64,000 nucleotides of DNA from Rhodobacter sp. NTK016B (GTDB lineage Bacteria > Pseudomonadota > Alphaproteobacteria > Rhodobacterales > Rhodobacteraceae): the NCBI RefSeq assembly GCF_017303295.1, contig NZ_JAFKOK010000011.1, positions 1 through 64,000 on the forward strand. Reading direction: 5' to 3'. The translations under genes and the position numbers were made by a program. Below, one piece after another: positions 1-64,000 of this stretch; positions within the stretch are counted from its first letter, which is position 1, and every line of letters begins with the position of its first letter. The notes beneath the pieces are model-generated. The model had not been told where the DNA came from and searched no databases. It saw nothing but the letters and a program-made list of their open reading frames with translations.

Positions 1-2
1 CT

Positions 3-62
3 TCAGAGCCAGACAGTTTCAATGTCGATCCGATCCACCAGTTGCCGGGACTGAACACCTAG
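3..62 (+). CDS. Possible C-terminal tail of a gene entering from the left
   Basis: One frame is open from the window edge to a TAG at 60-62 and encodes 19 residues ending HQLPGLNT. The stop sits about 30 bases before a GC-rich hairpin, as expected for a gene end. The tail is too short to assign a family, and an open run of this length can occur by chance. Confidence 0.3.
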   Translation, partial: SEPDSFNVDPIHQLPGLNT

Positions 63-90
63 AAAGGCGCGACGGTTTGAGCGGGGAATC

Positions 91-142
91 GGGGGCTTCG
101 CGCCCCCGGACCCCCGCGGAGTATTTCCAACAAAGTGAAAGA
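91..142. terminator. GC hairpin with GAGTATTT tail, Rhodobacterales-type intergenic element
   Basis: GGGGGC (91-96) pairs with GCCCCC (102-107) around a 5-base loop. It is followed by GGACCCCCG and then GAGTATTTCC and an A-rich stretch. From memory, this arrangement recurs between genes in Rhodobacter, Paracoccus and Roseobacter genomes, often at gene ends. Here it would terminate a rightward gene ending near 62. No second copy was seen in the window. The remaining 143-317 holds no convincing gene, only the leader of the BKACE gene. Confidence 0.5.
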
Positions 143-317
143 CGCGGGGAGGGCGCGCGGGGTCGGCAGGTTGTGCTTGATCGCGCGCGGCGCCGTGGCA
201 TGGTCATCATGCTTTTCGCGCCACGCGGTCTCTGGGGGTTTCTGCGTGACCGCTGGGGCGTTGAACTTTTCCCGCTCAGCCGTCGTGTGAGCGGCCTTGC
301 CAAGAAGGAGGCCTGAC

Positions 318-1250
318 ATGGCCCGCAAACCCAAGACCATCATCACCTGCGCCCTGACCGGGGCGATCCATACGCCCACCATGTCGGACGCCCTGCCTTA
401 CACCTATGACCAGATCGCCGAGCAGGCGATCGCTGCGGCCGAGGCCGGGGCCGCGATCCTGCATCTGCACGCGCGCAACCCCGAAACCGGCGCGCCCTCG
501 ATCAACCCCGACGATTTCGCGCCCTTCCTCGCGCGGATCAAGCAGGCGACGAATGCGGTGGTGAACATCTCGACCGGCGGCTCGCTGACCGCTTCGATCC
601 AGGAGCGGATCGCGCCCGCGAAGACCTTCTCGCCCGAGATGTGCTCGATGAACATGGGGTCGCTGAATTTCAGCTTTCACGGGCTGGCGGCGCGCTACAG
701 CGAGTGGAAATTCGACTGGGAGAAGGATTACGTCGAGGGCTCGGAAGGCAATATTTTCCGCAACACGTTCCGGGACATCAAGGAAGCGGCCCAGACGCTG
801 GCGCCGCACGCGATCAAGTTCGAGCACGAGATCTACGATGTGGGCCATCTCTACAACCTGAAATTCATGATGGATCAGGGGCATTTCAAGGCGCCGATCT
901 TCCTGCAATTCGTGCTGGGGATCCTTGGGGGGATCGGCGCGGATGTCGAGAACCTCGTGTTCCTGAAGCGCACCGCCGACAAGCTGTTCGGCGATCAGTA
1001 CCGCTGGTCGGTTCTGGCGGCGGGGGCGGCGCAGATCCCGATGGCGGTGACGGCCAGCCAGATGGGCGGGCATGTGCGCGTCGGTCTGGAGGACAGCCTG
1101 TTCATCTCGCGCGGGGCACTGGCGGAATCGAACGCCCAGCAGGTCGCCAAGATCCGCCGTCTGGTCGAGGAGCTCGGCCATGAAATCGCCACGCCGGACG
1201 AGGCGCGCGCGATCCTCGCGCTGAAAGGCGGCGATCAGGTAGCGTTCTGA
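318..1250 (+). CDS. BKACE family (3-keto-5-aminohexanoate cleavage enzyme-like) protein
   Basis: A 310-residue TIM-barrel enzyme of the BKACE (DUF849) family. These zinc enzymes condense a beta-keto acid with acetyl-CoA and split it into acetoacetate and a CoA ester. The zinc-binding pair is visible as HLH at residues 49-51, and a TGGS motif lies near residue 90. The ATG at 318 is chosen over an in-frame ATG at 297 because AAGGAGG lies just before it and the family normally begins with a short K-rich stretch before the first strand. It stands alone, with no acyl-CoA partner gene next to it, so the keto-acid substrate cannot be read from context. Length is normal for the family. Family assignment is secure; substrate is unknown. 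Confidence 0.93.
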   Translation: MARKPKTIITCALTGAIHTPTMSDALPYTYDQIAEQAIAAAEAGAAILHLHARNPETGAPSINPDDFAPFLARIKQATNAVVNISTGGSLTASIQERIAPAKTFSPEMCSMNMGSLNFSFHGLAARYSEWKFDWEKDYVEGSEGNIFRNTFRDIKEAAQTLAPHAIKFEHEIYDVGHLYNLKFMMDQGHFKAPIFLQFVLGILGGIGADVENLVFLKRTADKLFGDQYRWSVLAAGAAQIPMAVTASQMGGHVRVGLEDSLFISRGALAESNAQQVAKIRRLVEELGHEIATPDEARAILALKGGDQVAF

Positions 1251-1316
1251 CACGCGGCTTGCAGCGAGTGACAGGGCGACCGGCGGCACGATCGGCAGCA
1301 TGCCCGGCGGGGCGGA

Positions 1317-1730
1317 TCAGGCCATAAGCGTTTGCTGATGCGACAGTCGCAGCCAGCCGCCCGCGTCGCTGAGATAGGTCGAGGCGCACAGGACGCGATA
1401 CAGAGGCTGGTCGGGCTTCTCTGCCGTGGCGCGATAGCTGAGGATGACAACGTCGCCGCATTCCGTTGCCCGGCGCTCGGCCATGATGATTGATTGCCAT
1501 CCGCCTCGTCGCTTGGCGCCGTGCCAGATCGTGTCGCCCTCAAGAATGCCGGGCGGATAGGGAACGATCATGATCGCGTTGTTTGCCATTGTCGCGCGCA
1601 CGCTTTCGGTGTCGCCGGTCCAGAAACGCTGTTCCAGGTCCCACAGGATCTTCTGATCCAGCGGTGAGGGCAGTCCCGATCTATGCGCGGCATGGTCGAG
1701 GGCGGTGCTCCGTGTGGGGTACGGCGTCAT
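1317..1730 (-). CDS. SnoaL/DUF4440-like small protein
   Basis: A 137-residue protein with the layout of the NTF2-like cone fold: an N-terminal helix (ILWDLEQRFWTGD) followed by strands containing MIVPYPPGILEG, VVILSYRATAE and a final LRLSHQQT strand. SnoaL/DUF4440 proteins are small ligand-binding proteins or isomerases, and several have no assigned reaction. Its ATG directly abuts the TGA of the upstream gene (stop at 1731-1733), so the two are probably translationally coupled. No catalytic residues can be assigned with confidence. Confidence 0.78.
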   Translation of the reverse strand: MTPYPTRSTALDHAAHRSGLPSPLDQKILWDLEQRFWTGDTESVRATMANNAIMIVPYPPGILEGDTIWHGAKRRGGWQSIIMAERRATECGDVVILSYRATAEKPDQPLYRVLCASTYLSDAGGWLRLSHQQTLMA

Positions 1731-2144
1731 TCAGACGCCGCCCCATGTGCCGGAAAACACAAGCTCGAGCAGGATCATCGTCACGATGGCCGCGGTCAGG
1801 AGGATTGCGGGCGAAAAGGTCAGTTTCCTGCGCGTGTCGTCGCCTTCCGCGCTGGCCGGTGCGGACCCCGGAAGCAGAGGGGCGAGCTTACGCGCGACCT
1901 CGCTATTGCCGGTCGCAAGCGCGGGGACGTCGCGGCACCGCGACAACAGCATCCCCAGGCGCGACACCGCCGCGTCGCGGCGCGAGGCGGCGAGCCCTGC
2001 GGCCTCTTCCCACGGATCGAGATTCAGCCGCGCCAGCACCGATAGCATGGTCACCTTGGCGCCGTTCATGTCTTCACCGACCGAGGCGAAGAGAAACCGC
2101 TCGAAGGCGGGGTCGTTGGGGTTCAGCGGGCTTGTCACGGACAT
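1731..2144 (-). CDS. Small protein with C-terminal membrane anchor
   Basis: A 137-residue protein not assigned to a named family. The N-terminal 100 residues look soluble and helical. A single hydrophobic segment (ILLTAAIVTMILLELVF) near the C-terminus suggests a tail anchor with the bulk in the cytoplasm. The ATG at 2144 is preferred to an upstream in-frame GTG at 2156 because an AAGGTGG lies 8 bases before it. It is the first gene of a two-gene leftward unit with the SnoaL-like gene and abuts it without a gap. Function unknown. Confidence 0.7.
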   Translation of the reverse strand: MSVTSPLNPNDPAFERFLFASVGEDMNGAKVTMLSVLARLNLDPWEEAAGLAASRRDAAVSRLGMLLSRCRDVPALATGNSEVARKLAPLLPGSAPASAEGDDTRRKLTFSPAILLTAAIVTMILLELVFSGTWGGV

Positions 2145-2501
2145 GGTCGTTTCCACCTTCTATGGCGCTTCGGATCGCGGTATGGCGGAAGAAACGGAAA
2201 GTCCTTCGCCGGGCGCGGCCAAAGGAACTTTGGTTGCATCCAGTCTTAGCGCAGTCACGCGCTGTGCAGGCTGACGCAGATCAGTCTGACGCCCCGCTAT
2301 CTTGCTGTTTTCTTGCTCTCGCGATGCGGTTTCGGTCCGGGTTGGCGCGGCTGTCATTGATAGCTGCGCTAACATGGGTCAGCCCGCGTCGCCCGGTCGC
2401 CCGTTATAAGCGGCCATACCAGCAGGCCGGGTCGTCTTTGCCGTAAATCGGCGCAAGGTGGGCCCGGTGACGGCCCCCTGCACGCAGCACGGAGACCAGC
2501 G
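2145..2501. other. Divergent intergenic region, no gene supported
   Basis: This 357-base region separates the leftward 1317-2144 pair from the rightward 2502-3151 pair, so both promoters should lie here. A leftward open frame at 2160-2375 encodes a 71-residue, polar, low-complexity peptide with no recognisable domain and no clear ribosome binding site, and I do not call it a gene. No clear inverted repeat was found. Confidence 0.5.
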
Positions 2502-2810
2502 ATGGCCATGCGCTCGACCACGACGACTGTAACCTTCGATCACCCGTTCTTTCTGTCCGGCTATCCGGACGAATTGCCCGCCGGCACGTACGACGTGATC
2601 GTCGAGGAAGAGCGTCTGGAAGGCCTGAGCTTCGAGGCCTATCGCAAGACGGCGACCTATCTGGCCGTGAACGGCAGGGGTCGCATGGCGGGGCGCTCTG
2701 AGCTGCGCGCGATCAGCGAACGCGATCTGGACATGGCGCTGGGCTTTGACCGGAAATCCACCACCGACCATAGCGAGGCGGCGCTTTCCCCGTCAGAGGA
2801 TATGAAATGA
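2502..2810 (+). CDS. Conserved small protein, unknown function
   Basis: A 102-residue soluble protein. The core resembles a small beta-rich domain (VTFDHPFFLSGYPDELPAGTY, then a segment ending in ATYLAV). No signal peptide or membrane segment. A GGAG lies 8 bases before the ATG at 2502; an ATG at 2508 is an alternative start. Its last bases overlap the next gene by four (ATGA at 2807-2810), the usual sign of coupled translation. Proteins of this shape occur widely in alphaproteobacteria without assigned function. Confidence 0.72.
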   Translation: MAMRSTTTTVTFDHPFFLSGYPDELPAGTYDVIVEEERLEGLSFEAYRKTATYLAVNGRGRMAGRSELRAISERDLDMALGFDRKSTTDHSEAALSPSEDMK

Positions 2811-3151
2811 ACACTCCCGAATGGATCAAACCCGCGCTTTATGGCGCTGTCGCCGGTGCGATCGTTGTTGGCGTCGTCGGGTTTACCTGGGGCGGCTGGG
2901 TGACTGGCGGCACGTCGAGCGAGAGGGCCATGACCATGGCCCATGACGATGTCGTCGCCGCCATGGTGCCCGTTTGCCTTGAAATGGCGCGCACTGATCC
3001 CGAGCGGGCGGCAAAGCTGGAACTGATCCGCGCTGCGTCGACCTATCAGCGGCGCGTCGTGCTGATGGAGACCGGATGGGCCACTGTCCCCGGAACCGAC
3101 GAGCCCGACCGCGACATTGCGCAAGCCTGTCTCGCAGAGCTTGAGCTGTAA
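2807..3151 (+). CDS. Small membrane-anchored conserved protein
   Basis: A 114-residue protein. Residues 8-33 form one hydrophobic, glycine-rich segment (ALYGAVAGAIVVGVVGF), so the N-terminus is a membrane anchor and the rest is probably periplasmic. Two cysteines (in PVCLEMA and QACLAE) flank the C-terminal domain and could form a disulfide. It is coupled to the preceding gene through an ATGA overlap. No recognised enzymatic motif. Confidence 0.75.
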   Translation: MNTPEWIKPALYGAVAGAIVVGVVGFTWGGWVTGGTSSERAMTMAHDDVVAAMVPVCLEMARTDPERAAKLELIRAASTYQRRVVLMETGWATVPGTDEPDRDIAQACLAELEL

Positions 3152-3332
3152 GCGCCTGCCGCGACCCGTCCCGCAGATCAGGCAGAACCGCCTTCGATCT
3201 GAGGGATGGGCGGGGCATTGCGGCCCTGAGAATCACGGCCTTTGCCTTTCCGCTTTCGGCGGGGGCAACGGCCGGGATTTTGCGGTATGCGCCGGGGGCG
3301 CACCGCGCGTGACTCCGGCGGGCCCGCTTTCC

Positions 3333-3590
3333 TCAGGGTTGGCTGAGGCCCGCGGGCGGAGTGCGCATCGGCGTCTCTGCTGCGATGATCTGGTTGATAA
3401 GCGCCGCGGCGGCCTTGTGCATTTCTGATTGGGGGCCGTTGAAGGAAGTGTTCTCATGCGTGGCCGCCGCGTCGCGGAGGATCCCCACGATCTCGTGCCC
3501 GGGCAGCAAGCCGCAGTCGTTTATCGCTAAAAGCAGGGACTCGCAGATGGAAAGGGCGGCCAGTCCTGCAGCGTCGCTTGACATAGACAT
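3333..3590 (-). CDS. Small helical protein, unknown function
   Basis: An 85-residue protein with a helical core (SICESLLLAINDCGLL, ILRDAAATHEN, AAALINQIIAAE) typical of small conserved proteins in Rhodobacterales. The ATG at 3590 is chosen because AAAGGA lies about 9 bases upstream. The frame stays open to an ATG at 3695, but that extension is basic and low in complexity, unlike a real N-terminus. It lies alone between the 2502-3151 pair and the Crp-type regulator. Function unknown. Confidence 0.65.
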   Translation of the reverse strand: MSMSSDAAGLAALSICESLLLAINDCGLLPGHEIVGILRDAAATHENTSFNGPQSEMHKAAAALINQIIAAETPMRTPPAGLSQP

Positions 3591-3736
3591 CCGATGGGGT
3601 CCTTTCAGCGTGTCGCGTTCCGGCAGCACGGCCCGACGCGTTCGCCCTTTTCGCATGAAGGGCCCGATGCCGGGCTGATCGAAAGCAGTCTGCACGTCGT
3701 TCCCGGCACTTTATCCGCTTATGAAAGGCGCGCGCC

Positions 3737-4471
3737 ATGGCCACGGCGGCACCAAGCCCGCTCACCCGCAAACTCTCGGCCTTTGTCGCCTTGTCGGAGG
3801 CCGAGCTTTCGGTGCTGGCGCGTCTGCACGGGCGGCGGCGGTCCTTTCTGGCCGGTCAGGATATGGCGCATCAGGGGCAGTCAGGTCAGGCCGCCTATAT
3901 CCTGTCGGCGGGCTGGGTGTGTTCCTACAAGATCCAGCCGGACGGCACGCGGCAGATCGTCGATTTTCAGGTGCCCGGCGATTTCCTCGGATTGCGCAGC
4001 GTATTGCTGCGCGCCTCTGACCACAGTTTCGAGCCTGTCATGGACATTCTGGCGGCTGAAGTCCTGACCAGCGATCTTCTTGACGCTTTCACGCAGACGC
4101 CGCGTCTTGCCACCGCGATTCTGTGGGCGGCATCGCGGGACGAGGCTATGGTGGTCGAGCACCTTGTCGGGATCGGTCGGCGCGACGCCGAGGCCCGCAT
4201 GGCGCATTTCCTGCTGGAACTGGCCTCGCGGCTGGCGCTGGTGGGTTTGGGCAGCAAAGAGGGCTACGCCTGCCCGCTCACGCAATACCACCTTGCCGAC
4301 GCGCTCGGGCTGAGTGCGGTCCATGTGAACCGCGTGCTGCGGCAATTGCGCGAAGCCGGTCTGGTGACCTTTCGGGACGGGCAGGTGACGATTCACGATT
4401 ATCGCGGGTTGGTCGATCTGGCAGAGTTCGATCCGGCCTATCTGGATCAGACCGGCCCGTTGCTGCGCTGA
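3737..4471 (+). CDS. Crp/Fnr family transcriptional regulator
   Basis: A 244-residue regulator with an N-terminal cyclic-nucleotide-binding-like beta barrel (about residues 20-130, with GQAAYILSAGWV and the PGDFLG turn) and a C-terminal winged helix (about 165-235, recognition helix around LADALGLSAVHVNRVLRQLRE). It lacks the cysteine set of oxygen-sensing FNR, so a haem, cyclic nucleotide or other ligand is more likely. AAAGG lies 8 bases before the ATG. It stands alone and could act on distant genes. Its nearest downstream neighbours are the MFS exporter and the GMC dehydrogenase operon, but no FNR box was recognised in those leaders. Confidence 0.92.
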   Translation: MATAAPSPLTRKLSAFVALSEAELSVLARLHGRRRSFLAGQDMAHQGQSGQAAYILSAGWVCSYKIQPDGTRQIVDFQVPGDFLGLRSVLLRASDHSFEPVMDILAAEVLTSDLLDAFTQTPRLATAILWAASRDEAMVVEHLVGIGRRDAEARMAHFLLELASRLALVGLGSKEGYACPLTQYHLADALGLSAVHVNRVLRQLREAGLVTFRDGQVTIHDYRGLVDLAEFDPAYLDQTGPLLR

Positions 4472-4625
4472 CGCGATCTCGCCACCGGCTTTCCGTCCTC
4501 CGCGCGCGCGTTATCCGTCCCCGAAGCGGATTTTCCATGCACCCGCTAACTGATGAGCAGACGTGCGCGGGGTGACCTCTTTGCGTCGTATCGAGACGCT
4601 CGCATGAAACAAACCGGCTGTTACA

Positions 4626-4650
4626 GTTGGCGGGACGGGTGTTCGCCAAC
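4626..4650. promoter_or_regulatory. Inverted repeat before the MFS gene
   Basis: GTTGGCG (4626-4632) and CGCCAAC (4644-4650) form a perfect 7-bp inverted repeat with an 11-base spacer, ending 14 bases before the start codon at 4665. It could be a repressor site or a leader hairpin near the ribosome binding site. No regulator can be named. Confidence 0.4.
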
Positions 4651-4664
4651 GGGAAGGTAGTCGC

Positions 4665-5930
4665 GTGATTCAGGTACTGTCCGGGGTCTGGGCCCTGCTG
4701 CTGGGTGTCGTGCTGATCATGCTGGGCAACGGCATGCATTTCACGCTCATCGGCCTGCGCGGCGGAATCGAGGGGTTCTCGGCGGGCGAACTTGCGGTCG
4801 TGACCTCTGGCTATTTCGCCGGTTTCCTTGCGGGCGCGCGCGTGAGCCCGATCATGATCCGGCGGGTCGGGCATGTGCGGGTCTTCGCGGCGCTCGGTAG
4901 CTTCATGTCGGCGGGTCTGATCGCCTTTCCGCTGGTGACCGAGCCGTGGATATGGACGATCCTGCGCGTGCTGATCGGCTTTTGCATGTCAGGCATTTAC
5001 GTGACGGCGGAAAGCTGGCTGAACGATGCTTCGACGAACGAAAACCGGGGCAAGGTGCTGGCCGCCTACATGATCGCGCAGACGCTGGGCATCATCGGCG
5101 CGCAGGCCCTGCTGACCCTGGGCGACGCGGCCTCGTCGGCCTTGTTTATCGGAGCGTCGATCTTCGTGTCGATTTCGTTCGCGCCGATCCTGCTGTCGGT
5201 ATCACCCGTCCCGGCAGCCGAGGTGGCCAGACCTATGCCGCTGCGCACGCTGTTCAACAGCTCACCCCTCGGCACCGTCGGGATCTTCTTTCTGGGCAGC
5301 GTCTACGCCACGCAATCGGGCATGGGCGCCGTCTTCGGGTCGCAGATCGCGCTGAGCGCGGCGCAGATTTCGCTGTTCGTGGCGATGCTTTTTGCCGGGG
5401 CGCTGGTCTTGCAATATCCCATCGGCTGGCTGTCCGACCGGATGGACCGGCGCAGGCTGATCTTCGGCGCGGCGGCTCTGGGCTTTGTCTGCTGCGGCCT
5501 TGCGTGGATGGCCGGGGACAATCTGTGGGCGCTGATGGCCGCCGCTTTCTTCGCCGGGGGCGTCACGACGCCGCTTTATGCTCTCTTTCTTGCCTATACC
5601 AACGACTCGCTTCCGGCCGAGGATATGCCGGCGGCCTCGGGCGGGCTGGTGCTGACCTTCGGGATCGGCGCCATTCTCGGGCCGCTGGCCACGGGCTGGG
5701 CGATGCAATCCCTTGGGCCGTACGCGTTCTGGCTGGTGCTTGGCGGGACTTTCGGCGTCATCGCGCTGTACGCGCTCTACCGCATGACCCAGCGCGCCGC
5801 AGCGCCGGTGAGCGAGACGGAAAGCTATCTCGGCGTTCTGCCAAGCGCGTCCCCTGTTGCCGTCGAAGCCGCAGGCGTCTGGGCCGCAGAACAAGCCGAA
5901 GAGCGCAAGGCGGCCGAGGACACGGCCTGA
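4665..5930 (+). CDS. MFS transporter, YcaD-like
   Basis: A 421-residue major facilitator with about 12 hydrophobic segments. The conserved cytoplasmic loop motif appears as GWLSDRMDRRRLIFG between segments 6 and 8. The start is a GTG at 4665, preceded by GGAAGG. The first membrane segment begins almost at once (VLSGVWALLLGVVLIML), so a later start would truncate it. Proteins of this type (UhpC/YcaD-like) are usually annotated as sugar or drug transporters without proof. It is followed by a hairpin and a small membrane protein gene. Confidence 0.9.
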   Translation: MIQVLSGVWALLLGVVLIMLGNGMHFTLIGLRGGIEGFSAGELAVVTSGYFAGFLAGARVSPIMIRRVGHVRVFAALGSFMSAGLIAFPLVTEPWIWTILRVLIGFCMSGIYVTAESWLNDASTNENRGKVLAAYMIAQTLGIIGAQALLTLGDAASSALFIGASIFVSISFAPILLSVSPVPAAEVARPMPLRTLFNSSPLGTVGIFFLGSVYATQSGMGAVFGSQIALSAAQISLFVAMLFAGALVLQYPIGWLSDRMDRRRLIFGAAALGFVCCGLAWMAGDNLWALMAAAFFAGGVTTPLYALFLAYTNDSLPAEDMPAASGGLVLTFGIGAILGPLATGWAMQSLGPYAFWLVLGGTFGVIALYALYRMTQRAAAPVSETESYLGVLPSASPVAVEAAGVWAAEQAEERKAAEDTA

Positions 5931-5944
5931 CAGCGGCCTGTCCT

Positions 5945-5973
5945 GCGCGCCACAGGGGCCGTACGTGGCGCGC
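5945..5973. promoter_or_regulatory. Stable hairpin between the MFS gene and the next gene
   Basis: GCGCGCCAC (5945-5953) and GTGGCGCGC (5965-5973) form a perfect 9-bp stem with an 11-base loop, 15 bases after the MFS stop. There is no T-run, so it is a weak or Rho-assisted terminator, an RNA-processing hairpin, or a protein site. Confidence 0.45.
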
Positions 5974-6049
5974 CATGAAACCAAACCGCGCGGCGGTGGT
6001 TGCCCCCGGTATCGTGCCCCGAAACCCGGCCCAGGGAGGTCCGCCCACC

Positions 6050-6673
6050 ATGCTGCAATTCCTGTCCGACCATATTCAGGTCGTGAACGCGGTGCTCAAC
6101 GCGGCGATGGTGGTGATCTGGGTCGTCTATCTGCAGATCTTCCTGATCAGCCATCGCCGCCAGTCGCGCAGTGTGATTCACATTGATCTGGGGGCGGCGA
6201 AGGGCGCGCAGTCGCGGTGTCTGGTCACCAATCTGAGTTCTGGCGCTCTGTATGTGCAGGGCATCGTCGCGGATCTGGTCCGCGACGATCATATGTCGCG
6301 CACCATCGTCACCGACCGTGACGAGATCAGCGAGGATGAGACCGACAACCCGATGTCGCGCACCAACCGGGGCACGCTGCAACCGGGGCAGACGGTCGAT
6401 ATCGGCTCGCTCAACGATCTGGTCCGGCGGGCGCGTATCCGGCTGGATGAGGAATGGTTCTTCGAGCAGATCGACAGCGTGACGATTTCGGTCGTTGCGA
6501 TCTCGGGTCAGGCCGAGCGGATCGTCGGTGCGTCCAAGACGTTCAGCGTCACAAGCGACGACGAGCGCGGCACGGTCTGGTTCAACGCGCGCAACGTGCT
6601 GACGAAACAGATGCGGCCGCTGCGCACGCGCGAGGAATTCAACAGCCTGCTGCGGGAAAGGAAGTTCCAGTAG
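6050..6673 (+). CDS. Membrane-anchored protein of unknown function
   Basis: A 207-residue protein. Residues 10-30 form one membrane span (NAVLNAAMVVIWVVYLQIFLI), and the rest is a soluble beta-rich domain with acidic patches. The ATG at 6050 follows AGGGAGGT at 6033-6040. The frame is open far upstream over the MFS gene, but that part is a shadow frame. It may share a transcript with the exporter, although a hairpin lies between them. No family recognised beyond its membrane-protein layout. Confidence 0.75.
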   Translation: MLQFLSDHIQVVNAVLNAAMVVIWVVYLQIFLISHRRQSRSVIHIDLGAAKGAQSRCLVTNLSSGALYVQGIVADLVRDDHMSRTIVTDRDEISEDETDNPMSRTNRGTLQPGQTVDIGSLNDLVRRARIRLDEEWFFEQIDSVTISVVAISGQAERIVGASKTFSVTSDDERGTVWFNARNVLTKQMRPLRTREEFNSLLRERKFQ

Positions 6674-6795
6674 CGCACGGGCTTTTGAAAGAAGTTGAAA
6701 AAAACAGGAACCCGGACGGCGGCGCCCGCGTTGACCCGCAGAGCGCCTGCGCGGTCAGACCGCGCCCAATAACTCTGATCACACCAGAGGAGCCC

Positions 6796-6840
6796 ATGCC
6801 TTTCCGGGGATTCGCTGCCATCGCGGGCGGCAATGCCTGA
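6796..6840 (+). CDS. Possible 14-codon leader peptide
   Basis: ATG at 6796 with AGAGGAG just upstream opens a 14-residue frame (MPFRGFAAIAGGNA) ending in TGA, about 120 bases before the GMC dehydrogenase operon. The good ribosome binding site is what draws attention. It could be a regulatory leader or chance. It is not PqqA-like, as there is no Glu/Tyr pair. Confidence 0.3.
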   Translation: MPFRGFAAIAGGNA

Positions 6841-6957
6841 TCGCGAAGACTTTTCAAAAAGCCCAAGGCGCGCAGTTTTTACCGTCGTCCTGAGCAGCCT
6901 TCCCTTCTGGCCGTCCCCGCCTTTCCAGCACGTTTCACGTCAGACGGAGGATGCCCG

Positions 6958-7650
6958 ATGACCCCCAGATTTCTTCATGCCACCCGACGCCGGTTTCTTG
7001 GCGGTACCGCATCGGTGGCGGCGCTTGCCAGCCTATCGATGCCGTTGCAGGCGCAGGAAAACCTTGTCCCGCTCGACGAATACGAACCCACGTTCCTGAA
7101 TGCCGCGGAGTGGGCCTTCATCATGGCCGCGACGGCGCGGATCATCCCCTCTGACGGGGACGGCCCCGGCGCGATCGAAACGCGGGTGCCGGTCTTTATC
7201 GACCGCCAGCTTGCAGGGCCGTTCGGTGCCGCCGCCGATCTCTATATGGAGGGGCCGTTCGACGTCGATGCGGACCCCAATCTGGGCATCCAGTCGCCGC
7301 TGACCCCGTCCGAGATCTACCGCGAGGGCATTGCCGCCTTTGACGCGTGGTGCGTGGATAATCAGGGCGGAAGCTTTGCCGACCTCGACGCGCAGGCGCA
7401 GGACGCCGCGCTGACCGCGTTGTCGCAGGGCGAACCTCAGCTGCGGCCCGAGCTGCTCGAATTCTGGTCGCTCTTGGTGCAGAACACCAAGGAAGGCTAT
7501 TTCGCGGACCCGATGTATGGCGGCAATGCCGGGATGCAGGCATGGCTCTATATCGGCTATCCGGGCGCGCGCGCCAATTATCTCGAATGGGTGGGCCGGA
7601 ACGAAGAATACCGCCTCGGCCCCGTCAATATCGCCGGCGAGAGGGCCTGA
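6958..7650 (+). CDS. Gluconate 2-dehydrogenase-type small (gamma) subunit, Tat-exported
   Basis: A 230-residue protein of the gluconate 2-dehydrogenase subunit 3 family. It opens with a twin-arginine signal (RRRFLGG, then a hydrophobic stretch to SMPLQA, probable cleavage before QE). In known FAD-dependent membrane dehydrogenases this small subunit binds the GMC flavoprotein in the cytoplasm and carries it through the Tat system. It is first in a three-gene operon, 3 bases before the flavoprotein gene. ACGGAGG lies just before the ATG. The substrate of the complex need not be gluconate. Confidence 0.93.
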   Translation: MTPRFLHATRRRFLGGTASVAALASLSMPLQAQENLVPLDEYEPTFLNAAEWAFIMAATARIIPSDGDGPGAIETRVPVFIDRQLAGPFGAAADLYMEGPFDVDADPNLGIQSPLTPSEIYREGIAAFDAWCVDNQGGSFADLDAQAQDAALTALSQGEPQLRPELLEFWSLLVQNTKEGYFADPMYGGNAGMQAWLYIGYPGARANYLEWVGRNEEYRLGPVNIAGERA

Positions 7651-7653
7651 ACC

Positions 7654-9423
7654 ATGGCACGCACAGATCCGAAAAGAGACGTCGTCATCGTGGGGCTGGG
7701 CTGGACCGGCTCGATCATGGGGATCGAACTGGCCAAGGAAGGGCTGGATATCCTTGCGCTCGAGCGCGGGCCCGACCGCAGCACCGTGCCCGATTTCCAG
7801 TATCCCAACGTCATTGACGAACTGAAATACGGGATCCGCTTTGGGTTCATGCAAAAGCCGCGCAATTCCACCATTACCGTGCGTCGTTCGCTGGACGAGG
7901 TGGCGCAGCCGATGCGGCGGCTGGGGTCGTTCCTGCCCGGCGATGGTGTCGGCGGGGCCGGGATCCACTGGAACGGCCAGACATGGCGGCCGATGGCCAA
8001 CGAATACAACCTGCGGTCCTATGTCGAAGAGAATTTCGGCGCCGACACGATCCCCGAGGACATGACGATTCAGGATTGGGGCGTCACGGCGGAAGAGCTG
8101 GAACCCTATTACGACCGGTTCGAATACATGGCCGGTATCTCGGGGCAGGCGGGCAATATCAACGGCGAGATCATCGCCGGGGGCAACCCGTTCGAAGCGC
8201 CGCGCAGCCGGGATTATCCCCTGCCGCCGCTGCCGCAACAGGTGGATTCGCAAATGTTCGGCGAGGCCGCGGCCTCGATGGGCTATCACCCGTTCCCGCG
8301 CCCGGCCGCCAATGCCTCGGCGGCATGGACGAACGAATACGGGATGCAGCTTGGCCCGTGCAATTTCTGCGGTTTCTGTGAACGCTATGGCTGCATCAAC
8401 TATTCCAAGGCCTCGCCGCAGACCTGCATCCTCGATGCGCTCAAGCGTTACGACAATTTCTCGTACCGGGTGAATTCCGAGGTGCTGCGCGTCAATCTGG
8501 CCGCCGACGGGCGAACGGCGACCGGCGTTACCTATTGGGACGACGAGGCACAGGAAGAAGTCACCCAGCCCGCCGATCTGGTGATCCTTGCCGCCTATCA
8601 GCTGCACAATGTCCATCTGATGCTGCTGTCGGGCATCGGCGAGCCCTATAACCCGCGCACCGGCGAAGGGGTGACGGGCAAGAACTACGCCTATCAGATG
8701 ACCGGCGGCACGACGCTGTTCTACCGCGATGTCGAGTTCAATCCCTTCGCCGCCTCGGGCTCGTCAGGCATCAGCATCGACGATTTCGCCATCAACCAGA
8801 TCGACTTCGCGGCCGAGGGATTCATCGGCGGCAGCTATATCACCGCCGGGCTGTCCAACGGTCAGCCGATCCGCGGGATCTCGCTGCCGGCGGGCACGCC
8901 CTCGTGGGGGGCTGAGTGGAAGGCGGGGATCGGCGAGTGGTACGGCCACGCGATGTCGATTGGCTCGCACGGGTCCAACCTGTCCTATCGCGATTGCTAT
9001 CTGGATCTCGATCCGACCTATACCGATCCGCATGGGCGTCCGCTGATGCGCATGACCTTCGACTGGAAGCCCAACGATATCCGTATGACCCAGTTCATGC
9101 GCTCCAAGATCGAGGAGATCGCGCAGGCGATGGAGCCCGATAGCTGGCGGTCGGGCTACAAGTCCGAGGGCGCGCGCTATGATATCCGCCCCTATCAGAC
9201 CACCCACAATGTGGGCGGGGCGATCATGGGGACCGATCCCAATACCTCGGCCGTGAACCGCTATCTGCAGGCCTGGGGACAGCACAATGTCTTCGTGCTG
9301 GGCGCCGGGGCGTTCCCGCAGAACATCCAGTACAACCCGACCGGCGCGGTGGGCGCGCTGGCCTATTGGGCGGCGGACGCGATCATCAACGATTATCTGC
9401 CCGATCCGCGGCCCCTGGTCTGA
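7654..9423 (+). CDS. GMC family flavoprotein dehydrogenase (alpha subunit)
   Basis: A 589-residue glucose-methanol-choline oxidoreductase. The FAD-binding GLGWTG motif lies at residues 14-19, and the C-terminal active-site region carries HNVGGAIMG and a later NPTGAVGALAYW. A cysteine cluster C236-x2-C239-x2-C242-x4-C247 (around CGFC) matches the small iron-sulfur cluster region known from FAD-dependent glucose and fructose dehydrogenases, which hands electrons on to the cytochrome subunit. With the Tat-carrying small subunit upstream and the cytochrome c downstream it would form a periplasmic membrane-bound dehydrogenase feeding quinone. The oxidised alcohol or sugar acid is unknown. Confidence 0.94.
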   Translation: MARTDPKRDVVIVGLGWTGSIMGIELAKEGLDILALERGPDRSTVPDFQYPNVIDELKYGIRFGFMQKPRNSTITVRRSLDEVAQPMRRLGSFLPGDGVGGAGIHWNGQTWRPMANEYNLRSYVEENFGADTIPEDMTIQDWGVTAEELEPYYDRFEYMAGISGQAGNINGEIIAGGNPFEAPRSRDYPLPPLPQQVDSQMFGEAAASMGYHPFPRPAANASAAWTNEYGMQLGPCNFCGFCERYGCINYSKASPQTCILDALKRYDNFSYRVNSEVLRVNLAADGRTATGVTYWDDEAQEEVTQPADLVILAAYQLHNVHLMLLSGIGEPYNPRTGEGVTGKNYAYQMTGGTTLFYRDVEFNPFAASGSSGISIDDFAINQIDFAAEGFIGGSYITAGLSNGQPIRGISLPAGTPSWGAEWKAGIGEWYGHAMSIGSHGSNLSYRDCYLDLDPTYTDPHGRPLMRMTFDWKPNDIRMTQFMRSKIEEIAQAMEPDSWRSGYKSEGARYDIRPYQTTHNVGGAIMGTDPNTSAVNRYLQAWGQHNVFVLGAGAFPQNIQYNPTGAVGALAYWAADAIINDYLPDPRPLV

Positions 9424-9435
9424 GGAGGACTGACA

Positions 9436-10758
9436 ATGCGCATCTTCCTGAAAACAATCGCCGCCCTTGTCGTGATCGGCATTCTGGTGCTGCTGGCTAT
9501 CATCTATGTCCCGGTTCAGCGCACCCCCGCGCAGACCGCGCTGGCCGATGACTGGCAACCCGAGGACGGCCATGGCGAATACGCCATGCGCCTTGCCGAT
9601 TGCATGGCCTGCCATACCGCCGAGGGAGGCGAGCCCTTTGCCGGCAACCGCGCGATCGAAAGCCCGCTGGGCACGATCTATTCCACCAACATCACGCCGG
9701 ACCCGGAAACCGGTATCGGCAACTGGACCCTCGCCGATTTCCGGGCCGCGCTTTATGACGGCGTGCGCCCGGACGGCACGCAGCTTTATCCCGCGATGCC
9801 CTACGCGAATTTTCGGCAGGTCAGCGAAGAAGACCTGCGGGCGATGTACGACTACTTCATGAACGATGTCGAACCCGTGCGGCTGCAGGTCGAGGAAACG
9901 GCGCTTGCCTTTCCGTTCAACCAGCGCTGGGGTCTGCGGCTGTGGAAATGGGTCGCGCTGGACGATCCCGGTTTCACGCCGCAATACGACGATCCCGTTC
10001 TGGCGCGTGGCGAGTACCTGACCGAGGGCCCCGGCCATTGCTCGGCCTGCCATACGCCGCGCAATACCGTCATGGCGCAGGCCGGTCTGCGCGCAAGCGA
10101 TCCCGAATTCCTCGCCGGGGGCGAGATCGCGGGCTGGACGGCGCCTCCGCTGCGCGGCCCTCAAAGCGCGATCCGTGGATGGAGCGCGGAAGACGTTGCG
10201 ATGATCCTCGGCACGGCCCGCAACGCCCATGCCGCGCTGAACGGCGAGATGCAGCTTGTGGCGCGCGACTCGACGCAGTTCGTGACCGATGACGATCTGA
10301 TGGCGATCGGCACCTTTCTGGTCGGTCTGAACGATCCTGACGCCCCGCGCGCCGGGACAAGCGACGACGCCGAGCCGACCCAGACCGAACAGCTGCTGAC
10401 CGCCGCCGATCCCGACATGGCGCTGGGCCCGCGTCTGTATCTCGACAATTGCAACGCCTGTCACTTCGTGAATGGCCGGGGCGCGGACGAGGTGTTCCCG
10501 GAACTCGACGGCAATTCGCTGGTGACGGCAGAGCGGCCAACCGGCCTGATCGCGATGATCCTTGCGGGCTCGCAATTGCCTTCGACGGAACTGCGTCCCT
10601 ATCGGCTGCAGATGCCGGGTTTCGGCGAGCGTCTGTCGGATGACGAGGTCGCAGCCCTTGCCAGCTTCGTGCGCTCGGCATGGAGCAACGACGCGGCGCC
10701 GGTCTCGGCCTCGGACGTGGCCGATCTGCGCGGCGAGGTGCAACCGGCGGTCCGGTAA
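9436..10758 (+). CDS. Three-heme cytochrome c subunit of the GMC dehydrogenase
   Basis: A 440-residue membrane-anchored cytochrome with one N-terminal hydrophobic segment (residues 8-24) and three haem c sites: CMACH at 56-60, CSACH at 202-206 and CNACH at 339-343. This matches the cytochrome subunit of alcohol, gluconate and sorbitol dehydrogenases, which passes electrons from the flavoprotein to ubiquinone on the outer face of the inner membrane. GAGGAGG at 9422-9427 overlaps the end of the flavoprotein gene, and the two genes are 12 bases apart. A terminator-like hairpin follows. Confidence 0.94.
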   Translation: MRIFLKTIAALVVIGILVLLAIIYVPVQRTPAQTALADDWQPEDGHGEYAMRLADCMACHTAEGGEPFAGNRAIESPLGTIYSTNITPDPETGIGNWTLADFRAALYDGVRPDGTQLYPAMPYANFRQVSEEDLRAMYDYFMNDVEPVRLQVEETALAFPFNQRWGLRLWKWVALDDPGFTPQYDDPVLARGEYLTEGPGHCSACHTPRNTVMAQAGLRASDPEFLAGGEIAGWTAPPLRGPQSAIRGWSAEDVAMILGTARNAHAALNGEMQLVARDSTQFVTDDDLMAIGTFLVGLNDPDAPRAGTSDDAEPTQTEQLLTAADPDMALGPRLYLDNCNACHFVNGRGADEVFPELDGNSLVTAERPTGLIAMILAGSQLPSTELRPYRLQMPGFGERLSDDEVAALASFVRSAWSNDAAPVSASDVADLRGEVQPAVR

Positions 10759-10766
10759 CCAGACAG

Positions 10767-10800
10767 AACCGGCGCGGCCCTTGCGGCGCCGGTTCCCGTT
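10767..10800 (+). terminator. Hairpin after the GMC dehydrogenase operon
   Basis: AACCGGCGC (10767-10775) pairs with GCGCCGGTT (10786-10794) as a 9-bp stem with a 10-base loop, then CCCGTTTCTTTG. The T-rich tail is interrupted, so termination may be partial. Position 9 bases after the stop fits an operon end. Confidence 0.6.
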
Positions 10801-10896
10801 TCTTTGTTCCCCAAATCACGGGCGCTGAGACGCGTGGCCTGATCGCGGCGCCGGAATCGGGGCCGGATGGGCCTTTCTTCGGGCCAGTGACACGCC

Positions 10897-10921
10897 CACT
10901 GTCAAACAGATTGTTACAGTG
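10897..10921. promoter_or_regulatory. Inverted repeat upstream of the flavin hydroxylase gene
   Basis: CACTGT (10897-10902) and ACAGTG (10916-10921) form a 6-bp inverted repeat with a 13-base spacer in the only AT-richer patch of the 261-base gap before 11020. Likely a regulator site in the hydroxylase promoter; the regulator is not known. Confidence 0.4.
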
Positions 10922-11019
10922 TTAAACGTCGTATCCCACGCCGATGCGGCGCGTTTCGTGGCCTGATTTCATCTCTCAGGGCGCGGGGCTTTGCCGTTCC
11001 CATCCCGAAGGAGCAATCC

Positions 11020-12627
11020 ATGCCACGCACCCCGGACGATCACCCGTCGCTCACCGAACAGCCGGATTATGACGTTGTCATCAATGGTGGCGGTCCTGTG
11101 GGGATGGGATTGGCGATCGAGCTGGGACAGCGGGGCGTGCGGGTTTGCGTGGTCGAACGTTACACGACGCCGCAGCCGGTGCCCAAGGGGCAGAACCTGA
11201 CCCAGCGCACGACCGAGCATTTCCATTTCTGGGGCTGCGAGGAAGAGATGCAGGCGGCGCTGAGCGTGCCGAAAGGCGGTGGCATCGGCGGGCTGACCGT
11301 CTATGGCACCTTGCTGTCGGAGTACCATTACAACTGGCTGGACCGCTCGAAGGTTCGCGATTTCTATTTCACCCGCAACCTGCGCCTGCCGCAATACACC
11401 ACCGAAGCGATCCTGCGCCGCCGCGCGGCCGAGGTCGCGGGCGTCGACATCCTTTACGGCTGGCAGGGGGTGGCACTGACCCAGGACAAGGCGGGCGTGT
11501 CGCTGACCATCGCCGAACGGCAGGGCGAGGCGCAGCGCGTGCTGCGCGGGCGGTATCTGGTGGGATGCGACGGCAGCCATTCCTTCACCCGGCAGGCCGC
11601 AGGCATTACGCAGACGCAAGAGGACCATAACCGCCTGATGGCGCTGGTGGTCTTTACCTCGGTCGAGCTGGACGATCTGCTCAAGCGCTATCCGGGCAAG
11701 GCGTTCTACAGCGTCCTGAACCCGAAATACGATGGCTACTGGCTGTTCTTCGGCCGCGTTGATCACGGCAGGTCGTGGTTCTTCCACGCCCCGGTGCCGC
11801 CCGGCACGACGGCCGAGAATTTCGACTTCCCCGCCTTCCTTCACGAGGCCGTGGGGCAGCCCTTCGATCTGACCCTCGATTACGTCGGTTTCTGGGACAT
11901 GCGCTTTGCGCAGGCCGACGCTTACCGCAAGGGCCGGGTTTTCATCGCCGGGGATGCTGCGCATTCGCACCCGCCCTATGGCGGCTACGGTATCAATAGC
12001 GGGCTAGAGGACGCGACCAATCTGGGCTGGAAGCTGGCCGCCAAGTTGCAGGGCTGGGGGACCGAGGCGCTGCTGGACAGCTATCACACCGAACGCCACG
12101 GCGTCTTTGCCTCGACCATCAAGGATTTCATCGCCAAGTTCATCCGCGAGGACCGGGATTTTCTGCGCAACCACGCGCCCGACCGCGATCTGGCGGATTT
12201 CACCGCGCATTGGGACGCGCGCAGCGCCGATACCAGCGAGGTGACAGCCTTCGAGCCGCATTATCAGGGCTCGCTCCTTGTCGACGGCGCGCCCGGCGCG
12301 CCTTCGTCGCTGGGCGGGCACGAGATGCGCGCGCGCGCCGGGCACCACCTAGCGCCGCAACCTCTGTCGGACGGGCGCAATGTGTTCGATGGACTGGGGG
12401 CGGACCATGCGCTGCTGGCGCTGGCCGATGCCGATCCCGCTGCGATCATCGCGTTGCAGGCACAGGCCGCGAAGGCAGGCGTTCCGCTGCGGCTGATCCG
12501 CGACACCGGCGCAGCCGCGCGCGAGGCCTACGGCGTACCGCTGATCCTGATCCGCCCCGACCAGTTCGTGGCATGGGCCGGCGATACCGCGCCCGAGGGG
12601 CTGATGGACCGCGTCAGAGGCGCTTGA
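11020..12627 (+). CDS. FAD-dependent aromatic hydroxylase (PheA/TfdB family)
   Basis: A 535-residue class A flavoprotein monooxygenase. It shows the FAD-binding GGGPVGMG motif (about residues 29-36), the FAD/NADPH region CDGSHS, and the second FAD motif GRVFIAGDAAH, followed by the family hallmark GLEDATNLGWKLA. A C-terminal thioredoxin-like domain (about 420-535) is present, as in phenol 2-monooxygenase. Such enzymes hydroxylate phenolic rings ortho to an existing OH using NAD(P)H. GAAGGAG precedes the ATG. The 3' end overlaps the convergent amidohydrolase gene by 14 bases. Substrate is unproven; a hydroxylated benzoate or phenylpropanoid would fit the region. Confidence 0.9.
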   Translation: MPRTPDDHPSLTEQPDYDVVINGGGPVGMGLAIELGQRGVRVCVVERYTTPQPVPKGQNLTQRTTEHFHFWGCEEEMQAALSVPKGGGIGGLTVYGTLLSEYHYNWLDRSKVRDFYFTRNLRLPQYTTEAILRRRAAEVAGVDILYGWQGVALTQDKAGVSLTIAERQGEAQRVLRGRYLVGCDGSHSFTRQAAGITQTQEDHNRLMALVVFTSVELDDLLKRYPGKAFYSVLNPKYDGYWLFFGRVDHGRSWFFHAPVPPGTTAENFDFPAFLHEAVGQPFDLTLDYVGFWDMRFAQADAYRKGRVFIAGDAAHSHPPYGGYGINSGLEDATNLGWKLAAKLQGWGTEALLDSYHTERHGVFASTIKDFIAKFIREDRDFLRNHAPDRDLADFTAHWDARSADTSEVTAFEPHYQGSLLVDGAPGAPSSLGGHEMRARAGHHLAPQPLSDGRNVFDGLGADHALLALADADPAAIIALQAQAAKAGVPLRLIRDTGAAAREAYGVPLILIRPDQFVAWAGDTAPEGLMDRVRGA

Positions 12628-13843
12628 CCGGCGTCGGGTCCAGATTGAACAGCTTCGCCGCGTTCAGCCCCAGAATATTGCGCTTTGCCTGTTCGCTGAG
12701 GAAAGGCAGATCGTAGATCTCCTGCGGCAGGTCGAAATCGAAATGCGGCCAGTCGGACGCGAACAGCAGTTGGGACTCGGCGTTGATCATCTCCAGCGTC
12801 AGTTCCAGCGCCTTCATGTTGCTGGTTTCCATCGGCTGCGTTGTGTACCAGCAATTCTCGCGCATATAGGCGCTGGGCAGTTTCTTGAGCTGCGGCGCCT
12901 CGGACGGGCGCATCAGGTACTGATCGTCCAGCCGCTGCATCAGGAACGGGATCCACGCCAGCCCGCTTTCCACCCAGATGCTTTTCAGCTTGGGGAAACG
13001 CTCGGGGATGCCGTTCAGAATCCAGTTGGTCATGTGGACCATGTTGCACCACACAAAGCCCAGCGCATGCATCCCGAGGAACCGGTTGACGGTCGCCAGC
13101 GACGCATCCTGCCAGTGATAGGCGGCGTGGAAGGCGATCGGCAGGCCGCGTTCTTCCAGCATCGCATAGGTGCGCATGTAATCGTTGTGATGCACCGGCT
13201 TGTGTCGGGTGGACGGCACGCAAAAGCCGATGACGCCGGGCTTATCGGCGAATTCCTCGATCGTGCGCTCGGCCTCGGCGGGGACGTTGAAGGGCAGATA
13301 GGCCAGCGTCTTGATGCGGCTATCGACGCTCAGCACCTTGTCGATCAGCCAGCGGTTATAAGCGCGGCCCAGATATACTTCCATTTCCGGCTGCGGATGC
13401 AGGCCGAGCGTCAGCATCGGCGTAGGAAACAGCACCATGTAATCCACGCCAAGCGACTGCATCGCCCGCCGCGTCAGCGTGACATCGCGGTGCGTGCCCG
13501 GTTCGGTCTTTTCACGCAGGCTGGCCTGATGCGGGATACGCCCGCCGACATCCTGATATTTCAGCCCCATATCGCCGTTCAGCCCATAGGGCGCGCCGCC
13601 CAGCTTTTCCTTGTGGAACAGCATCGCCTGATGGCGGATCACCGGGTCCTCGATATACTCGACCAGTTCATGCCAGCTGACGGTTTCGACGTGATGGGCG
13701 TCGACATCGCAGATCAGCCAATCCTGCAGCCCGCGTTTCTTCGCGCCCTGGTTCGCATGGGCCAGGATATCGCGGGTATCGGTGGTGACGTCGATTTCCT
13801 GCACCGGCAAGTCGGTGGCGCGCTGGGGTGTCGTGGCATCCAT
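12614..13843 (-). CDS. Amidohydrolase family 2 (ACMSD-like) enzyme
   Basis: A 409-residue metal-dependent hydrolase or decarboxylase of the amidohydrolase_2 group, which includes ACMS decarboxylase, gamma-resorcylate decarboxylase and the LigJ/LigW lignin enzymes. Candidate metal ligands are in CDVDAHHVE (near residue 48), FHAAYH and the C-terminal FASDWPHFDFD. The ATG at 13843 follows CGGAG; an earlier in-frame ATG at 13894 adds a basic tail that overlaps the upstream gene. It is the last gene of an operon with a Rieske ferredoxin and a 118-residue protein. The reaction could be decarboxylation or hydration of an aromatic-derived acid. Confidence 0.9.
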   Translation of the reverse strand: MDATTPQRATDLPVQEIDVTTDTRDILAHANQGAKKRGLQDWLICDVDAHHVETVSWHELVEYIEDPVIRHQAMLFHKEKLGGAPYGLNGDMGLKYQDVGGRIPHQASLREKTEPGTHRDVTLTRRAMQSLGVDYMVLFPTPMLTLGLHPQPEMEVYLGRAYNRWLIDKVLSVDSRIKTLAYLPFNVPAEAERTIEEFADKPGVIGFCVPSTRHKPVHHNDYMRTYAMLEERGLPIAFHAAYHWQDASLATVNRFLGMHALGFVWCNMVHMTNWILNGIPERFPKLKSIWVESGLAWIPFLMQRLDDQYLMRPSEAPQLKKLPSAYMRENCWYTTQPMETSNMKALELTLEMINAESQLLFASDWPHFDFDLPQEIYDLPFLSEQAKRNILGLNAAKLFNLDPTPVKRL

Positions 13844-13863
13844 GGCAGAACTCCGGTTGGATT

Positions 13864-14220
13864 TCAGTCTTCGTCGGGGCGGCGGCGATACCACAGGGCC
13901 AGCTCCATCGGGCCCAGATGCAGCGCGCGCAGAACCTCGGACAGGGCGGTCAGGGCCTCGGTCGGTGAGACGACATCACCCTGTCCCGTCAGAGGACGAA
14001 AGGTGCGTTCCTCGCCGTCGCTCTTGGCGGCATAGAGGCGGATCGCGGCGGTCATCAGCTGCGCCACGGCCTCGTCCGAGACCCGCGCCGCCTCGCCGGT
14101 TTCGGTCAGCGCGCGGCTGTCTTCCTCGATCCGGCGCGCGGCGTCGTCGATCCAGGCGAAAGGATCGTTGCGGCCTGCGCTGTCAGGGGCATGGTCAGAG
14201 GCGGGCTCAGACAATGACAT
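13864..14220 (-). CDS. Uncharacterised 118-residue protein between Rieske and amidohydrolase genes
   Basis: A small, acidic, helical protein with no cysteine cluster, signal or membrane segment; the most distinctive stretches are DEAVAQLMTAAIRLYAAK and ALSEVLRALHLGPMELALWY. Its start overlaps the end of the Rieske gene by 14 bases, and its stop is 20 bases before the amidohydrolase start, so the three are co-translated. I do not recognise a family. An accessory or assembly role for the amidohydrolase/ferredoxin pair is only a guess from its position. Confidence 0.72.
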   Translation of the reverse strand: MSLSEPASDHAPDSAGRNDPFAWIDDAARRIEEDSRALTETGEAARVSDEAVAQLMTAAIRLYAAKSDGEERTFRPLTGQGDVVSPTEALTALSEVLRALHLGPMELALWYRRRPDED

Positions 14221-14572
14221 GGATGGCCCCGTCGCGGATGGCGATTTCGGCGCGGAACAGCTTCATCCGGTCATTCCCGTTGCAGCGCCCGGTTTCCAGA
14301 TTGAATTCGTAGCCATGCCAAGGGCAGACCACATGCTGGTCGCCCTCATCGTATTGCAGCAGCCGGACCTGTCCGCGCTCATCCACCGGCTCGATAACGC
14401 GGGCATAGATATGGCCCTGACAGATCGGCCCCTGACGATGCGGACAGATATTGTGCCACGCATGAAGCTGACCCTTGATGCGGAAGATGCCGATTTCGTG
14501 CTGTCCGCATTGGACCACTCTGCGCCCGCCCTCGGCGATGTCGCTTTCGTCGCAGACCAGATAGTCGGTCAT
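14207..14572 (-). CDS. Rieske-type [2Fe-2S] ferredoxin
   Basis: A 121-residue soluble Rieske protein. The cluster ligands are clear: C43 and H45 in CPHRQG, C83 and H86 in CPWHGYEF. This is the size and layout of the ferredoxin component of aromatic ring-hydroxylating oxygenases or of small assimilatory Rieske proteins. No oxygenase alpha or beta subunit and no dedicated reductase is encoded beside it. The ATG at 14572 follows GGGAGGGGA; an ATG at 14602 is poorly placed. It is first of a three-gene leftward operon. Confidence 0.93.
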   Translation of the reverse strand: MTDYLVCDESDIAEGGRRVVQCGQHEIGIFRIKGQLHAWHNICPHRQGPICQGHIYARVIEPVDERGQVRLLQYDEGDQHVVCPWHGYEFNLETGRCNGNDRMKLFRAEIAIRDGAIHVIV

Positions 14573-14600
14573 CGATCCCCTCCCGGAATGTGGCCGATCC

Positions 14601-14617
14601 ATTCAACATCGTTGAAT
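14601..14617. promoter_or_regulatory. Perfect inverted repeat in the Rieske operon leader
   Basis: ATTCAAC-ATC-GTTGAAT is a perfect 7-bp inverted repeat with a 3-base spacer, 29 bases upstream of the Rieske start and downstream of an AT-rich TTTTTATATGG patch that can serve as a leftward -10 region. Geometry fits an operator for a dimeric repressor. The arm GTTGAAT recurs in the leaders at 40690 and 46400. Confidence 0.6.
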
Positions 14618-14661
14618 GTCTTTTTATATGGCTAGCAGACATCGCAACCCGGTCAAGGCCG

Positions 14662-14690
14662 TTGCCTCATATCAGGGGTGCTGATACGAA
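14662..14690 (+). promoter_or_regulatory. Candidate promoter with inverted repeat for the thioesterase-like gene
   Basis: TTGCCT (14662-14667) and TACGAA (14685-14690) have 17-base spacing. TATCAG-GGGTG-CTGATA (14670-14686) is a 6-bp inverted repeat filling the spacer, a typical repressor position. The box matches are modest. Confidence 0.4.
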
Positions 14691-14753
14691 AAAACGTGTA
14701 CGGATTGGGGAAAGTCCGCAGCGGGTTATCGGCAGGGGGCGAGAGGGCAGGAC

Positions 14754-15671
14754 ATGAGTGAACTGGTCGAGGTCTGGCGCGGTGGCGTCAATGCCTGGGA
14801 ATGCGACGAAAACGGGCATATGAACACGCGTTTCTATGTCCATCGTGCCTGCGAAGGGCTGGTCATGCTGTTCGCGCGCTGCGGTCTGCCGGGCCTGTAT
14901 GCCCCCGCCGCGCCGACTACGCCGGTGATCCGCGACATGCATATCCGGTTCCACCGCGAGGCGCTGCTGGCCGCGCCCTTGCGGATGCGGGGCGGTTTCT
15001 TCGCGCATGACGAGGCCCGCGCGCAGGCCGTGCTGGTGATGGAGGATCTTCGCAGCGGCGAGGTCAAGGCGACCTTCCGCATCGCGCTGGACCATGCCGA
15101 CAGCGCGGATGCCACCACGCTGCATCCCTGGCCTGCGGGCTTTGATCCCGTGCGTGTCGCGGTGCCCGACAACGCCCTGCCGCGCGGGACAGCGGATGGC
15201 CCGGTCGAGAGCGCCGCCGACATCAACCGCGCGCAAGGACTGATGTGCATCGCCGCCGGGGCGATCGGGACGGAAAAGCTGGACGCTTTCGGGCGCATGG
15301 CGGCGCCGGGCTTCATCGGGGCGGTGTCGGACGGCATCCGGTCGTTGACGGCGCCCTTGCGCGAGATCGTCTCGCGCACCACCGCCACCCCGGTGGAGCA
15401 GATGGGCGGCGCGGTGGTCGAGTTCCGGGTGCTGCATCTGGACTGGCCGCGCGCGGGCGACGTGTTCGAAATCCGCTCGGGGCTGGCCAGCGTCGATGGG
15501 CATGTCAAATCGCTGATCCACTGGATGCTGAATCCGGTCAGTGGGCAAATCTATGGCTCGATGCAATCCATCGCGCTGGATTTCGATCTGGGTAAACGCG
15601 CGATGATCAAGTTGACGCCCGAGACCCGCGCCGAATTGCAGGCGCATGTGGTCCCGGGCCTGACGCTTTAG
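14754..15671 (+). CDS. Thioesterase-like (double hot-dog) protein
   Basis: A 305-residue protein with two hot-dog-like halves. The first carries WECDENGHMNTRFYVHRACE (residues 15-34), the D-x-N-x-H-x-N helix pattern of 4-hydroxybenzoyl-CoA thioesterase and acyl-CoA thioesterases. The second half begins near residue 190 (PVEQMGGAVVEFRVLHLDWPRAGD). Such enzymes release free acids from CoA esters. The GAGGGCAGGAC before the ATG is a good ribosome site. It is alone, convergent with the enoyl-CoA hydratase operon (7 bases between stops). Hydrolysis of an aromatic CoA ester would fit. Confidence 0.8.
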   Translation: MSELVEVWRGGVNAWECDENGHMNTRFYVHRACEGLVMLFARCGLPGLYAPAAPTTPVIRDMHIRFHREALLAAPLRMRGGFFAHDEARAQAVLVMEDLRSGEVKATFRIALDHADSADATTLHPWPAGFDPVRVAVPDNALPRGTADGPVESAADINRAQGLMCIAAGAIGTEKLDAFGRMAAPGFIGAVSDGIRSLTAPLREIVSRTTATPVEQMGGAVVEFRVLHLDWPRAGDVFEIRSGLASVDGHVKSLIHWMLNPVSGQIYGSMQSIALDFDLGKRAMIKLTPETRAELQAHVVPGLTL

Positions 15672-15678
15672 CCCCGCC

Positions 15679-16404
15679 TCAGCGGAATTTCTCGGCCGTC
15701 GCGGTGGCGTTCAGCAGCGCCGCCAGTTCCTTGCGCGTGGCATGCGAGGATTCCGGCGCGCGGATCAGGAACGCCTTGATCGCGCGGACCGTCGCGGCCG
15801 AGTTCTTGGCCAGCTGCGCGGCCAGCCGTTCGACTTCCGCGTCGAGATCGGCATCGGCAACCACCTTGCCGATCACGCCCATTTCCAGCGCCTCGGTCGC
15901 GCTGACGGGATCGCGGGTCAGGACCAGTCGCGCCAAGGTCGCGCGCGATACCCGGTCGCACAAAGCGTCCATTACCAATGTCGGCGCGATGTCGTGGTTC
16001 ATCTCGGGCACCACGAAGACCGCACTTTCGGCGGCGACCGCGACATCCGCCAGCGCCGCCAAGGCGCAGCCCACGCCCCCCGCCTTGCCCTGTACGCGGG
16101 CGAGGACCGGCACCGGGGCGTTGCGCAGGACGTCGTAGAAATCCAGCACCGGGTCCGAAATCATCGCGCGCAGGTCGTTTGCCGTGGCCTGTGTGCCGGG
16201 CTTGGGCATCGCGGCCACGCGCCCGGTGCAGAAATCGTTGCCTTCTGCCGTCAGGACGATCACGCGGGTTTCGGCATGGACCGTTATCACCGCATCGGTG
16301 ATCGCCGCCGTCATCGCCGGGGTCAGCGCGTTGCCCTGTTCAGGACGCTTGAGCACGATCCGCAGGACGCCGCCGTCGCGCTTTACGTCGATTTCGTCGC
16401 TCAT
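15679..16404 (-). CDS. Enoyl-CoA hydratase/isomerase family protein
   Basis: A 241-residue crotonase-fold protein. The oxyanion-hole region is GKAGGVGCALAALADV (about residues 108-123), and the second catalytic region VVPEMNHDIAP keeps one acidic residue. The first canonical glutamate position is not obvious, so it may be an isomerase or another crotonase-type activity, not a classic hydratase. It is the last gene of the leftward luciferase-like operon, with its ATG overlapping the stop of the molybdenum enzyme gene (ATGA). Confidence 0.88.
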   Translation of the reverse strand: MSDEIDVKRDGGVLRIVLKRPEQGNALTPAMTAAITDAVITVHAETRVIVLTAEGNDFCTGRVAAMPKPGTQATANDLRAMISDPVLDFYDVLRNAPVPVLARVQGKAGGVGCALAALADVAVAAESAVFVVPEMNHDIAPTLVMDALCDRVSRATLARLVLTRDPVSATEALEMGVIGKVVADADLDAEVERLAAQLAKNSAATVRAIKAFLIRAPESSHATRKELAALLNATATAEKFR

Positions 16405-18755
16405 GGCTTTTGCTCCTTCGCGGCCTCTATCGCCTGCCAGATATGCAGCGGGGTGGCTGGCATTTCGACATGGTCTACGCCCAGCGGGGCCAGCGCATCG
16501 ACCACGGCGTTGATCGCTACGGCCAGCGCGGGCGTTGTGCCGCCTTCGCCGCCGGGGCGAAAGCCCATTGGGTGACTGGTGGCGGGCACTTCGCTGATGG
16601 CGGTGTCGAAGCTGGGGAAATCCGTGGCGCGCGGCATCTGGTAATCCATGAAGGACGCGGTCAGCACCTGTCCGGTTTCGGGGTCGAAGGCGAAGCTTTC
16701 AAACAGCGCCTGACCGACGCCCTGCACGATACCGCCATGCGTCTGGCCGTCGATGATCATCGGGTTCAGCGCCCGGCCCACATCATCGACCGAGGTATAG
16801 CGCAGGATCTCCAGCGCGCCGGTCTCGGGGTCGATTTCCAGCTCGCAGGCCGCGCAGCCATAGGGGAAGGCCAGCCCCGCCGTGATCTCGTCGCAGCTTT
16901 CCACGACGGGCCCTCTCAGGTCATCGGGCAGGGTCTGATCCTGCTCGGCGGCGCGGGCCATCTCGAACAGATGCAGCACCGCGTTGCCGCCGGGGTGACG
17001 GAAATAGCCGTCGGCGAAGGTCACGTCGTCGGGCGGGACATTGTGCAAAGCGGCGAAGATCGCCTTGCCGCGCGTGATCACCCGCTTTGACGCCTGATCC
17101 ATGACGATGCTGCCGAACCGTAGCGAGCGCCCGGAATGCGAGCCGCCGCCGGCCAGCACGAAATCGGTATCGCCCGAGCGGATCACCACCTTTTCGACCT
17201 CCAGCCCCAGCCACGAGGCGACAAGCTGCGCGAAAGCGGTGCGGTGGCCCTGTCCGGTATCCTGCGTGCCAAGGATCACCTCGGCGATGCCGTCTTCCGG
17301 GCGAAGCGTGATCTCGGCCCGTTCGCGCGGGTTACCGCCGGTGCCTTCGATGTAATTGGCGAAACCGAGGCCGCGACGCAGGCCCTTTTTGAGCGATTCC
17401 GCGCGCCGATCCTCGAACCCGGCCAGATCGGCCATCTCCAGCGTTTTCTCCATCGCCGCGATATGATCGCCGCTGTCATAGGTCACGCCGAAGGGATTGG
17501 CATAGGGAAAGGCATCGGCCGGGATCATGTTGCGGCGGCGCAGCTCGGCCCGGTCGAACCCGCATTGCCGCGCGGCCAGATCGACCAGCCGCTCGATGGC
17601 ATACATCGCCTCGGGGCGTCCGGCGCTGCGGTAGGGGATGGTCGGCAGCGTGTTGGTCATGACCGCCCGCGCCACGGCATGGACCACGGGGATGCGGTAA
17701 AGCCCGGTCATCAGCTGCACGCCCTTGTTCAGGGGCGTATAGGACACCGTATGCGCGCCGATATTCGAGGTGTTGACGCAACGCAGGGCGAGGAAATTCC
17801 CCTCGGCATCGAGGGCGAGTTCGGTATCGACATGCAGGTCGCGGGCCTGAAAATCCGTGGTGAAGGCTTCGACCCGTTCGACCTGATGCTTCACCGGCAG
17901 CCCGATAAGCCGCGCTGCGTGGGCGATCACCACCCATTCGGGATAGGTGGCGTTGCGGGTGCCGAAATTGCCGCCGACATCCTCGGGCGCCCTGATGCGG
18001 ACCTGTTCCAGCGGCACCGCCAGCGAGGCCGCGATATGCTCGCGGATCTGCACAACACCGCCGCCGCCCGAGCAATGGACGGTGAAACGGCCGGTATCGG
18101 CATCGTATTCCGCCGAGGCCGTGCGCGGCTCCATATGCACGCCGGTCACGCGGTTGATCTGGCTGACGAAACGCACGCGATGGGCGGCCTTGGCAAAGAC
18201 GGATTCCACGGCGGCGCTGTCACCCAGTTCCGCCTCAAGCGCCAGATTGCCGGAAACATGGTCCCACAGTTCCGGCGCCTCGGGTTCCAGCGCCTTCAGG
18301 GCGCTGGTGACGGCGGGCAATTCGTCCCAATCGGCGTCGATCAGCTCGGCGGCATCCTTGGCGGCTTCGAGCGTGCGGGCGATCACCACCGCATAGGCTT
18401 CGCCGATGTGGCGCACCCTGTCGGTCGCCAGCGGCAGATGCGGTGTGCGGGCACGTTCTGAGCCGTCGCGGTTCGCCAGCCGCACATCCGCGCCGAATTT
18501 CGAACTGCCGATGGCATGCGGGATCGGCTGCAACCCGGCCTGCACCAGATCGTCGCCCGTCAGGACCAGCAGCACATCCTCGGCCTCGCGCGCCATGCTT
18601 GTATCGACGCCCAGGATCCGGGCATGCGGATAGGGCGAGCGGGCGAAAACCGCATAGACCATGCCCGCGTCCTGCCGGTCATCGGCGTATTTCCCCTGAC
18701 CGGCCAGAAGCCGCAGATCTTCCCTGCGGCGGATCGGTGCACCGATATGGCTCAT
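16401..18755 (-). CDS. Molybdenum hydroxylase large subunit (xanthine dehydrogenase/CoxL family)
   Basis: A 784-residue molybdopterin-binding subunit. N-terminal residues 1-120 form the a/b hammerhead domain, followed by the two Mo-binding domains. Recognisable motifs are PYRSAGRPE (aerobic CODH form II-like, not the CSFR motif of true CO dehydrogenase) and GGEGGTTPA with the probable catalytic Glu at about residue 737. These subunits hydroxylate N-heterocycles or aldehydes with water and normally need a 2Fe-2S small subunit and an FAD subunit. Neither is encoded next to it. It overlaps both neighbours by ATGA, so it belongs firmly to this operon. Confidence 0.93.
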   Translation of the reverse strand: MSHIGAPIRRREDLRLLAGQGKYADDRQDAGMVYAVFARSPYPHARILGVDTSMAREAEDVLLVLTGDDLVQAGLQPIPHAIGSSKFGADVRLANRDGSERARTPHLPLATDRVRHIGEAYAVVIARTLEAAKDAAELIDADWDELPAVTSALKALEPEAPELWDHVSGNLALEAELGDSAAVESVFAKAAHRVRFVSQINRVTGVHMEPRTASAEYDADTGRFTVHCSGGGGVVQIREHIAASLAVPLEQVRIRAPEDVGGNFGTRNATYPEWVVIAHAARLIGLPVKHQVERVEAFTTDFQARDLHVDTELALDAEGNFLALRCVNTSNIGAHTVSYTPLNKGVQLMTGLYRIPVVHAVARAVMTNTLPTIPYRSAGRPEAMYAIERLVDLAARQCGFDRAELRRRNMIPADAFPYANPFGVTYDSGDHIAAMEKTLEMADLAGFEDRRAESLKKGLRRGLGFANYIEGTGGNPRERAEITLRPEDGIAEVILGTQDTGQGHRTAFAQLVASWLGLEVEKVVIRSGDTDFVLAGGGSHSGRSLRFGSIVMDQASKRVITRGKAIFAALHNVPPDDVTFADGYFRHPGGNAVLHLFEMARAAEQDQTLPDDLRGPVVESCDEITAGLAFPYGCAACELEIDPETGALEILRYTSVDDVGRALNPMIIDGQTHGGIVQGVGQALFESFAFDPETGQVLTASFMDYQMPRATDFPSFDTAISEVPATSHPMGFRPGGEGGTTPALAVAINAVVDALAPLGVDHVEMPATPLHIWQAIEAAKEQKP

Positions 18756-19537
18756 GCAGCGGCTCCGCGATTGAGAACAAAGCCCTGTCCCCGGGCGAGG
18801 AACTCGGTCCAGAGCCGCGAAACCCTGTCCGGCTGATCGGATTCGATGGCATGCGCGGCGTCAAAGACGAAGCTGCGCTGCGATACCGGGATGTGCCGCT
18901 TCAGATGCGCGCCGGCCGAAGCGGGGACGACCGGATCTTCGGTACCCAGCAGGATCAGCGTCACCGCGCTGATCTCGGCCAGCCGGGCGTTGAGGGCTTC
19001 GTCGACCGTGGCGCCAGCGGGAAGCGCCGCCATCGCCTCATAGGTCAGGCGGTTGGCGGCCATGACCGGGCCGGGCTTGGGCGGCGCGGTGATGCGGTCG
19101 GGATGGGCATACAGCGCCTTCATCCGGGCAGCGGGATCATCGGGCAGACCGCCCTTGCCGTCGAAGCGAAACCCGGCCGGGACCTGAAGGATCAGGTGAT
19201 CGACCATGTCGGGCCGCAGGACCGCCAGCCACATGGCGACCCAGCTGCCGAAGGACGACCCGATGACATCGAACCGCGCGCCAATGGTCGCTTCGGCGAA
19301 ATCACCGACAAAGGCGGCATAGGTGAGCACACTGTCTATCCCCGGCAGGCTTTGGGTGCCGTCAAAGCCCGGCGTGACCGGGGCATAGACGGTGTGGGTC
19401 TGCGCCAGCGCCTCCATCGGCTTCGAGATAGAAACCCCGCCCGCCGCGTGCAGGTACAAAACGGGCTTTCCCGTGCCCGCGATATGATAGTCGATCGCCC
19501 CGCCCGGAAGCGTGGCGCGTTCAATCCGATAGCTCAT
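18752..19537 (-). CDS. Alpha/beta hydrolase
   Basis: A 261-residue alpha/beta hydrolase with nucleophile elbow GSSFGS, an aspartate in LLGTEDPVVP, and the terminal histidine in DAAHAIESDQP. The ATG at 19537 is chosen because GAGGAAAG precedes it; an in-frame GTG at 19549 would overlap the preceding gene. In C-C or ester hydrolysis pathways for aromatics, enzymes of this size cleave ring-fission products or lactones. It sits between two luciferase-like genes and the molybdenum hydroxylase, which suggests a shared pathway but not a specific substrate. Confidence 0.9.
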   Translation of the reverse strand: MSYRIERATLPGGAIDYHIAGTGKPVLYLHAAGGVSISKPMEALAQTHTVYAPVTPGFDGTQSLPGIDSVLTYAAFVGDFAEATIGARFDVIGSSFGSWVAMWLAVLRPDMVDHLILQVPAGFRFDGKGGLPDDPAARMKALYAHPDRITAPPKPGPVMAANRLTYEAMAALPAGATVDEALNARLAEISAVTLILLGTEDPVVPASAGAHLKRHIPVSQRSFVFDAAHAIESDQPDRVSRLWTEFLARGQGFVLNRGAAA

Positions 19538-19545
19538 GGCTTTCC

Positions 19546-20670
19546 TCACAAGGATGCAACCTGTGGCACGACCCGCTCGCGGAACAAGGCCATGCCCCGG
19601 TCCACGACGCTGTCGGGCATGTTGCCGACCTTCATCGTCAGGTTGATGATTCCGCAGCCCAGCTCGTCCTTGAGCCGCCTGATCTGTCTGACCACGCTGT
19701 CCGGACCGCCGCAGATGATCGACCCGGCATCAATCTGTTCCTGCACGTTGCGGGCGCGCAAGGTCGCCAGCCGCTTCTGGAAATTCTCGCCGATATCCGA
19801 GCCGGTGTAATAGCGGCTTTGCTGCAGTACCAGCTGCTGCGCCGACCGCTGGGGCCGCATCAGTGTCTGGTGGAAATAGTCCTGCGCCGAGGCCATGACC
19901 GCGTGCGCTTCCTCATCCGTGTCGCACAGGCAGAATTGTTGACCAACAAGGATATCGTCCGGCGTCGGATCCCAGCCATAGCCATTCGAGACCTTGCGGA
20001 AATGGGTGATCGCTTCCTTGGCCGCATCAAGGTTCTGGATCAGCGTGATCCCCATGATCGCCCGCATCTTGGCCACGAATTCGGCCGATTCCGCGTTCGA
20101 GGCAGACATCAGGATGCGCGGATGCGGTTTCTGCACCGGCTTTGGCCAGATCGACACGGCGGGGAACTGGTAGTGCTCGCCCTCCCAGCCGAAGGGCTCG
20201 TCCTCGGTCCAGCATTTCAGGATCAGCTCGGTCGCCTCGCGCAGACGGCTGCGCGATTCATCGGGCGGGACGTTGTAGCCGATATATTCATGCGGGATGC
20301 CGCGCAGGAAACCGGCGATCAGTCGCCCGCCGCTCATCACGTCGATCATCGCGTATTCTTCCGCCACTCGCACCGGGTTCAGAAGCGGCAGCAGGTTGCC
20401 CATCACCGCGATCTTCGCCCGGTCCGTCCGCATCGCCAGTGCGCTGGCGATCAGGTTGGGATTGGGGTTCAGGCCGTAGGGGCTGTAATGATGCTCATTA
20501 CAGCCGATCCAGTCGAAGCCGCTGGTTTCGGCCTCAATCAGCTGATCGACATAGGTCCGGTATAGGCCGGTGATGTGGCTGCTGTCGATGCCCTGCGTGC
20601 TGACCGGCCATTCATGCGGTTCGCGGTCGAAATCGGGATAGGGCATCAGGTGGAAGAAGTTGAATTTCAC
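19546..20670 (-). CDS. Luciferase-like (LLM class) flavin-dependent monooxygenase, copy 2
   Basis: A 374-residue TIM-barrel enzyme of the bacterial luciferase/alkanesulfonate monooxygenase family, using FMNH2 from a separate reductase. Family features include FDWIGCNEHHYSPYG (residues 44-58), the AEEYAMIDVMSGGRL stretch and ICGGPDSVVRQIRRL near the C-terminus. The start is a GTG at 20670, aligned with the start of its upstream paralogue (both read (V/M)KF.F.HLMPY) and preceded by GAGGG. The two paralogues are 10 bases apart. Members oxygenate aldehydes, sulfonates, N-heterocycles or chelators; the substrate here is unknown. Confidence 0.93.
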   Translation of the reverse strand: MKFNFFHLMPYPDFDREPHEWPVSTQGIDSSHITGLYRTYVDQLIEAETSGFDWIGCNEHHYSPYGLNPNPNLIASALAMRTDRAKIAVMGNLLPLLNPVRVAEEYAMIDVMSGGRLIAGFLRGIPHEYIGYNVPPDESRSRLREATELILKCWTEDEPFGWEGEHYQFPAVSIWPKPVQKPHPRILMSASNAESAEFVAKMRAIMGITLIQNLDAAKEAITHFRKVSNGYGWDPTPDDILVGQQFCLCDTDEEAHAVMASAQDYFHQTLMRPQRSAQQLVLQQSRYYTGSDIGENFQKRLATLRARNVQEQIDAGSIICGGPDSVVRQIRRLKDELGCGIINLTMKVGNMPDSVVDRGMALFRERVVPQVASL

Positions 20671-20680
20671 CGTGTTGCCC

Positions 20681-21850
20681 TCAGGCCGTCTGCAGGGTGG
20701 CATCGGCCCCGGCCTTGCGAAGCTCGGGGATGACCTCGGTCGCGAACAGGTCCATGTTCTTCCTCGTCAGATCGGCGGGCAGCGTGCCGAATTGCAGCAT
20801 CGTCAGCAGATGGCCGAAGCCGATTTCGCGGTAGGCTTCGGTCAGCTTGCGGGCCACGGTTTGCGGGCTGCCGCAGATGAACTTGCCTTCGGCCATCACG
20901 CTGTCGATGGTCTGTTTCTTTGAATGCCCTGCCTTGGCCTTCATCGCGCCCATCATCGACTGGGCCGAGGTGTAGCCGGGCGGCAGCAGCATCTCCATCG
21001 GCATCCGCAGGAACTTCTGCAGGAAGGCGTCGATATGCGGCTGCGCTTCGGCATAGGCCTGTTCGTCGGTTTCGCCCACATAGACCGGCAGCGACCAGCC
21101 CAGCTGATCCTCGGTCGCCTCGTAGCCGTGGCGGCGCGCGACGTCCTTGTACATCTGCATGTATTTCGACACGACCGAGGTCGCGGCGAAGGTCTGCAGA
21201 TAGGTATAGCGCCGGTCGGGATGGGCGGCCCATTCGATGGTTTCGGTCGACCCCTGGCTGGGCACCCAGATCGGCGGATGCGGCTTGTTCTGATAGGGGC
21301 GGGGCCAGACGTTCACATAGGGGAATTCGTAATGCTTGCCCTCGAAAGCGCTGGGCCCCGGCTGGGTCCAGGCCTGCAGGATCAGGTCATGCGCCTCGTG
21401 GAAGCGTTCGTGCGAGAAGGCGGGGTTCACCCCCCAGGCGTGGTATTCCGCGCCGATCCCCCGCACGAAGCCCGCGATGAAGCGCCCGGCGGTGATGTTG
21501 TCGATCATCGAGAATTCTTCGGCGATGGTCAGCGGGTTATTGACCAGCGGCAGCGCGCGGCCCAGTACGGCGATCTTCACATTCTTGGTGCGCCGCGCTA
21601 GCGCGCCGGCCATCACGGCGGGCACCGGCATCAGGCCGTAAGCGTTCGAATGATGCTCGTTCACGCAGATGCCGTCGAAGCCCAGCGTGTCGGCGTATTC
21701 CAGCTCGTCCAGATACCGGTTGTACAGCGCGTGGCCCTTCTCGGGGTCGTAATAGGTGTTGGGAAGAGTGACCCAGGCGGAATCGTGGTGCTGATCATAG
21801 GATTGGTCCAGATCCGCATAGGGCATCAGGTGCATGAAGTAGAATTTCAT
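20681..21850 (-). CDS. Luciferase-like (LLM class) flavin-dependent monooxygenase, copy 1
   Basis: A 389-residue member of the same family as its downstream neighbour, sharing the HLMPY N-terminus, the CVNEHHSNAYG motif and the AEEFSMIDNITAGRF segment. The ATG at 21850 follows GGGAGGAG. It is the first gene of a five-gene leftward operon (two monooxygenases, hydrolase, molybdenum hydroxylase, crotonase). The tandem arrangement recalls LuxA/LuxB heterodimers, although two separate reactions are equally possible. No flavin reductase gene lies in the operon. Confidence 0.94.
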   Translation of the reverse strand: MKFYFMHLMPYADLDQSYDQHHDSAWVTLPNTYYDPEKGHALYNRYLDELEYADTLGFDGICVNEHHSNAYGLMPVPAVMAGALARRTKNVKIAVLGRALPLVNNPLTIAEEFSMIDNITAGRFIAGFVRGIGAEYHAWGVNPAFSHERFHEAHDLILQAWTQPGPSAFEGKHYEFPYVNVWPRPYQNKPHPPIWVPSQGSTETIEWAAHPDRRYTYLQTFAATSVVSKYMQMYKDVARRHGYEATEDQLGWSLPVYVGETDEQAYAEAQPHIDAFLQKFLRMPMEMLLPPGYTSAQSMMGAMKAKAGHSKKQTIDSVMAEGKFICGSPQTVARKLTEAYREIGFGHLLTMLQFGTLPADLTRKNMDLFATEVIPELRKAGADATLQTA

Positions 21851-22227
21851 CGTGGCTCCTCCCATGGCGGTGTGGCGCCGCCGTTGGCCCAAAATGTATA
21901 TCTTTCGGTCTGCGGTCAATAAAAATACAATGTATAATAAACTTTGATATGGACGAAAAATGCCGCTGAAGTATAACGACGAGAACGGGACCGTCCTGCG
22001 CAGTAAATCCCTATTTTTTGGACTTTATTGTTGGTGTCAGGTCGTGTCCGGTGTCCCGGAGATCGGGGCTTTCTTGCCGCGTTTCTCACGTTGTCCCTCG
22101 CGATTGGCGCCATCGCCTCAGCAGCATGCTCGGCAAATGGTATGCACTTGACTTTGTAAGGTTTCCTTATAACAAAAGGGAGTGGAATCGGTCACAGCCG
22201 GATGGCCGTGCGTCTGGGAGGGCTGCA
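21851..22227. other. Divergent promoter region, luciferase-like operon versus mandelate-type operon
   Basis: This 377-base, AT-rich gap separates two divergent operons. It contains the element GTATATCTTTCGGTC (21896-21910) that recurs inverted at 55901-55915, a TTGACC read leftward at 21919-21914, an 11-bp palindrome ATACAATGTAT (21925-21935), a perfect TATAAT (21933-21938) and the MarR-type inverted repeat at 22155-22171. No protein gene is supported. Confidence 0.7.
22155..22171. promoter_or_regulatory. MarR-type operator upstream of the aldehyde dehydrogenase operon
   Basis: TGTAAGG-TTT-CCTTATA is a 7-bp inverted repeat with one mismatch and a 3-base spacer, 56 bases before the start at 22228. 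It directly follows TTGACT (22148-22153), a probable -35 box. The reverse strand reads TATAAGG-AAA-CCTTACA, which matches both arms of the site between marR and the second HCHL gene (40182-40198). Best explained as a site for the MarR protein encoded at 40205. Confidence 0.7.
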
Positions 22228-23700
22228 ATGACCATGTCGACAAAGGCGGGCGCATCGCCCGAGGGTGCACACCGATACGTGGCGCCGCAGCTTCTGATTG
22301 ACGGGGAGTGGATCGGCGCCGATGCGCGCGAGACCTCGCCGGTGATCAACCCGGCCACCGGGCGCGCGGTGGGTCATGTCCCCCATGCCAGTGCCGCCGA
22401 TCTGGACCGCGCGCTGGCTGCGGCCGAGCGTGAATTTCCCCGCTGGCGCAAGACCAGTCCGCGCGAACGCGGGCGCATCTTGAAGCGCGCCGCTGATCTG
22501 CTGCACGACCGCGGGGAAGAGGTCGCGCGCCTGGCCACGCTGGAAATGGGCAAGCCGCTGGCTGAATCGCGTATCGAGCTGCATGTCGCCTGCGAGGAAC
22601 TGGAATGGTTCGCCGAAGAGGCGCGTCGCACCTGGGGCCGCGTGCCGCCGGGCCGCTTTGGCGAGACGCGCTTTTCGGTCCACAAACAGCCGGTCGGGCC
22701 TGCCGCCGGGTTCTCGGCCTGGAACTTTCCCATCGGCAATGCCTGCCGCAAGCTGGGCACCGCGCTCGCCGCGGGGTGCCCGATGATCTACAAACCCGGC
22801 GAGGAAGCGCCCGCCGCCGCCCTTGCCGTCGCCCGCTGTCTGGTCGAGGCCGGTGTGCCAGCCGGGGTGATCGCGGTGGTTTTCGGCGTGCCCGATACGA
22901 TCTCGCGCCATCTGCTGGCCTCACCGATCATCCGCAAGATCTCGTTCACCGGATCGGTGCCGGTGGGCAAGCATCTGGTGAAACTGGCCGCCGACACGAT
23001 GAAACGCACGACGATGGAACTGGGCGGCCATGCGCCGGTTCTGGTCTTCGACGATGCCGACCAGCAGGCGGTGCTGGACCAGTCCGTGCAGCGCAAGTAC
23101 CGCAATAGCGGGCAGGTCTGCGTGTCGCCCACGCGGTTCTATGTGCAGGACGCCTCGTATGACGCTTTCTGCGACGGCTTTGCCGAGCGGGCAAAGCGCA
23201 TCCGCGTCGGCGACGGGCTGGACGCCGAAACCGGGATGGGCCCGATGGTTCATGCGCGTCGCCGCGACGCGATCGAGGCGCTTGTTCAGGATGCCCTCGA
23301 CCACGGGGCAAGATTGCTGGCGGGGGGCGAGCGTCTTGGCAATGAGGGGTTTTTCTATGCCCCCACCGTGCTGGCCGATGTCCCCGACAGCGCCCGCATC
23401 ATGTCCGAAGAGCCGTTCGGTCCCGTCGCCGTGCTGAACCGGTTCAGCGGCGTGGATGACGCGGTCGAAAAGGCCAATCGCCTGCCCTACGGTCTGGCCG
23501 CCTATGCCTTTTCGCAGAATGTTGCCACGATCCATCGGCTTGCCGACGATATCGAGGCCGGAATGCTGGGCATCAATTCGTTCAACATCTCCATGCCCGA
23601 GGTGCCGTTCGGCGGCGTCAAGGAAAGCGGCATGGGGTCCGAAGTCGGGGTCGAGGGGCTGGACGCCTATCTGGTCACCAAGACCCTCAGCATCACCTGA
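22228..23700 (+). CDS. NAD(P)-dependent aldehyde dehydrogenase (mandelate-type operon)
   Basis: A 490-residue aldehyde dehydrogenase of the succinate-semialdehyde/benzaldehyde group. The general base lies in TTMELGGHAP, and the catalytic cysteine is C298 in NSGQVCVSP. The C-terminal EVPFGGVKESGMG is typical of this subgroup. The ATG at 22228 follows GGGAGG; the frame is open upstream to 22018 through the promoter, which is not coding. It is first in an operon with a benzoylformate-decarboxylase-like enzyme and two hydroxyacid dehydrogenases, so an aromatic aldehyde is the likely substrate. A MarR-type operator lies in its promoter. Confidence 0.94.
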   Translation: MTMSTKAGASPEGAHRYVAPQLLIDGEWIGADARETSPVINPATGRAVGHVPHASAADLDRALAAAEREFPRWRKTSPRERGRILKRAADLLHDRGEEVARLATLEMGKPLAESRIELHVACEELEWFAEEARRTWGRVPPGRFGETRFSVHKQPVGPAAGFSAWNFPIGNACRKLGTALAAGCPMIYKPGEEAPAAALAVARCLVEAGVPAGVIAVVFGVPDTISRHLLASPIIRKISFTGSVPVGKHLVKLAADTMKRTTMELGGHAPVLVFDDADQQAVLDQSVQRKYRNSGQVCVSPTRFYVQDASYDAFCDGFAERAKRIRVGDGLDAETGMGPMVHARRRDAIEALVQDALDHGARLLAGGERLGNEGFFYAPTVLADVPDSARIMSEEPFGPVAVLNRFSGVDDAVEKANRLPYGLAAYAFSQNVATIHRLADDIEAGMLGINSFNISMPEVPFGGVKESGMGSEVGVEGLDAYLVTKTLSIT

Positions 23701-23717
23701 CCGGGAAAGAGAGCGCC

Positions 23718-25418
23718 ATGAAATACCAGCCCCCCGAAGGCGTGATCGCCGCCGAAGACGTCCTGAGCCGGATGAAAGCCGCCGGGGTCGATGTCCTGTT
23801 TGCCAATGGCGGCACCGATTTCCCCTCGATCATCGAGGCCTATGCCCGCGCGCCTGAAACCGGCATCGATATGCCCGAGCCGGTCATCATCACCCATGAA
23901 GGCGTCGCGCTGGGCATGGCGCATGGCTATTACCTGATGGCGGGCAAGCCCGCCGGGGTCATCGTGCATGTGAATGTGGGCCTTGCCAATTCGGTGATGG
24001 GCATCGTCAACGCCGCGTCCGAACAGATCCCGCTGCTGATGTGCTCGGGCCGGACCCCGCTGACCGAAAACAACCGCTTCGGCAGCCGATCCAGCCCGAT
24101 CCACTGGGGGCAGGAGATGCGCGATCAGGCGGCGATGATCCGCGAGGTCGTCAAATGGGATTATGAACTGCGCTATCCCGAACAGGCCGGAGCCGTCATA
24201 GACCGCGCGATGAGCATCGCCCTGAGCGAGCCCTGCGGCCCGGTCTATGTCAGCCTGCCGCGCGAAGTGCTGGCCGAGGCCGTGCCGGGATCGCAGGCGC
24301 AGTCCAAGCCTTCGGTCGCGCCGACGCGTTATGCCGCCGCCGATGCCGCGCAGGTCGCCCATGTCGCCGACCTGCTGGCCAAGGCTAAGCGCCCGGTGAT
24401 CATCACGCAGAGCCCCGATCATCATTCCGGGTTCGAGCCGCTGGCCAGCATGGCCGAGAAACACGCGCTTCCTGTGGTGGAATACTGGTCGACCCGGCAG
24501 GCGCTTTCGACCCGGCATCCGATGCATGCCGGGCGCGACCCCACGCCCTGGGTCAGGGATGCCGACGTGATCGTCGCCGTCAACGCGATGGTGCCGTGGG
24601 TGTCGGACCATGTCTCGCCGCCCGAAGGCTGCGTGGTGGTGGGCCTTGGTCCCGACCCGCAATTCCGCGCCGTGCCGATGCGCAGTTTCGACATGGATAT
24701 CTCGCTGGGTGGCGGCACGCAGGCGACGCTGCAGGCTTTGTCTGACGCCCTCGATGCGGCGGCGACCGGCGACGATCATGCCGAACGGCGCGCGCGCGTC
24801 GCCGCGTTCCGCGATGAGCAGGCACAGGCCGTGGCGAAGCGGGTGCAGCAGGGCAAAGGGCGACCGATGAACCCGGCCTATGTCAGTCAGTGCCTGAGCG
24901 ATGCGGCGGATGACAACACGACCTTCTTTAACGAACTGGGTTTCGATCCGACGGTGATGGATTTCGACGCGCCGAAGACCTATTTCTCGTCGCCGCTGTC
25001 GGGCGGGCTGGGCTGGGGTCTGACCGCGGCCCTCGGCGCGCAGCTGGCCGATCGCTCACGGCAGGTGATCGCCTGCATTGGCGACGGATCGTATGTCTTT
25101 GCCAATCCGGTCGCCTGCCATCAGACCGCCGCCTCGCACGGTTTGCCGCTGCTGACGGTGGTGTTCAACAACGGCATCTGGAACGCGGTGCGGCGATCGA
25201 CGCTGTACATGTATCCCGATGGCAAGGCGGCCACCGCCAACACCATGCCGATCACCCAGCTGGCAGCGATGCCGGATCATGCCGCTATCGCCCGCGCCCA
25301 CGGCGCCCATGCCGAGCGGGTCGAGGATGGCGCCGATCTGCCCGACGCCATCGCGCGCGCTCTGGCCGCGACGCGCAACGGGCAGCAGGCTTTGCTGGAC
25401 GTGGTGGTCAGCTACTGA
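23718..25418 (+). CDS. ThDP-dependent 2-oxoacid decarboxylase, benzoylformate-decarboxylase-like
   Basis: A 566-residue thiamine diphosphate enzyme. E61 (in ITHEGVAL) is the cofactor-activating glutamate. H84 in IVHVNVGLAN sits where benzoylformate decarboxylase has its active-site histidine. The ThDP-binding motif runs from GDGS (455-458) to the NN pair (484-485). It is annotated in genomes as acetolactate synthase-like, but the operon partners (aldehyde dehydrogenase, S- and D-type hydroxyacid dehydrogenases) point to decarboxylation of an aryl glyoxylate to an aldehyde. AAAGAGAG precedes the ATG. It is 17 bases after the aldehyde dehydrogenase gene. Confidence 0.9.
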   Translation: MKYQPPEGVIAAEDVLSRMKAAGVDVLFANGGTDFPSIIEAYARAPETGIDMPEPVIITHEGVALGMAHGYYLMAGKPAGVIVHVNVGLANSVMGIVNAASEQIPLLMCSGRTPLTENNRFGSRSSPIHWGQEMRDQAAMIREVVKWDYELRYPEQAGAVIDRAMSIALSEPCGPVYVSLPREVLAEAVPGSQAQSKPSVAPTRYAAADAAQVAHVADLLAKAKRPVIITQSPDHHSGFEPLASMAEKHALPVVEYWSTRQALSTRHPMHAGRDPTPWVRDADVIVAVNAMVPWVSDHVSPPEGCVVVGLGPDPQFRAVPMRSFDMDISLGGGTQATLQALSDALDAAATGDDHAERRARVAAFRDEQAQAVAKRVQQGKGRPMNPAYVSQCLSDAADDNTTFFNELGFDPTVMDFDAPKTYFSSPLSGGLGWGLTAALGAQLADRSRQVIACIGDGSYVFANPVACHQTAASHGLPLLTVVFNNGIWNAVRRSTLYMYPDGKAATANTMPITQLAAMPDHAAIARAHGAHAERVEDGADLPDAIARALAATRNGQQALLDVVVSY

Positions 25419-25420
25419 TC

Positions 25421-26632
25421 ATGGACAAGGACGCCGCCCGCCTCGCCCGTTTGCGCCGCAGCCATCCGATGCTGGGCGATCTGGAACGGCGCGCGGCGCG
25501 GCGGCTGCCGCGCTTTGCCTATGATTTCATTCAGGGCGGCGCCGGGGACGAAAGCGGGCTGACCCGAAACCGTGCGGCCCTGCAATCCGTGCAGATCGTG
25601 CCGCGATACGGCGTGAACGTTGGCGCGATCGATACCTCGGCCACCCTGTTCGGCCATCGCTATGCCGCGCCGGTAGGGATCTCGCCCATCGGTTTCGACG
25701 GCATCATGTGGCCCGGCGCGACGCGGTTATTCGCCGAGGCGGCGCAACGCGCGACGATCCCCTATCTGGTCGGCACCCTGGCGACAGAAACCATCGAGAC
25801 GGTGGTGTCGCTGGCGCCGGATGTGACGTGGTTTCAACTCTATCCCCTGCCTGCCGAGGATCATCGCGTCAGTTTCGACCTGACCGACCGGGCGATGCGC
25901 GCCGGGGCGAAGGTTCTGGTGGCGACGCTCGATGTGCCCACCCGCACCAAGCGCCCACGCGATCTGCGCAACGGTTTCGTCATGCCCTTTCGGCTGTCGG
26001 CGGGGATGCTGGGGCAGATGATGGGGGCGCTGCCGTGGTCGGTCGCTCTGGCCAGACGCGGGCGGCCGAACTTTGCCAATATGCTGACCTATAGCGGCGG
26101 CGGTTACGAGCCGACCGCGCGCTTCGTGCAGCAGAATGTCGGCGGCGGTTTTGAGTGGGAGGTTCTGGCCCGCCTGCGCGACCGCTGGACCCGGCCGATG
26201 ATGCTGAAGGGCGTGATGCATCCCGCCGACGCCGAAAAGGCGCTATCGCTGGGGATCGACGGGGTGGTCGTGTCCAACCACGGCGGCCGGCAATTCGACG
26301 CCGCGCCCGCCAGCGTGGACATGCTGCCCGAGATCGTGCGCGTGATGGATGGGCGGGGCGTCGTGATGCTGGACAGCGGCGTGACGGGCGGGGTCGACAC
26401 CCTGCGCGCGCTGGCGCTGGGGGCGCAGGGCGTCTTTGCCGGGCGCGCCTTCATGCTGGCGCTGGCGGCGCTGGGCGATATCGGCGCGCGGCACATGACC
26501 GACGCCTTTATGGAAGAGCTGCGCAACGCGATGGCGCAAAGCGGCATCACCGGCGTGGAACAGGCCACCGGCCTGCAGACCCGCCATCCCGGTGCATGGA
26601 CCCGCGCCGATTTCGGAGGCCCGGATGAATGA
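25421..26632 (+). CDS. FMN-dependent alpha-hydroxyacid oxidase/dehydrogenase (mandelate/lactate type)
   Basis: A 403-residue member of the L-lactate/(S)-mandelate/glycolate oxidase family. The signature SNHGGRQFD places the catalytic H287 with R290. The FMN phosphate region reads LDSGVTGGVDTLRALALGAQGVFAGRAF. It turns (S)-2-hydroxyacids into 2-oxoacids. It starts 3 bases after the stop of the ThDP decarboxylase, which would consume its product, so (S)-mandelate or a ring-substituted mandelate is the most economical substrate. Whether it reduces quinone or oxygen cannot be decided; no membrane-insertion segment is obvious. Confidence 0.93.
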   Translation: MDKDAARLARLRRSHPMLGDLERRAARRLPRFAYDFIQGGAGDESGLTRNRAALQSVQIVPRYGVNVGAIDTSATLFGHRYAAPVGISPIGFDGIMWPGATRLFAEAAQRATIPYLVGTLATETIETVVSLAPDVTWFQLYPLPAEDHRVSFDLTDRAMRAGAKVLVATLDVPTRTKRPRDLRNGFVMPFRLSAGMLGQMMGALPWSVALARRGRPNFANMLTYSGGGYEPTARFVQQNVGGGFEWEVLARLRDRWTRPMMLKGVMHPADAEKALSLGIDGVVVSNHGGRQFDAAPASVDMLPEIVRVMDGRGVVMLDSGVTGGVDTLRALALGAQGVFAGRAFMLALAALGDIGARHMTDAFMEELRNAMAQSGITGVEQATGLQTRHPGAWTRADFGGPDE

Positions 26633-27998
26633 GACCGCGATCAAGGCGCTGCAACAGGTGCTGGGCGACAGGCTGTCGCTGAACCCTGCTTTGCGTGAGC
26701 ATCACAGCCATGACATGTCGCGCCAGCCAGCCCATCTGCCCGATGCCGTGGTCTTCGCCGAAAGCGAAGAGGATGTCGTGCAGACCCTGAAGCTGTGCCA
26801 CGAACACGGCGTTCCGGTCACGCCCTTCGGCGCCGGATCCTCGATGGAGGGGCACACGATCCCGGTGCGGGGCGGCGTCTCGCTGGACATGACCCGGATG
26901 AACCGCATCCTTGCCGTTCATGCCGAGGATTTCGACGCCGTGGTCGAAGCGGGCGTCACGCGCAAGCAGCTCAACGCGCATCTGCGCGACGTGGGGCTGA
27001 TGTTTCCGGTCGATCCCGGCGCCGACGCCAGCCTTGGGGGCATGGCCTCGACCCGGGCCAGTGGCACCACCGCCGTGCGCTACGGCACGATGCGTGAGAA
27101 TGTCATCGCGTTGCGGGTGGTGACACCCACCGGCGAGGTCATCACGACCGGGCGGCGGGTCAAGAAATCGTCGACCGGCTATGACCTGACAAAGCTCTTC
27201 GTGGGCGCCGAGGGGACACTGGGGGTGATCACGCAGGTAACCGTCCGCTTGCATCCGGTGCCCGAGGTGATCGCCTCGGCGATTTGCAGCTTTGCCACCA
27301 TGGCGGGCGCCGTACAGAGCGTGGTCGAGACGCTGCAAAGCGGCATCCCGGTCGCGCGGATCGAATTTCTGGACGAGGTCGCGGTCGATGCCGCCAATGC
27401 CCATTCCGGGCTGGGTCTGAAACGCCAGCCGACGCTGTTTCTGGAATTCCACGGCAGCGCCCGCTGGGTTCAGGAACAATCGGAAACCGTCCGCGCGTTG
27501 GCGGCGGAGAATGGCGGCGAGGATTTCGACTGGGCCACCAATCCCGAGGACCGCACCCGGCTGTGGACGGCCCGGCACGAGACGCTCTATTCCAACCAGT
27601 CGCTGCGTCCGGGCTGCAAGACCTTCACCACCGATGTTTGTGTGCCCGTCTCGCGCCTGCCCGAGGCCATTCTGGCGGCCCGCGCGGATCTGGATGGCTC
27701 GTTCATCATCGGCAAGATCATCGGCCATGTCGGCGACGGGAATTTCCATGTGGGCTATCTGATCAAGCCCGAGATCCCCGAGGAACTGGCCGAAGCCGAA
27801 CGTTTGGCCGAGCGCCTGTACCAGCGCACGATGGATATGGAGGGCACGTTCAGCGGCGAGCACGGGATCGGCATTTCAAAGCTGAAATACCTGCGGCGCG
27901 AACATGGCGCAGCCGCAGTCGAGATGATGAAGGCGCTGAAGGCGGCGGTCGATCCCAAGGGCATCATGAACCCCGGCAAGCTGGGGCAGGCGGGCTAG
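26625..27998 (+). CDS. FAD-binding D-2-hydroxyacid dehydrogenase (GlcD/D-lactate dehydrogenase family)
   Basis: A 457-residue PCMH-type flavoprotein. The FAD-binding region includes VTPFGAGSSMEGHTIP and GADASLGGMASTRASGTTAVRYGT. The C-terminal cap has HVGDGNFH and SGEHGIG, the histidine-containing motifs of D-lactate and D-2-hydroxyglutarate dehydrogenases. The ATG at 26625 follows GGAGG and overlaps the preceding stop by 8 bases. Next to the S-type FMN enzyme it would give the operon access to both enantiomers of a mandelate-like acid. The 3' end overlaps the convergent acyl-CoA dehydrogenase gene by 4 bases. Confidence 0.93.
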   Translation: MNETAIKALQQVLGDRLSLNPALREHHSHDMSRQPAHLPDAVVFAESEEDVVQTLKLCHEHGVPVTPFGAGSSMEGHTIPVRGGVSLDMTRMNRILAVHAEDFDAVVEAGVTRKQLNAHLRDVGLMFPVDPGADASLGGMASTRASGTTAVRYGTMRENVIALRVVTPTGEVITTGRRVKKSSTGYDLTKLFVGAEGTLGVITQVTVRLHPVPEVIASAICSFATMAGAVQSVVETLQSGIPVARIEFLDEVAVDAANAHSGLGLKRQPTLFLEFHGSARWVQEQSETVRALAAENGGEDFDWATNPEDRTRLWTARHETLYSNQSLRPGCKTFTTDVCVPVSRLPEAILAARADLDGSFIIGKIIGHVGDGNFHVGYLIKPEIPEELAEAERLAERLYQRTMDMEGTFSGEHGIGISKLKYLRREHGAAAVEMMKALKAAVDPKGIMNPGKLGQAG

Positions 27999-30346
27999 CC
28001 CAGCAATTCGCGCGCGATGATTTCCAGCTGGATCTCATTGCTGCCGCCGAAGATGCTCTGCGATCTGGCATTGAGATAGATCGCAGGCGCAACCAGCCGG
28101 TCCTCGGCCACTGCGTCCTGCTGCGGCAGATCGTGCAGGGGCCGCTCCGGATACCAGCGCAAAGCCTCGGGGCCGAGGATCTGCGCGCCCAGTTCGGTGA
28201 TTGCCTGCCGGATGCGGCTGCGTTCGATCTTCATGACCGAGGACGGCACGGCGCCGGGATTGCCGCCCGATTGCACGGCGGACAGCGCGGTCAGTTCCAG
28301 CATGTCGTTGGCGTCGATATCGGTGCCGATCTCGGCGAAGCGCGCCAGAAACAGTGGATCGTCCAGCGCCCGTGTGCCATCCGGCCCCGGCGTGTCGGCC
28401 ATGCGGTGCAGCCGGGCATAGAGGGCACGCAGCAGACCACCGGCGAACGAGCCGCCGCGCTCGAATTCCAGCAGGTACTTGGCGATGGTCCAGCCCTGTC
28501 CCTCATCGCCGATGCGGTCGGCTACGGGAACGTGGACATCGTCAAAGAATACCTGGTTGAATTCATGCGTGCCGCAGATCGAGATGATCGGCTTCAGCGT
28601 GATCCCCGGCGCTTTCATGTCGATCAGCAGAAAGGTGATGCCCTGCTGCTTGCGCCCTGTGTCATCGGTGCGCACCAGCGCGAACATGCGCGTTGCGTGG
28701 TGGCCCAGCGTGGACCAGATTTTCGATCCGTTCAGGACGTAATGGTCGCCGTCCTGCACGGCCTTGGTGGACAGCGACGCAAGGTCCGAGCCCGAACCCG
28801 GCTCGCTATAGCCCTGCGCCCACAAATCCTGTCCCGACAGGATGCGCGGCAGGTAGAAGGCCTTCTGAGCCTCGGTTCCGAAATGCATCAGCACGGGCGC
28901 GATCATCTTCAGGCTGGCGCCCCGGAAATGCGGCTCGCCGGCGCGTTCGCTTTCCTGATCGAAGATATAGCGCTGCGTCAGCGTCCAGCCGGGCCCGCCA
29001 TGCTCCGGCGGCCACGAGGGCGCGGCCCAGCCCTTTTGCGCCAGCTTTGCCTGCCACGGCAGGCCGATGCGGGGATCGGCGAGGAAACTGGGATTCAGGC
29101 GTTCGGCGCGTTTGGTGTCTTCGGAAAGCTGCTCTTTCAGGAAATCCCGAACCTCGTCCCGGAAGGCCGCATCTTCGGCGCTCATCGTCAGGTTGAGCGT
29201 TTCGTCCGACGCCTCGCCGGGGCGCAGCAGAGAGCCTGCCAGAACCTCGGGCCGGGTGATCACGCTGGCATAGCGTTTGAGGTGCAGCGCGGTGCTGCCC
29301 CACAGGTTTTCAAAGGTATAGAGCCGCTTGAACCATGTGCCGATAGGCATTTCTTCGGAGAAACCCATCGCGCCGTGCAGCTGGATTGCTTCCTGCGCGA
29401 CATGGCGCGACAGGCGGCCAATCTTGGCGCGGGCACCGGAAACGCCGCGGATGCGGGTCTCGGCGTCGCCCTCGGCGCTCAGCGCTGCCAGCAGGACCGC
29501 GCCGCGCGCTTCCTCGACCTTGACGGCCATCTCGGCCATGCGGTGGCGCAGGGCCTGAAATTTTGCCAAGGGCTGGCCGAACTGAACGCGCTCCTGCGTG
29601 TAGGCGACGGTGGCGTCCAGCAGGGCGGCCATCGCGCCTACCGCATCGGCGCATTGCGCCGCATTCGCACGATCGAGGCAGGCGAGAACGGCCTTGGTCG
29701 CATCCCCCGCGCCAAGGCGTTCGGCTTGAACCCGGTCCAGAACCAGATCCGCCGCTTTTCCCCCGTCGATCGTGTCCGCCTGCGAAAGCGTCAGACCCTC
29801 GGCGCCGGGGCGCAGCACGAAGACGCCCAGTCCGTCCCCGGTCTGTGCGGTGACCAGCAGGATATCGGCTGCATGCCCGTCCAGCACCAACGCCTTGTGG
29901 CCGGTGACTTCCCAGCCGCCGGCAACCGGACGGGCCGTTGTCGCCACCTGCATCAGCGCATCGCTGCGCTCGCCATGGGCAAGCGCCGGGCGCGAGGTCC
30001 CCTCGGCCAGCGGGGGCAAGAGGGCCGCCGCCTGTTCGGGCGTCCCCAAAGCCGCGATGACGCCGCCGGCCAGCACCACGCATGCGATCCAGCGCTCCAT
30101 CACCGCCGCGCGGCCCAGTTCCTCGGCCAGCACCGCAACCTCGACCGGGCCGCAGCCCAGCCCGCCATGTTCCTCGGGCACGGGCAGTGCCAGCCATCCC
30201 AGATCGGCGAAGCGCGCCCATGTCTTGGGGTCAAACCCGCCCCCGGCCGCGATCCGCCGTCTTTCGGCGAAACCATAGGTATCCCCCAGCACACGCCGCG
30301 CGGATTCCCGCAGGGCGCGCTGTTCTTCGGTCAGCGTCAGACGCAT
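27995..30346 (-). CDS. Fused double acyl-CoA dehydrogenase
   Basis: A 783-residue protein made of two complete acyl-CoA dehydrogenase modules in tandem: residues 1-375 (with RVQFGQPLAKFQALRHRMAEM and AIQLHGAMGFSEE) and about 390-783 (with GYSEPGSGSDLASL, GSKIWSTLGHHA and IFGGSNEIQLEIIARELLG). The second module keeps the SEPGSGSDL flavin/substrate loop and the terminal GGSNEI motif; the first lacks a clear SEPG loop. This resembles the alpha-beta pairs of side-chain dehydrogenases (for example FadE-type heterotetramers), here fused. It abuts the HCHL gene stop (no gap) and is last in the CoA operon, so it may desaturate an arylpropanoyl-CoA to the cinnamoyl-CoA used by HCHL. Confidence 0.92.
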   Translation of the reverse strand: MRLTLTEEQRALRESARRVLGDTYGFAERRRIAAGGGFDPKTWARFADLGWLALPVPEEHGGLGCGPVEVAVLAEELGRAAVMERWIACVVLAGGVIAALGTPEQAAALLPPLAEGTSRPALAHGERSDALMQVATTARPVAGGWEVTGHKALVLDGHAADILLVTAQTGDGLGVFVLRPGAEGLTLSQADTIDGGKAADLVLDRVQAERLGAGDATKAVLACLDRANAAQCADAVGAMAALLDATVAYTQERVQFGQPLAKFQALRHRMAEMAVKVEEARGAVLLAALSAEGDAETRIRGVSGARAKIGRLSRHVAQEAIQLHGAMGFSEEMPIGTWFKRLYTFENLWGSTALHLKRYASVITRPEVLAGSLLRPGEASDETLNLTMSAEDAAFRDEVRDFLKEQLSEDTKRAERLNPSFLADPRIGLPWQAKLAQKGWAAPSWPPEHGGPGWTLTQRYIFDQESERAGEPHFRGASLKMIAPVLMHFGTEAQKAFYLPRILSGQDLWAQGYSEPGSGSDLASLSTKAVQDGDHYVLNGSKIWSTLGHHATRMFALVRTDDTGRKQQGITFLLIDMKAPGITLKPIISICGTHEFNQVFFDDVHVPVADRIGDEGQGWTIAKYLLEFERGGSFAGGLLRALYARLHRMADTPGPDGTRALDDPLFLARFAEIGTDIDANDMLELTALSAVQSGGNPGAVPSSVMKIERSRIRQAITELGAQILGPEALRWYPERPLHDLPQQDAVAEDRLVAPAIYLNARSQSIFGGSNEIQLEIIARELLG

Positions 30347-31183
30347 TCAGCCCTCGCGCTGATAGGTTCCGTGGCCGGGACGATAGGTCTTGTCGTCGAG
30401 AAACTGCTTGAGCCCCTCTTCGCGCCCGCGCTCGGGATCCACAAAGGTGGTCTGGTCAGCCTTGGCTGTCAGGTACTCGGCGGCCTGTTCCCAATCCATG
30501 TAGCGGGCGTATTTATAGGCCAGCCGCGCCTGCCGCAGAACGGTCGGGTTCTTGGCCAGCAGCACTTTGGCCAGCTCGACCGTGCGGGCGCGCAGTTGAT
30601 CGGCGGGGACGGCCTCGTTGATGAGGCCCAGCTCTTCGGCCTTGCGCCCGTCGAATTTCTCGCCGGTCATGACGTAGTACATCGCCTTGCGATCGTTCAA
30701 CAGCGTGGAGATCGCCTTGGATACCACGCCGCCGGGGATCACGCCCCAGTTGATTTCTGACAGCCCGAAGGTCGCGTCTTCCGAGGCGATGGCGAGATCG
30801 CAGCAGATCAGTGGCGTGAAGGCGCCGCCGAAGCACCAGCCATTGACCATGGCGATAGTCGGTTTGGCATAATGCATCAGCGTCCGCCATTGCCAGGCCC
30901 GGGTCGAGCGATAGGCCCGCATCCGCTCGACATCGGACACGCCGTCGGTGGCGCGGAAAAAGTCCTTCAGGTCCATCCCCGCCGAGAATGCGTCGCCCAC
31001 GCCGGTCAGCACGATCACGCCGCAACGGTCGTCCACTTCCAGCGCGTCAAGCACCTTGTTCATGTCCTCGGCCAGCCCGACCGACATGGCGTTGCGCTTG
31101 TCCGGGCGGTTCAGCTGGACCCAGGCGATGCCGTCTTCGAACTCGACGAGGACATTGTCGCCCCAGCTTTGCGTGCTTGTCAT
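30347..31183 (-). CDS. Hydroxycinnamoyl-CoA hydratase-lyase (HCHL) 1
   Basis: A 278-residue crotonase of the p-hydroxycinnamoyl-CoA hydratase/lyase (feruloyl-CoA hydratase-lyase) family. It hydrates a hydroxycinnamoyl-CoA and splits it to a hydroxybenzaldehyde plus acetyl-CoA. Key positions of the Pseudomonas enzyme are kept: M70 in SAGMDL, E143 in GLSEINWG and a tyrosine at 237 in EQAAEYLTAK; Ser123 is replaced by Thr. The C-terminal FLDDKTYRPG is typical. It lies between an aldehyde dehydrogenase (which would take the aldehyde) and the fused acyl-CoA dehydrogenase. Confidence 0.93.
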   Translation of the reverse strand: MTSTQSWGDNVLVEFEDGIAWVQLNRPDKRNAMSVGLAEDMNKVLDALEVDDRCGVIVLTGVGDAFSAGMDLKDFFRATDGVSDVERMRAYRSTRAWQWRTLMHYAKPTIAMVNGWCFGGAFTPLICCDLAIASEDATFGLSEINWGVIPGGVVSKAISTLLNDRKAMYYVMTGEKFDGRKAEELGLINEAVPADQLRARTVELAKVLLAKNPTVLRQARLAYKYARYMDWEQAAEYLTAKADQTTFVDPERGREEGLKQFLDDKTYRPGHGTYQREG

Positions 31184-31194
31184 GGTGTGGCCTT

Positions 31195-32634
31195 TCAGGA
31201 TTGGCTTATGGTCTTGGTTACCAGATAGGCGTCCATGCCCTCGGTCCCGCCTTCGCTGCCGTAGCCGCTTTGCTTGACGCCGCCGAAGGGGGTTTCGGGC
31301 ATGTTGATGAAGGGGTTATTGATGCCGACCATCCCGGCTTCCAGCGCATCGCCCAGATCGGCGGCAATGCGGGTCGAGCGGGTAAAGGCATAGGCGGCAA
31401 GGCCAAAGGGCAGGCGGTTGGCGCGGGCGATCGCCTCGTCAAAAGTGGCGAAGGACGAGGTCACCGCGACCGGGCCAAAGGGTTCCTCGATCATGATCCG
31501 CGCGGTGTCGGGGACGTTGGCCAGCACGGTGGGCGCAAAGAAATAGCCCCGGTTGCCCAAAGCCTCGCCGCCCTGCCGGATCTCGGCCCCGTGGCTGACG
31601 GCATCGGCGACCAGACGCTCCATCGCCCCCACGCGCCGGTCATTGGCGAGCGGCCCCATCGTCACGCCGTCGTCCAGACCGTTGCCGGTCCTGATCGCGG
31701 CAGCGGCCTTGGTGAAGCCCTCGACGAAGCGATCATGGACCGCTTCCTGCACGAAGAACCGCGTGGGCGAGACGCAGACCTGCCCGGCATTGCGGTACTT
31801 GGCCCCGGCCATCACGGCGATGGCGGCATCGACATCGGCATCGTCGAAGATCAGCACCGGGGCATGGCCGCCCAGTTCCATCGTCGCACGCTTGACCCCG
31901 GCCTTGGCCGCCAGAACGGCCAGATGCTGGCCCACGCCGGTCGAGCCGGTAAAGGTGATCTTGCGGATTTCCGGTGCGGCGATCAGGTGTTCGGAGACTT
32001 CCGAGGGCACGCCGTAGACAACGTTCAGCACGCCCTTGGGCAGACCCGCATCCTGCAGCGCGCGCGCCAGTTCCAAAACGCTGGCGGGCGTTTCCTCGGA
32101 TGGTTTGATGACCATCGTGCAGCCCGTCGCCAGCGCCGCCGAGATCTTGCGCGCCGGGATCACGGCGGGGAAGTTCCACGGCGTGAAGGCGGCAACCGGC
32201 CCCACGGGCTCTTTCGTCACCATCCAGCGGACACCGGGCATGCGCGCGGGCACGATCCGCCCATAGGTGCGGCGCCCTTCATCGGCGGTGTAGTCGAAGA
32301 TATCGGCCGAGATGAACACTTCCTGCAGCGCTTCGGCCAGCGGCTTGCCCTGTTCCAACGTCATCCGGCGGGCGATGCCGTTGGCGCGTTCGCGCAGCAG
32401 GTCGGCGGCCTTGCGGATCAGCTTGGCGCGGTCAAAGGCGGGCACCTTGCGCCATTCGGCAAAGGCGCGCGCGGCGGCGGCGCTGGCGTGATCAAGGTCG
32501 GCTTTCGTGGCATGGGGCAGGGCGGCGATGGCCTCGCCCGTGGCCGGGTTCAGCACGTCTTCGGTCGTGCGCCCCTCGGGCCCCAGCCATTCGCCATCGA
32601 TGAACAGGTGCAAATCGCCGTAACTGCGATCCAT
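31195..32634 (-). CDS. Aldehyde dehydrogenase (hydroxycinnamate-type operon; vanillin dehydrogenase-like role)
   Basis: A 479-residue NAD(P)-dependent aldehyde dehydrogenase, paralogous to the one at 22228. The catalytic cysteine is C287 in AGQVCVSP, and the C-terminal motif is ETPFGGVKQSGYG. The ATG at 32634 follows GGGAG; an ATG at 32658 would overlap the upstream gene. Placed between an acyl-CoA synthetase and HCHL, it probably oxidises the hydroxybenzaldehyde (vanillin-like) released by HCHL to the benzoate. Both aldehyde dehydrogenases belong to the succinate-semialdehyde-like subfamily, so substrate overlap is likely. Confidence 0.93.
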   Translation of the reverse strand: MDRSYGDLHLFIDGEWLGPEGRTTEDVLNPATGEAIAALPHATKADLDHASAAAARAFAEWRKVPAFDRAKLIRKAADLLRERANGIARRMTLEQGKPLAEALQEVFISADIFDYTADEGRRTYGRIVPARMPGVRWMVTKEPVGPVAAFTPWNFPAVIPARKISAALATGCTMVIKPSEETPASVLELARALQDAGLPKGVLNVVYGVPSEVSEHLIAAPEIRKITFTGSTGVGQHLAVLAAKAGVKRATMELGGHAPVLIFDDADVDAAIAVMAGAKYRNAGQVCVSPTRFFVQEAVHDRFVEGFTKAAAAIRTGNGLDDGVTMGPLANDRRVGAMERLVADAVSHGAEIRQGGEALGNRGYFFAPTVLANVPDTARIMIEEPFGPVAVTSSFATFDEAIARANRLPFGLAAYAFTRSTRIAADLGDALEAGMVGINNPFINMPETPFGGVKQSGYGSEGGTEGMDAYLVTKTISQS

Positions 32635-32644
32635 GTCGCTCTCC

Positions 32645-34783
32645 CTATTGCGTGACAATCAGCGCGTCGAGCGCGATCACCCCCTCGCCCTCGGCATAGA
32701 CGACCAGAGGGTTGATATCGATTTCCGCGATCTGCGGATTGGCCCGCATCAGCGCTCCCAGCGCCACCACCGCATCGGCCACGGCCGAAACATCGCGCGC
32801 GGGCTGTCCCCGGAATGGTTCCAGCAGCTTCGCGGCTTTCAGCTTGTGGATTTCCGCTACGGCACGGGCGTGGCTGATATCGGGGGGCATCAGGCGCGAA
32901 TCCTTCAGCACCTCGATCCACACGCCGCCCAGCCCGACCAGCAGCACGGGCCCCCAATCGGGATCGCGCCGCGCGCCGACCACCAGCTCCAGCCCCGGCG
33001 CGGCCATTTCCTCGACCAGCACGCCGTCCAGCGCCACGCCCGGCGCGGCTTTGGCCAGATTGGCGTGCAGCGTGTCCCAGCCGTCCTTTAGCGCGGCCTC
33101 GTCGCGCAGGTTGATGATCACCGCCCCGGCGTCGGATTTGTGGCTCAGCGCCTTGGCCTGCGCCTTGATCACCACGGGATAGCCAATCCGCCCGGCCACG
33201 CGCAGGGCGCCGTCCAGATCCTGCACCAGCGCGCCGGCCGGGCAGCGCAGGCCCAGATCCCTGAGGATCGCTTTTCCCGCATGCTCGGTCAGCGCGCCGC
33301 CCGCCGGAAGGTCCAGCGAGGGCGCCTGCGCCTCGCTGCGGTCTTCAAGCGCGGCGAGGGCGTTGGCATAGTCCGAGACCACCTTCATCGCCCGCATGGC
33401 GCGCTCGGGGGACCGGAAAAAGGGAATGCCGCTGTCGCGCACATCACGCATGAACTGCGCGTCCAACGCATAATCGTCGCCGATGATGCAGAACAGGATC
33501 GGTTTCTTTGCCTGTTGGTACACCGGCACGAGGTAATCGGATTTCTTGACCTGCATGACCGGCGATCCCCCGGCATGGGCGCTGAGGATCATACCGATCC
33601 CGGGATCCTTCAGCATCGCTTCCGCCGAGGTGCCGAAAATCCCCGGGTTGGCGAACCCGGTCGTGCCCACGTCGAAGGGGTTGTCGACATGCACATACTC
33701 GGGAACCTGCGTGGTCAGCTCGGCTTTGACCTCGGGCGACAGGGGAGCCAGTTCCAGACCCACTTTCTCGCAGAAATCAAAGGCCAGGCCCCGGATCGCG
33801 CCGGAATTGGTAACGATCCCGGCTTTGCCCGGCGGCGGCACGGGGAAGCGCACCAGAATGGCCAGCACGTCGAACATCTCGTCCAGCGTATCGACGACGA
33901 CCACCGCCTCGTTTCGGGCGGCGGCCTGCATCACCGCGTGATTGCCCGCCAGCGCGCCGGTATGCGATTCCGCCGCTTTGCGCCCGCGCTCGGACGAGCC
34001 GGGATGCAGCATGACCACGGGCTTGCCCTGCGCGCGCGCCTTTCGCGCGACAGACAGGAAGCGGGCCGGGTCGCGGACCTGTTCGACATAGACGGCAATC
34101 GCGGCGATGCCGTCATCGCCAAGGCTATAGTCGATGAAATCCTCGGCGCTCAGCAGCGCCTCGTTCCCGGTGGCGACGACATGGGCAATCGGGATTTCGC
34201 GCGCCTGCATGGCGAAGCGGATATTGGCCGCCGTCGCGCCGCTTTGCGCGATGATCGCCACGCGACCGCCGCTGCCCGCATTGGTTTTGGTCACCGGCTC
34301 GAAGGTCAGCGGGATGCCGTCGACGTAATTGGTATAGCCCATGCAGTTGGGGCCCAGCAGCGCAACACCGGCGTCACGGCACAGATCGGCCAGTTCTTCC
34401 TGCTGGCGGCGACCGTCCTCGCTCGCCTCGGCGAAGCCCGAGGTGTAGATGACAATTGCGCCGACCCCCTGCGCGATACAGTCGATGACCGAGGCGCGGA
34501 TCGCCGCGAAAGGGACGATCAGCACGGCCACGTCGATACCGCGGGGCAGATCGGCGATGGATTTGACGCAGGGCCGGCCGTTGATGTTGTCGCGCGAGCG
34601 GCTGACCAGATGGATCTCGCCCGAATAGCCGAAATCCTCAAGATTCGCGAGCACACCGCCGCCGATCGAGCCGCGTTCGGGCGAAGCGCCCAGAATGGCG
34701 ATCGAGCGCGGGCGCAACAGCCGGGCAACCGTGTCTGAACCGCCGGTCGCTGCGTGCGCCGGCGAAGCCTGAGGCTGCGTCAT
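32645..34783 (-). CDS. ADP-forming acyl-CoA synthetase (acetate-CoA ligase family)
   Basis: A 712-residue protein with the domain order of ADP-forming acyl-CoA synthetases: CoA-binding Rossmann domain (residues 20-120, RSIAILGASPERGSIGG), succinyl-CoA-ligase-like domains (about 140-460, with the phospho-histidine candidate in ESHTGALAGNHAV), then an ATP-grasp domain (about 490-712, GYPVVIKAQAKALSHKSDAG). It makes a CoA thioester with release of ADP and phosphate. The ATG at 34783 is preferred because GGAGGA lies in the right place; an ATG at 34801 overlaps that site. It is first of a four-gene operon with aldehyde dehydrogenase, HCHL and acyl-CoA dehydrogenase, so a cinnamic or phenylpropanoic acid is the expected substrate. 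Confidence 0.92.
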   Translation of the reverse strand: MTQPQASPAHAATGGSDTVARLLRPRSIAILGASPERGSIGGGVLANLEDFGYSGEIHLVSRSRDNINGRPCVKSIADLPRGIDVAVLIVPFAAIRASVIDCIAQGVGAIVIYTSGFAEASEDGRRQQEELADLCRDAGVALLGPNCMGYTNYVDGIPLTFEPVTKTNAGSGGRVAIIAQSGATAANIRFAMQAREIPIAHVVATGNEALLSAEDFIDYSLGDDGIAAIAVYVEQVRDPARFLSVARKARAQGKPVVMLHPGSSERGRKAAESHTGALAGNHAVMQAAARNEAVVVVDTLDEMFDVLAILVRFPVPPPGKAGIVTNSGAIRGLAFDFCEKVGLELAPLSPEVKAELTTQVPEYVHVDNPFDVGTTGFANPGIFGTSAEAMLKDPGIGMILSAHAGGSPVMQVKKSDYLVPVYQQAKKPILFCIIGDDYALDAQFMRDVRDSGIPFFRSPERAMRAMKVVSDYANALAALEDRSEAQAPSLDLPAGGALTEHAGKAILRDLGLRCPAGALVQDLDGALRVAGRIGYPVVIKAQAKALSHKSDAGAVIINLRDEAALKDGWDTLHANLAKAAPGVALDGVLVEEMAAPGLELVVGARRDPDWGPVLLVGLGGVWIEVLKDSRLMPPDISHARAVAEIHKLKAAKLLEPFRGQPARDVSAVADAVVALGALMRANPQIAEIDINPLVVYAEGEGVIALDALIVTQ

Positions 34784-34835
34784 GTTTCGAATTCCTCCCA
34801 TCGTGGCGGGCTGCCCCTGTCGGGGTGTCCACCGC

Positions 34836-34878
34836 GGCTCCTTGATGATTATTTATCAGGGAGCCGTATATGTGTCAA
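34836..34878 (-). promoter_or_regulatory. Promoter and overlapping 11-bp inverted repeat of the CoA operon
   Basis: Read leftward, TTGACA (34878-34873), 17 bases, then TAAATA (34855-34850) form a plausible sigma-70-type promoter for the operon starting at 34783. GGCTCCTTGAT (34836-34846) and ATCAGGGAGCC (34855-34865) form an 11-bp inverted repeat with one mismatch and an 8-base spacer straddling the -10 box. That position fits a repressor operator. As RNA it could also end transcripts from the upstream SDR gene, but no T-run follows. Confidence 0.6.
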
Positions 34879-34893
34879 CGCTCCCGCGGTGCG

Positions 34894-35613
34894 TCAGCCG
34901 CGTCCCAGGAAGGGCATGCTGACCGGCAGGATCGTGCTTTCGAACAGGTTCACGTCGGCGGGCAGGCTGGCCATCAGCACCACCACGCGCGCCACGTCGT
35001 CGGGGTCCATCGACCCGGGGCGCGGCTGATCGGTGATGCCGGGCACCAGCGACGAGGTGGTGCTGCCGGGATGCAGCATGGACACGGCGATCCCGTTCTC
35101 GCGCCCGTCGAGCGCCAGCGACCGCGTGAGACCCTCAAGCCCGAACTTGCTGGCGGTATAGGCGGCGGTGTTCTGGCGCGGGACCTTGGCCGAGATGCTG
35201 CCGATATTGATGATCCGCCCGCCGCCGGTCATCAGGCGCATGGCTTCGCGGCTGCACAGGAAAACCGAGGTCAGATTGATCGCGATCACCTCGTTCCAAC
35301 GCTGCAGGCTTAGCTCGGTGCTGGGCGTGTGATCGGCGATCCCTGCGTTGTTTACCACCAGATCGGGCGCGCCATAGCTCTCGCGGCAAGTCCGGAACAG
35401 CGCCTGTACCTGCGCTTCGTCGGTCACATCTGACGTGACCGCCTGCGCTTTGCCGCCTGCCGCTTCGATCTCGGACACCAGCGTGGCCAGCTTGTCGGTG
35501 CTGCGCGCGGCGACAATGACACGCGCGCCCTCATCGGCCAGCCCGCGCGCGATCGAGCGGCCGATTCCCGAACTGGAGCCGGTGACGATGGCGATCCTGT
35601 CCCTGAGCCTCAT
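34894..35613 (-). CDS. Short-chain dehydrogenase/reductase (SDR)
   Basis: A 239-residue classical SDR with the NAD(P)-binding TGSSSGIG motif (residues 11-18), NNAG in the core, and the catalytic Ser...YTASK pair (Y about 150 in AAYTASKFG). The ATG at 35613 is chosen from the SDR N-terminus (first strand RIAIVTG) and the GGGAAGGGA upstream; ATGs at 35676 and 35751 give tails that do not belong to the fold. It is separated from the CoA operon by its own promoter. Substrate is unknown; an alcohol or hydroxyacid of the aromatic side chain is possible. Confidence 0.9.
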   Translation of the reverse strand: MRLRDRIAIVTGSSSGIGRSIARGLADEGARVIVAARSTDKLATLVSEIEAAGGKAQAVTSDVTDEAQVQALFRTCRESYGAPDLVVNNAGIADHTPSTELSLQRWNEVIAINLTSVFLCSREAMRLMTGGGRIINIGSISAKVPRQNTAAYTASKFGLEGLTRSLALDGRENGIAVSMLHPGSTTSSLVPGITDQPRPGSMDPDDVARVVVLMASLPADVNLFESTILPVSMPFLGRG

Positions 35614-35769
35614 GGCGCTGTCCCTTCCCTGCTGCGCGGCCATTTGTGTATAGTGAATGATGTTTGTCAATGTCATGTTGTCGGCGTCTCCAGATCCCTC
35701 TCGGCAGCGCTCGCTCGGGAGCGATTGAGCCAGCACGCGCGATGTATGCATTGCGGCGCCGGCTGCACG

Positions 35770-35783
35770 TTCTGCATGCAGAA
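35770..35783. promoter_or_regulatory. Perfect 14-bp palindrome
   Basis: TTCTGCATGCAGAA is a perfect palindrome roughly 155 bases upstream of the SDR start and 370 bases upstream of the transporter receptor gene. A near copy of its left part (TTCTGCATACA) occurs at 46358-46368 before the TAXI receptor gene. Confidence 0.5.
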
Positions 35784-35954
35784 AAATCCGTTATTTCTGT
35801 CATGGTATAAACCGATATGACAAAGACGAGTAACTTTTCCGGGGCGTGATATCCATATAAAATAAAATAAAAACAAATATTTGAGGTGATTTCTCGGGGC
35901 CTTTGAGGCCGAAAAGGTGATCCGTGAACTGAAGAATTTTCTTGACTGGCGCGA

Positions 35955-35971
35955 ACAACATGCGCTGTTGT
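35955..35971. promoter_or_regulatory. Inverted repeat in the Tct transporter promoter
   Basis: ACAACA-TGCGC-TGTTGT is a perfect 6-bp inverted repeat with a 5-base spacer, just downstream of TTGACT (35942-35947), where it would cover the -10 region of a rightward promoter for the receptor gene at 36153. Candidate operator. Confidence 0.45.
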
Positions 35972-36152
35972 CATGCATACCAGACGACGGGGTGTTCGGC
36001 GCCGAACCGCGCTTGCCTCTTTGTCGGATCTGGTGGGAGGAATGCCTGCGGCAGGCCAGGAACATCGCCAAACCGGGAGGGTCTGGGCGATGATGACATC
36101 CGGCCCGGCGCGCAAGATGACAGCCAGAATTCATCGATCCAGGGAGGGAAAC

Positions 36153-37142
36153 ATGACCAATCCGAAATTCAATCTCACGCGCCGCAGGAGCCTTCAGCTT
36201 GCCGGTGCCACGCTGCTCTCGTCGACGGCGGGCCTGCCTGCCTTCGCGCAGGATTTCCCGTCCGACACGATCAGCTTCATCTGCGCCTTTCCGGCGGGCA
36301 GCGGCGCGGATGTGCTGGTGCGCTACTTCGCTCAGGGTGTGAGCGAAGTGTCGGGCGTCACCGTCATCGTCGAGAACAAGGCGGGCGCGGCGGGCAACAT
36401 CGCCGCCGAATACACCGCCCGGGCCGATCCTGACGGCTACACGGTCTATGTCCATGCCGGATCGTCGACGGCGATGAACTATCATCTGTGGACCAACCCG
36501 CCGATCGATCCGCGCAGCGACCTCCGCGGCGTGGCGGCGATCAACCAGCAGCCGTTCTACATCGTGGTCGGCGCGGATTCGCCGCATCAGACGATCGACG
36601 ACCTGATCGCCTATCTGCGTGAGGCGGGCGAAGATGCGTCCTATGCGACTTCGGCCACATCGGGCCGGGTGCTGGGCGCGGCCTTTACCAATGCGCTCGG
36701 CGTGTCGCCGGTCGAGGTGCAGTACCGCACCGGCCCCGATGCGCTGCCGGACATCATGAGCCTTGCGGTCGATTTCGCCGTGTCGGACCCGGTGTCGACC
36801 ATGATCAATGCGCGCGAGGGCCGCACGCGGACCCTTGCCACCGGCGCCGGTGCCCGGATGCGGGTCGCCCCCGATATCCCGTCGCTGACCGAATCCGGGC
36901 TGGATATCGCTCAGGTCGGCTGGTGGGGCGCCTGGGTTCCGGCAGAGACCCCGGACGATATCGTCAACCGCCTGAACGAACTCTTCGCCGAAGTGCTGGA
37001 GCGCGACGACACGCAAGAGTTCCTGGCCTCGATGGGGGGCGACACGTGGATCGCCACGCCGCAAGAGGTCGACGACATGATGGTGCAGACCGTCGAAGAG
37101 GCCGAGGCGCTGGTCGAACTCGCCGATCTGCCGCGCAACTGA
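36153..37142 (+). CDS. tctC: Tripartite tricarboxylate transporter receptor (TctC/Bug family)
   Basis: A 329-residue periplasmic binding protein of the Bug/TctC family. The N-terminus carries a twin-arginine-like signal (TRRRSLQLAGATLL, probable cleavage after AFA). The mature part has the Bug core (ISFICAFPAGSGADVLVRYFA and VENKAGAAGNIAAEY). The ATG at 36153 follows AGGGAGGG. Bug proteins bind carboxylates, including aromatic acids such as terephthalate. It leads a transporter operon with TctB and TctA and lies between aromatic-degradation operons, so an aromatic or arylaliphatic carboxylate is the likely ligand. Confidence 0.94.
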   Translation: MTNPKFNLTRRRSLQLAGATLLSSTAGLPAFAQDFPSDTISFICAFPAGSGADVLVRYFAQGVSEVSGVTVIVENKAGAAGNIAAEYTARADPDGYTVYVHAGSSTAMNYHLWTNPPIDPRSDLRGVAAINQQPFYIVVGADSPHQTIDDLIAYLREAGEDASYATSATSGRVLGAAFTNALGVSPVEVQYRTGPDALPDIMSLAVDFAVSDPVSTMINAREGRTRTLATGAGARMRVAPDIPSLTESGLDIAQVGWWGAWVPAETPDDIVNRLNELFAEVLERDDTQEFLASMGGDTWIATPQEVDDMMVQTVEEAEALVELADLPRN

Positions 37143-37180
37143 TCCCGGCCCGCCCTGTCCCAAGGGCTGCCTGAACCAAC

Positions 37181-37208
37181 GTGGCGGAGAGCGCAGGCTT
37201 TCCGCCAC
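37181..37208 (+). promoter_or_regulatory. Hairpin between tctC and tctB
   Basis: GTGGCGGA (37181-37188) and TCCGCCAC (37201-37208) form a perfect 8-bp stem with a 12-base loop in the 105-base gap between receptor and permease genes. No T-run follows. It probably protects or partially terminates the receptor mRNA so that receptor exceeds permease. Confidence 0.5.
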
Positions 37209-37247
37209 AGCCATACGTAACTCTACCACGAGCCATCGGAGGCTTCC

Positions 37248-37706
37248 TTGGCGCAACTGAACAAGATAGACGTCCTTGCCGGACTCTTCGTGATCCTGCT
37301 CGGCGTCCTGTCGATTGTGGAGTCGCTGAATTTCAGCATGGGCACCACGCGCAACATGGGGCCGGGGTACTTCCCGTTCTATATCGGTGTCCTGATGATC
37401 TTGATCGGTATCGGGATCATCCTCGAAGGGCGCAAACCCGCTCGCTATGCCCTGAATTTCGGCCAGCTGCCCAGCTTGCGGGGATTGCTGATGATCCTCG
37501 CGGGGGTGATCGCCTTCGCGCTGCTGATCGAGCGCGTGGGTCTGTTGCCCGCCACCGCCGTTGCCGTTTTTCTGGGTTCGCTGGCCGATGACTCGACCCC
37601 GATGTTGCAGAAGATCCTGCTGACCATTGCGGTGCCGCTTGTGTCGGTCCTGATCTTCAAGCTCGGCCTCGGCATGAGCGCCGATATCCTGCGGTGGCGT
37701 CTATGA
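37248..37706 (+). CDS. tctB: Tripartite tricarboxylate transporter small permease (TctB family)
   Basis: A 152-residue membrane protein with four hydrophobic segments, the size of TctB. The start is a TTG at 37248 following CGGAGG, which gives the short polar N-terminus AQLNKID before the first membrane segment; no ATG is better placed. Its stop overlaps the tctA start as ATGA (37703-37706). TctB is the small, poorly conserved membrane partner of TctA. Confidence 0.9.
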   Translation: MAQLNKIDVLAGLFVILLGVLSIVESLNFSMGTTRNMGPGYFPFYIGVLMILIGIGIILEGRKPARYALNFGQLPSLRGLLMILAGVIAFALLIERVGLLPATAVAVFLGSLADDSTPMLQKILLTIAVPLVSVLIFKLGLGMSADILRWRL

Positions 37707-39226
37707 CCGATCTCTTTTCTCACATTGCGCTCGGCTTCAGCGTCGCGTTCTCGTGGCAGGGCATCTGGTGGTGCTTTGTCGGTGTCACGCTGGGCACCTT
37801 TGTCGGCGTGCTGCCCGGTATCGGAGCGCTCGCGGCCATCGCGCTGCTTCTGCCGCTGACCTTTGGGTTGGAACCCACGCATGCGCTGATCATGCTGGCG
37901 GGAATCTATTACGGGTCGAATTACGGCGGCTCGACCGCGTCGATCCTGCTGAACCTGCCGGGCACGCCATCGTCGGCGGTGACCTGTCTCGAAGGCTATC
38001 CGATGGCGCAGAACGGACGCGCCGGGGTCGCGCTGTTCATCACTGCCATCGCCTCGTTCGTCGGCAGTATCATCGGCATGATCGTGATGGGGGTGGCCTC
38101 GCCGCCGCTTGCCGCTCTGGCGATGAGCTTCAGCGGACCGGATTTCTTTTCGCTGATGGTGCTGGGGCTGGTTGCGGCGTCGATGCTGAGTTCGGGCTCG
38201 CCATTGCGCGGGGTGGCGATGATCGGGCTGGGGCTGATTCTGGGTCTGGTCGGGCGCGACCTGCATAGCGGCTTGCTGCGCTTCAGCTACGGCGTCGACG
38301 AACTCTACGAAGGTCTTCCGCTGGTGGCCGTGGCGCTGGGCATCTTCGGCCTGCCCGAAATCATCCGCAACGCGGGCAAGATCATGCCGCGCCGGATGAA
38401 GGCGCGCGACATCACGTTCCGTTCGATGATCCCGACCAAGGACGACTGGCAGAAGTCGCGCGGCGCCATGTTGCGGGGCACCGGGCTGGGATCGTTCTTT
38501 GGCGCGCTTCCGGGGACCGGCGGCCTGCTGGCGTCGTTCATGTCCTACGCGATGGAAAAACATATCGCCAAGGAACCGGGCCGATTCGGCAAAGGCGCCA
38601 TCGAAGGCATCGCCGGACCCGAGGCCGCGAACAACGCCGCCGTGCAGACCGCCTTCATTCCGACCCTTACGCTGGGCATTCCCGGCGACGTGATCATGGC
38701 GATCATGATGGGCGCGATGATCATTCACGGTATTCAGCCGGGCGCTGCGGTCATCACTTCGCATCCGGATCTGTTCTGGGGCCTTCTGGTCAGCTTCCTG
38801 ATCGGGAATTTCCTGCTTCTGGTGCTGAACATCCCGCTGATCGGGCTGTGGGTGCGGATGTTGTCGATCCCGTATTCGGTGCTCTATCCGTTCATCGTCG
38901 CCTTCATCTGCATCGGCGTCTACAGCGTGAACAGCAGCGTGACGGATCTCTACGTGCTGTTGTTCTTCGGGGTCCTGGGGGTCGTGATGGCCTTCCTGAA
39001 ATTCGAACCTGCGCCGCTGGTGCTGGGTCTGATACTGGGCCCCATGATGGAGGAAAACCTGCGGCGCACACTGACGCTGCATCGGGGCGATTACTCGGTC
39101 TTCGTGACCCGGCCGATCAGCGCGATCTTCCTGACGGCGGCCTTGCTGATCGTGGTGCTGACGATCTGGTCCGCCTATCGCAACCGCGGCAAGCGGGACA
39201 TGGCCCAGGAATCCGCCGCCGAATAA
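37703..39226 (+). CDS. tctA: Tripartite tricarboxylate transporter large permease (TctA family)
   Basis: A 507-residue permease with about 11-12 membrane segments. It carries the TctA signatures GTFVGVLPGIGALAAIALLLP and YYGSNYGGSTASILLNLPGTPSS, and a second repeat-like GALPGTGGLLASFMSY. The ATG at 37703 overlaps the tctB stop; an in-frame GTG at 37694 is less likely. Transport is driven by the proton or sodium gradient. A bidirectional terminator follows 22 bases after the stop. Confidence 0.95.
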   Translation: MTDLFSHIALGFSVAFSWQGIWWCFVGVTLGTFVGVLPGIGALAAIALLLPLTFGLEPTHALIMLAGIYYGSNYGGSTASILLNLPGTPSSAVTCLEGYPMAQNGRAGVALFITAIASFVGSIIGMIVMGVASPPLAALAMSFSGPDFFSLMVLGLVAASMLSSGSPLRGVAMIGLGLILGLVGRDLHSGLLRFSYGVDELYEGLPLVAVALGIFGLPEIIRNAGKIMPRRMKARDITFRSMIPTKDDWQKSRGAMLRGTGLGSFFGALPGTGGLLASFMSYAMEKHIAKEPGRFGKGAIEGIAGPEAANNAAVQTAFIPTLTLGIPGDVIMAIMMGAMIIHGIQPGAAVITSHPDLFWGLLVSFLIGNFLLLVLNIPLIGLWVRMLSIPYSVLYPFIVAFICIGVYSVNSSVTDLYVLLFFGVLGVVMAFLKFEPAPLVLGLILGPMMEENLRRTLTLHRGDYSVFVTRPISAIFLTAALLIVVLTIWSAYRNRGKRDMAQESAAE

Positions 39227-39248
39227 GGTTGGCATTACCCCAAGCAAA

Positions 39249-39275
39249 AGCGGCCGGTTTCCCGGCCGCTTTTTC
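39249..39275. terminator. Bidirectional terminator between tctA and HCHL 2
   Basis: AGCGGCCGG (39249-39257) and CCGGCCGCT (39262-39270) form a perfect 9-bp stem with a TTTC loop, followed by TTTT. On the other strand the loop is GAAA, with TTT after the stem, so it can also end the leftward HCHL transcript. Confidence 0.88.
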
Positions 39276-39294
39276 GTTTCCGCCACTCGCCGCG

Positions 39295-40140
39295 TCAGGC
39301 GTCGCGGTCGTATGCGCCGAGGCCCGGCTTGTACTTCTTTTCGTCGATGAACTGCGACATGCCTTTTTCGGCACCGCGATCGCGGTCGCGGAACGTCGTC
39401 GAATCCGCTTTTGCCATCAGGTATTCCAGCGATTGCTCCCAACCCATCTGGCGCACATGGTGATAGGCAGATTTCGCCGCGCGCAGCACATGCGGGTTCT
39501 TCTTTTTCAGGGTTTCGGCCAGCTTGGTCACTTCGGCGCGCAGCTGCTCTTGCGGCACCGCCTTGTTGACCAGCCGCATTTCGGCGGCCTGAATGCCGGT
39601 GAAGGTCTCGCCGGTCATGATGTAGTACATCGCATCGCGCTGCGGGATCACCATCGACACCGATTTGGTGACGATACCGGCGGGGATGATGCCCCAATTG
39701 ATTTCCGACAGCCCGAAGGTCGCATCCTCGGCGGCGATGGCCAGATCGCAGCCCACAAGCACCTGAAACGCGCCGCCGAAGCACCAGCCATTGACCATGG
39801 CGATGGTCGGCTTGCGGTAATGCATCAGCCGCCGCCATTGCCAGGCGGCATTGTCGGCAAACAGCCGCTCGCGTTCGTGCGGCGGCCAAGTTTCGGTTTC
39901 GCGGAAATACTCCTTCAGATCCTGCCCCGCCGAAAACGAGTCGCCCGCGCCGGTGATCACCAGCACCTCGGCGTCGGGGTCGCCCTCCATAGCGTTCAGT
40001 ACCGCGGTCATCTCGCGCACGATGCCGGGATTGATCGCATTGCGCTTGTCGGGACGGTTCAGGGTGATCCAGGCGATCCCGTCCTTGACCTCGGTGGTTA
40101 CGCATTCTCCCCAACCCGGGCCGCTTGCCGTGTCGCTCAT
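39295..40140 (-). CDS. Hydroxycinnamoyl-CoA hydratase-lyase (HCHL)-like 2
   Basis: A 281-residue paralogue of the enzyme at 30347, with the same NGWCFGGAF, GLSEINWGIIPAG and FIDEKKYKPG blocks. The catalytic glutamate is E147, but the residue matching Met70 of the Pseudomonas enzyme is Gln (AGQDLKEYF) and the Ser123 position is Gln (FGGAFQVLVG). The active site therefore differs from copy 1 and may accept another ring substitution or side chain. It is divergently transcribed from the marR gene with the shared operator between them, the arrangement typical of hydroxycinnamate genes controlled by a CoA-ester-sensing MarR repressor. Confidence 0.92.
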   Translation of the reverse strand: MSDTASGPGWGECVTTEVKDGIAWITLNRPDKRNAINPGIVREMTAVLNAMEGDPDAEVLVITGAGDSFSAGQDLKEYFRETETWPPHERERLFADNAAWQWRRLMHYRKPTIAMVNGWCFGGAFQVLVGCDLAIAAEDATFGLSEINWGIIPAGIVTKSVSMVIPQRDAMYYIMTGETFTGIQAAEMRLVNKAVPQEQLRAEVTKLAETLKKKNPHVLRAAKSAYHHVRQMGWEQSLEYLMAKADSTTFRDRDRGAEKGMSQFIDEKKYKPGLGAYDRDA

Positions 40141-40181
40141 TGTCAGACTCCCTGATTTCCTCTAGCCTTGAAGTAATCTTA

Positions 40182-40198
40182 TATAAGGCAACCTTACA
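40182..40198. promoter_or_regulatory. MarR-type operator between HCHL 2 and marR
   Basis: TATAAGG-CAA-CCTTACA is a 7-bp inverted repeat with one mismatch and a 3-base spacer, ending 6 bases before the marR start codon and 41 bases from the HCHL start. A repressor bound here would block both divergent genes. The same arms occur inverted at 22155-22171 before the aldehyde dehydrogenase operon. Confidence 0.75.
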
Positions 40199-40204
40199 TA
40201 GTCA

Positions 40205-40660
40205 ATGTCGGCATCAACGCGAAGCAAGCGCAGCCAAGGCGCGCGTCCCCGGTTGATCTATCTGGTCAACAACCTCAATCTTCTGGTGCGCCGGATGCTG
40301 GACGAGCGGTTGAAGCCGCATAATCTGGGCGGGCTGCAATACACGATCCTGACCCTGATCCGCGACCGCGACGGCATTTCCTCGGCCGAATTGTCCCGGC
40401 GGTTCTTCGTCACCCCGCAGACGATGAATGAATCGGTCACGGCGCTGGAACGGCGCGGCCTGATCGCGCGCAAGGAAAGCGAAGCGAACCGCCGGATCCT
40501 GATCGCCCGCGTGCTGCCCGAGGGTCTGGCCCTGCTCGAAACCTGCGACAAGATCGCGGACGAGGTCGAGGCCGAGGTTTTTGCCGACCTTCCGGCAGAC
40601 AAGCAGGACGTGCTGCACGATCTGCTGCGCGACCGTATCGGCCGGCTCATGCAGGGCTAG
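40205..40660 (+). CDS. MarR family transcriptional regulator
   Basis: A 151-residue winged-helix repressor. The recognition region is SSAELSRRFFVTPQTMNESVTALERRGLIARK (about residues 58-90), followed by the wing (NRRILIARVLPEG) and a C-terminal dimerisation helix. It is divergent from an HCHL gene, as are the known hydroxycinnamate regulators CouR, FerR/FerC and HcaR, which are released from DNA by hydroxycinnamoyl-CoA. The operator touches its own start, so it is probably autoregulated. The ATG at 40205 lies 7 bases after the operator, leaving almost no leader, so the transcript may be leaderless or nearly so. Confidence 0.93.
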   Translation: MSASTRSKRSQGARPRLIYLVNNLNLLVRRMLDERLKPHNLGGLQYTILTLIRDRDGISSAELSRRFFVTPQTMNESVTALERRGLIARKESEANRRILIARVLPEGLALLETCDKIADEVEAEVFADLPADKQDVLHDLLRDRIGRLMQG

Positions 40661-40730
40661 GCGAAAGCTGCTGCCGTGCGATGTATAATGTTGAATATCG
40701 TTTGATAGATTGGTGGATTCATCATACCTT

Positions 40731-40753
40731 CCCATGCAACATGTCTGCATGGG
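40731..40753 (+). promoter_or_regulatory. Inverted repeat overlapping the UbiD ribosome binding site
   Basis: CCCATGCA (40731-40738) and TGCATGGG (40746-40753) form a perfect 8-bp inverted repeat with a 7-base loop. The right arm ends in the GGG of the GGGAGAG ribosome binding site, 10 bases before the start codon at 40763. As RNA it would hide part of the ribosome site; as DNA it is a good operator. Confidence 0.6.
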
Positions 40754-40762
40754 AGAGCGCAC

Positions 40763-42295
40763 ATGAATGCCGCCAATGGAACGACCGAGTCCCTCGATCT
40801 TGACCGCTTCAGCCTGCGCCGGTTCGTCGAGGCGATGCGCCAAGCCGATGAGCTGGATATTCGCGAAGAGCCGGTCGATCTGGTCGATGTGGCGGCGATC
40901 TTGCAGAACAACCCCAAGGCGGTGTGGTTCAAGAATGCCGGCGGCCAAGAGCTGATCGGCAATGTCGTCGGCAGCCGCTCGCGTCTGGCGATGGCCTTCG
41001 GGGTGCCGCCCGGCGAGGTGGCGCTGGAGGTGAAGCGCCGTCTGTCGAACAAGCCCCAGCTGGTGGAATTGCGGCGCGACGAGGCGCCGGTGCAGCAGGT
41101 CGTGCAGATGCCCGACGAGGCCGATCTGCTGGATTTCCCCGTCCATCTGCAGCACGGGATGGACGGCGCGCCCTATATCTCGGCCACCATCGATTACACC
41201 GCTGATCCGGCCACCGGCCGCCGCAATTGCGGGATGCGCCGCCTGATGATGCGCGGGCCGCTGGAAGCCGGGGTCGATCTGATCGCGCCCTCGGATCTGC
41301 GGGTGATGTATATGGCGGCATCGGCGCGGGGCGAGCGGGTGCCGGTCGCCTATGTCATCGGCTGTCACCCGATCGATATGGTCTCGGCCACGATGAAAGT
41401 GCCGACCGATGAGCTTGAGCTGCTCTCAAGCCTGCGCGCGGCGCCTTTGCCGGTGGTCAAATGCGTGACCAATGACCTGATGGTGCCCGCCGATGCCGAG
41501 ATCGTCATCGAAGGCTATTTCCACGAAGCCGGTTATGTCGAGAAGGAAGGCCCCTATGGCGAGTATCTCGGCTATTACGGCGGGGTAAAGACGAACCCGG
41601 TCTTTCACGTCACCGCCATCACGCGCCGTCAGGACGCGCTGTTCCAGACTGCGACGATCAGCGGCAACCGGATGGACCTGACCGATACCTCGAACCTTGA
41701 GGCGTTGCGCATGGAAATGGCGGTCTGGTCGGCGCTGGAAGGCGTCGCGCGCCAGCCGGTCGCGGTCTATGCGCCGGTCGCGGCGGGCGGGTCGATGAGC
41801 ATGCGCTTTTCGATCAAGCCGACCTATCCGGGCGAAAGCCGCTCGGCGCTCTATGCCGTGCTGGGCGCCGTGGGGGTCAAGAATGTCTTTGTGGTCAACG
41901 ATGACATCGACATTTTCGACGACAACCAGATGGAATGGGCCTTTGGCACAAGGTTTCAGGCCGACCGCGATCTGGTCATTGCCACGGGCGTGCGGCTCAG
42001 TCCGCTGGACCCGTCGCTGCATGGGGCGCGGACCGGGGCGAAGGCGGGCTATGACCTGACATGGCCGATGGAACATGCCGACCGCTGGGAGCTTCGCACA
42101 CCCTCGGCCCCGACTTATGAGGGCAAGAGCTTTCCGTCGATCCGCGCGGCGCTGCAGGACGGGCCGAAGCGCTTCGAGGAACTGATCGCCGCTGTCGGCA
42201 GTCGCGACGGGCGCGAGATCGTGCGCGAGCTGCACGGGTTCCGCGGGCAGGGGCTGGAGCGCGACGAGAGGGGGCGCTACTTCCTGAAAACCTGA
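40763..42295 (+). CDS. UbiD family prenyl-FMN-dependent decarboxylase
   Basis: A 510-residue member of the UbiD superfamily, which uses prenylated FMN to (de)carboxylate aromatic or alpha,beta-unsaturated acids. The catalytic E-R-E set is visible: arginine at 159/160 in GMRRLMMRG, E262 and E267 in EGPYGEYLGYYGG. Length and layout match aromatic-acid decarboxylases such as 4-hydroxybenzoate and vanillate decarboxylases, not only ubiquinone UbiD. The cofactor maker UbiX is encoded at 53323. It lies between marR and a convergent flavin hydroxylase, ends in a strong bidirectional terminator and appears to be monocistronic. Substrate is unproven. Confidence 0.94.
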   Translation: MNAANGTTESLDLDRFSLRRFVEAMRQADELDIREEPVDLVDVAAILQNNPKAVWFKNAGGQELIGNVVGSRSRLAMAFGVPPGEVALEVKRRLSNKPQLVELRRDEAPVQQVVQMPDEADLLDFPVHLQHGMDGAPYISATIDYTADPATGRRNCGMRRLMMRGPLEAGVDLIAPSDLRVMYMAASARGERVPVAYVIGCHPIDMVSATMKVPTDELELLSSLRAAPLPVVKCVTNDLMVPADAEIVIEGYFHEAGYVEKEGPYGEYLGYYGGVKTNPVFHVTAITRRQDALFQTATISGNRMDLTDTSNLEALRMEMAVWSALEGVARQPVAVYAPVAAGGSMSMRFSIKPTYPGESRSALYAVLGAVGVKNVFVVNDDIDIFDDNQMEWAFGTRFQADRDLVIATGVRLSPLDPSLHGARTGAKAGYDLTWPMEHADRWELRTPSAPTYEGKSFPSIRAALQDGPKRFEELIAAVGSRDGREIVRELHGFRGQGLERDERGRYFLKT

Positions 42296-42296
42296 G

Positions 42297-42323
42297 AAAA
42301 GGGGGCCGCGAGGCCCCCTTTTT
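42297..42323. terminator. Bidirectional terminator between UbiD and flavin hydroxylase genes
   Basis: GGGGGCC (42301-42307) and GGCCCCC (42312-42318) form a 7-bp stem with a GCGA loop, flanked by AAAA on the left and TTTTT on the right, so it works for both convergent genes. Confidence 0.9.
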
Positions 42324-42343
42324 CCACGCCCTCAAGGCCCGCG

Positions 42344-43549
42344 TCAGGCCGGGATCGGCACGTGCGTGGCGTCGTATTCGAACAGCCAGTCATAGCGTTT
42401 GCGCACCTTGTCCGGCTCCCATTCGCGTTCGACGTATTCGACTGCCGTCTGGGTTTCGGCCAGCGCCTGATTGTGAAACCGGTGCAGGTTCGCTTCCGAT
42501 CCGCGCACGATGGCGGCGGTGCGCTCGGTGCGCAGCGCTTCATAGGCTTTCAGCGCGGCGTTGATATCGTCGGGCTGTTCTTCAAGGCAGCGCGCCACGA
42601 TCAGCCCGTCCTCGATCGCCATGATCGCGCCCTGCGCAAGGAAAGGCAGCGTCGGGTGGCAGGCATCGCCCAGCAGGGTCACGTTGCCCTCGGTCCAGAC
42701 CGGCAGCGGGTCGCGGCTGACCAGAGCCCATCGGAACGGCGTGCTCATCACGTCGATCACTTCGTGGATCAACGGGTTCCAGCCTTCGAAATCGGCTTTG
42801 CATTCTTCCTTGGTGCCCGCCTCGGTCCAGCTTTCGCGGGTCCATGTGACGTTTTCCACCAGCCCCACGAAATTCAGCAGCGAGTCGCCTCGGATCGGGT
42901 AGGTGATGACATGGCCGCCCGGGCCGATCCAGTTGGTGCCGACGGGCCGCTGCAATTCCGGGCTGAGCTTGTCCATCGGGGCCAGCCCGCGCCAGGCCAT
43001 CAGCCCGGTGAACCGCGCCTGCGGCGAGCGGAACATCTGCGAGCGAAGCTTCGAATGGACGCCGTCCGCGCCGATCAGCGCGTTGCCGGTAAAGCTGCGG
43101 CCATCGGCCAGTTGGACCGTGACGATCCCGTCGGATTGGGTAAAGCCATCGACCTGCGCGCCAGTCACCACGGCATCGGGTTTCAGCGCCTGCACGGCCT
43201 CCAGCAGAACCCGGTGCAGATCGCCGCGATGGACCATCCAGTAGGGCGCGCCGAAACGCTTGATGGAATCCGCGCCCAGATCGAACAGCTTCCACGATTG
43301 CCCGGTATTCCACAGCCGCACCTCTTTCGAGGCGGCCTCGCAGATGATGGGCTTGAGCTTGTCTTCCAGCCCCAGCTCGATCAGCACGCGCGAGCCGTTG
43401 GCGGCGATCTGGATGCCCGCACCCAGTTCCTTCAGCTCAGGCGCCTGCTCGAACACCGTCACGTCGAAGCCACGCTGCAGCAGGGCAAGAGCTGCGGTCA
43501 GCCCGCCGATCCCCGCCCCGGCAATGATGATCCTGGTTGTGGTTTGCAC
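42344..43549 (-). CDS. FAD-dependent salicylate/3-hydroxybenzoate hydroxylase-like monooxygenase
   Basis: A 401-residue class A flavoprotein monooxygenase. It has the N-terminal GAGIGGLTAALALLQRG motif (residues 11-27), the DG motif IGADGVHSKLR, and the second FAD motif GNVTLLGDACHPTLPFLAQGA (about 285). This layout is shared by salicylate 1-monooxygenase and 3-hydroxybenzoate 6-hydroxylase. The latter makes gentisate, for which a dioxygenase is encoded at 57650, so 3-hydroxybenzoate is a reasonable guess. Its promoter (TTGACA, 17 bases, TACATA read leftward) contains an inverted repeat. Confidence 0.9.
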   Translation of the reverse strand: MQTTTRIIIAGAGIGGLTAALALLQRGFDVTVFEQAPELKELGAGIQIAANGSRVLIELGLEDKLKPIICEAASKEVRLWNTGQSWKLFDLGADSIKRFGAPYWMVHRGDLHRVLLEAVQALKPDAVVTGAQVDGFTQSDGIVTVQLADGRSFTGNALIGADGVHSKLRSQMFRSPQARFTGLMAWRGLAPMDKLSPELQRPVGTNWIGPGGHVITYPIRGDSLLNFVGLVENVTWTRESWTEAGTKEECKADFEGWNPLIHEVIDVMSTPFRWALVSRDPLPVWTEGNVTLLGDACHPTLPFLAQGAIMAIEDGLIVARCLEEQPDDINAALKAYEALRTERTAAIVRGSEANLHRFHNQALAETQTAVEYVEREWEPDKVRKRYDWLFEYDATHVPIPA

Positions 43550-43608
43550 GTCGAGACCCTCTTTTCGCGACAGGCCCTCACTTCCTGCAGAGAGGGTCGA
43601 TATTTATA

Positions 43609-43654
43609 TATGTAAGAATAACGTTCGTTACTGTCAAATCCGATTGGATCGGAT
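43609..43654 (-). promoter_or_regulatory. Promoter and operators of the flavin hydroxylase gene
   Basis: Leftward TTGACA (43637-43632), 17 bases, TACATA (43614-43609). The spacer holds TAACG-TT-CGTTA (43619-43630), a perfect 5-bp inverted repeat. Just upstream lies ATCCGAT-TGG-ATCGGAT (43638-43654), a perfect 7-bp repeat that also overlaps the stop codon of the upstream hydrolase gene and could act as its weak terminator. Confidence 0.6.
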
Positions 43655-44829
43655 TAACGCGTGAATCCCCGGGCTTCGCACCAGCGGCGCACGGTCTCGA
43701 TGCATTCCGCCAGCAATTCGGGCTGGCCAAGGTAGTAATGCGTCGCGCCGTCCAGCTCGACATAGCTCTGGTCCTTGGTCGCCAGCGCGGCGCGAATGGC
43801 CGGGTTATGCGTGGCGGGCACGGCATCGTCTGCACCGTTGACGATCTGCAGAACCGGGGTGCGAGTGATGCGCGCGGCGTTCATCGGCCCCTTGGCGTTG
43901 GACAGGTCATAGCTCCACTGGCTGAGCCACGAGCGCAACGTGGTGAACCGGGCCAGCCCGACGGGGCCGACATTCACGGTCAGCGGATGGCCCATATAGG
44001 TCCATTCCGGCTTGCGCCCGTTGGGGTCGATGCTGGGATCCAGCCAGCGCACGTCGCACATCGTGCGGTGGACGACAAAGGCGCGCTCCATCTCCGGCGT
44101 GTCGCGCGCTTTCAGCTCGGCCAGCAGATCCTGTGCCCAGGCAGTGATACGGCGGTTGCGTGCGCGCTGCGCCTCGCGGAAGCGGGCGATGAAGTCGGGC
44201 GTATAGGGCGGCTGATGCGGGCAGTCGGGCGAATAGATGTCGAATTCGGTGTCGCGCTGATCCGGGTTCAGCTCATCCATGACCGAGGGGTCGAGCCATT
44301 CGGTCATGGTCTCGGCCCGGCTCAGATGGGCCGCGATGAAGATCACGCCGTCGGCGGGGGTCAGCCCGGCCGCCGTCAGATCTGCGGGGTCGCCGGCGGG
44401 GGTATGGGTGATCGTCGGGCTTTCGGCCTGCGCCTGATAGAACAGCGACAGCGACCCGCCGCCCGACCAGCCGACCAGCACGACCTTTTCATAGCCCAGC
44501 ACCTCTTTCGCGTGGCGGATCCACTGGCCCAGATCCATCGCCACCTTTTCCATGATCAGCGCGGAATCGTTGCGCGCATAGCGGCTGGCGGCGCAAAGCA
44601 CGTGATAGCCGGCATCGGCCAGCGCCATCGGCATCGGCAGCAATTGCAGGGTCGAGGCGGGGTGCATGAAGATCAGCACCGTCTTGGAAGGTGCGTCGCC
44701 GGACAGCAGCTGACCCTCCAGATTGACCATGCCGGAATTGCCGGCAAAGCCGTAAACCTCGGTCGCTTTCACGATTTCAGGGAACGAGACGATCTGCAGT
44801 CTGCGCTGCCAGGGGCTCTTTGCCGGCAT
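43654..44829 (-). CDS. Alpha/beta hydrolase
   Basis: A 391-residue alpha/beta hydrolase, larger than a simple lipase-type enzyme. The nucleophile elbow is VGWSGGGS, the acid lies in NGADDAVP, and the histidine in DGATHYYLGQPE. A long insertion (about residues 150-290) forms a lid. Enzymes of this size in aromatic clusters include esterases and ring-cleavage-product hydrolases. It has its own promoter (TTGACC at 44898-44893 and CATAGT read leftward) and an inverted repeat; the flavin hydroxylase gene downstream also has its own promoter. Confidence 0.87.
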   Translation of the reverse strand: MPAKSPWQRRLQIVSFPEIVKATEVYGFAGNSGMVNLEGQLLSGDAPSKTVLIFMHPASTLQLLPMPMALADAGYHVLCAASRYARNDSALIMEKVAMDLGQWIRHAKEVLGYEKVVLVGWSGGGSLSLFYQAQAESPTITHTPAGDPADLTAAGLTPADGVIFIAAHLSRAETMTEWLDPSVMDELNPDQRDTEFDIYSPDCPHQPPYTPDFIARFREAQRARNRRITAWAQDLLAELKARDTPEMERAFVVHRTMCDVRWLDPSIDPNGRKPEWTYMGHPLTVNVGPVGLARFTTLRSWLSQWSYDLSNAKGPMNAARITRTPVLQIVNGADDAVPATHNPAIRAALATKDQSYVELDGATHYYLGQPELLAECIETVRRWCEARGFTR

Positions 44830-44856
44830 CGGGGCTCCGCCTGATATTTGTTTTAA

Positions 44857-44898
44857 TCGAATTTCGTTCGACTATGACAAAACATGCGGGCCGGTCAA
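44857..44898 (-). promoter_or_regulatory. Promoter and inverted repeat of the 43654-44829 hydrolase gene
   Basis: Leftward TTGACC (44898-44893) with CATAGT about 16 bases further gives a fair promoter. TCGAA-TTTCG-TTCGA (44857-44871) is a perfect 5-bp inverted repeat at the expected start of transcription, a common place for IclR- or TetR-type repressors. Confidence 0.5.
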
Positions 44899-44905
44899 CT
44901 CTTAT

Positions 44906-44944
44906 CCGCCGCCCTCGCCGGGCTGACCCCGGAGAGGGCGGCGG
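44906..44944 (-). terminator. Strong hairpin after the VOC gene
   Basis: CCGCCGCCCTC (44906-44916) and GAGGGCGGCGG (44934-44944) form a perfect 11-bp stem starting 9 bases after the VOC stop (leftward). There is no T-run, so it is either Rho-assisted or an mRNA-stabilising hairpin. Confidence 0.6.
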
Positions 44945-44952
44945 CCGCGGTG

Positions 44953-45477
44953 TCAGGCTGCGCCAGCGAGCATCTTCTTTTTCTTGGCGCTCCACTTGTC
45001 CAGCTCGCCCCGTGCCTCGCGCGCCTGCTGCTCGAGAAAGCCGGGCTCATCGACGCGCGCGGTGACTTCCAGCCGCAGGCCGTTGGGATCGAAGAAATAG
45101 ATCGACTTGATGAAGTGATGGTCGACGATATCGGTGGTGTTCACACCGGCATCGTTCAGCCGTTTGCGCATCGCCAGAACCTCATCGACAGAATCGACCT
45201 CGACGGCGAAATGCATCACCCATTCGGGCGTGTTGGGCGACGGTTTCGGCATCTCGTTCTCGCCCAGATCGAAGAAGGCGACATAGGATCCGTCGCCCAT
45301 CTCGAAGAAGAAATGCGCATAGGGTTTCTTCTCGCCGGTGCTGGGCACCACGTCGGACATCATGCAGGCAACCAGCGGCAGGCCCATGATGTCTTCGTAG
45401 AACTTGCGGGTTTCCTCGCCGTCGCGGCAGGGAAAGGAATAGTGATACAGCCCTTTGATCTTGGGTGCGTCGGTCAT
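44953..45477 (-). CDS. VOC (glyoxalase/bleomycin resistance/extradiol dioxygenase) superfamily protein
   Basis: A 174-residue VOC protein with two beta-alpha-beta-beta-beta modules. The first opens HYSFPCRDGEETRKFYEDIMGLP, and the second includes EWVMHFAVEVDSVDEVLAMR and ends SIYFFDPNGLRLEVTA. Probable metal ligands are the first H (in GLYHYS), a histidine in the second module (MHFAV) and E in LRLEV. Members are extradiol dioxygenases, glyoxalases or isomerases. Two ATGs (45480, 45477) follow GGAGG; the second has better spacing. It is divergent from the LuxR gene. A ring-cleavage role is attractive here but unproven. Confidence 0.88.
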   Translation of the reverse strand: MTDAPKIKGLYHYSFPCRDGEETRKFYEDIMGLPLVACMMSDVVPSTGEKKPYAHFFFEMGDGSYVAFFDLGENEMPKPSPNTPEWVMHFAVEVDSVDEVLAMRKRLNDAGVNTTDIVDHHFIKSIYFFDPNGLRLEVTARVDEPGFLEQQAREARGELDKWSAKKKKMLAGAA

Positions 45478-45540
45478 CATGTCCTCCAGACCTGAAGGGG
45501 CATTCGGCCCCGGATGTTGACAAGCTAACGGGCCGGATTG

Positions 45541-46329
45541 ATGCTTGTGTCCCCATTCCAGCAGGACAACATGCTTGACGGCCTTGCCCCCCTGATCAGC
45601 CGGATCGGCACTGCGGATTTCGGCCCGGCGCTGATGACGCTGCTGCATGCTTCTTGCGGGGCGGACCTGTGTTCGGTCTTCACGCTGGCCGGGACTAAGC
45701 CCGGTGTTCTGGTTGCCGAAAGCCGGGATCCCGAGGCCTCGGCCTTCGCACGGGTCGCCTCGCTTCGCTATGCGCAGCGCTACTGGCGCCGCGATGTTGC
45801 GGCCCTGTCCACCCTCGGGCGGGCGCATCGCAGCGTGCAGATCCTCAAGCGTCCGGCACGGGGGATCCGCGATGTGGAATACCAGCATGAATGCTATACC
45901 GAAGGCTCGGTGACCGAGCGGTTGTCGCTGTATCGCCGGGGCGCGCCGTCGATCATCGCCAATGCTTACCGCGAACGCGACAGCGGCCCGTTTCACGCCG
46001 CGCATACGCAGGCCTTTGCCGATCTGGCCCTGTGCCTGCATGCGGTGCTCGAGCGTCACGCGCAACTGCTTGAGGCCGCGCCGCCGCTGACCGATTCCGC
46101 CGCCCTTGCGCAGCGGCTAAGCGAATCGGCGGACCTGAGCCCGCGCGAGGCGCAGGTCGCGGCGCTGATCATGGCCGGGCTGGATCAGGCCGAGATTGCG
46201 CTGCGGATCGGGCTGAAAACGAGTTCGGTGATCACCTATCGTGCGCGGGCTTATCAGAAGCTCGGCGTGCAGACCCGCGCAGGGCTGAGGGACCGTCTGG
46301 ACGCGCTTTTGTCACCGCGCAGCGCCTGA
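45541..46329 (+). CDS. LuxR-type helix-turn-helix regulator
   Basis: A 262-residue regulator with a C-terminal LuxR/GerE winged helix (about residues 195-258: LSPREAQVAALIMAGLDQAEIALRIGLK). The N-terminal 190 residues have no match to a receiver domain (no phospho-Asp layout) and may sense a small molecule. The start is uncertain: ATG at 45541 has no good ribosome site, while an in-frame ATG at 45571 follows AGCAGGA. It lies between the divergent VOC gene and the TAXI transporter operon, which are its most likely targets. Confidence 0.85.
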   Translation: MLVSPFQQDNMLDGLAPLISRIGTADFGPALMTLLHASCGADLCSVFTLAGTKPGVLVAESRDPEASAFARVASLRYAQRYWRRDVAALSTLGRAHRSVQILKRPARGIRDVEYQHECYTEGSVTERLSLYRRGAPSIIANAYRERDSGPFHAAHTQAFADLALCLHAVLERHAQLLEAAPPLTDSAALAQRLSESADLSPREAQVAALIMAGLDQAEIALRIGLKTSSVITYRARAYQKLGVQTRAGLRDRLDALLSPRSA

Positions 46330-46351
46330 GAGGCAGGCGTTGCCGTATCGG

Positions 46352-46406
46352 TGTATCTTCTGCATACATTTTGCCAATGTACATCATGGCTACGATAATG
46401 TTGAAT
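46352..46406. promoter_or_regulatory. AT-rich promoter region of the TAXI-TRAP operon with repeated motifs
   Basis: The short gap between the LuxR stop and the receptor gene holds TGTAT-CTTCTGC-ATACA (46352-46368, inverted repeat), TTCTGCATACA (46358-46368, near copy of the 35770 palindrome) and ATAATGTTGAAT (46395-46406), a 12-mer also found at 40685-40696 upstream of UbiD. Confidence 0.45.
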
Positions 46407-46458
46407 GACGCGGCAAGGCGTCTGGCAACAGCGCCGCAAAGATTCTGGGAGGAATGAC

Positions 46459-47409
46459 ATGACCATGAAGAACCTTATCGCCGCTGCGGGTCTGGCCCTG
46501 CTTGGCGCGGCTCCGGTGGCCGCGCAGCCTCTGGGCATCGGCACGATGGGGCAGGGCACCTCGGGCTATTCGATGGGCGCCGCGATCGCCAGCGTCTTTG
46601 CCGCCAACGGCGTTGACGCACTGGTGCAGCCCTCGACCGGGACCAGCGCCTTCCTGCCGCTGATCGACGCGGGCGAGCTGGATTTCGGCATCGTCAACGC
46701 GCTCGAAATCGGCGAGGCGACGGCGGGTCAGTATGCGTTCGAGGGGCGGCCGCTGAACAACCTGCGGATGGCGGCGCGCCTGTTTCCGTTCCGGGTGGGC
46801 GTCTTCGTGCGCGATGACAGCCCGGTGCAATCGGTTGCGGATCTGGCCGGTCAACGCGTGACCTATGGCTTCACCGCGCAGGTGACGCTGAACCGCGTGC
46901 TCGATGCGCTGATGGCGACCGGCGAAGTCGGTGCCGACGATATCGAGCAGGTGCTGGTGCCCAACGTGGTGCGCGGCGCGGACGATTTCGCAGCCGGAAA
47001 CGCGGATGCGGCCTTCTTTGCCATGGGCTCGGGTAAAGTGTCGGAAGTGGATGCTGCGGTCGGCGGTGTGCGGTTCCTGCCGGTGTCGATGGACGAGGAC
47101 GCCATCGCGCGGATGCAGGCCATCGTGCCGCAAGCCTATGTCCAGACGGTCGAACCGGCAGCGAACCTGACCGGCGTCGACGAGGCGATGGGCGTGATGT
47201 CCTATGATTACGTCCTGATCGTCGGCGCCCATGTGCCCGATGACGTGGTCGAGCAAGCGATCACCGTCCTGCACGACAATCAGGCCGCCCTGGCCGAGGC
47301 TTTCGCCAATTTCAGCACCATGGACCCCGATGCCATGTATGCCGATATCGGTGTCGCTTGGCATGACGGCGCGCTGGACGCCTATCGTGCCATGGGTCAG
47401 GTCGACTGA
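46459..47409 (+). CDS. TAXI family TRAP transporter solute receptor
   Basis: A 316-residue periplasmic binding protein of the TAXI type, with a Sec signal (NLIAAAGLALLGAAPVAA, cleavage before QP). The mature N-terminus IGTMGQGTSGYSMGAAIASVF and the later LDFGIVNALEIGEA are typical of TAXI receptors. The ATG at 46459 follows GGGAGGAAT. TAXI receptors bind carboxylates or amino acids. With the fused permease downstream it forms a two-component TRAP transporter. Position among aromatic genes suggests an aromatic acid or a degradation intermediate. Confidence 0.92.
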   Translation: MTMKNLIAAAGLALLGAAPVAAQPLGIGTMGQGTSGYSMGAAIASVFAANGVDALVQPSTGTSAFLPLIDAGELDFGIVNALEIGEATAGQYAFEGRPLNNLRMAARLFPFRVGVFVRDDSPVQSVADLAGQRVTYGFTAQVTLNRVLDALMATGEVGADDIEQVLVPNVVRGADDFAAGNADAAFFAMGSGKVSEVDAAVGGVRFLPVSMDEDAIARMQAIVPQAYVQTVEPAANLTGVDEAMGVMSYDYVLIVGAHVPDDVVEQAITVLHDNQAALAEAFANFSTMDPDAMYADIGVAWHDGALDAYRAMGQVD

Positions 47410-47420
47410 GCATGACATCG

Positions 47421-47453
47421 ACGCACCGCCGGGGCCCGGCGGTGCGTTCTTTC
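47421..47453 (+). terminator. Attenuator-like hairpin between TAXI receptor and permease genes
   Basis: ACGCACCGCC (47421-47430) and GGCGGTGCGT (47438-47447) form a perfect 10-bp stem with a GGGGCCC loop, followed by TCTTTCT. It lies 11 bases after the receptor stop and 27 before the permease start. It probably lets only part of the transcripts continue, giving more receptor than permease. Confidence 0.7.
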
Positions 47454-47474
47454 TACTGACGGGACGGACATATC

Positions 47475-49379
47475 ATGACGGAACGGGGCGCAGGCGCGTT
47501 GCGGCTGGAGCGCGCGCTTCAATGGCTGGCCTGGGCGATGGCTGGCCTGATGACTCTGGCCGCCATTGCCTATGCGCTGGATGTTCCGCGCCGCTTGTCG
47601 ATCGCCCTTTATACCGAGCAATACCTTTCGCTGATCCTTGCGCTGACACTCGGCACGGCCTTTCTGAAATACCCGGCCTTCAAGGGCTGGCTCCGGCTGA
47701 TCGACCTTGCCTGCGCGCTGGCCGGATTTGGCGCGGCCTTTTACATCGCGCTGTTCTATCCGGTCCTTGTGAACGAACTGGTCTACCGGCCGCTGGACGG
47801 CAAGATCATCTCGGTCATCATCGCGCTTCTGACCATCGAAGCCGTGCGCCGGGCGACGGGCTGGGGCCTGACCGTGGTTGTCGCGGCCTTCATGGTGTAC
47901 GGGCTGTTCGGGCACCTTCTGCCCTTCGCCATGTCGCGGCAATTGCTGTGGGACCGGCTGTTCATCTATGTCGTCGCCGATACCAACGGCATGCTCGGCC
48001 TGCCGCTGATGGTGGCGTCGATCGTCGTTTATGCCTTCATCCTGATGGGGCAGGTGTTGCAGGCCTCGGGTGGCAGCGCGTTCTTCAATGATCTGGCGAT
48101 GGCGGTCGTGGGCCGGGCCAAGGGCGGCGCGGCGAAGATCGCGGTTGTGTCGTCGTTCCTGTTCGGCTCGGTCTCGGGCTCGGCCGTGGCCAACGTCGTG
48201 GCGTCGGGCGTGGTGACGATCCCGATGATGAAGCGCTCGGGTTACAGCCCGAAATTTGCCGCCGCGACGGAATCGCTGGCCTCGACCGGCGGGCAGCTGG
48301 CGCCGCCGATCATGGGGGCCGCGGCCTTTCTGATGGCCGAGTTCCTGCAGATTTCTTATGCCACGGTGGTATTGGCGGCGGTGATCCCGACCGCGCTCTA
48401 TTACTTCTCGATTTTCCTCTACGTGCATATCCACGCCACCGCGCAGGGCCTGACCATCCCCGAGGATGTCGAAATCCCCCGCGTGCGCGACGTGTTGCGC
48501 GACGGCTGGCATTTCATCCTGCCCTTCGTGATCCTGATCGGCACGCTGTTCTGGCTGAACTGGCGGCCCGAGCTGTCGGCGCTGGCGGCGGCGGGTTCGC
48601 TGGCGGTGCTGGCGCTGGTGGTGCCCTATCGCGGGGCGAAACCGTCGGTGCGCGACCTGCTGGGCGTCATTCCGGGCACCGGTTTCGGCGTGGTCGAGAT
48701 CATCGCCATCTCTGCCTCCGCAGGGATGGTGATCGGCGTGCTGAACATCACCGGGCTATCCTTTTCGCTGACATTGCAGCTGGTGCAGATGGCCTCAGGC
48801 AACCTGTTCGTGCTGCTGCTCATCGCGGCGCTGGTATCCATCGTGCTGGGCATGGGGATGCCCACGGTGGGGGTCTATGTCCTGCTGGCCAGCCTGATCG
48901 GCCCGGCCTTGGTGCGCGCGGGCATCGACCCGATCGCCGCGCATATGTTCCTGCTCTATTTCGGCATGCTGTCGATGATCACCCCGCCCGTGGCGCTGGC
49001 CAGTTTCACCGCGGCGGCGATATCGGGATCGAAACCGATGGAGACCGGCTTTCAGGCCGTGAAGATGGGGTGGGTTGCCTATCTCATCCCCTTCATGGTC
49101 GTGCTTGAGCCCGGTCTGGTGATGCAGGGCGCGTGGCAGGACATCGTCTGGAACGGCGCCGGGGCCATCGCGGGCATCGTCTTCGCCACCGGCGCGATCT
49201 ACGGCTACATCTGGCGCCCGCTGCGCCTGTGGGAACGGGGCGCGCTGATCGTGCTGGGCATCGTCGCGCTGCTGCCGGTGCAGGTGATCGCCGATACCTC
49301 GCATCTGCCCAATGCTCTGGCGCTGGCCCTTGGTGGCGCGCTGCTTCTCTACATCCGTCGCCCGCGGGCCATCGCCTGA
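47475..49379 (+). CDS. TRAP transporter fused permease (DctQ-like plus DctM)
   Basis: A 634-residue membrane protein. The first 150 or so residues hold four segments, as in the small DctQ subunit; the rest is the DctM channel with motifs GRAKGGAAKIAVVSSFLFGSVSGSAVANV and SIVLGMGMPTVGVYVLLA. Fused DctQM is the rule for TAXI systems. Uptake is sodium-driven in characterised members. The ribosome site before the ATG is weak (GGACGGACA), in keeping with low permease expression after the attenuator hairpin. Confidence 0.95.
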   Translation: MTERGAGALRLERALQWLAWAMAGLMTLAAIAYALDVPRRLSIALYTEQYLSLILALTLGTAFLKYPAFKGWLRLIDLACALAGFGAAFYIALFYPVLVNELVYRPLDGKIISVIIALLTIEAVRRATGWGLTVVVAAFMVYGLFGHLLPFAMSRQLLWDRLFIYVVADTNGMLGLPLMVASIVVYAFILMGQVLQASGGSAFFNDLAMAVVGRAKGGAAKIAVVSSFLFGSVSGSAVANVVASGVVTIPMMKRSGYSPKFAAATESLASTGGQLAPPIMGAAAFLMAEFLQISYATVVLAAVIPTALYYFSIFLYVHIHATAQGLTIPEDVEIPRVRDVLRDGWHFILPFVILIGTLFWLNWRPELSALAAAGSLAVLALVVPYRGAKPSVRDLLGVIPGTGFGVVEIIAISASAGMVIGVLNITGLSFSLTLQLVQMASGNLFVLLLIAALVSIVLGMGMPTVGVYVLLASLIGPALVRAGIDPIAAHMFLLYFGMLSMITPPVALASFTAAAISGSKPMETGFQAVKMGWVAYLIPFMVVLEPGLVMQGAWQDIVWNGAGAIAGIVFATGAIYGYIWRPLRLWERGALIVLGIVALLPVQVIADTSHLPNALALALGGALLLYIRRPRAIA

Positions 49380-49409
49380 GCGCGGAACAACGTCCTTACG
49401 GAGGAAACC

Positions 49410-50429
49410 ATGAAAAAGATCGACGTCTTCAATCACATCTGGCCCGAGCCGTTTTTCAAGGCGCTGATCGACACGATCGGCACGATGAGCGATATGACGC
49501 GCCGCTCGGGCATGGTGCCGATGATGACCGACCTCGAACGCCGGTTCGAGGTGATGGACATGTTCGGCGACGATTATTGCCAGATCCTGTCGCTTGCCTC
49601 GCCGCCGCTGGAGAAATTCGCAGGCCCCGACCGCGCGCTGGAATTGTCTCGCATCGGCTCGGATTCGATGGCCGAGCTTTGCCAGAAATACCCCGACCGC
49701 TTCCCCGGCTTCATCGGCACCGTGCCGATGAACAATCCCGACGCGATGGTCGAGGAATGCCGCCGCGCGATCGAGGATCTGGGCGCAGTGGGGATGCAGA
49801 TCTTTACCAACGTCAACGGCAAGCCCGTCGATCTGCCGGAATTCGAGCCGCTGTTCGAATACATGGCGGGCAACGGCAAGGCGCTGTGGCTGCACCCGGC
49901 GCGCGGTCAGGACTTCGCCGATTACAAGACCGAGACGCGTTCGGAATACGAGATCTACTGGACCTTCGGCTGGCCCTACGAGACCTCGGCCACGATGGCG
50001 CGGATGGTGTTCTCGCGGCTCTTCGACAAGTACAAGGGCCTCAAGGTCATCACCCATCACGGCGGCGGGATGATCCCGTTCTTCGAAGGCCGCGTCGGGC
50101 CGGGCTGGGACCAGATGGGCGCGCGCACCTCGGATCGTGACCTGAAAGCCGATGTGCTGGACAAGCTCGAGCGTCCGCATCTTGAGTATTTCAAGGAATT
50201 CTACGCTGACACCGCCACTTTCGGCTCTCGCAAGGCCATCGAACACGCGATGGAGTTCTTTACCGAAGACCGCGTGCTGTTCGCGTCCGACGCGCCGTTC
50301 GACCCCGAGGGCGGGCCGTTCTATATCCGTGAGACGATGAAGCTGCTCGACACGATGGACATCACCGACGAACAGCGCCGCAAGATCTATCAGGACAACG
50401 CGGTCAAGCTGCTGGGCCTGACGCTGTAA
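49410..50429 (+). CDS. Amidohydrolase family 2 (ACMSD/gamma-resorcylate decarboxylase-like) enzyme
   Basis: A 339-residue metal-dependent hydrolase or decarboxylase, smaller than the one at 12614. Candidate metal ligands are the histidine in DVFNHIWP near the N-terminus (the usual HxH is reduced to NHI), H in LWLHPARG, H in ITHHGGG and D in FASDAPFD. Family members decarboxylate or hydrate aromatic acids and ring-cleavage products. ACGGAGG precedes the ATG. It follows the TAXI permease by 30 bases and probably acts on the imported compound. Confidence 0.92.
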   Translation: MKKIDVFNHIWPEPFFKALIDTIGTMSDMTRRSGMVPMMTDLERRFEVMDMFGDDYCQILSLASPPLEKFAGPDRALELSRIGSDSMAELCQKYPDRFPGFIGTVPMNNPDAMVEECRRAIEDLGAVGMQIFTNVNGKPVDLPEFEPLFEYMAGNGKALWLHPARGQDFADYKTETRSEYEIYWTFGWPYETSATMARMVFSRLFDKYKGLKVITHHGGGMIPFFEGRVGPGWDQMGARTSDRDLKADVLDKLERPHLEYFKEFYADTATFGSRKAIEHAMEFFTEDRVLFASDAPFDPEGGPFYIRETMKLLDTMDITDEQRRKIYQDNAVKLLGLTL

Positions 50430-50444
50430 ACAGGGGGGCGCCGG

Positions 50445-50939
50445 GTGGACAGGCCGCTTTGGGATTTCACGCTTGAGCTCTATGGCACGCCCGGAATCCC
50501 CGATGCCTGCCTGACGATTCAGGACCGGCATCAGGCGGATGTCACGCTGCTGATCTTCGCCGCCTGGGTCGGGGCAGTGCGGCGCACCCGGTTGACCCCG
50601 GAACAGGCGCAGTCTGCCGCCGCTGCGGTGGCGGATTGGCACGCCGAGATCGTGCGCCCGCTGCGCGCGGTGCGGCGCCGCATGAAGACCGGCCCCAGAC
50701 CCGCGCCCGATGCTGGGACCGAAGCGCTGCGCGACAAGTTGAAGGCGGTGGAAATCGGCGCCGAGAAGATCGAGCTTTTGCTGCTCGAAAGCCTCGCCCC
50801 GCCGCCCGACGACCTTTCGGGCGCGCCGGTGATCCGCGACAACCTTGTCCATGTGCTGGCCCCGAAGACAGGGCCGGACATGCCGGACGAGACCGCCGCC
50901 GCGCTGGAGGTCCTTGTGCAGGCGGCGGCAGGACTTTGA
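50445..50939 (+). CDS. TIGR02444 (DUF2390) family protein
   Basis: A 164-residue protein with the family hallmark DFTLELYG..GIPDACLTIQDRHQADVTLLIFAAWVG at the N-terminus, rich in helices, with no signal or membrane segment. The start is a GTG at 50445, 15 bases after the amidohydrolase stop. TIGR02444 proteins have no known function and usually lie elsewhere, beside ABC-F or housekeeping genes, so its place in a catabolic operon is unusual. Confidence 0.8.
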   Translation: MDRPLWDFTLELYGTPGIPDACLTIQDRHQADVTLLIFAAWVGAVRRTRLTPEQAQSAAAAVADWHAEIVRPLRAVRRRMKTGPRPAPDAGTEALRDKLKAVEIGAEKIELLLLESLAPPPDDLSGAPVIRDNLVHVLAPKTGPDMPDETAAALEVLVQAAAGL

Positions 50940-50965
50940 CCACAGATGCCGAGGGAGGCCATGCC

Positions 50966-51793
50966 ATGGGCAACACGACGACCACGACGCTCGGCGATGC
51001 CGAGGTTTCCGTTCTGACCGACGGTGTTTCGACCTTCGGGCCCGAGATGTTTCCGGGAACCGAGGCCGCGCATATCGACGATGTGCTCAAGGCCAATCGG
51101 GAAACCGACATCCGCACGAATTTCAACGCAAACCTGATCCGCACCGGCGGCAAGATTGTACTGGTCGATGCTGGCGCGGGCTCGCTGTTCGGCCCGGCCT
51201 GCGGCCATCTGCCTGAAGCGCTGGCCGAGCTGGGCGTTACACCAGAGCAGATCGACATCCTCTATGCGACCCATCTGCATCCCGATCACATCGCTGGTGC
51301 AGTGACCGGCGACGGCAAGGCGGTGTTCGCCAATGCCGAGCTGGTCGTGCAGAAAGCCGATGCCGATTTCTGGCGCAACGAGATTCCCGGCGCCCCCGAG
51401 ATGATCCTGAACTGGCAGGCTTTGGCGCAGACGGTGCTCAAGGCCTATGGCGACCGGCTGCGCCTGATCGAGGGCGAGGCCGATATCGCCCCAGGCCTGC
51501 ATTCGTTGCCGCTGCCGGGTCATACGCCCGGCCATGCCGGTTATCGCCTGGCCTCGGGCAGGGACCAGCTGGTGCATGTCGGCGATATCGTCCACGCGCC
51601 CTATGTGCAGATCTCGGACCCCGAGATCGCGATCGTCTTCGACATCGACCCCGATACGGCCCGCGCGGCCCGCAAGCGGCTGCTGGACCAGCTGGCCGGT
51701 GACGGCGCGCTGATTACCGGCGGGCATCTGTTGGCGCCCGCCTTCTACCGGGTCGAGCGTAACGGACGCGGCTACCGGCTGGCGGACGGCTGA
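50966..51793 (+). CDS. MBL-fold metallo-hydrolase
   Basis: A 275-residue metallo-beta-lactamase-fold protein with the metal motif THLHPDHIAG (HxHxDH, about residues 105-110), later histidines in PGHTPGHAG and in ITGGHLL, and D in HVGDIVHAP. Members of this quorum-lactonase-like group hydrolyse lactones, esters or thioesters. The ATG at 50966 follows GGGAGG; a nearby ATG at 50961 is out of frame. It could open a lactone formed during ring cleavage. It is the fifth gene of the operon starting with the TAXI receptor. Confidence 0.92.
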   Translation: MGNTTTTTLGDAEVSVLTDGVSTFGPEMFPGTEAAHIDDVLKANRETDIRTNFNANLIRTGGKIVLVDAGAGSLFGPACGHLPEALAELGVTPEQIDILYATHLHPDHIAGAVTGDGKAVFANAELVVQKADADFWRNEIPGAPEMILNWQALAQTVLKAYGDRLRLIEGEADIAPGLHSLPLPGHTPGHAGYRLASGRDQLVHVGDIVHAPYVQISDPEIAIVFDIDPDTARAARKRLLDQLAGDGALITGGHLLAPAFYRVERNGRGYRLADG

Positions 51794-51803
51794 GGATGCC
51801 TTC

Positions 51804-53321
51804 GTGACGCCAGCCGAAACGTCCAAGCCGCCAGAGCAACGGGTCGGCCTGATCCTTGCCTGTGTCGCAACCGTGTTGCTGCTGGCCTCGCTGGGTCAGA
51901 CCAGCGTCTCGCCCGCCTTTCCCACCATTGCCGCCGAACTGGGCGGTCTGGACCGGATTTCATGGTTGGTGACGGCGTATCTGCTGGCCTCGACCATCAG
52001 CGCGCCGATCTGCGGCAAGCTGGGGGATCTGTTCGGGCGCAAGATCGTCATTCAGGGCGGGATCGTCATCTTCCTGTGCGGCTCGGTCGTGGCCGGGCTG
52101 GGCCAGACGCTGGAAATGGTGACGCTCGGTCGCGCGATTCAGGGGCTGGGCGGGGGCGGGCTCATCGTCACGGCGATGGCCGTCGTGGCCGATGTGCTGC
52201 CCGCGCGTCGGCGCGGGCGGGTGCAGGGGATGATGGGCGGCGTGTTCGGCGTCTCGACTGTCATTGGCCCGCTGATCGGCGGTTTTCTGGTCGAACAGCT
52301 CAGCTGGCACTGGATCTTCTTCTTCAATCTGCCGCTGGGGTTGGCCGTTCTGGTGATCCTGCAATTGATCCTGCGCCGCGCACCCTCGCGCGCCAGGCCG
52401 CCGGTGGATTACATGGGCGCCGCCCTGCTGGCCACGCTGCTCAGCTGCGGCGTGCTGATCGCCAATCTGGGCGGGCGTACGCTGGCGTGGGATTCGGGCG
52501 CGCTGCTGACGCTTGTGGTGCTGGGTCTGGCAGCGGTTGCGGGGTTCATCGCCACCGAGGCCCGCGCGCGTGAACCGATCCTGCCGCTGACGCTGTTTAC
52601 TAACAACAATTTCATGCTGCTGAACCTATGGGGCATGATCTCCGGCGCGGCGATGTTCGGCACCATCACCTTCATGCCGCTGTATCTGCAAGTGGTGCAG
52701 GGGGTCACGCCCACCGTGTCGGGCCTGTTCCTGTTGCCGATGATGGCCGGGATCATGGGCAGTTCGATGCTGGCGGGGCAGGTCATGGTGGCGACGGGGC
52801 GCTACAAGGTCCTGCCGATGATCGCCGCGGGCGTGCTGACGCTGGCGATGCTGCTGATGGCGAGGCTGGCCCCCGATACCCCGCTTTGGCAGATCGCGCT
52901 GTTCATGGCGGTGACCGGGCTGGGGATCGGCCCGGCGATGAGCGTGGGGGCCACGGCGGTGCAGAACGCGGTCGCCTCCTCGCTGTTGGGCGTGGCCACG
53001 GCCAGCGCCAACATGTTCCGGCTGATTGGCGGCAGTATCGGCACATCGGTCTTCGGGGCGATGTTCGCGTCGGGTCTTCAGATGCGGCTGGCCGGTGAAC
53101 AGGCGCGCGGAGAGATCGGCGATCTGCGGGCACTCGATGCCGCCACGGTAGCCGCCCTGCCGCCGGGCCCGCGCGACACCGTCCTGCAGGCGTTTTCGGA
53201 CGTGCTGCACCCGATCTTCCTGATCGCGGCGGCGCTGTCGGTCGTGGCGGCGCTGGCCTCGCTGGCGTTGAGGGAAGTGCCGCTGTCGACGATCCTGCCC
53301 AATCCGGCGCCCGAGGCCTAG
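51804..53321 (+). CDS. MFS transporter, DHA2 (EmrB/QacA, 14-segment) family
   Basis: A 505-residue exporter with about 14 membrane segments and the MFS loop motif GKLGDLFGRKIVIQGG after segment 2. The DHA2 motif C appears as MGGVFGVSTVIGPLIGGFLVEQ. The start is a GTG at 51804, right after the MBL gene, with GAGGA upstream. Exporters of this class remove toxic aromatics or pathway intermediates. The stop is one base away from the end of the convergent ubiX gene. Confidence 0.93.
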   Translation: MTPAETSKPPEQRVGLILACVATVLLLASLGQTSVSPAFPTIAAELGGLDRISWLVTAYLLASTISAPICGKLGDLFGRKIVIQGGIVIFLCGSVVAGLGQTLEMVTLGRAIQGLGGGGLIVTAMAVVADVLPARRRGRVQGMMGGVFGVSTVIGPLIGGFLVEQLSWHWIFFFNLPLGLAVLVILQLILRRAPSRARPPVDYMGAALLATLLSCGVLIANLGGRTLAWDSGALLTLVVLGLAAVAGFIATEARAREPILPLTLFTNNNFMLLNLWGMISGAAMFGTITFMPLYLQVVQGVTPTVSGLFLLPMMAGIMGSSMLAGQVMVATGRYKVLPMIAAGVLTLAMLLMARLAPDTPLWQIALFMAVTGLGIGPAMSVGATAVQNAVASSLLGVATASANMFRLIGGSIGTSVFGAMFASGLQMRLAGEQARGEIGDLRALDAATVAALPPGPRDTVLQAFSDVLHPIFLIAAALSVVAALASLALREVPLSTILPNPAPEA

Positions 53322-53322
53322 G

Positions 53323-53883
53323 TCATTCCTTCCAGCGGCTGACGGTCCCGGTATCCAGCCCGAACAGGTCCAGCGCGCGCCCGACGCTGTGGTCGATCAT
53401 CTCATCGAGTGTGCGGGGACGGGCGTAGAAAGCCGGGACCGGCGGCATGATGATGGCCCCCGCCTGCGTGGCCCGCGCCATCAGGTCGATATGCCCGGCA
53501 TGCAGCGGCGTCTCGCGCAGCATCAGCACCAGCTTGCGGCGTTCCTTCAGGCAGACATCGGCGGCGCGGACGATCAGTTGGTCGGCATAGCTGTTGGCGA
53601 TGCCGCTGAGCGTCTTGATCGAGCAGGGCGCGACCAGCATCCCGTCCGAGCGGAACGATCCCGACGAGACCGACGCGCCGATATCCTTGAACGCGTGGCT
53701 GTGATCGGCCAGCGCGCGGATTTCGTCGGCGCTCATGTCTGTTTCGTGCTGCGCCGTCACAAGGGCCGAGGGCGAGATGATGACATGCGTTTCAATCCCA
53801 CCCATCGCGCGCAGGATCTGCAGCGCGCGGATGCCGTAGATGGTGCCGGAAGCCCCTGAAATGCCGACGATAATGCGCTTCAT
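53323..53883 (-). CDS. ubiX: UbiX family flavin prenyltransferase
   Basis: A 186-residue flavoprotein of the UbiX/Pad1 family. It attaches a dimethylallyl group to reduced FMN, giving the prenyl-FMN cofactor of UbiD enzymes. Visible features: the FMN-binding VGISGASGTIYG at the N-terminus, the GSFRSDGMLVAPCSIKTLSGIANSYADQLI stretch, and the RRKLVLMLRETPLHAGHI segment ending the conserved core. Length is normal. It is 11 kb from the UbiD gene at 40763 and divergently transcribed from an oxidoreductase gene, with a perfect inverted repeat between them. Confidence 0.95.
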   Translation of the reverse strand: MKRIIVGISGASGTIYGIRALQILRAMGGIETHVIISPSALVTAQHETDMSADEIRALADHSHAFKDIGASVSSGSFRSDGMLVAPCSIKTLSGIANSYADQLIVRAADVCLKERRKLVLMLRETPLHAGHIDLMARATQAGAIIMPPVPAFYARPRTLDEMIDHSVGRALDLFGLDTGTVSRWKE

Positions 53884-53921
53884 TCGACCCGCCTTCCTGA
53901 GGAAGTGATTGGCAAGGATTG

Positions 53922-53940
53922 TATAACATGATTTGTTATA
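53922..53940. promoter_or_regulatory. Perfect operator-like inverted repeat between ubiX and an oxidoreductase gene
   Basis: TATAACA-TGATT-TGTTATA is a perfect 7-bp inverted repeat with a 5-base spacer, in an AT-rich patch of the 123-base divergent gap. It is the best candidate for a shared operator. The regulator is not identified. Confidence 0.65.
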
Positions 53941-54006
53941 GATGAATTGTTGTCGGGTCCAGCGTCACATGGCGCGGCCCGCTCCGGTCCCGAAGGGAGC
54001 TTTGGA

Positions 54007-54999
54007 ATGACCCGCACCTTTCCCGCCGTCGCCTTCAATCCGGCGATCGGCAAACTCGAGGATGTTACCGTTCCGATGACCGAACCGCAGGGCGAAGACC
54101 TGCTTGTCAGGGTCAGCGCCGTTTCGGTCAATCCCGTGGATCTGCGGCGCCGTCAGATGATCCCGAACGACGCGCCGCTTGTGCGGCTAGGCTATGACGC
54201 GGCCGGCGTGGTCGAGGCCGTCGGACCCGATGCCAGCGGCTTCAGGCCGGGCGACCGGGTGTTCTATGCGGGCGCGGCGAACCGGGACGGGGCGAATGGC
54301 GCTTATCATCTGGTCGATGCCCGGCTGGTTGGTCATGCCCCGAAAAGCCTGTCCGACGCCGATGCCGCCGCGATGCCGCTGACGGCCCTCACCGCCTGGG
54401 AATCGCTGTTCGAGCGGCTGGGTCATTCCGCAAGCTTCGACGGCTCCCAGCCCGGACGCCTTTTGGTCATCAACGGTGCGGGCGGGGTCGGATCGGTGGC
54501 GCTGCAACTGGCAAAGCTGGCCGGTCTTCACGCCACCGCCACAGCATCGCGTGCCCAGAGCGCCGATTGGTGCCGGGCGATGGGGGCGGCCGAGGTTGTG
54601 GATCACGCGGCGCTGGCTGAACTGCCGGATATGAGCTTCGACAGCATCCTGTGCGCCTATGATGCCGACGGGTATTTCGAAACGATGGCGCGGCTGATCG
54701 CGCCGCAGGGGATGATCTGCACGATCCTTGGTCTGCGCCAGCCGCAGAACCTGATGCCGCTGTTCCAGAAAAGCGCGGGGATCGTCTGGGAATACATGTT
54801 CACCCGCTCGACCCATGCGACCGCTGACCGCGGGCGTCAGGGCGAAATTCTGACGCAGGTGGCAGGCTTGATGGATAGTGGCGCGCTGAAGACCACCCGC
54901 AGTGTCACCATGAAGGGGCTCAATGCACAAAGCCTGCAAGAGGCGCATGACCGGCTCGCGCAAGAGCGGATGACCGGCAAGCTGGTTCTGACGCTGTGA
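54007..54999 (+). CDS. Quinone oxidoreductase-type (MDR) NAD(P)H dehydrogenase
   Basis: A 330-residue medium-chain dehydrogenase/reductase of the zinc-free quinone oxidoreductase type. Features: PVDLRRRQ, LGYDAAGVVEAVG and the nucleotide-binding INGAGGVGSVALQLAKLAG (about residues 155-175). No zinc-ligand cysteines are present. The ATG at 54007 follows GGGAG; an ATG at 53947 would begin just past the operator repeat. Substrates in this group are quinones or enones. It is divergent from ubiX and convergent with an SDR gene, 2 bases apart. Confidence 0.9.
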   Translation: MTRTFPAVAFNPAIGKLEDVTVPMTEPQGEDLLVRVSAVSVNPVDLRRRQMIPNDAPLVRLGYDAAGVVEAVGPDASGFRPGDRVFYAGAANRDGANGAYHLVDARLVGHAPKSLSDADAAAMPLTALTAWESLFERLGHSASFDGSQPGRLLVINGAGGVGSVALQLAKLAGLHATATASRAQSADWCRAMGAAEVVDHAALAELPDMSFDSILCAYDADGYFETMARLIAPQGMICTILGLRQPQNLMPLFQKSAGIVWEYMFTRSTHATADRGRQGEILTQVAGLMDSGALKTTRSVTMKGLNAQSLQEAHDRLAQERMTGKLVLTL

Positions 55000-55001
55000 G
55001 G

Positions 55002-55775
55002 TCAGATCGCCATGATCCCGCCATCCACCGGGATTGTGACGCCGGTCATATAGCTGCTCGCGGGCGAGGCCAGCAACAGCGCCACGCCCTTGATCTCGTC
55101 TGGATCGGCGATGCGGCGCATGGGTACGGTTTCGGCGAACATCGCCGCCACCTTTGGGTCGCGGATGCGCCCGCCCGCGATGTTCGTGCGGAACGGGCCG
55201 GGCGCGATGCCGTTGACCGTGACGCCATGCGTCGCCAGTTCCACCGCCGAGTGGCGCACCAGATTGACCACGGCCGCCTTGGTCGCGGCATAGGCATAGC
55301 CGACCATGCGCTCGGATTTCAGCCCGGCGACCGAGGCCGTCGCGATGATCCGCCCATAGCCGCGCGGTTTCATCACCCCGGCGGCGGCCTGAATCGTGGT
55401 AAATACGCTGGTCAGGTTCATGTGCATCACCTGATCCCATTGCCCGTCCTGCACTGCCGACAATTGTCCGCCTTCGGTCATGTGGCTGGGTCCGGCGGTG
55501 ATGCCCGCATTGGCGATGGCGATATCCAGCCGGTCATGGCGTCGGTCGATGTCAGTGATCGCCGCGCGAAGTGCCGAGCGGTCGGAAACATCCAGCAGCA
55601 GAACCTCTCCGCTGCCGGGCAGGGTCGCGTGCGCTTCGGCCAGGGTGTCGGGGTTGATATCGGCCAGCACGACATGCGCCCCGGCCTCGGCCAGAGCCTC
55701 GGCCATGGCCCGGCCAAGACCGCTGCCGGCTCCGGTAACCAAGGCGACCTGTCCGGTCAGGTTGAAAAGCTCCAT
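55002..55775 (-). CDS. Short-chain dehydrogenase/reductase (SDR)
   Basis: A 257-residue classical SDR: NAD(P)-binding TGAGSGLG (residues 14-21), NAG in ANAGITAG, catalytic tyrosine in GYAYAATKAAV and IPVDGG near the C-terminus. AAGGAGG precedes the ATG at 55775. It oxidises or reduces an alcohol; no specific substrate can be assigned. Its promoter holds an AAAGGTATGC element (55795-55804) shared with the divergent hydrolase and the GntR/gentisate promoter, so GntR control is likely. Confidence 0.92.
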   Translation of the reverse strand: MELFNLTGQVALVTGAGSGLGRAMAEALAEAGAHVVLADINPDTLAEAHATLPGSGEVLLLDVSDRSALRAAITDIDRRHDRLDIAIANAGITAGPSHMTEGGQLSAVQDGQWDQVMHMNLTSVFTTIQAAAGVMKPRGYGRIIATASVAGLKSERMVGYAYAATKAAVVNLVRHSAVELATHGVTVNGIAPGPFRTNIAGGRIRDPKVAAMFAETVPMRRIADPDEIKGVALLLASPASSYMTGVTIPVDGGIMAI

Positions 55776-55794
55776 CCGTGGCCTCCTTTTTCAC

Positions 55795-55928
55795 AAAGGT
55801 ATGCAATATGACGAGCCCGCGTGAGGCAAGAGTTTCTTCCGTATTTCATATATTAAAGAGCAATTTCGGCATTTAGGAGCGAGCTGCGCGCTGTCTTATT
55901 GACCGAAAGATATACCAAAGGTATACAA
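55795..55928. promoter_or_regulatory. Divergent promoter with two GntR-type sites and a shared 15-bp element
   Basis: The region between the SDR and the hydrolase genes contains AAAGGTATGCAA (55795-55806) and AAAGGTATACAA (55917-55928). The second is the right half of the inverted repeat ATATACC-AAA-GGTATAC. Left of it lies GACCGAAAGATATAC (55901-55915), which recurs inverted at 21896-21910. GTATAC-type sites are typical of FCD-class GntR regulators, and such a regulator is encoded at 56772. Confidence 0.65.
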
Positions 55929-55984
55929 AAATCGGGACAAGGAGAGTGACCTGCCATAGCGGACAGGCATAGGGGAGGGCGGCC

Positions 55985-56761
55985 ATGAGCCATCAGGAAA
56001 CGAGCGCAACCATCGCCGGGTGCCGGGTCAGGATCATGCGCAAGGGGGAGGGCGCCCCGCTGCTGTTTCTGCATGGAATCGCCGGGGCGGACGGCTGGAT
56101 GCCGTTTATGGAGACCTTGTCGCAAACCCATGACGTGATCGTCCCCGAGCATCCCGGGTTCGGTCAGTCTGACACGCCCGGCTGGCTCGATTCCGTGGGG
56201 GATCTGGCGTATTTCTATCTGGACCTGATCCGCGAGTTGCAGCTGGACGATGTCCATGTCGTCGGCACCTCGCTGGGCGGCTGGATCGCCGCCGAGATGG
56301 CGATCCGCGACCCCGGCGCGCTGAAATCGCTGACGCTGGTCGCTCCGGCGGGGATCCGGGTCAAGGGCGTGCCGCCCGGCGACATCTTCCTTTGGTCAGC
56401 CGAGGAAACCGCCCGCAACCTGTTCCACGATCAGGCCTTCGCGGCCTCGGTGCCGCTGCCCGCCGGGGATGCCGAGCTGCTCGCATCCTTCAAGAACCGC
56501 GAGACTGCCGCGCGGCTGGGCTGGAACCCGCGCCTGCACAATCCCGATCTGCCGAAATGGCTGCATCGCATCGCGGTGCCCACGCTGATCGTCTGGGGCG
56601 ACGACGACAAGGTCCTGCCGGTCGCCTATGCGCCGGCGTATCGCGACCTGATCCCCGGCGCCGCGCTGGAGGTCTTTCCGGCCTGCGGGCACCTGCCGCA
56701 TGTCGAGAAAGCCGCCGAGTTTGCCGAAACCACGCTGCGGTTCCTGCACAAAGCCGCTTGA
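55985..56761 (+). CDS. Alpha/beta hydrolase (C-C hydrolase-like)
   Basis: A 258-residue alpha/beta hydrolase: oxyanion region FLHGIAGADGW, nucleophile elbow GTSLGGW, acid in WGDDDKVLP and histidine in CGHLPHVE. Size and motifs fit meta-cleavage-product hydrolases and small esterases. AGGGGAGGGC precedes the ATG. It is convergent with the GntR gene (10 bases between ends) and divergent from an SDR; its promoter carries both the GntR-type site and the 15-bp element shared with the luciferase-like operon. Confidence 0.9.
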   Translation: MSHQETSATIAGCRVRIMRKGEGAPLLFLHGIAGADGWMPFMETLSQTHDVIVPEHPGFGQSDTPGWLDSVGDLAYFYLDLIRELQLDDVHVVGTSLGGWIAAEMAIRDPGALKSLTLVAPAGIRVKGVPPGDIFLWSAEETARNLFHDQAFAASVPLPAGDAELLASFKNRETAARLGWNPRLHNPDLPKWLHRIAVPTLIVWGDDDKVLPVAYAPAYRDLIPGAALEVFPACGHLPHVEKAAEFAETTLRFLHKAA

Positions 56762-56771
56762 TCCCGGTGTC

Positions 56772-57434
56772 TTAATCCCCGGAGTCAGGCAGATGCACGA
56801 TGGAAAACAGATGCCCCGCCATCGCCGCCTCGGCCCAGTCGGGGTTGCGCGCGCGCAGGGCGCCGATGATCTCGCGGTGCTGCACATGCGTGCGCCGCGT
56901 CCGGTCGTGGACGGGTTCGGAATAGGTGTTGAAGATCGACGCGGGCAGTTCCAGCGACGCGGCAAGGATGCGCTCAAGCCGAGGGCTGCCGGCGGCATGG
57001 GCGATCAGGGCGTGGAACTCGTTGTTGAGGCGGTCGAACTCGGCCAGATGCTTGTGCCAGCCCAGATCGCTGAAGGCGGTTTCCATCTGGTCCTCGATCG
57101 CTTCGAGCTGGGCGATCTCGTCAGGGCTGATACGCCGGGCAGCGCGGCGCGCGCCATGCCCTTCCAGCTTGGCACGCAGGCGGAACACCTCGGCGACATC
57201 GGGGCCGTCGAAACTGGCGACCCGGCCGCGCCGATAGCGTTCCAGAAGCACCAGCCCTTCGTTGTTCAGGCGGCTCAGGGCCTCGCGCACGGGGGTGCGG
57301 CTGACGCCGATACGCTCGGCAAGCCGGGCCTCGCGCAGCTCTTCACCGGGCTGCAATTCGCCGGTGATGATGGCGTGGCGGACATGGCGATAGGCGGTTT
57401 CCACCGCGCCGTTTCCGTCCGTCGGGTCGCTCAC
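56772..57434 (-). CDS. GntR family regulator, FCD class
   Basis: A 220-residue regulator: N-terminal winged helix (residues 10-75, REARLAERIGVSRTPVREALSRL is the GntR signature) and a C-terminal helical FCD ligand domain with metal-site residues in FHALIAHAAGSPRLE and the terminal HREIIGAL/AGHLF histidines. FCD regulators sense small carboxylates and bind GTATAC-type palindromes. Three AAAGGTATRC sites flank this gene (55795, 55917, 57556), including one between its own start and the gentisate dioxygenase gene, so it probably controls itself, the SDR/hydrolase pair and the dioxygenase operon. Confidence 0.93.
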   Translation of the reverse strand: MSDPTDGNGAVETAYRHVRHAIITGELQPGEELREARLAERIGVSRTPVREALSRLNNEGLVLLERYRRGRVASFDGPDVAEVFRLRAKLEGHGARRAARRISPDEIAQLEAIEDQMETAFSDLGWHKHLAEFDRLNNEFHALIAHAAGSPRLERILAASLELPASIFNTYSEPVHDRTRRTHVQHREIIGALRARNPDWAEAAMAGHLFSIVHLPDSGD

Positions 57435-57554
57435 AGGACTATCCTAAACCAAGGGGCCAGCACGCGCCGGGCCGGTGAAAGCTGGCAGGTTGCATACGAC
57501 AAGACAAGCCCGCGGCGCCAGCCCCCTTGTTCTGAGCGGGGTTGCGGCCGCAAC

Positions 57555-57565
57555 GGTATACCTTT
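57555..57565. promoter_or_regulatory. GntR operator between gntR and the gentisate dioxygenase operon
   Basis: GGTATACC (57555-57562) is a perfect palindrome. Read on the minus strand, 57565-57556 gives AAAGGTATAC, the same 10-mer as at 55917-55926. It lies 121 bases from the gntR start and 85-95 bases before the dioxygenase start. Confidence 0.7.
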
Positions 57566-57649
57566 GCGTGGGGCGGGCTTGCCCTTCAAGATACCGGCCC
57601 CGCAAGCCCGCAGAGCGATCCCCTTTCCCGACACGGCAGGAGCCATGCC

Positions 57650-58687
57650 ATGACCTCGACCGATGCCGAACGGCAGGATTTCTACGACCGACTGGGGGCG
57701 CAGGATATGGCGCCGCTCTGGGCGGTGTTGAAGGGGCTTCTGCCCTCGGAACCCCGGTCGAAAGCGGCGCCTCATCACTGGCGCTACGGCGATGTTCGTC
57801 CGCTGTTGCTGGAATCCGGCGACCTGCTGACCGCCGAGGAAGCCGAGCGCCGCGTTCTGGTGCTGGAAAACCCGGCGCTGAAGGGCCTGTCGCGCGCCAC
57901 GGCGACGATGTATGCCGGAATTCAGCTGATCCTGCCCGGCGAAACGGCGCCAGCCCATCGCCATTCCCCCTCGGCCCTGCGGTTCATGCTGGAAGGCGAG
58001 GGTGCGATCACGGCGGTCGGGGGTGAGCGCACCACAATGCGGCGCGGGGATTTCGTCATCACCCCGTCCTGGGCCTGGCATGACCATGGCGCCGAGGGCA
58101 GCGATCCCTGCGCCTGGCTGGACGGGTTGGACCTGCCGCTGGTGCAGTTTCTGGAAGCCGGGTTCAACGAACATTACAATGACAAGAATCAGGCGATCAC
58201 CCGGCCCGAGGGGGATTCGATGGCCCGTTACGGCGCCAATATGGTGCCGATGCGTCCGCAAAGCCCCTATGGCCTGACCACGCCGATCTTCAATTATCCC
58301 TACACGCAGACCCGTGCCGCGCTGGTGGCCGCCGCTGCCGGGGCTGCCCCCGATCCGCACGAGGCGGTGTCGCTGCGCTATGCCAACCCGCTTGATGGCG
58401 GCTGGGCGATGCCGACGATGTCGGCCTGGATGATGCATCTGCCCGCCGGGTTCGAGACGGCTCCGATCCGCTCGACCGATGCGCTGGTGATGTGTCTGGC
58501 CGAAGGGCGGCTGACAGCGGGGATCGGCGAGCAGAGCTTTGCCCTGGAGGAACGCGATGTCGCCGTTGCGCCGGGCTGGACATGGCGCCGCTTCCGGGCC
58601 GAGACGGACAGCTTCCTGTTCTGTTTCTCGGACCGGGTGGTGCACGAGAAACTCGGCCTCTGGCGCGAAGAGCGTGGCGCGGCCTGA
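57650..58687 (+). CDS. Gentisate 1,2-dioxygenase-like bicupin
   Basis: A 345-residue double cupin. The iron ligands of gentisate dioxygenase are all present in the first cupin: H103 and H105 in PAHRHSPSALRF and H144 in WAWHDHG, positions very close to the E. coli enzyme. The second cupin (about residues 235-330) is degenerate, as in the family. The enzyme opens gentisate between the carboxylate and the proximal OH, giving maleylpyruvate. 1-Hydroxy-2-naphthoate or salicylate dioxygenase is an alternative within the same family. CAGGAG precedes the ATG at 57650. It leads an operon with a fumarylacetoacetase-family hydrolase and ribB. Confidence 0.93.
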   Translation: MTSTDAERQDFYDRLGAQDMAPLWAVLKGLLPSEPRSKAAPHHWRYGDVRPLLLESGDLLTAEEAERRVLVLENPALKGLSRATATMYAGIQLILPGETAPAHRHSPSALRFMLEGEGAITAVGGERTTMRRGDFVITPSWAWHDHGAEGSDPCAWLDGLDLPLVQFLEAGFNEHYNDKNQAITRPEGDSMARYGANMVPMRPQSPYGLTTPIFNYPYTQTRAALVAAAAGAAPDPHEAVSLRYANPLDGGWAMPTMSAWMMHLPAGFETAPIRSTDALVMCLAEGRLTAGIGEQSFALEERDVAVAPGWTWRRFRAETDSFLFCFSDRVVHEKLGLWREERGAA

Positions 58688-58701
58688 CGAAGGGAAAGAC
58701 G

Positions 58702-59553
58702 ATGCGTTTCTGCAGATTTGACGACAACCGCCTTGGTGTGGTGAAGGACGGCCATGTCCATGATGTGACCGAGGTTCTGGACGGCCTGCCGCCGGTGTCA
58801 TGGCCGCTGCCGCACGGCGATCACTTCTTCAACCATTTCCATAGCTTGCGCCCAAAGATGGAGGCCGCTGCCGCAAGCGCGCCGGGTGTGCCGGTGGACC
58901 GCGTGCGTTTGCTTTCGCCGGTGGCCAATCCCGGCAAGATCGTCGCCGCGCCGGTGAACTACGCGCTACATCTCGACGAATCCCGCGCCGATACGCAGAT
59001 CAATTTCGGCACGGCGGTGAAGACCATCCACGAATACGGCGTGTTCCTGAAAGCGCCCTCGTCCATGATCGGTGCCGGTGACGCGGTGGTGGTGGACTGG
59101 GACGACCGGCGCACAGATCACGAGATCGAACTGGCGCTGGTGATCGGCAAACAAGGCTTCCGCATCGCCGAGGACGACGCGCTGGATCATGTGGCGGGGT
59201 ATATGATCGGCCTCGACATGACGATCCGCGGAACCGAGGACCGGTCCTATCGCAAGTCGCTGGATACCTTCACCGTGCTGGGCCCGCATATCGTGACCGC
59301 CGATGAACTCGGCGATCCCGGTGCGCTGGATTTCGAAATCAAGGTCAATGGCGAGACACGGCAGAAATCGAATACCGAATTGCTGATCCTCAACGTGGCT
59401 CAGCTGATCGCCTATGCTTCGAAGGCCTACACGCTGTATCCCGGCGACGTCATCATGACCGGCACGCCCGAGGGCGTGGCGCCAGTGAAGGCGGGGGACG
59501 TGATGCACGCATGGATCGACCGGGTCGGAGAGATGACGGTGCGGGTCGCATGA
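58702..59553 (+). CDS. Fumarylacetoacetate hydrolase family protein (fumarylpyruvate/maleylpyruvate hydrolase-like)
   Basis: A 283-residue FAH-fold hydrolase. Metal-site residues lie in the HEIELALVIGKQG and GYMIGLDMTIRGTE segments, and the C-terminal GDVIMTGTPEGVAPVKAGD is characteristic. Next to a gentisate dioxygenase the expected job is cleavage of fumarylpyruvate, or of maleylpyruvate directly since no maleylpyruvate isomerase gene is nearby, to pyruvate and a C4 acid. AAGGGAAAG precedes the ATG. It is 14 bases after the dioxygenase gene and overlaps ribB by ATGA. Confidence 0.94.
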   Translation: MRFCRFDDNRLGVVKDGHVHDVTEVLDGLPPVSWPLPHGDHFFNHFHSLRPKMEAAAASAPGVPVDRVRLLSPVANPGKIVAAPVNYALHLDESRADTQINFGTAVKTIHEYGVFLKAPSSMIGAGDAVVVDWDDRRTDHEIELALVIGKQGFRIAEDDALDHVAGYMIGLDMTIRGTEDRSYRKSLDTFTVLGPHIVTADELGDPGALDFEIKVNGETRQKSNTELLILNVAQLIAYASKAYTLYPGDVIMTGTPEGVAPVKAGDVMHAWIDRVGEMTVRVA

Positions 59554-60617
59554 TCTCGCCGATTGCCGATATCATCGAGGATGCGCGCAATGGTCGGATG
59601 TTCATCCTCGTCGATCATGAGGATCGCGAAAACGAGGGTGATCTGGTCATCCCCGCGCAGATGGCCAGCGCGGAGGCGGTCAATTTCATGGCCCGCTACG
59701 GGCGCGGCCTGATCTGCCTGTCGCTGACCGCAGAGCGGATCGACGCGCTGGGCCTGCCGCTGATGACCGCCAACAACGCCTCGCGCCATGAAACCGCGTT
59801 TACCGTCTCGATCGAAGCGCGCGAGGGCGTGACAACCGGCATTTCCGCGCGCGACCGGGCCGTGACCATCGCCGCCGCCATCGACCCGTCCAAGGGCCCG
59901 GCCGATCTGGCGACGCCGGGGCATGTCTTTCCGCTGCGCGCGCGTGAAGGCGGGGTGCTGGTGCGGGCGGGCCATACCGAGGCGGCGGTCGATATCGCGC
60001 GGCTGGCGGGGTTGGATCCCAGCGGGGTGATCTGCGAAATCATGCGCGAAGATGGCAGCATGGCCCGTCTGCCCGACCTGATCGCCTTTGCGCAGGAACA
60101 CGGGCTGAAGATCGGCACGATCTCCGATTTGATCGCGTATCGCCGCCGCAACGACAATCTGGTTGCGCAGATTGAAGAAAAGCCGGTCACCTCGGCCTTT
60201 GGCGGCGACTGGGTGATGCGGGTTTTCCGCGACACGGTCGAGGGCGCCGAGCATATCGTGCTGTCGATGGGCGCCGTGTCGGACGGGGACCCGGTGACGG
60301 TGCGGATGCATGTCCTCGATTCCGCCGAAGACGTGCTGGGCATCCGCTCGGTCCCGTTCAACCTTGCCGAACGCGCGATGCAGATCATCGCCGAACGCGG
60401 TCGCGGGGTGATGGTGCTCTTGCGCGATACCCGCAAGGCGATTGACCGCAGCGACGGCACAGCACCCTATGTGCTGCGCGATTACGGTGTCGGCGCGCAG
60501 ATCCTGACCGCGCTGGGCATCCACGAGATCGACCTGCTGACCAAGAACCGGATCGTCCGGCCCGTGGCGCTGGAAGGCTACGACCTGTCGATCCGGTCGT
60601 GCACGCAGATCAGCTGA
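59550..60617 (+). CDS. ribB: RibB: 3,4-dihydroxy-2-butanone-4-phosphate synthase with degenerate RibA-like C-terminus
   Basis: A 355-residue protein. Residues 1-205 are a DHBP synthase domain with the catalytic acidic loop VDHEDRENEGDL (residues 21-32) and the TTGISARDRAVTI motif; this makes the four-carbon unit of riboflavin. Residues 210-355 resemble GTP cyclohydrolase II but lack its zinc-binding cysteine motif, so that activity is probably absent. The start overlaps the preceding stop (ATGA). A flavin-supply gene locked into a ring-cleavage operon fits a region full of flavin enzymes; it is probably an extra copy. Confidence 0.93.
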   Translation: MISPIADIIEDARNGRMFILVDHEDRENEGDLVIPAQMASAEAVNFMARYGRGLICLSLTAERIDALGLPLMTANNASRHETAFTVSIEAREGVTTGISARDRAVTIAAAIDPSKGPADLATPGHVFPLRAREGGVLVRAGHTEAAVDIARLAGLDPSGVICEIMREDGSMARLPDLIAFAQEHGLKIGTISDLIAYRRRNDNLVAQIEEKPVTSAFGGDWVMRVFRDTVEGAEHIVLSMGAVSDGDPVTVRMHVLDSAEDVLGIRSVPFNLAERAMQIIAERGRGVMVLLRDTRKAIDRSDGTAPYVLRDYGVGAQILTALGIHEIDLLTKNRIVRPVALEGYDLSIRSCTQIS

Positions 60618-61476
60618 CCGGACGCTTGTCGCCTTTCTGCCCGTCGCCCTTCTGGCCTTCGCGCGGGCTGTTGCCCATGCGCTCGGACAGCCGCCCGGTC
60701 GATTCCAGCAACAGCTTGGAAATCGATTTCGCGCGGGCGCCGCTCAGCGCCTTTTCCGAGCCCAGAACGGTGATCGACGCGACGATCCTCCCGGTATGAT
60801 CGAAGACCGGCGCGGCCATCGCGGCGAAATTGGCGTTGATGTTGTTGCGCGAGATCGCATAGCCCTGCTCGCGGATCGCCTGCATCTGCTCGTCGATCGC
60901 CTCGGGGTCTTCGGGCAGGTCGGCCGCGCCCGGCCAGGTCTCGTCCCCGGCGCGGATCGCGTTCAGTTCCTCGGTCAGCAGCTGTTCGGTTTCGGACCGG
61001 TTCAGATAGGCCAGAAAGATCCGCCCCGTGGCAGAGGCATAAAGCGGCAACACATAGCCCAGCCGTACCGTCAGCGACCCTTGCCGCTGGCCATCGACCT
61101 TGGACACGATACCCGGCCCGCGATTGCCCCAGACCGACAGATAGGTGGCAAAGCCCGTGGCCTCTTGCAGCGAAACCAGCTCGTCGCGCGACAGGCCGAC
61201 GATATCGAGCTGCCGGATCGCCGAATGGCCCAGCTGGATGGCAAAACTGCCCAGACCGTAATGGCCGGTATGCGGATCTTGCCGCACCAGTCCCTCGCGG
61301 ATGAAGCTGACCAGATACAGGTGCACCTTGCTGGGCGGCATCCCGGCGGTTGCGGCGACGTCGCGCAGCGGCAGAGGGCCGTCGGCGGCCTCCATCGCGC
61401 GGATGACCTGAAAGCCCACCTCGATGGATTGGATCCGGCGTTGTGACCAGTCGTCGTCCCTGTCGGCTTTCTTCAT
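60610..61476 (-). CDS. IclR family transcriptional regulator
   Basis: A 288-residue regulator: N-terminal winged helix (about residues 14-75, PLRDVAATAGMPPSKVHLYLVSFIREGLV) and C-terminal IclR effector domain (ending in ISKLLLESTGRLSERMG). IclR proteins control many aromatic acid pathways (PcaR, PobR and others). The ATG at 61476 follows GAGGAT; further in-frame starts to 61602 add a tail without similarity to the fold. The C-terminal tail is polar and repetitive (GQKGDGQKGD). Its stop overlaps the convergent ribB stop by 8 bases. The gentisate/ribB operon or the amidohydrolase operon to its right are possible targets. Confidence 0.93.
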   Translation of the reverse strand: MKKADRDDDWSQRRIQSIEVGFQVIRAMEAADGPLPLRDVAATAGMPPSKVHLYLVSFIREGLVRQDPHTGHYGLGSFAIQLGHSAIRQLDIVGLSRDELVSLQEATGFATYLSVWGNRGPGIVSKVDGQRQGSLTVRLGYVLPLYASATGRIFLAYLNRSETEQLLTEELNAIRAGDETWPGAADLPEDPEAIDEQMQAIREQGYAISRNNINANFAAMAAPVFDHTGRIVASITVLGSEKALSGARAKSISKLLLESTGRLSERMGNSPREGQKGDGQKGDKRPVS

Positions 61477-61484
61477 CGTATCCT

Positions 61485-61518
61485 CGTTATCATGCGCAGC
61501 GTCGTTCACAGGATAACG
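61485..61518. promoter_or_regulatory. Inverted repeat upstream of iclR
   Basis: CGTTATC (61485-61491) and GATAACG (61512-61518) form a perfect 7-bp inverted repeat with a 20-base spacer, starting 9 bases upstream of the iclR start. It may be an autoregulatory site. The left arm overlaps the ribosome site region. Confidence 0.4.
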
Positions 61519-61672
61519 GGTGCGCCGGGGCGGGTTCAATCTCGGAATGACGGTGTCAGAGGGCGCCAGCGCCGTGACGAGGCGGATGACGCAACGGGAC
61601 AATACCTGCGACTAGGCGGGCAGGGGCCGTCGGGCTGTTTTCCGGTCGCGCGGGGGTATCCTGCCCGGGCCT

Positions 61673-62152
61673 TCAGAGTTCCGCGTGCCACAATTCGATA
61701 AAGACGTGGTCGGGATCGTCGGCTGGCGCGAAGGCGGTGCCGAACAGAACCATGTCCCCAAGCGTAGCATGCGGTCCGGTGGTGATGTCCAGTTCGGCCT
61801 TGGTGCGTCCGTGATAGCTGCCGTCGGGCTGCGGCGTCATGCGGCCTGCATTGTGGACCATCGCCATCGTTCCGTCATCGAATGCCATCACGTAGCGCGC
61901 GTCGACTTCGTAAGTGCCGTCAGGCAGGCGTCGGGCGCAATCCGCGCCGCCCGGCAGCAATCTGGCCGTCCAGCCCGGTCCGATGGCCTCGCCGCCGGTG
62001 ATTGGGAACAGGGCGCGCCCGTGGCCGCGCGTGGTGTCGAATTCCGTCGGCGCCGCGATATCCGCCCGGATCGCGCAGACCCGTGTCAGGCGCGGGATGC
62101 CCGGCGAAAAGGGGGCGCCGAGGGCAGTGACGTCCGGGCCTTTATCCTTCAT
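61673..62152 (-). CDS. DUF3237 family protein
   Basis: A 159-residue beta-barrel protein of the DUF3237 family, marked by RALFPITGGEAIGPGWTARLLPGGADCARRLPDGTYEVDARYVM. The family has no proven activity but recurs in aromatic and terpenoid degradation operons. It overlaps the upstream amidohydrolase gene by 11 bases and is last of a leftward operon. No signal peptide. Confidence 0.88.
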   Translation of the reverse strand: MKDKGPDVTALGAPFSPGIPRLTRVCAIRADIAAPTEFDTTRGHGRALFPITGGEAIGPGWTARLLPGGADCARRLPDGTYEVDARYVMAFDDGTMAMVHNAGRMTPQPDGSYHGRTKAELDITTGPHATLGDMVLFGTAFAPADDPDHVFIELWHAEL

Positions 62153-63791
62153 GGGTCACGGCACCGTCGCAGATCGTCAGGGCGACATGCATCTGTGCGA
62201 TCTCGTCCGGCGGCGTCGCTTCGATGTTCCCCGAAAGCAGGGCCAGATCGGCCTTCATCCCTGCTCGCAGCGATCCGGTCTCGGTTTCCATGAAGCCGAC
62301 ATACGCCCCGTTGCGCGTATAGGCCGCCAGCACATCCAGCAGATCCAGCCGCTGGTCGGGCAGCCCGTCGATCCAGTTCTCGCGCAGCATCGCCGCCTGA
62401 ATCCCCGCAAGCGGCGAGATCGGCACAATGGGCCAGTCCGAGGAAAAGGCCACGACCGCGCCCGTGTCGAAAAGATCACGCCAGGCATAGGCGTATCGCG
62501 CCCGGTCGGGTCCGATACCCTCGGTCGTTCCGCTTTCTCCCTGCGGGGCGTGGGGCGGCTGCATCGAGGCCACGACGCCCAGTTCGGCCAGCCGGGGCAC
62601 ATCCTCGGGCGCGATCAGTTCGATATGCTCGATCCGGTTTCGGCGGTCGCGCGGACCGTTTGCTTTCGCCGCTGCCTCGTAGCCATCCAGCGCCAGCCGG
62701 ACCGCCGCGTCGCCGATGGCATGAACCGCGATCTGCAGGCCCCGGCGGTCGGCCTCGGTCGCCGCGGCGAGAAAGGCTTCGCGGGTGAAAAGGGTGTCTC
62801 CGCGATGGCCGGGGCGGTTGGCATAGGGCGCAAGCATCGCGGCGGTGCCGCTTTCGATCACGCCGTCGAGGAACATCTTCACGTATCCCGAGCCAAGCTT
62901 GGGGCCGGTGAAGTCGCGGGTCATCGCGCTGGCGCGGTCGAGTTCCGACAGCTCCATTTCGGGCGTCAGGTGAAAGGGCACCCGGACCCGCGCGAACAGA
63001 TCGCCCGCGGCCTCGATCTCGCGCAGGACGTCGAGCATGTAGCGATTGCCGTCCATGTTATGCATTGAGGTGATGCCGTGACGGGCGGCATGGCGCAGAC
63101 CCAGTTTGAGAAAGGCGCGATCATCCGCGCGCTCTTTCGGCGTGGGGGGAACCGGCGGCTCGATCCCGGACATGCCAAGTATCTCGCGCCCGCCGGTCGT
63201 ACGCAGGTCCAGAACCGGCAGGAAGGCGTGTTTCTCGTGCAACTCGCCGGTGGCGAGCCCGTCCTCGCCCATCACCACGGCGTTGCCATGCGGCAGGGCG
63301 CGGCCTTGAAGAAGACCTGCGGCTTTCAGCGCGGCGGTGTTGGCAAAGGCCGAATGGAAATCATAGGCCATGACGATCAGCGGGCGGTCCGGGCAGATCG
63401 AGTCGAGCGCGTGGCGGTCCAGCGTCCGGCCCGGGCCCAGCAGCGCGTAATCCGCCCCCTGTGCGAACAGCAGGGCCGCGTCGGGATTGGCCGCCGCGAA
63501 GCCTTCGACAGCCCGCTTGAGGGCGTCGAACCCCTTCACCCCGGCCAGTTGCAGAAGCGTTTCACCATAGGCGCCCGAAAACAGGTGCAGGTGCGATTCG
63601 ACGAAACCGGGCAGAAGCGTCGCGCCACCGGCGTCGATGACCCGGGTGGCGGGGCCTGCAAGGGCGCGCATCGCCTCATCATCGCCCACGGCAAGGATCC
63701 GGTCGCCCGCAATCGCGACGGCGCTGACGCGCGGATTGTCCGGGTCCATGGTCAGGACGCGGGCATTGGTCAGGATCAGGTCAGCGTTCAT
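62142..63791 (-). CDS. Amidohydrolase family 3 (YtcJ-like) enzyme
   Basis: A 549-residue metal-dependent amidohydrolase of the YtcJ/exoenzyme-regulatory type. The HxH metal motif is in FVESHLHLFSG (about residue 64), later ligands in VHAIGDAAVRLALDG and EHIELI, and the catalytic aspartate in SSDWPIVP. Such enzymes hydrolyse amides or cyclic amides; annotated members range from N-acyl to imide substrates. It overlaps both its upstream TetR gene (11 bases) and the DUF3237 gene downstream, so the three form one operon. Confidence 0.92.
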   Translation of the reverse strand: MNADLILTNARVLTMDPDNPRVSAVAIAGDRILAVGDDEAMRALAGPATRVIDAGGATLLPGFVESHLHLFSGAYGETLLQLAGVKGFDALKRAVEGFAAANPDAALLFAQGADYALLGPGRTLDRHALDSICPDRPLIVMAYDFHSAFANTAALKAAGLLQGRALPHGNAVVMGEDGLATGELHEKHAFLPVLDLRTTGGREILGMSGIEPPVPPTPKERADDRAFLKLGLRHAARHGITSMHNMDGNRYMLDVLREIEAAGDLFARVRVPFHLTPEMELSELDRASAMTRDFTGPKLGSGYVKMFLDGVIESGTAAMLAPYANRPGHRGDTLFTREAFLAAATEADRRGLQIAVHAIGDAAVRLALDGYEAAAKANGPRDRRNRIEHIELIAPEDVPRLAELGVVASMQPPHAPQGESGTTEGIGPDRARYAYAWRDLFDTGAVVAFSSDWPIVPISPLAGIQAAMLRENWIDGLPDQRLDLLDVLAAYTRNGAYVGFMETETGSLRAGMKADLALLSGNIEATPPDEIAQMHVALTICDGAVTHEG

Positions 63792-64000
63792 CAGGGGTTC
63801 CGGCGTTGCGAAGACGGGGAGAGGTCAGGCTTTCGTCGTCGAAGATAAGCGCGAGCATCGGCAGCACCCGCCGCGCAACCAGCGCATCATGCTGGGCAAT
63901 CGTCATCTCGGCATCGGTGATCAGGCAGATGAAACAGGGCATCCACAGGTCGTGCAGCATCGTCGCCAGATCATGGGGATCGAGCGGCGCGCCACTGCGC
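63781..64000 (-). CDS. TetR-like regulator, C-terminal fragment running off the right edge
   Basis: On the minus strand a frame is open from the window edge to a TGA at 63783-63781. The 72 visible residues (with PHDLATMLHDLW, TDAEMTIAQHDALV and RRVLPMLALIF) look like the ligand-binding C-terminus of a TetR-type repressor. The end overlaps the amidohydrolase start by 11 bases. A competing frame ending at 63791 gives an arginine-rich, unlikely sequence. The DNA-binding half lies outside the window, so the family call is tentative. Confidence 0.6.
   Translation of the reverse strand, partial: RSGAPLDPHDLATMLHDLWMPCFICLITDAEMTIAQHDALVARRVLPMLALIFDDESLTSPRLRNAGTPDER

Follow-up and report, generated by a model that had tools for sequence, protein, structure and literature searches.

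The available portions of two sources (PMC10458429, PMC5487221) describe HcaR of Acinetobacter baylyi ADP1 as a MarR repressor of the genes for non-β-oxidative hydroxycinnamate degradation (CoA ligase, hydratase/lyase) with a CoA thioester as inducer, and FerC of Sphingobium sp. SYK-6 as a MarR repressor of the ferulate operon that is released by hydroxycinnamoyl-CoA. FerR and CouR of R. palustris are likewise reported there to answer to hydroxycinnamoyl-CoA esters. CouR of Rhodococcus jostii RHA1 is, in the accessible part of its description (PMC4737184), a MarR repressor whose operators are spread over several promoters of a single catabolic regulon, and from these it is released by p-coumaroyl-CoA.

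The window (the whole 64-kb stretch of DNA that was analysed) contains a MarR gene that is divergent from a gene for a p-hydroxycinnamoyl-CoA hydratase/lyase (HCHL) scoring above the curated cut-off. Its protein shows moderate sequence likeness to HcaR (E 1.4e-13), which is likened by protein and not by operator, and a weak match to CouR of RHA1 (E 0.00099), whereas FerC is likened by description alone. With regard to differences, no hydroxyacid operon is named in the HcaR regulon in the available portions of its descriptions, and CouR of RHA1 serves a β-oxidative pathway through a box (cATTGA-N5-TCAATg) that overlaps the −35 region, according to the part of PMC4737184 at hand, while the repeat in the window reads TATMAGG-N3-CCTKATA. 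The MarR of the window probably acts in the manner of HcaR or FerC. In a literature search that covered few subscription papers and many texts in part, no description of this operator or of a link to a 2-hydroxyacid operon was met.

Composition of the locus

The genes discussed below are the following:
40205–40660, plus strand: MarR-family regulator, probable repressor at four sites (PF01047/PF12802; AlphaFold model)
39295–40140, minus strand: HCHL 2, p-hydroxycinnamoyl-CoA hydratase/lyase (NF006588, 407.6 bits, cut-off 276)
32645–34801, minus strand: ADP-forming acyl-CoA ligase, first gene of the operon 34801–27995
31195–32658, minus strand: aldehyde dehydrogenase (ALDH) of the CoA-ligase operon
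30347–31183, minus strand: HCHL 1 (NF006588, 416.1 bits, cut-off 276)
27995–30346, minus strand: two acyl-CoA dehydrogenases in a single reading frame
22228–23700, plus strand: ALDHm, aldehyde dehydrogenase (Pfam Aldedh), first gene of the 2-hydroxyacid operon
23718–25418, plus strand: ThDP-dependent enzyme, probable 2-oxoacid decarboxylase (NF006203, 649.8 bits, cut-off 456)
25421–26632, plus strand: FMN-dependent L-2-hydroxyacid dehydrogenase (Pfam FMN_dh)
26592–27998, plus strand: FAD-dependent D-2-hydroxyacid dehydrogenase, mitochondrial D-lactate dehydrogenase type (8jdc, 498 bits; start codon uncertain)
14754–15671, plus strand: thioesterase-like (4HBT_2) gene behind operator 4

The winged-helix domain of the MarR protein is recognized (PF01047, 45.7 bits, cut-off 24.6), and its AlphaFold model (pLDDT 89.2) has the MarR fold. 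HcaR of Acinetobacter is its best solved relative by sequence (54 bits) and reaches a TM-score by query length of 0.79 against the model (4rgr); the Foldseek list, in which HcaR and CouR stand among many MarR proteins, is not discriminating. Close relatives of this MarR are rare: at E ≤ 1e-20, they were found in 4 of 295 family genomes, the window's own included. In a genus mate (G222), no match to this MarR reaches E ≤ 1e-20 and the best ThDP match is 50% identical, so the island looks accessory.

On the hydroxycinnamate side, HCHL 2 and HCHL 1 are 58% identical. The fused pair at 27995–30346 resembles pimeloyl-CoA dehydrogenase large and small subunits, albeit under the cut-offs of those models, and its counterparts in Aminobacter (L117) and Chelativorans (L106) are two separate stretches. 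Elsewhere in the window, 16401–18755 encodes the large subunit of a molybdenum hydroxylase, beside which genes for a hydrolase and an enoyl-CoA hydratase stand in place of the usual partner subunits; molybdenum hydroxylase genes of this type have an operator of their own in three Rhizobiales (L115, L116, and L117). Regarding ring cleavage, homoprotocatechuate 2,3-dioxygenase HpaD scored above its cut-off in four of nine island genomes, own included, and protocatechuate 3,4-dioxygenase beta subunit PcaH in six of nine, with no gene of the own genome above the PcaH cut-off; these markers do not decide.

The operon at 22228–27998 had been called mandelate-type in the earlier note. The mandelate pathway consists of benzoylformate decarboxylase, (S)-mandelate dehydrogenase, and benzaldehyde dehydrogenase, and its steps, from 2-hydroxyacid through 2-oxoacid and aldehyde to acid, likely recur in that order in the window, where either enantiomer of a 2-hydroxyacid would be converted to the 2-oxoacid, the aldehyde, and finally the acid. 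The ThDP enzyme does not support the label itself: it falls far below the benzoylformate decarboxylase cut-off (NF005485, 170.3 bits, cut-off 493), and that identity was dropped. The operon differs further by having both an L- and a D-type dehydrogenase. Among the models shown, the ThDP enzyme passes only one, named 'thiamine pyrophosphate-requiring protein' (NF006203); among solved chains, 2-hydroxyacyl-CoA lyase (105 bits) lies slightly above benzoylformate decarboxylase (96 bits), and the structure prediction is poor (pLDDT 47.9, from four sequences). For the FMN dehydrogenase, L-lactate oxidase chains outscore (S)-mandelate dehydrogenase among the solved relatives. The top models for ALDHm are of the succinate-semialdehyde type, all under cut-off; it shares 56% identity with the ALDH of the CoA-ligase operon, a likeness that fits an aromatic aldehyde substrate and does not prove one. 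The route would presumably have no CoA step.

Candidate operators and promoter layout

Two repeats with identical arms, as described in the earlier note, were confirmed: TATAAGGCAACCTTACA at 40182–40198 on the plus strand, and TATAAGGAAACCTTACA on the minus strand of 22155–22171, with both 7-base arms in common. Two further promoters of the window carry the site, at 34854 and 14670, which had both been absent from that note; the proposed link was thus not private to two loci. The candidate operators and the −35-like boxes before them are listed here:
40182–40198, no strand assigned: operator 1, between HCHL 2 (minus) and marR (plus)
22155–22171, no strand assigned: operator 2, preceding the ALDH–ThDP–hydroxyacid dehydrogenase operon, 56 bp before the ATG at 22228
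34854–34870, read on the minus strand as TATACGG CTC CCTGATA: operator 3, before the CoA-ligase operon
14670–14686, TATCAGG GGT GCTGATA: operator 4, before the thioesterase-like gene, with weaker evidence
40200–40205, minus strand: TTGACT of HCHL 2
22148–22153: TTGACT of ALDHm
34873–34878, minus strand: TTGACA of the CoA-ligase operon
14662–14667: TTGCCT of the thioesterase-like gene

Read toward the gene, the promoters are TTGACT-A-TGTAAGG-TTG-CCTTATA for HCHL 2, TTGACT-T-TGTAAGG-TTT-CCTTATA for ALDHm, TTGACA-CA-TATACGG-CTC-CCTGATA for the CoA ligase, and TTGCCT-CA-TATCAGG-GGT-GCTGATA for the thioesterase-like gene. The distance between TTGAC box and operator is identical at the HCHL and ALDHm promoters, and on its other side, operator 1 ends 6 bp before the marR ATG. 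All four repeats follow a −35-like box and lie where spacer and −10 region would fall, the usual place for a repressor that excludes polymerase. A reading of the repeats as terminator hairpins was rejected, as no T run follows the repeat at 40182 or 22155 and the repeats are placed behind a TTGAC box.

Allowing up to three mismatches, TATAAGGN3CCTTACA gave seven matches in the window, which correspond to four places, three of them matched on both strands; dinucleotide shuffles gave an expectation of 0.29 and a maximum of two. In the 4.84-Mb genome, TRTAAGGN3CCTTAYA with up to one mismatch was found at 40182 and 22155 only, compared to one place for the reversed-pattern control. This count is not striking by itself; that both matches lie in promoters of one 64-kb stretch is striking. 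Looser patterns were not enriched by count in the own genome, neither TATAAGGN3CCTTATA at up to three mismatches (12 places vs. 49 for the control) nor TATMAGGN3CCTKATA at up to two (7 vs. 9). They are telling by position only, not by number: 4 of those 12 places fall into the window, which makes up 1.3% of the genome, and so do all four places that match TATMAGGN3CCTKATA with up to one mismatch.

For scoring, an operator matrix was built from 17 marR-promoter sites, omitting the L044 copy (identical to two others) and the L064 site; its scores are circular at the marR promoters used to build it, and not at other promoters. A leave-out matrix from 15 marR-promoter sites of other genomes, with the sites of the window and of its closest relative excluded, ranked 40182 and 22155 equally at the top of the window (23.4 bits each), followed by 14670 (19.9 bits), 34854 (19.0 bits), and a fifth position at 11.8 bits. 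Among 60 simulated sequences of 64 kb (first-order Markov), the best matrix score was 15.5 bits, in a comparison restricted to positions whose arm cores have GG or CC. The CoA-ligase site scores at least 18.4 bits in six of six loci of the window's own type (the window itself, L037, and L042–L045).

Distribution in related genomes

A contig scan with recognition-helix peptides yielded 37 related marR loci, so that the invariance of the helix is partly by design. A tree of 27 of the 38 proteins (window plus 37 loci) without outgroup was used for relatedness only. In 15 of the 37 loci, HCHL and marR are divergent genes, and all 15 have a site with up to two mismatches between the two. In the 22 loci with other contexts, a site with up to one mismatch lies upstream of marR in three, and the best candidates in the remaining 19 have three to six mismatches. 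Islands much like that of the window occur in Pararhodobacter aggregans, the MAG of L043, LNNU 3342, and Wenxinia. Two Mesorhizobium MAGs and Aminobacter sp. J41 have their marR (47–50% identical) adjacent to and convergent with genes of the 2-hydroxyacid side, namely a run of amidohydrolase, D-hydroxyacid dehydrogenase, ThDP, and ALDH genes. A plasmid of Sagittula stellata E-37 (L112) encodes a MarR of 43% identity near an island-like CoA ligase, molybdenum hydroxylase, enoyl-CoA hydratase, and ALDH; its top operator-like site reaches just 8.3 bits.

The ThDP enzyme co-occurs with this MarR. ThDP orthologues (E ≤ 1e-190) were found in 8 of the 23 MarR-bearing genomes searched (of 37 MarR loci), compared to 1 of 385 genomes of the class, namely the window's own (Fisher p about 3e-11 without the own genome, ignoring kinship). 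Within the family, ThDP is present in 3 of 394 genomes, all of which encode MarR: the own genome, that of Wenxinia, and a third with the match at the coordinates it has in LNNU 3342. Each of six plasmid records with a ThDP match of at least 65% also has a MarR match of at least 50%; all six are Neorhizobium.

Conservation of the motif in relatives was examined in 10 genomes by searching for a site of at least 13 bits within 250 bp upstream of each island gene. Tblastn matches of less than 40% identity or beginning after query residue 40 were set aside, gene starts were extrapolated from the match, and the better of two matches per genome was kept; since the genomes are related, the resulting counts are not independent. 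The site precedes ALDHm in all nine genomes with a readable promoter, i.e., the own genome, LNNU 3342, P. aggregans, the MAG of L043/L104, the two Mesorhizobium MAGs, Aminobacter, Neorhizobium petrolearium, and N. galegae; this count omits the Chelativorans MAG, whose contig begins inside ThDP, and L044. At every such locus, a TTGAC box facing ALDHm begins 7–8 nt before the operator. The sites of both Neorhizobium genomes are weak (14.0 bits), and in the Mesorhizobium MAGs, a 24.0-bit site near ALDHm faces the thioesterase gene, while the one facing ALDHm scores 18.8 bits. The arms read TAAGG in the own genome and LNNU 3342; in Pararhodobacter and Rhizobiales, one arm or both have CAGG.

Further genes share the site to varying degrees. 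HCHL 2 has it in eight of eight genomes, five of which supplied that site to the matrix, and the CoA ligase in five of five genomes where it is the first gene and in none of the three Rhizobiales where it stands behind HCHL 2. For the thioesterase-like gene, the site was found in six of nine genomes (in LNNU 3342 it lies 290 bp away, beyond the 250 bp counted), and for the XdhA-like gene in five of nine, two of which share the ALDHm site. Amidohydrolase (three of seven), FAD monooxygenase (three of eight), and the NMT1-like transporter gene (one of two) follow; the window's own copy of the XdhA-like gene has none, and its amidohydrolase, FAD monooxygenase, and NMT1-like copies have no site of at least 13 bits within 250 bp. 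Operators precede amidohydrolase and FAD monooxygenase genes in the Rhizobiales loci L062, L065, and L105. The marR promoter carries the site in five of eight genomes, with none at the marR promoter itself in the Mesorhizobium MAGs and Aminobacter; in Neorhizobium, a search up to 10 kb from marR met no HCHL. No site precedes any of the later operon genes in the 10 genomes (ThDP, LldD, GlcD, ECH0, HCHL1, ALDHv, and acyl-CoA dehydrogenase), nor LLM1, LLM2, the hydrolase genes abh and 43k, SDR, TctC, and UbiD. As some of the latter may start operons, control of the whole island was rejected, and the predicted regulon would comprise several operons; a shared regulator of this scope is well supported by the comparison.

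Genome-wide, TRTMAGGN3CCTKAYA with up to one mismatch occurs at 59 places in nine relatives, compared to 19 for the reversed control. These places concentrate on the island stretch in the Mesorhizobium MAGs (six of six and six of eight), Aminobacter, and LNNU 3342 (six of seven each), and less so in P. aggregans (four of eight), the MAG of L043 (three of five), Wenxinia (three of six), and N. petrolearium (two of nine). In Chelativorans, where the reversed control exceeds the real pattern (six vs. three), two of three sites lie on the island, and the third has the same letters as the site upstream of its marR in L064.

One exception was found. The earlier note had named the absence of the site upstream of an orthologous operon in a genome that retains the MarR as a finding against the link, and this is the case in one genome, Wenxinia marina, compared to nine of nine readable ALDHm promoters with the site. 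Wenxinia keeps MarR, HCHL, and the ThDP operon, in which ThDP is the first gene found; the sequence upstream of it contains a TATGCACTTGAC stretch and no operator, and ALDHm was not found within the 60 kb examined (L036–L038). As the ALDH that normally stands behind the operator is missing, we read the site as lost with that gene, and in our judgement, its absence is no evidence of an idle site elsewhere.

Regulatory model and alternatives

We infer that MarR would bind and repress at these sites. As a local repressor, the protein encoded at 40205–40660 would recognize the 7-3-7 inverted repeat TATMAGGN3CCTKATA, for which inverted-repeat candidates were found in its putative target promoters, and would occupy positions immediately downstream of the −35 region in several promoters, so that RNA polymerase is blocked; promoter occupation is the simplest reading of repression. 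Predicted targets are HCHL 2 and marR itself (40182), the operon of CoA ligase, ALDH, HCHL 1, and acyl-CoA dehydrogenase (34854), the operon of ALDHm, ThDP enzyme, and L- and D-2-hydroxyacid dehydrogenases (22155), and, probably, the thioesterase-like gene (14670). The CoA ligase would activate a hydroxycinnamic acid, and the CoA thioester would then bind MarR and release it, switching the operons on together. On balance, we favour this model in full, inducer and four promoters included.

That one MarR serves both loci, whatever its inducer, appears highly probable. This part of the earlier proposal gains from the sites, the box distance, the single match to this MarR in the own genome, and the Rhizobiales loci with marR beside the 2-hydroxyacid genes; Wenxinia speaks against it, and the link extends to further promoters. 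If a different regulator with a similar operator read the 22155 site, the loci would be controlled separately, and the Neorhizobium islands, where a GntR gene and, in one case, a further MarR gene lie close to the ThDP operon, would fit such an arrangement. Only 13 of the 34 first-look MarR candidates of the own genome were scored, which also leaves room for it. However, one match to this MarR was found in the own genome at E ≤ 1e-20, the arms and the box distance agree between the 40182 and 22155 promoters, and marR adjoins 2-hydroxyacid genes in three Rhizobiales loci, and we consider separate control very improbable. A repeat shared by chance, or left without function by a promoter duplication, would explain why the likeness of the two promoters extends past the repeat, as expected of a copied promoter, and would agree with its absence in Wenxinia and with loose-match counts that do not exceed controls in the own genome. 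Such an origin is hard to reconcile with a site in all nine readable ALDHm promoters and with arms that drift at a constant distance from the TTGAC box, and it can be regarded as extremely improbable.

The nature of the inducer is a separate matter. By analogy with HcaR, FerC, and CouR, it would be hydroxycinnamoyl-CoA, and a CoA ester of some kind is a reasonably probable inducer. MarR could also govern both loci in response to a free aromatic acid or aldehyde common to both branches, with no CoA-ester signal. In the available portions of the sources, HcaR, the best solved relative of our MarR by sequence, is described for ADP1 as appearing to bind unesterified ligand (PMC5487221), and DesR as answering to vanillate and syringate (PMC10458429). 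The same portions, together with that of PMC4737184, report responses to CoA thioesters for the HcaR, FerC, FerR, and CouR proteins, and the Foldseek list does not decide the matter; a free ligand seems unlikely to us.

An aromatic-acid island found in Rhodobacterales and Rhizobiales, of which we met no earlier description, is thereby assigned a predicted regulon whose operators are specified by sequence and position. If shown, the induction of a CoA-free route for one compound by the CoA thioester of another would be an instructive wiring. Co-regulation also gives a clue to the 2-hydroxyacid substrate, which cells probably encounter along with hydroxycinnamates. A speculative and rather improbable reading is that the island degrades natural esters of hydroxycinnamic acids and aryl 2-hydroxyacids (rosmarinic-acid-like): an alpha/beta hydrolase would cut the ester, and hydroxycinnamoyl-CoA formed from one half would switch on the CoA-free route by which the other is degraded. 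The enzymes for both halves would then be induced by a metabolite derived from only one of them. In the papers met on rosmarinic acid catabolism, the titles and abstract openings describe no bacterial gene cluster for it. The conserved protein encoded at 43654–44829 (72–89% identical in relatives) has no Pfam match at 1e-5, and it contains a GWSGGG stretch that resembles a nucleophile elbow; it is therefore probably an alpha/beta hydrolase and could be an esterase of the island.
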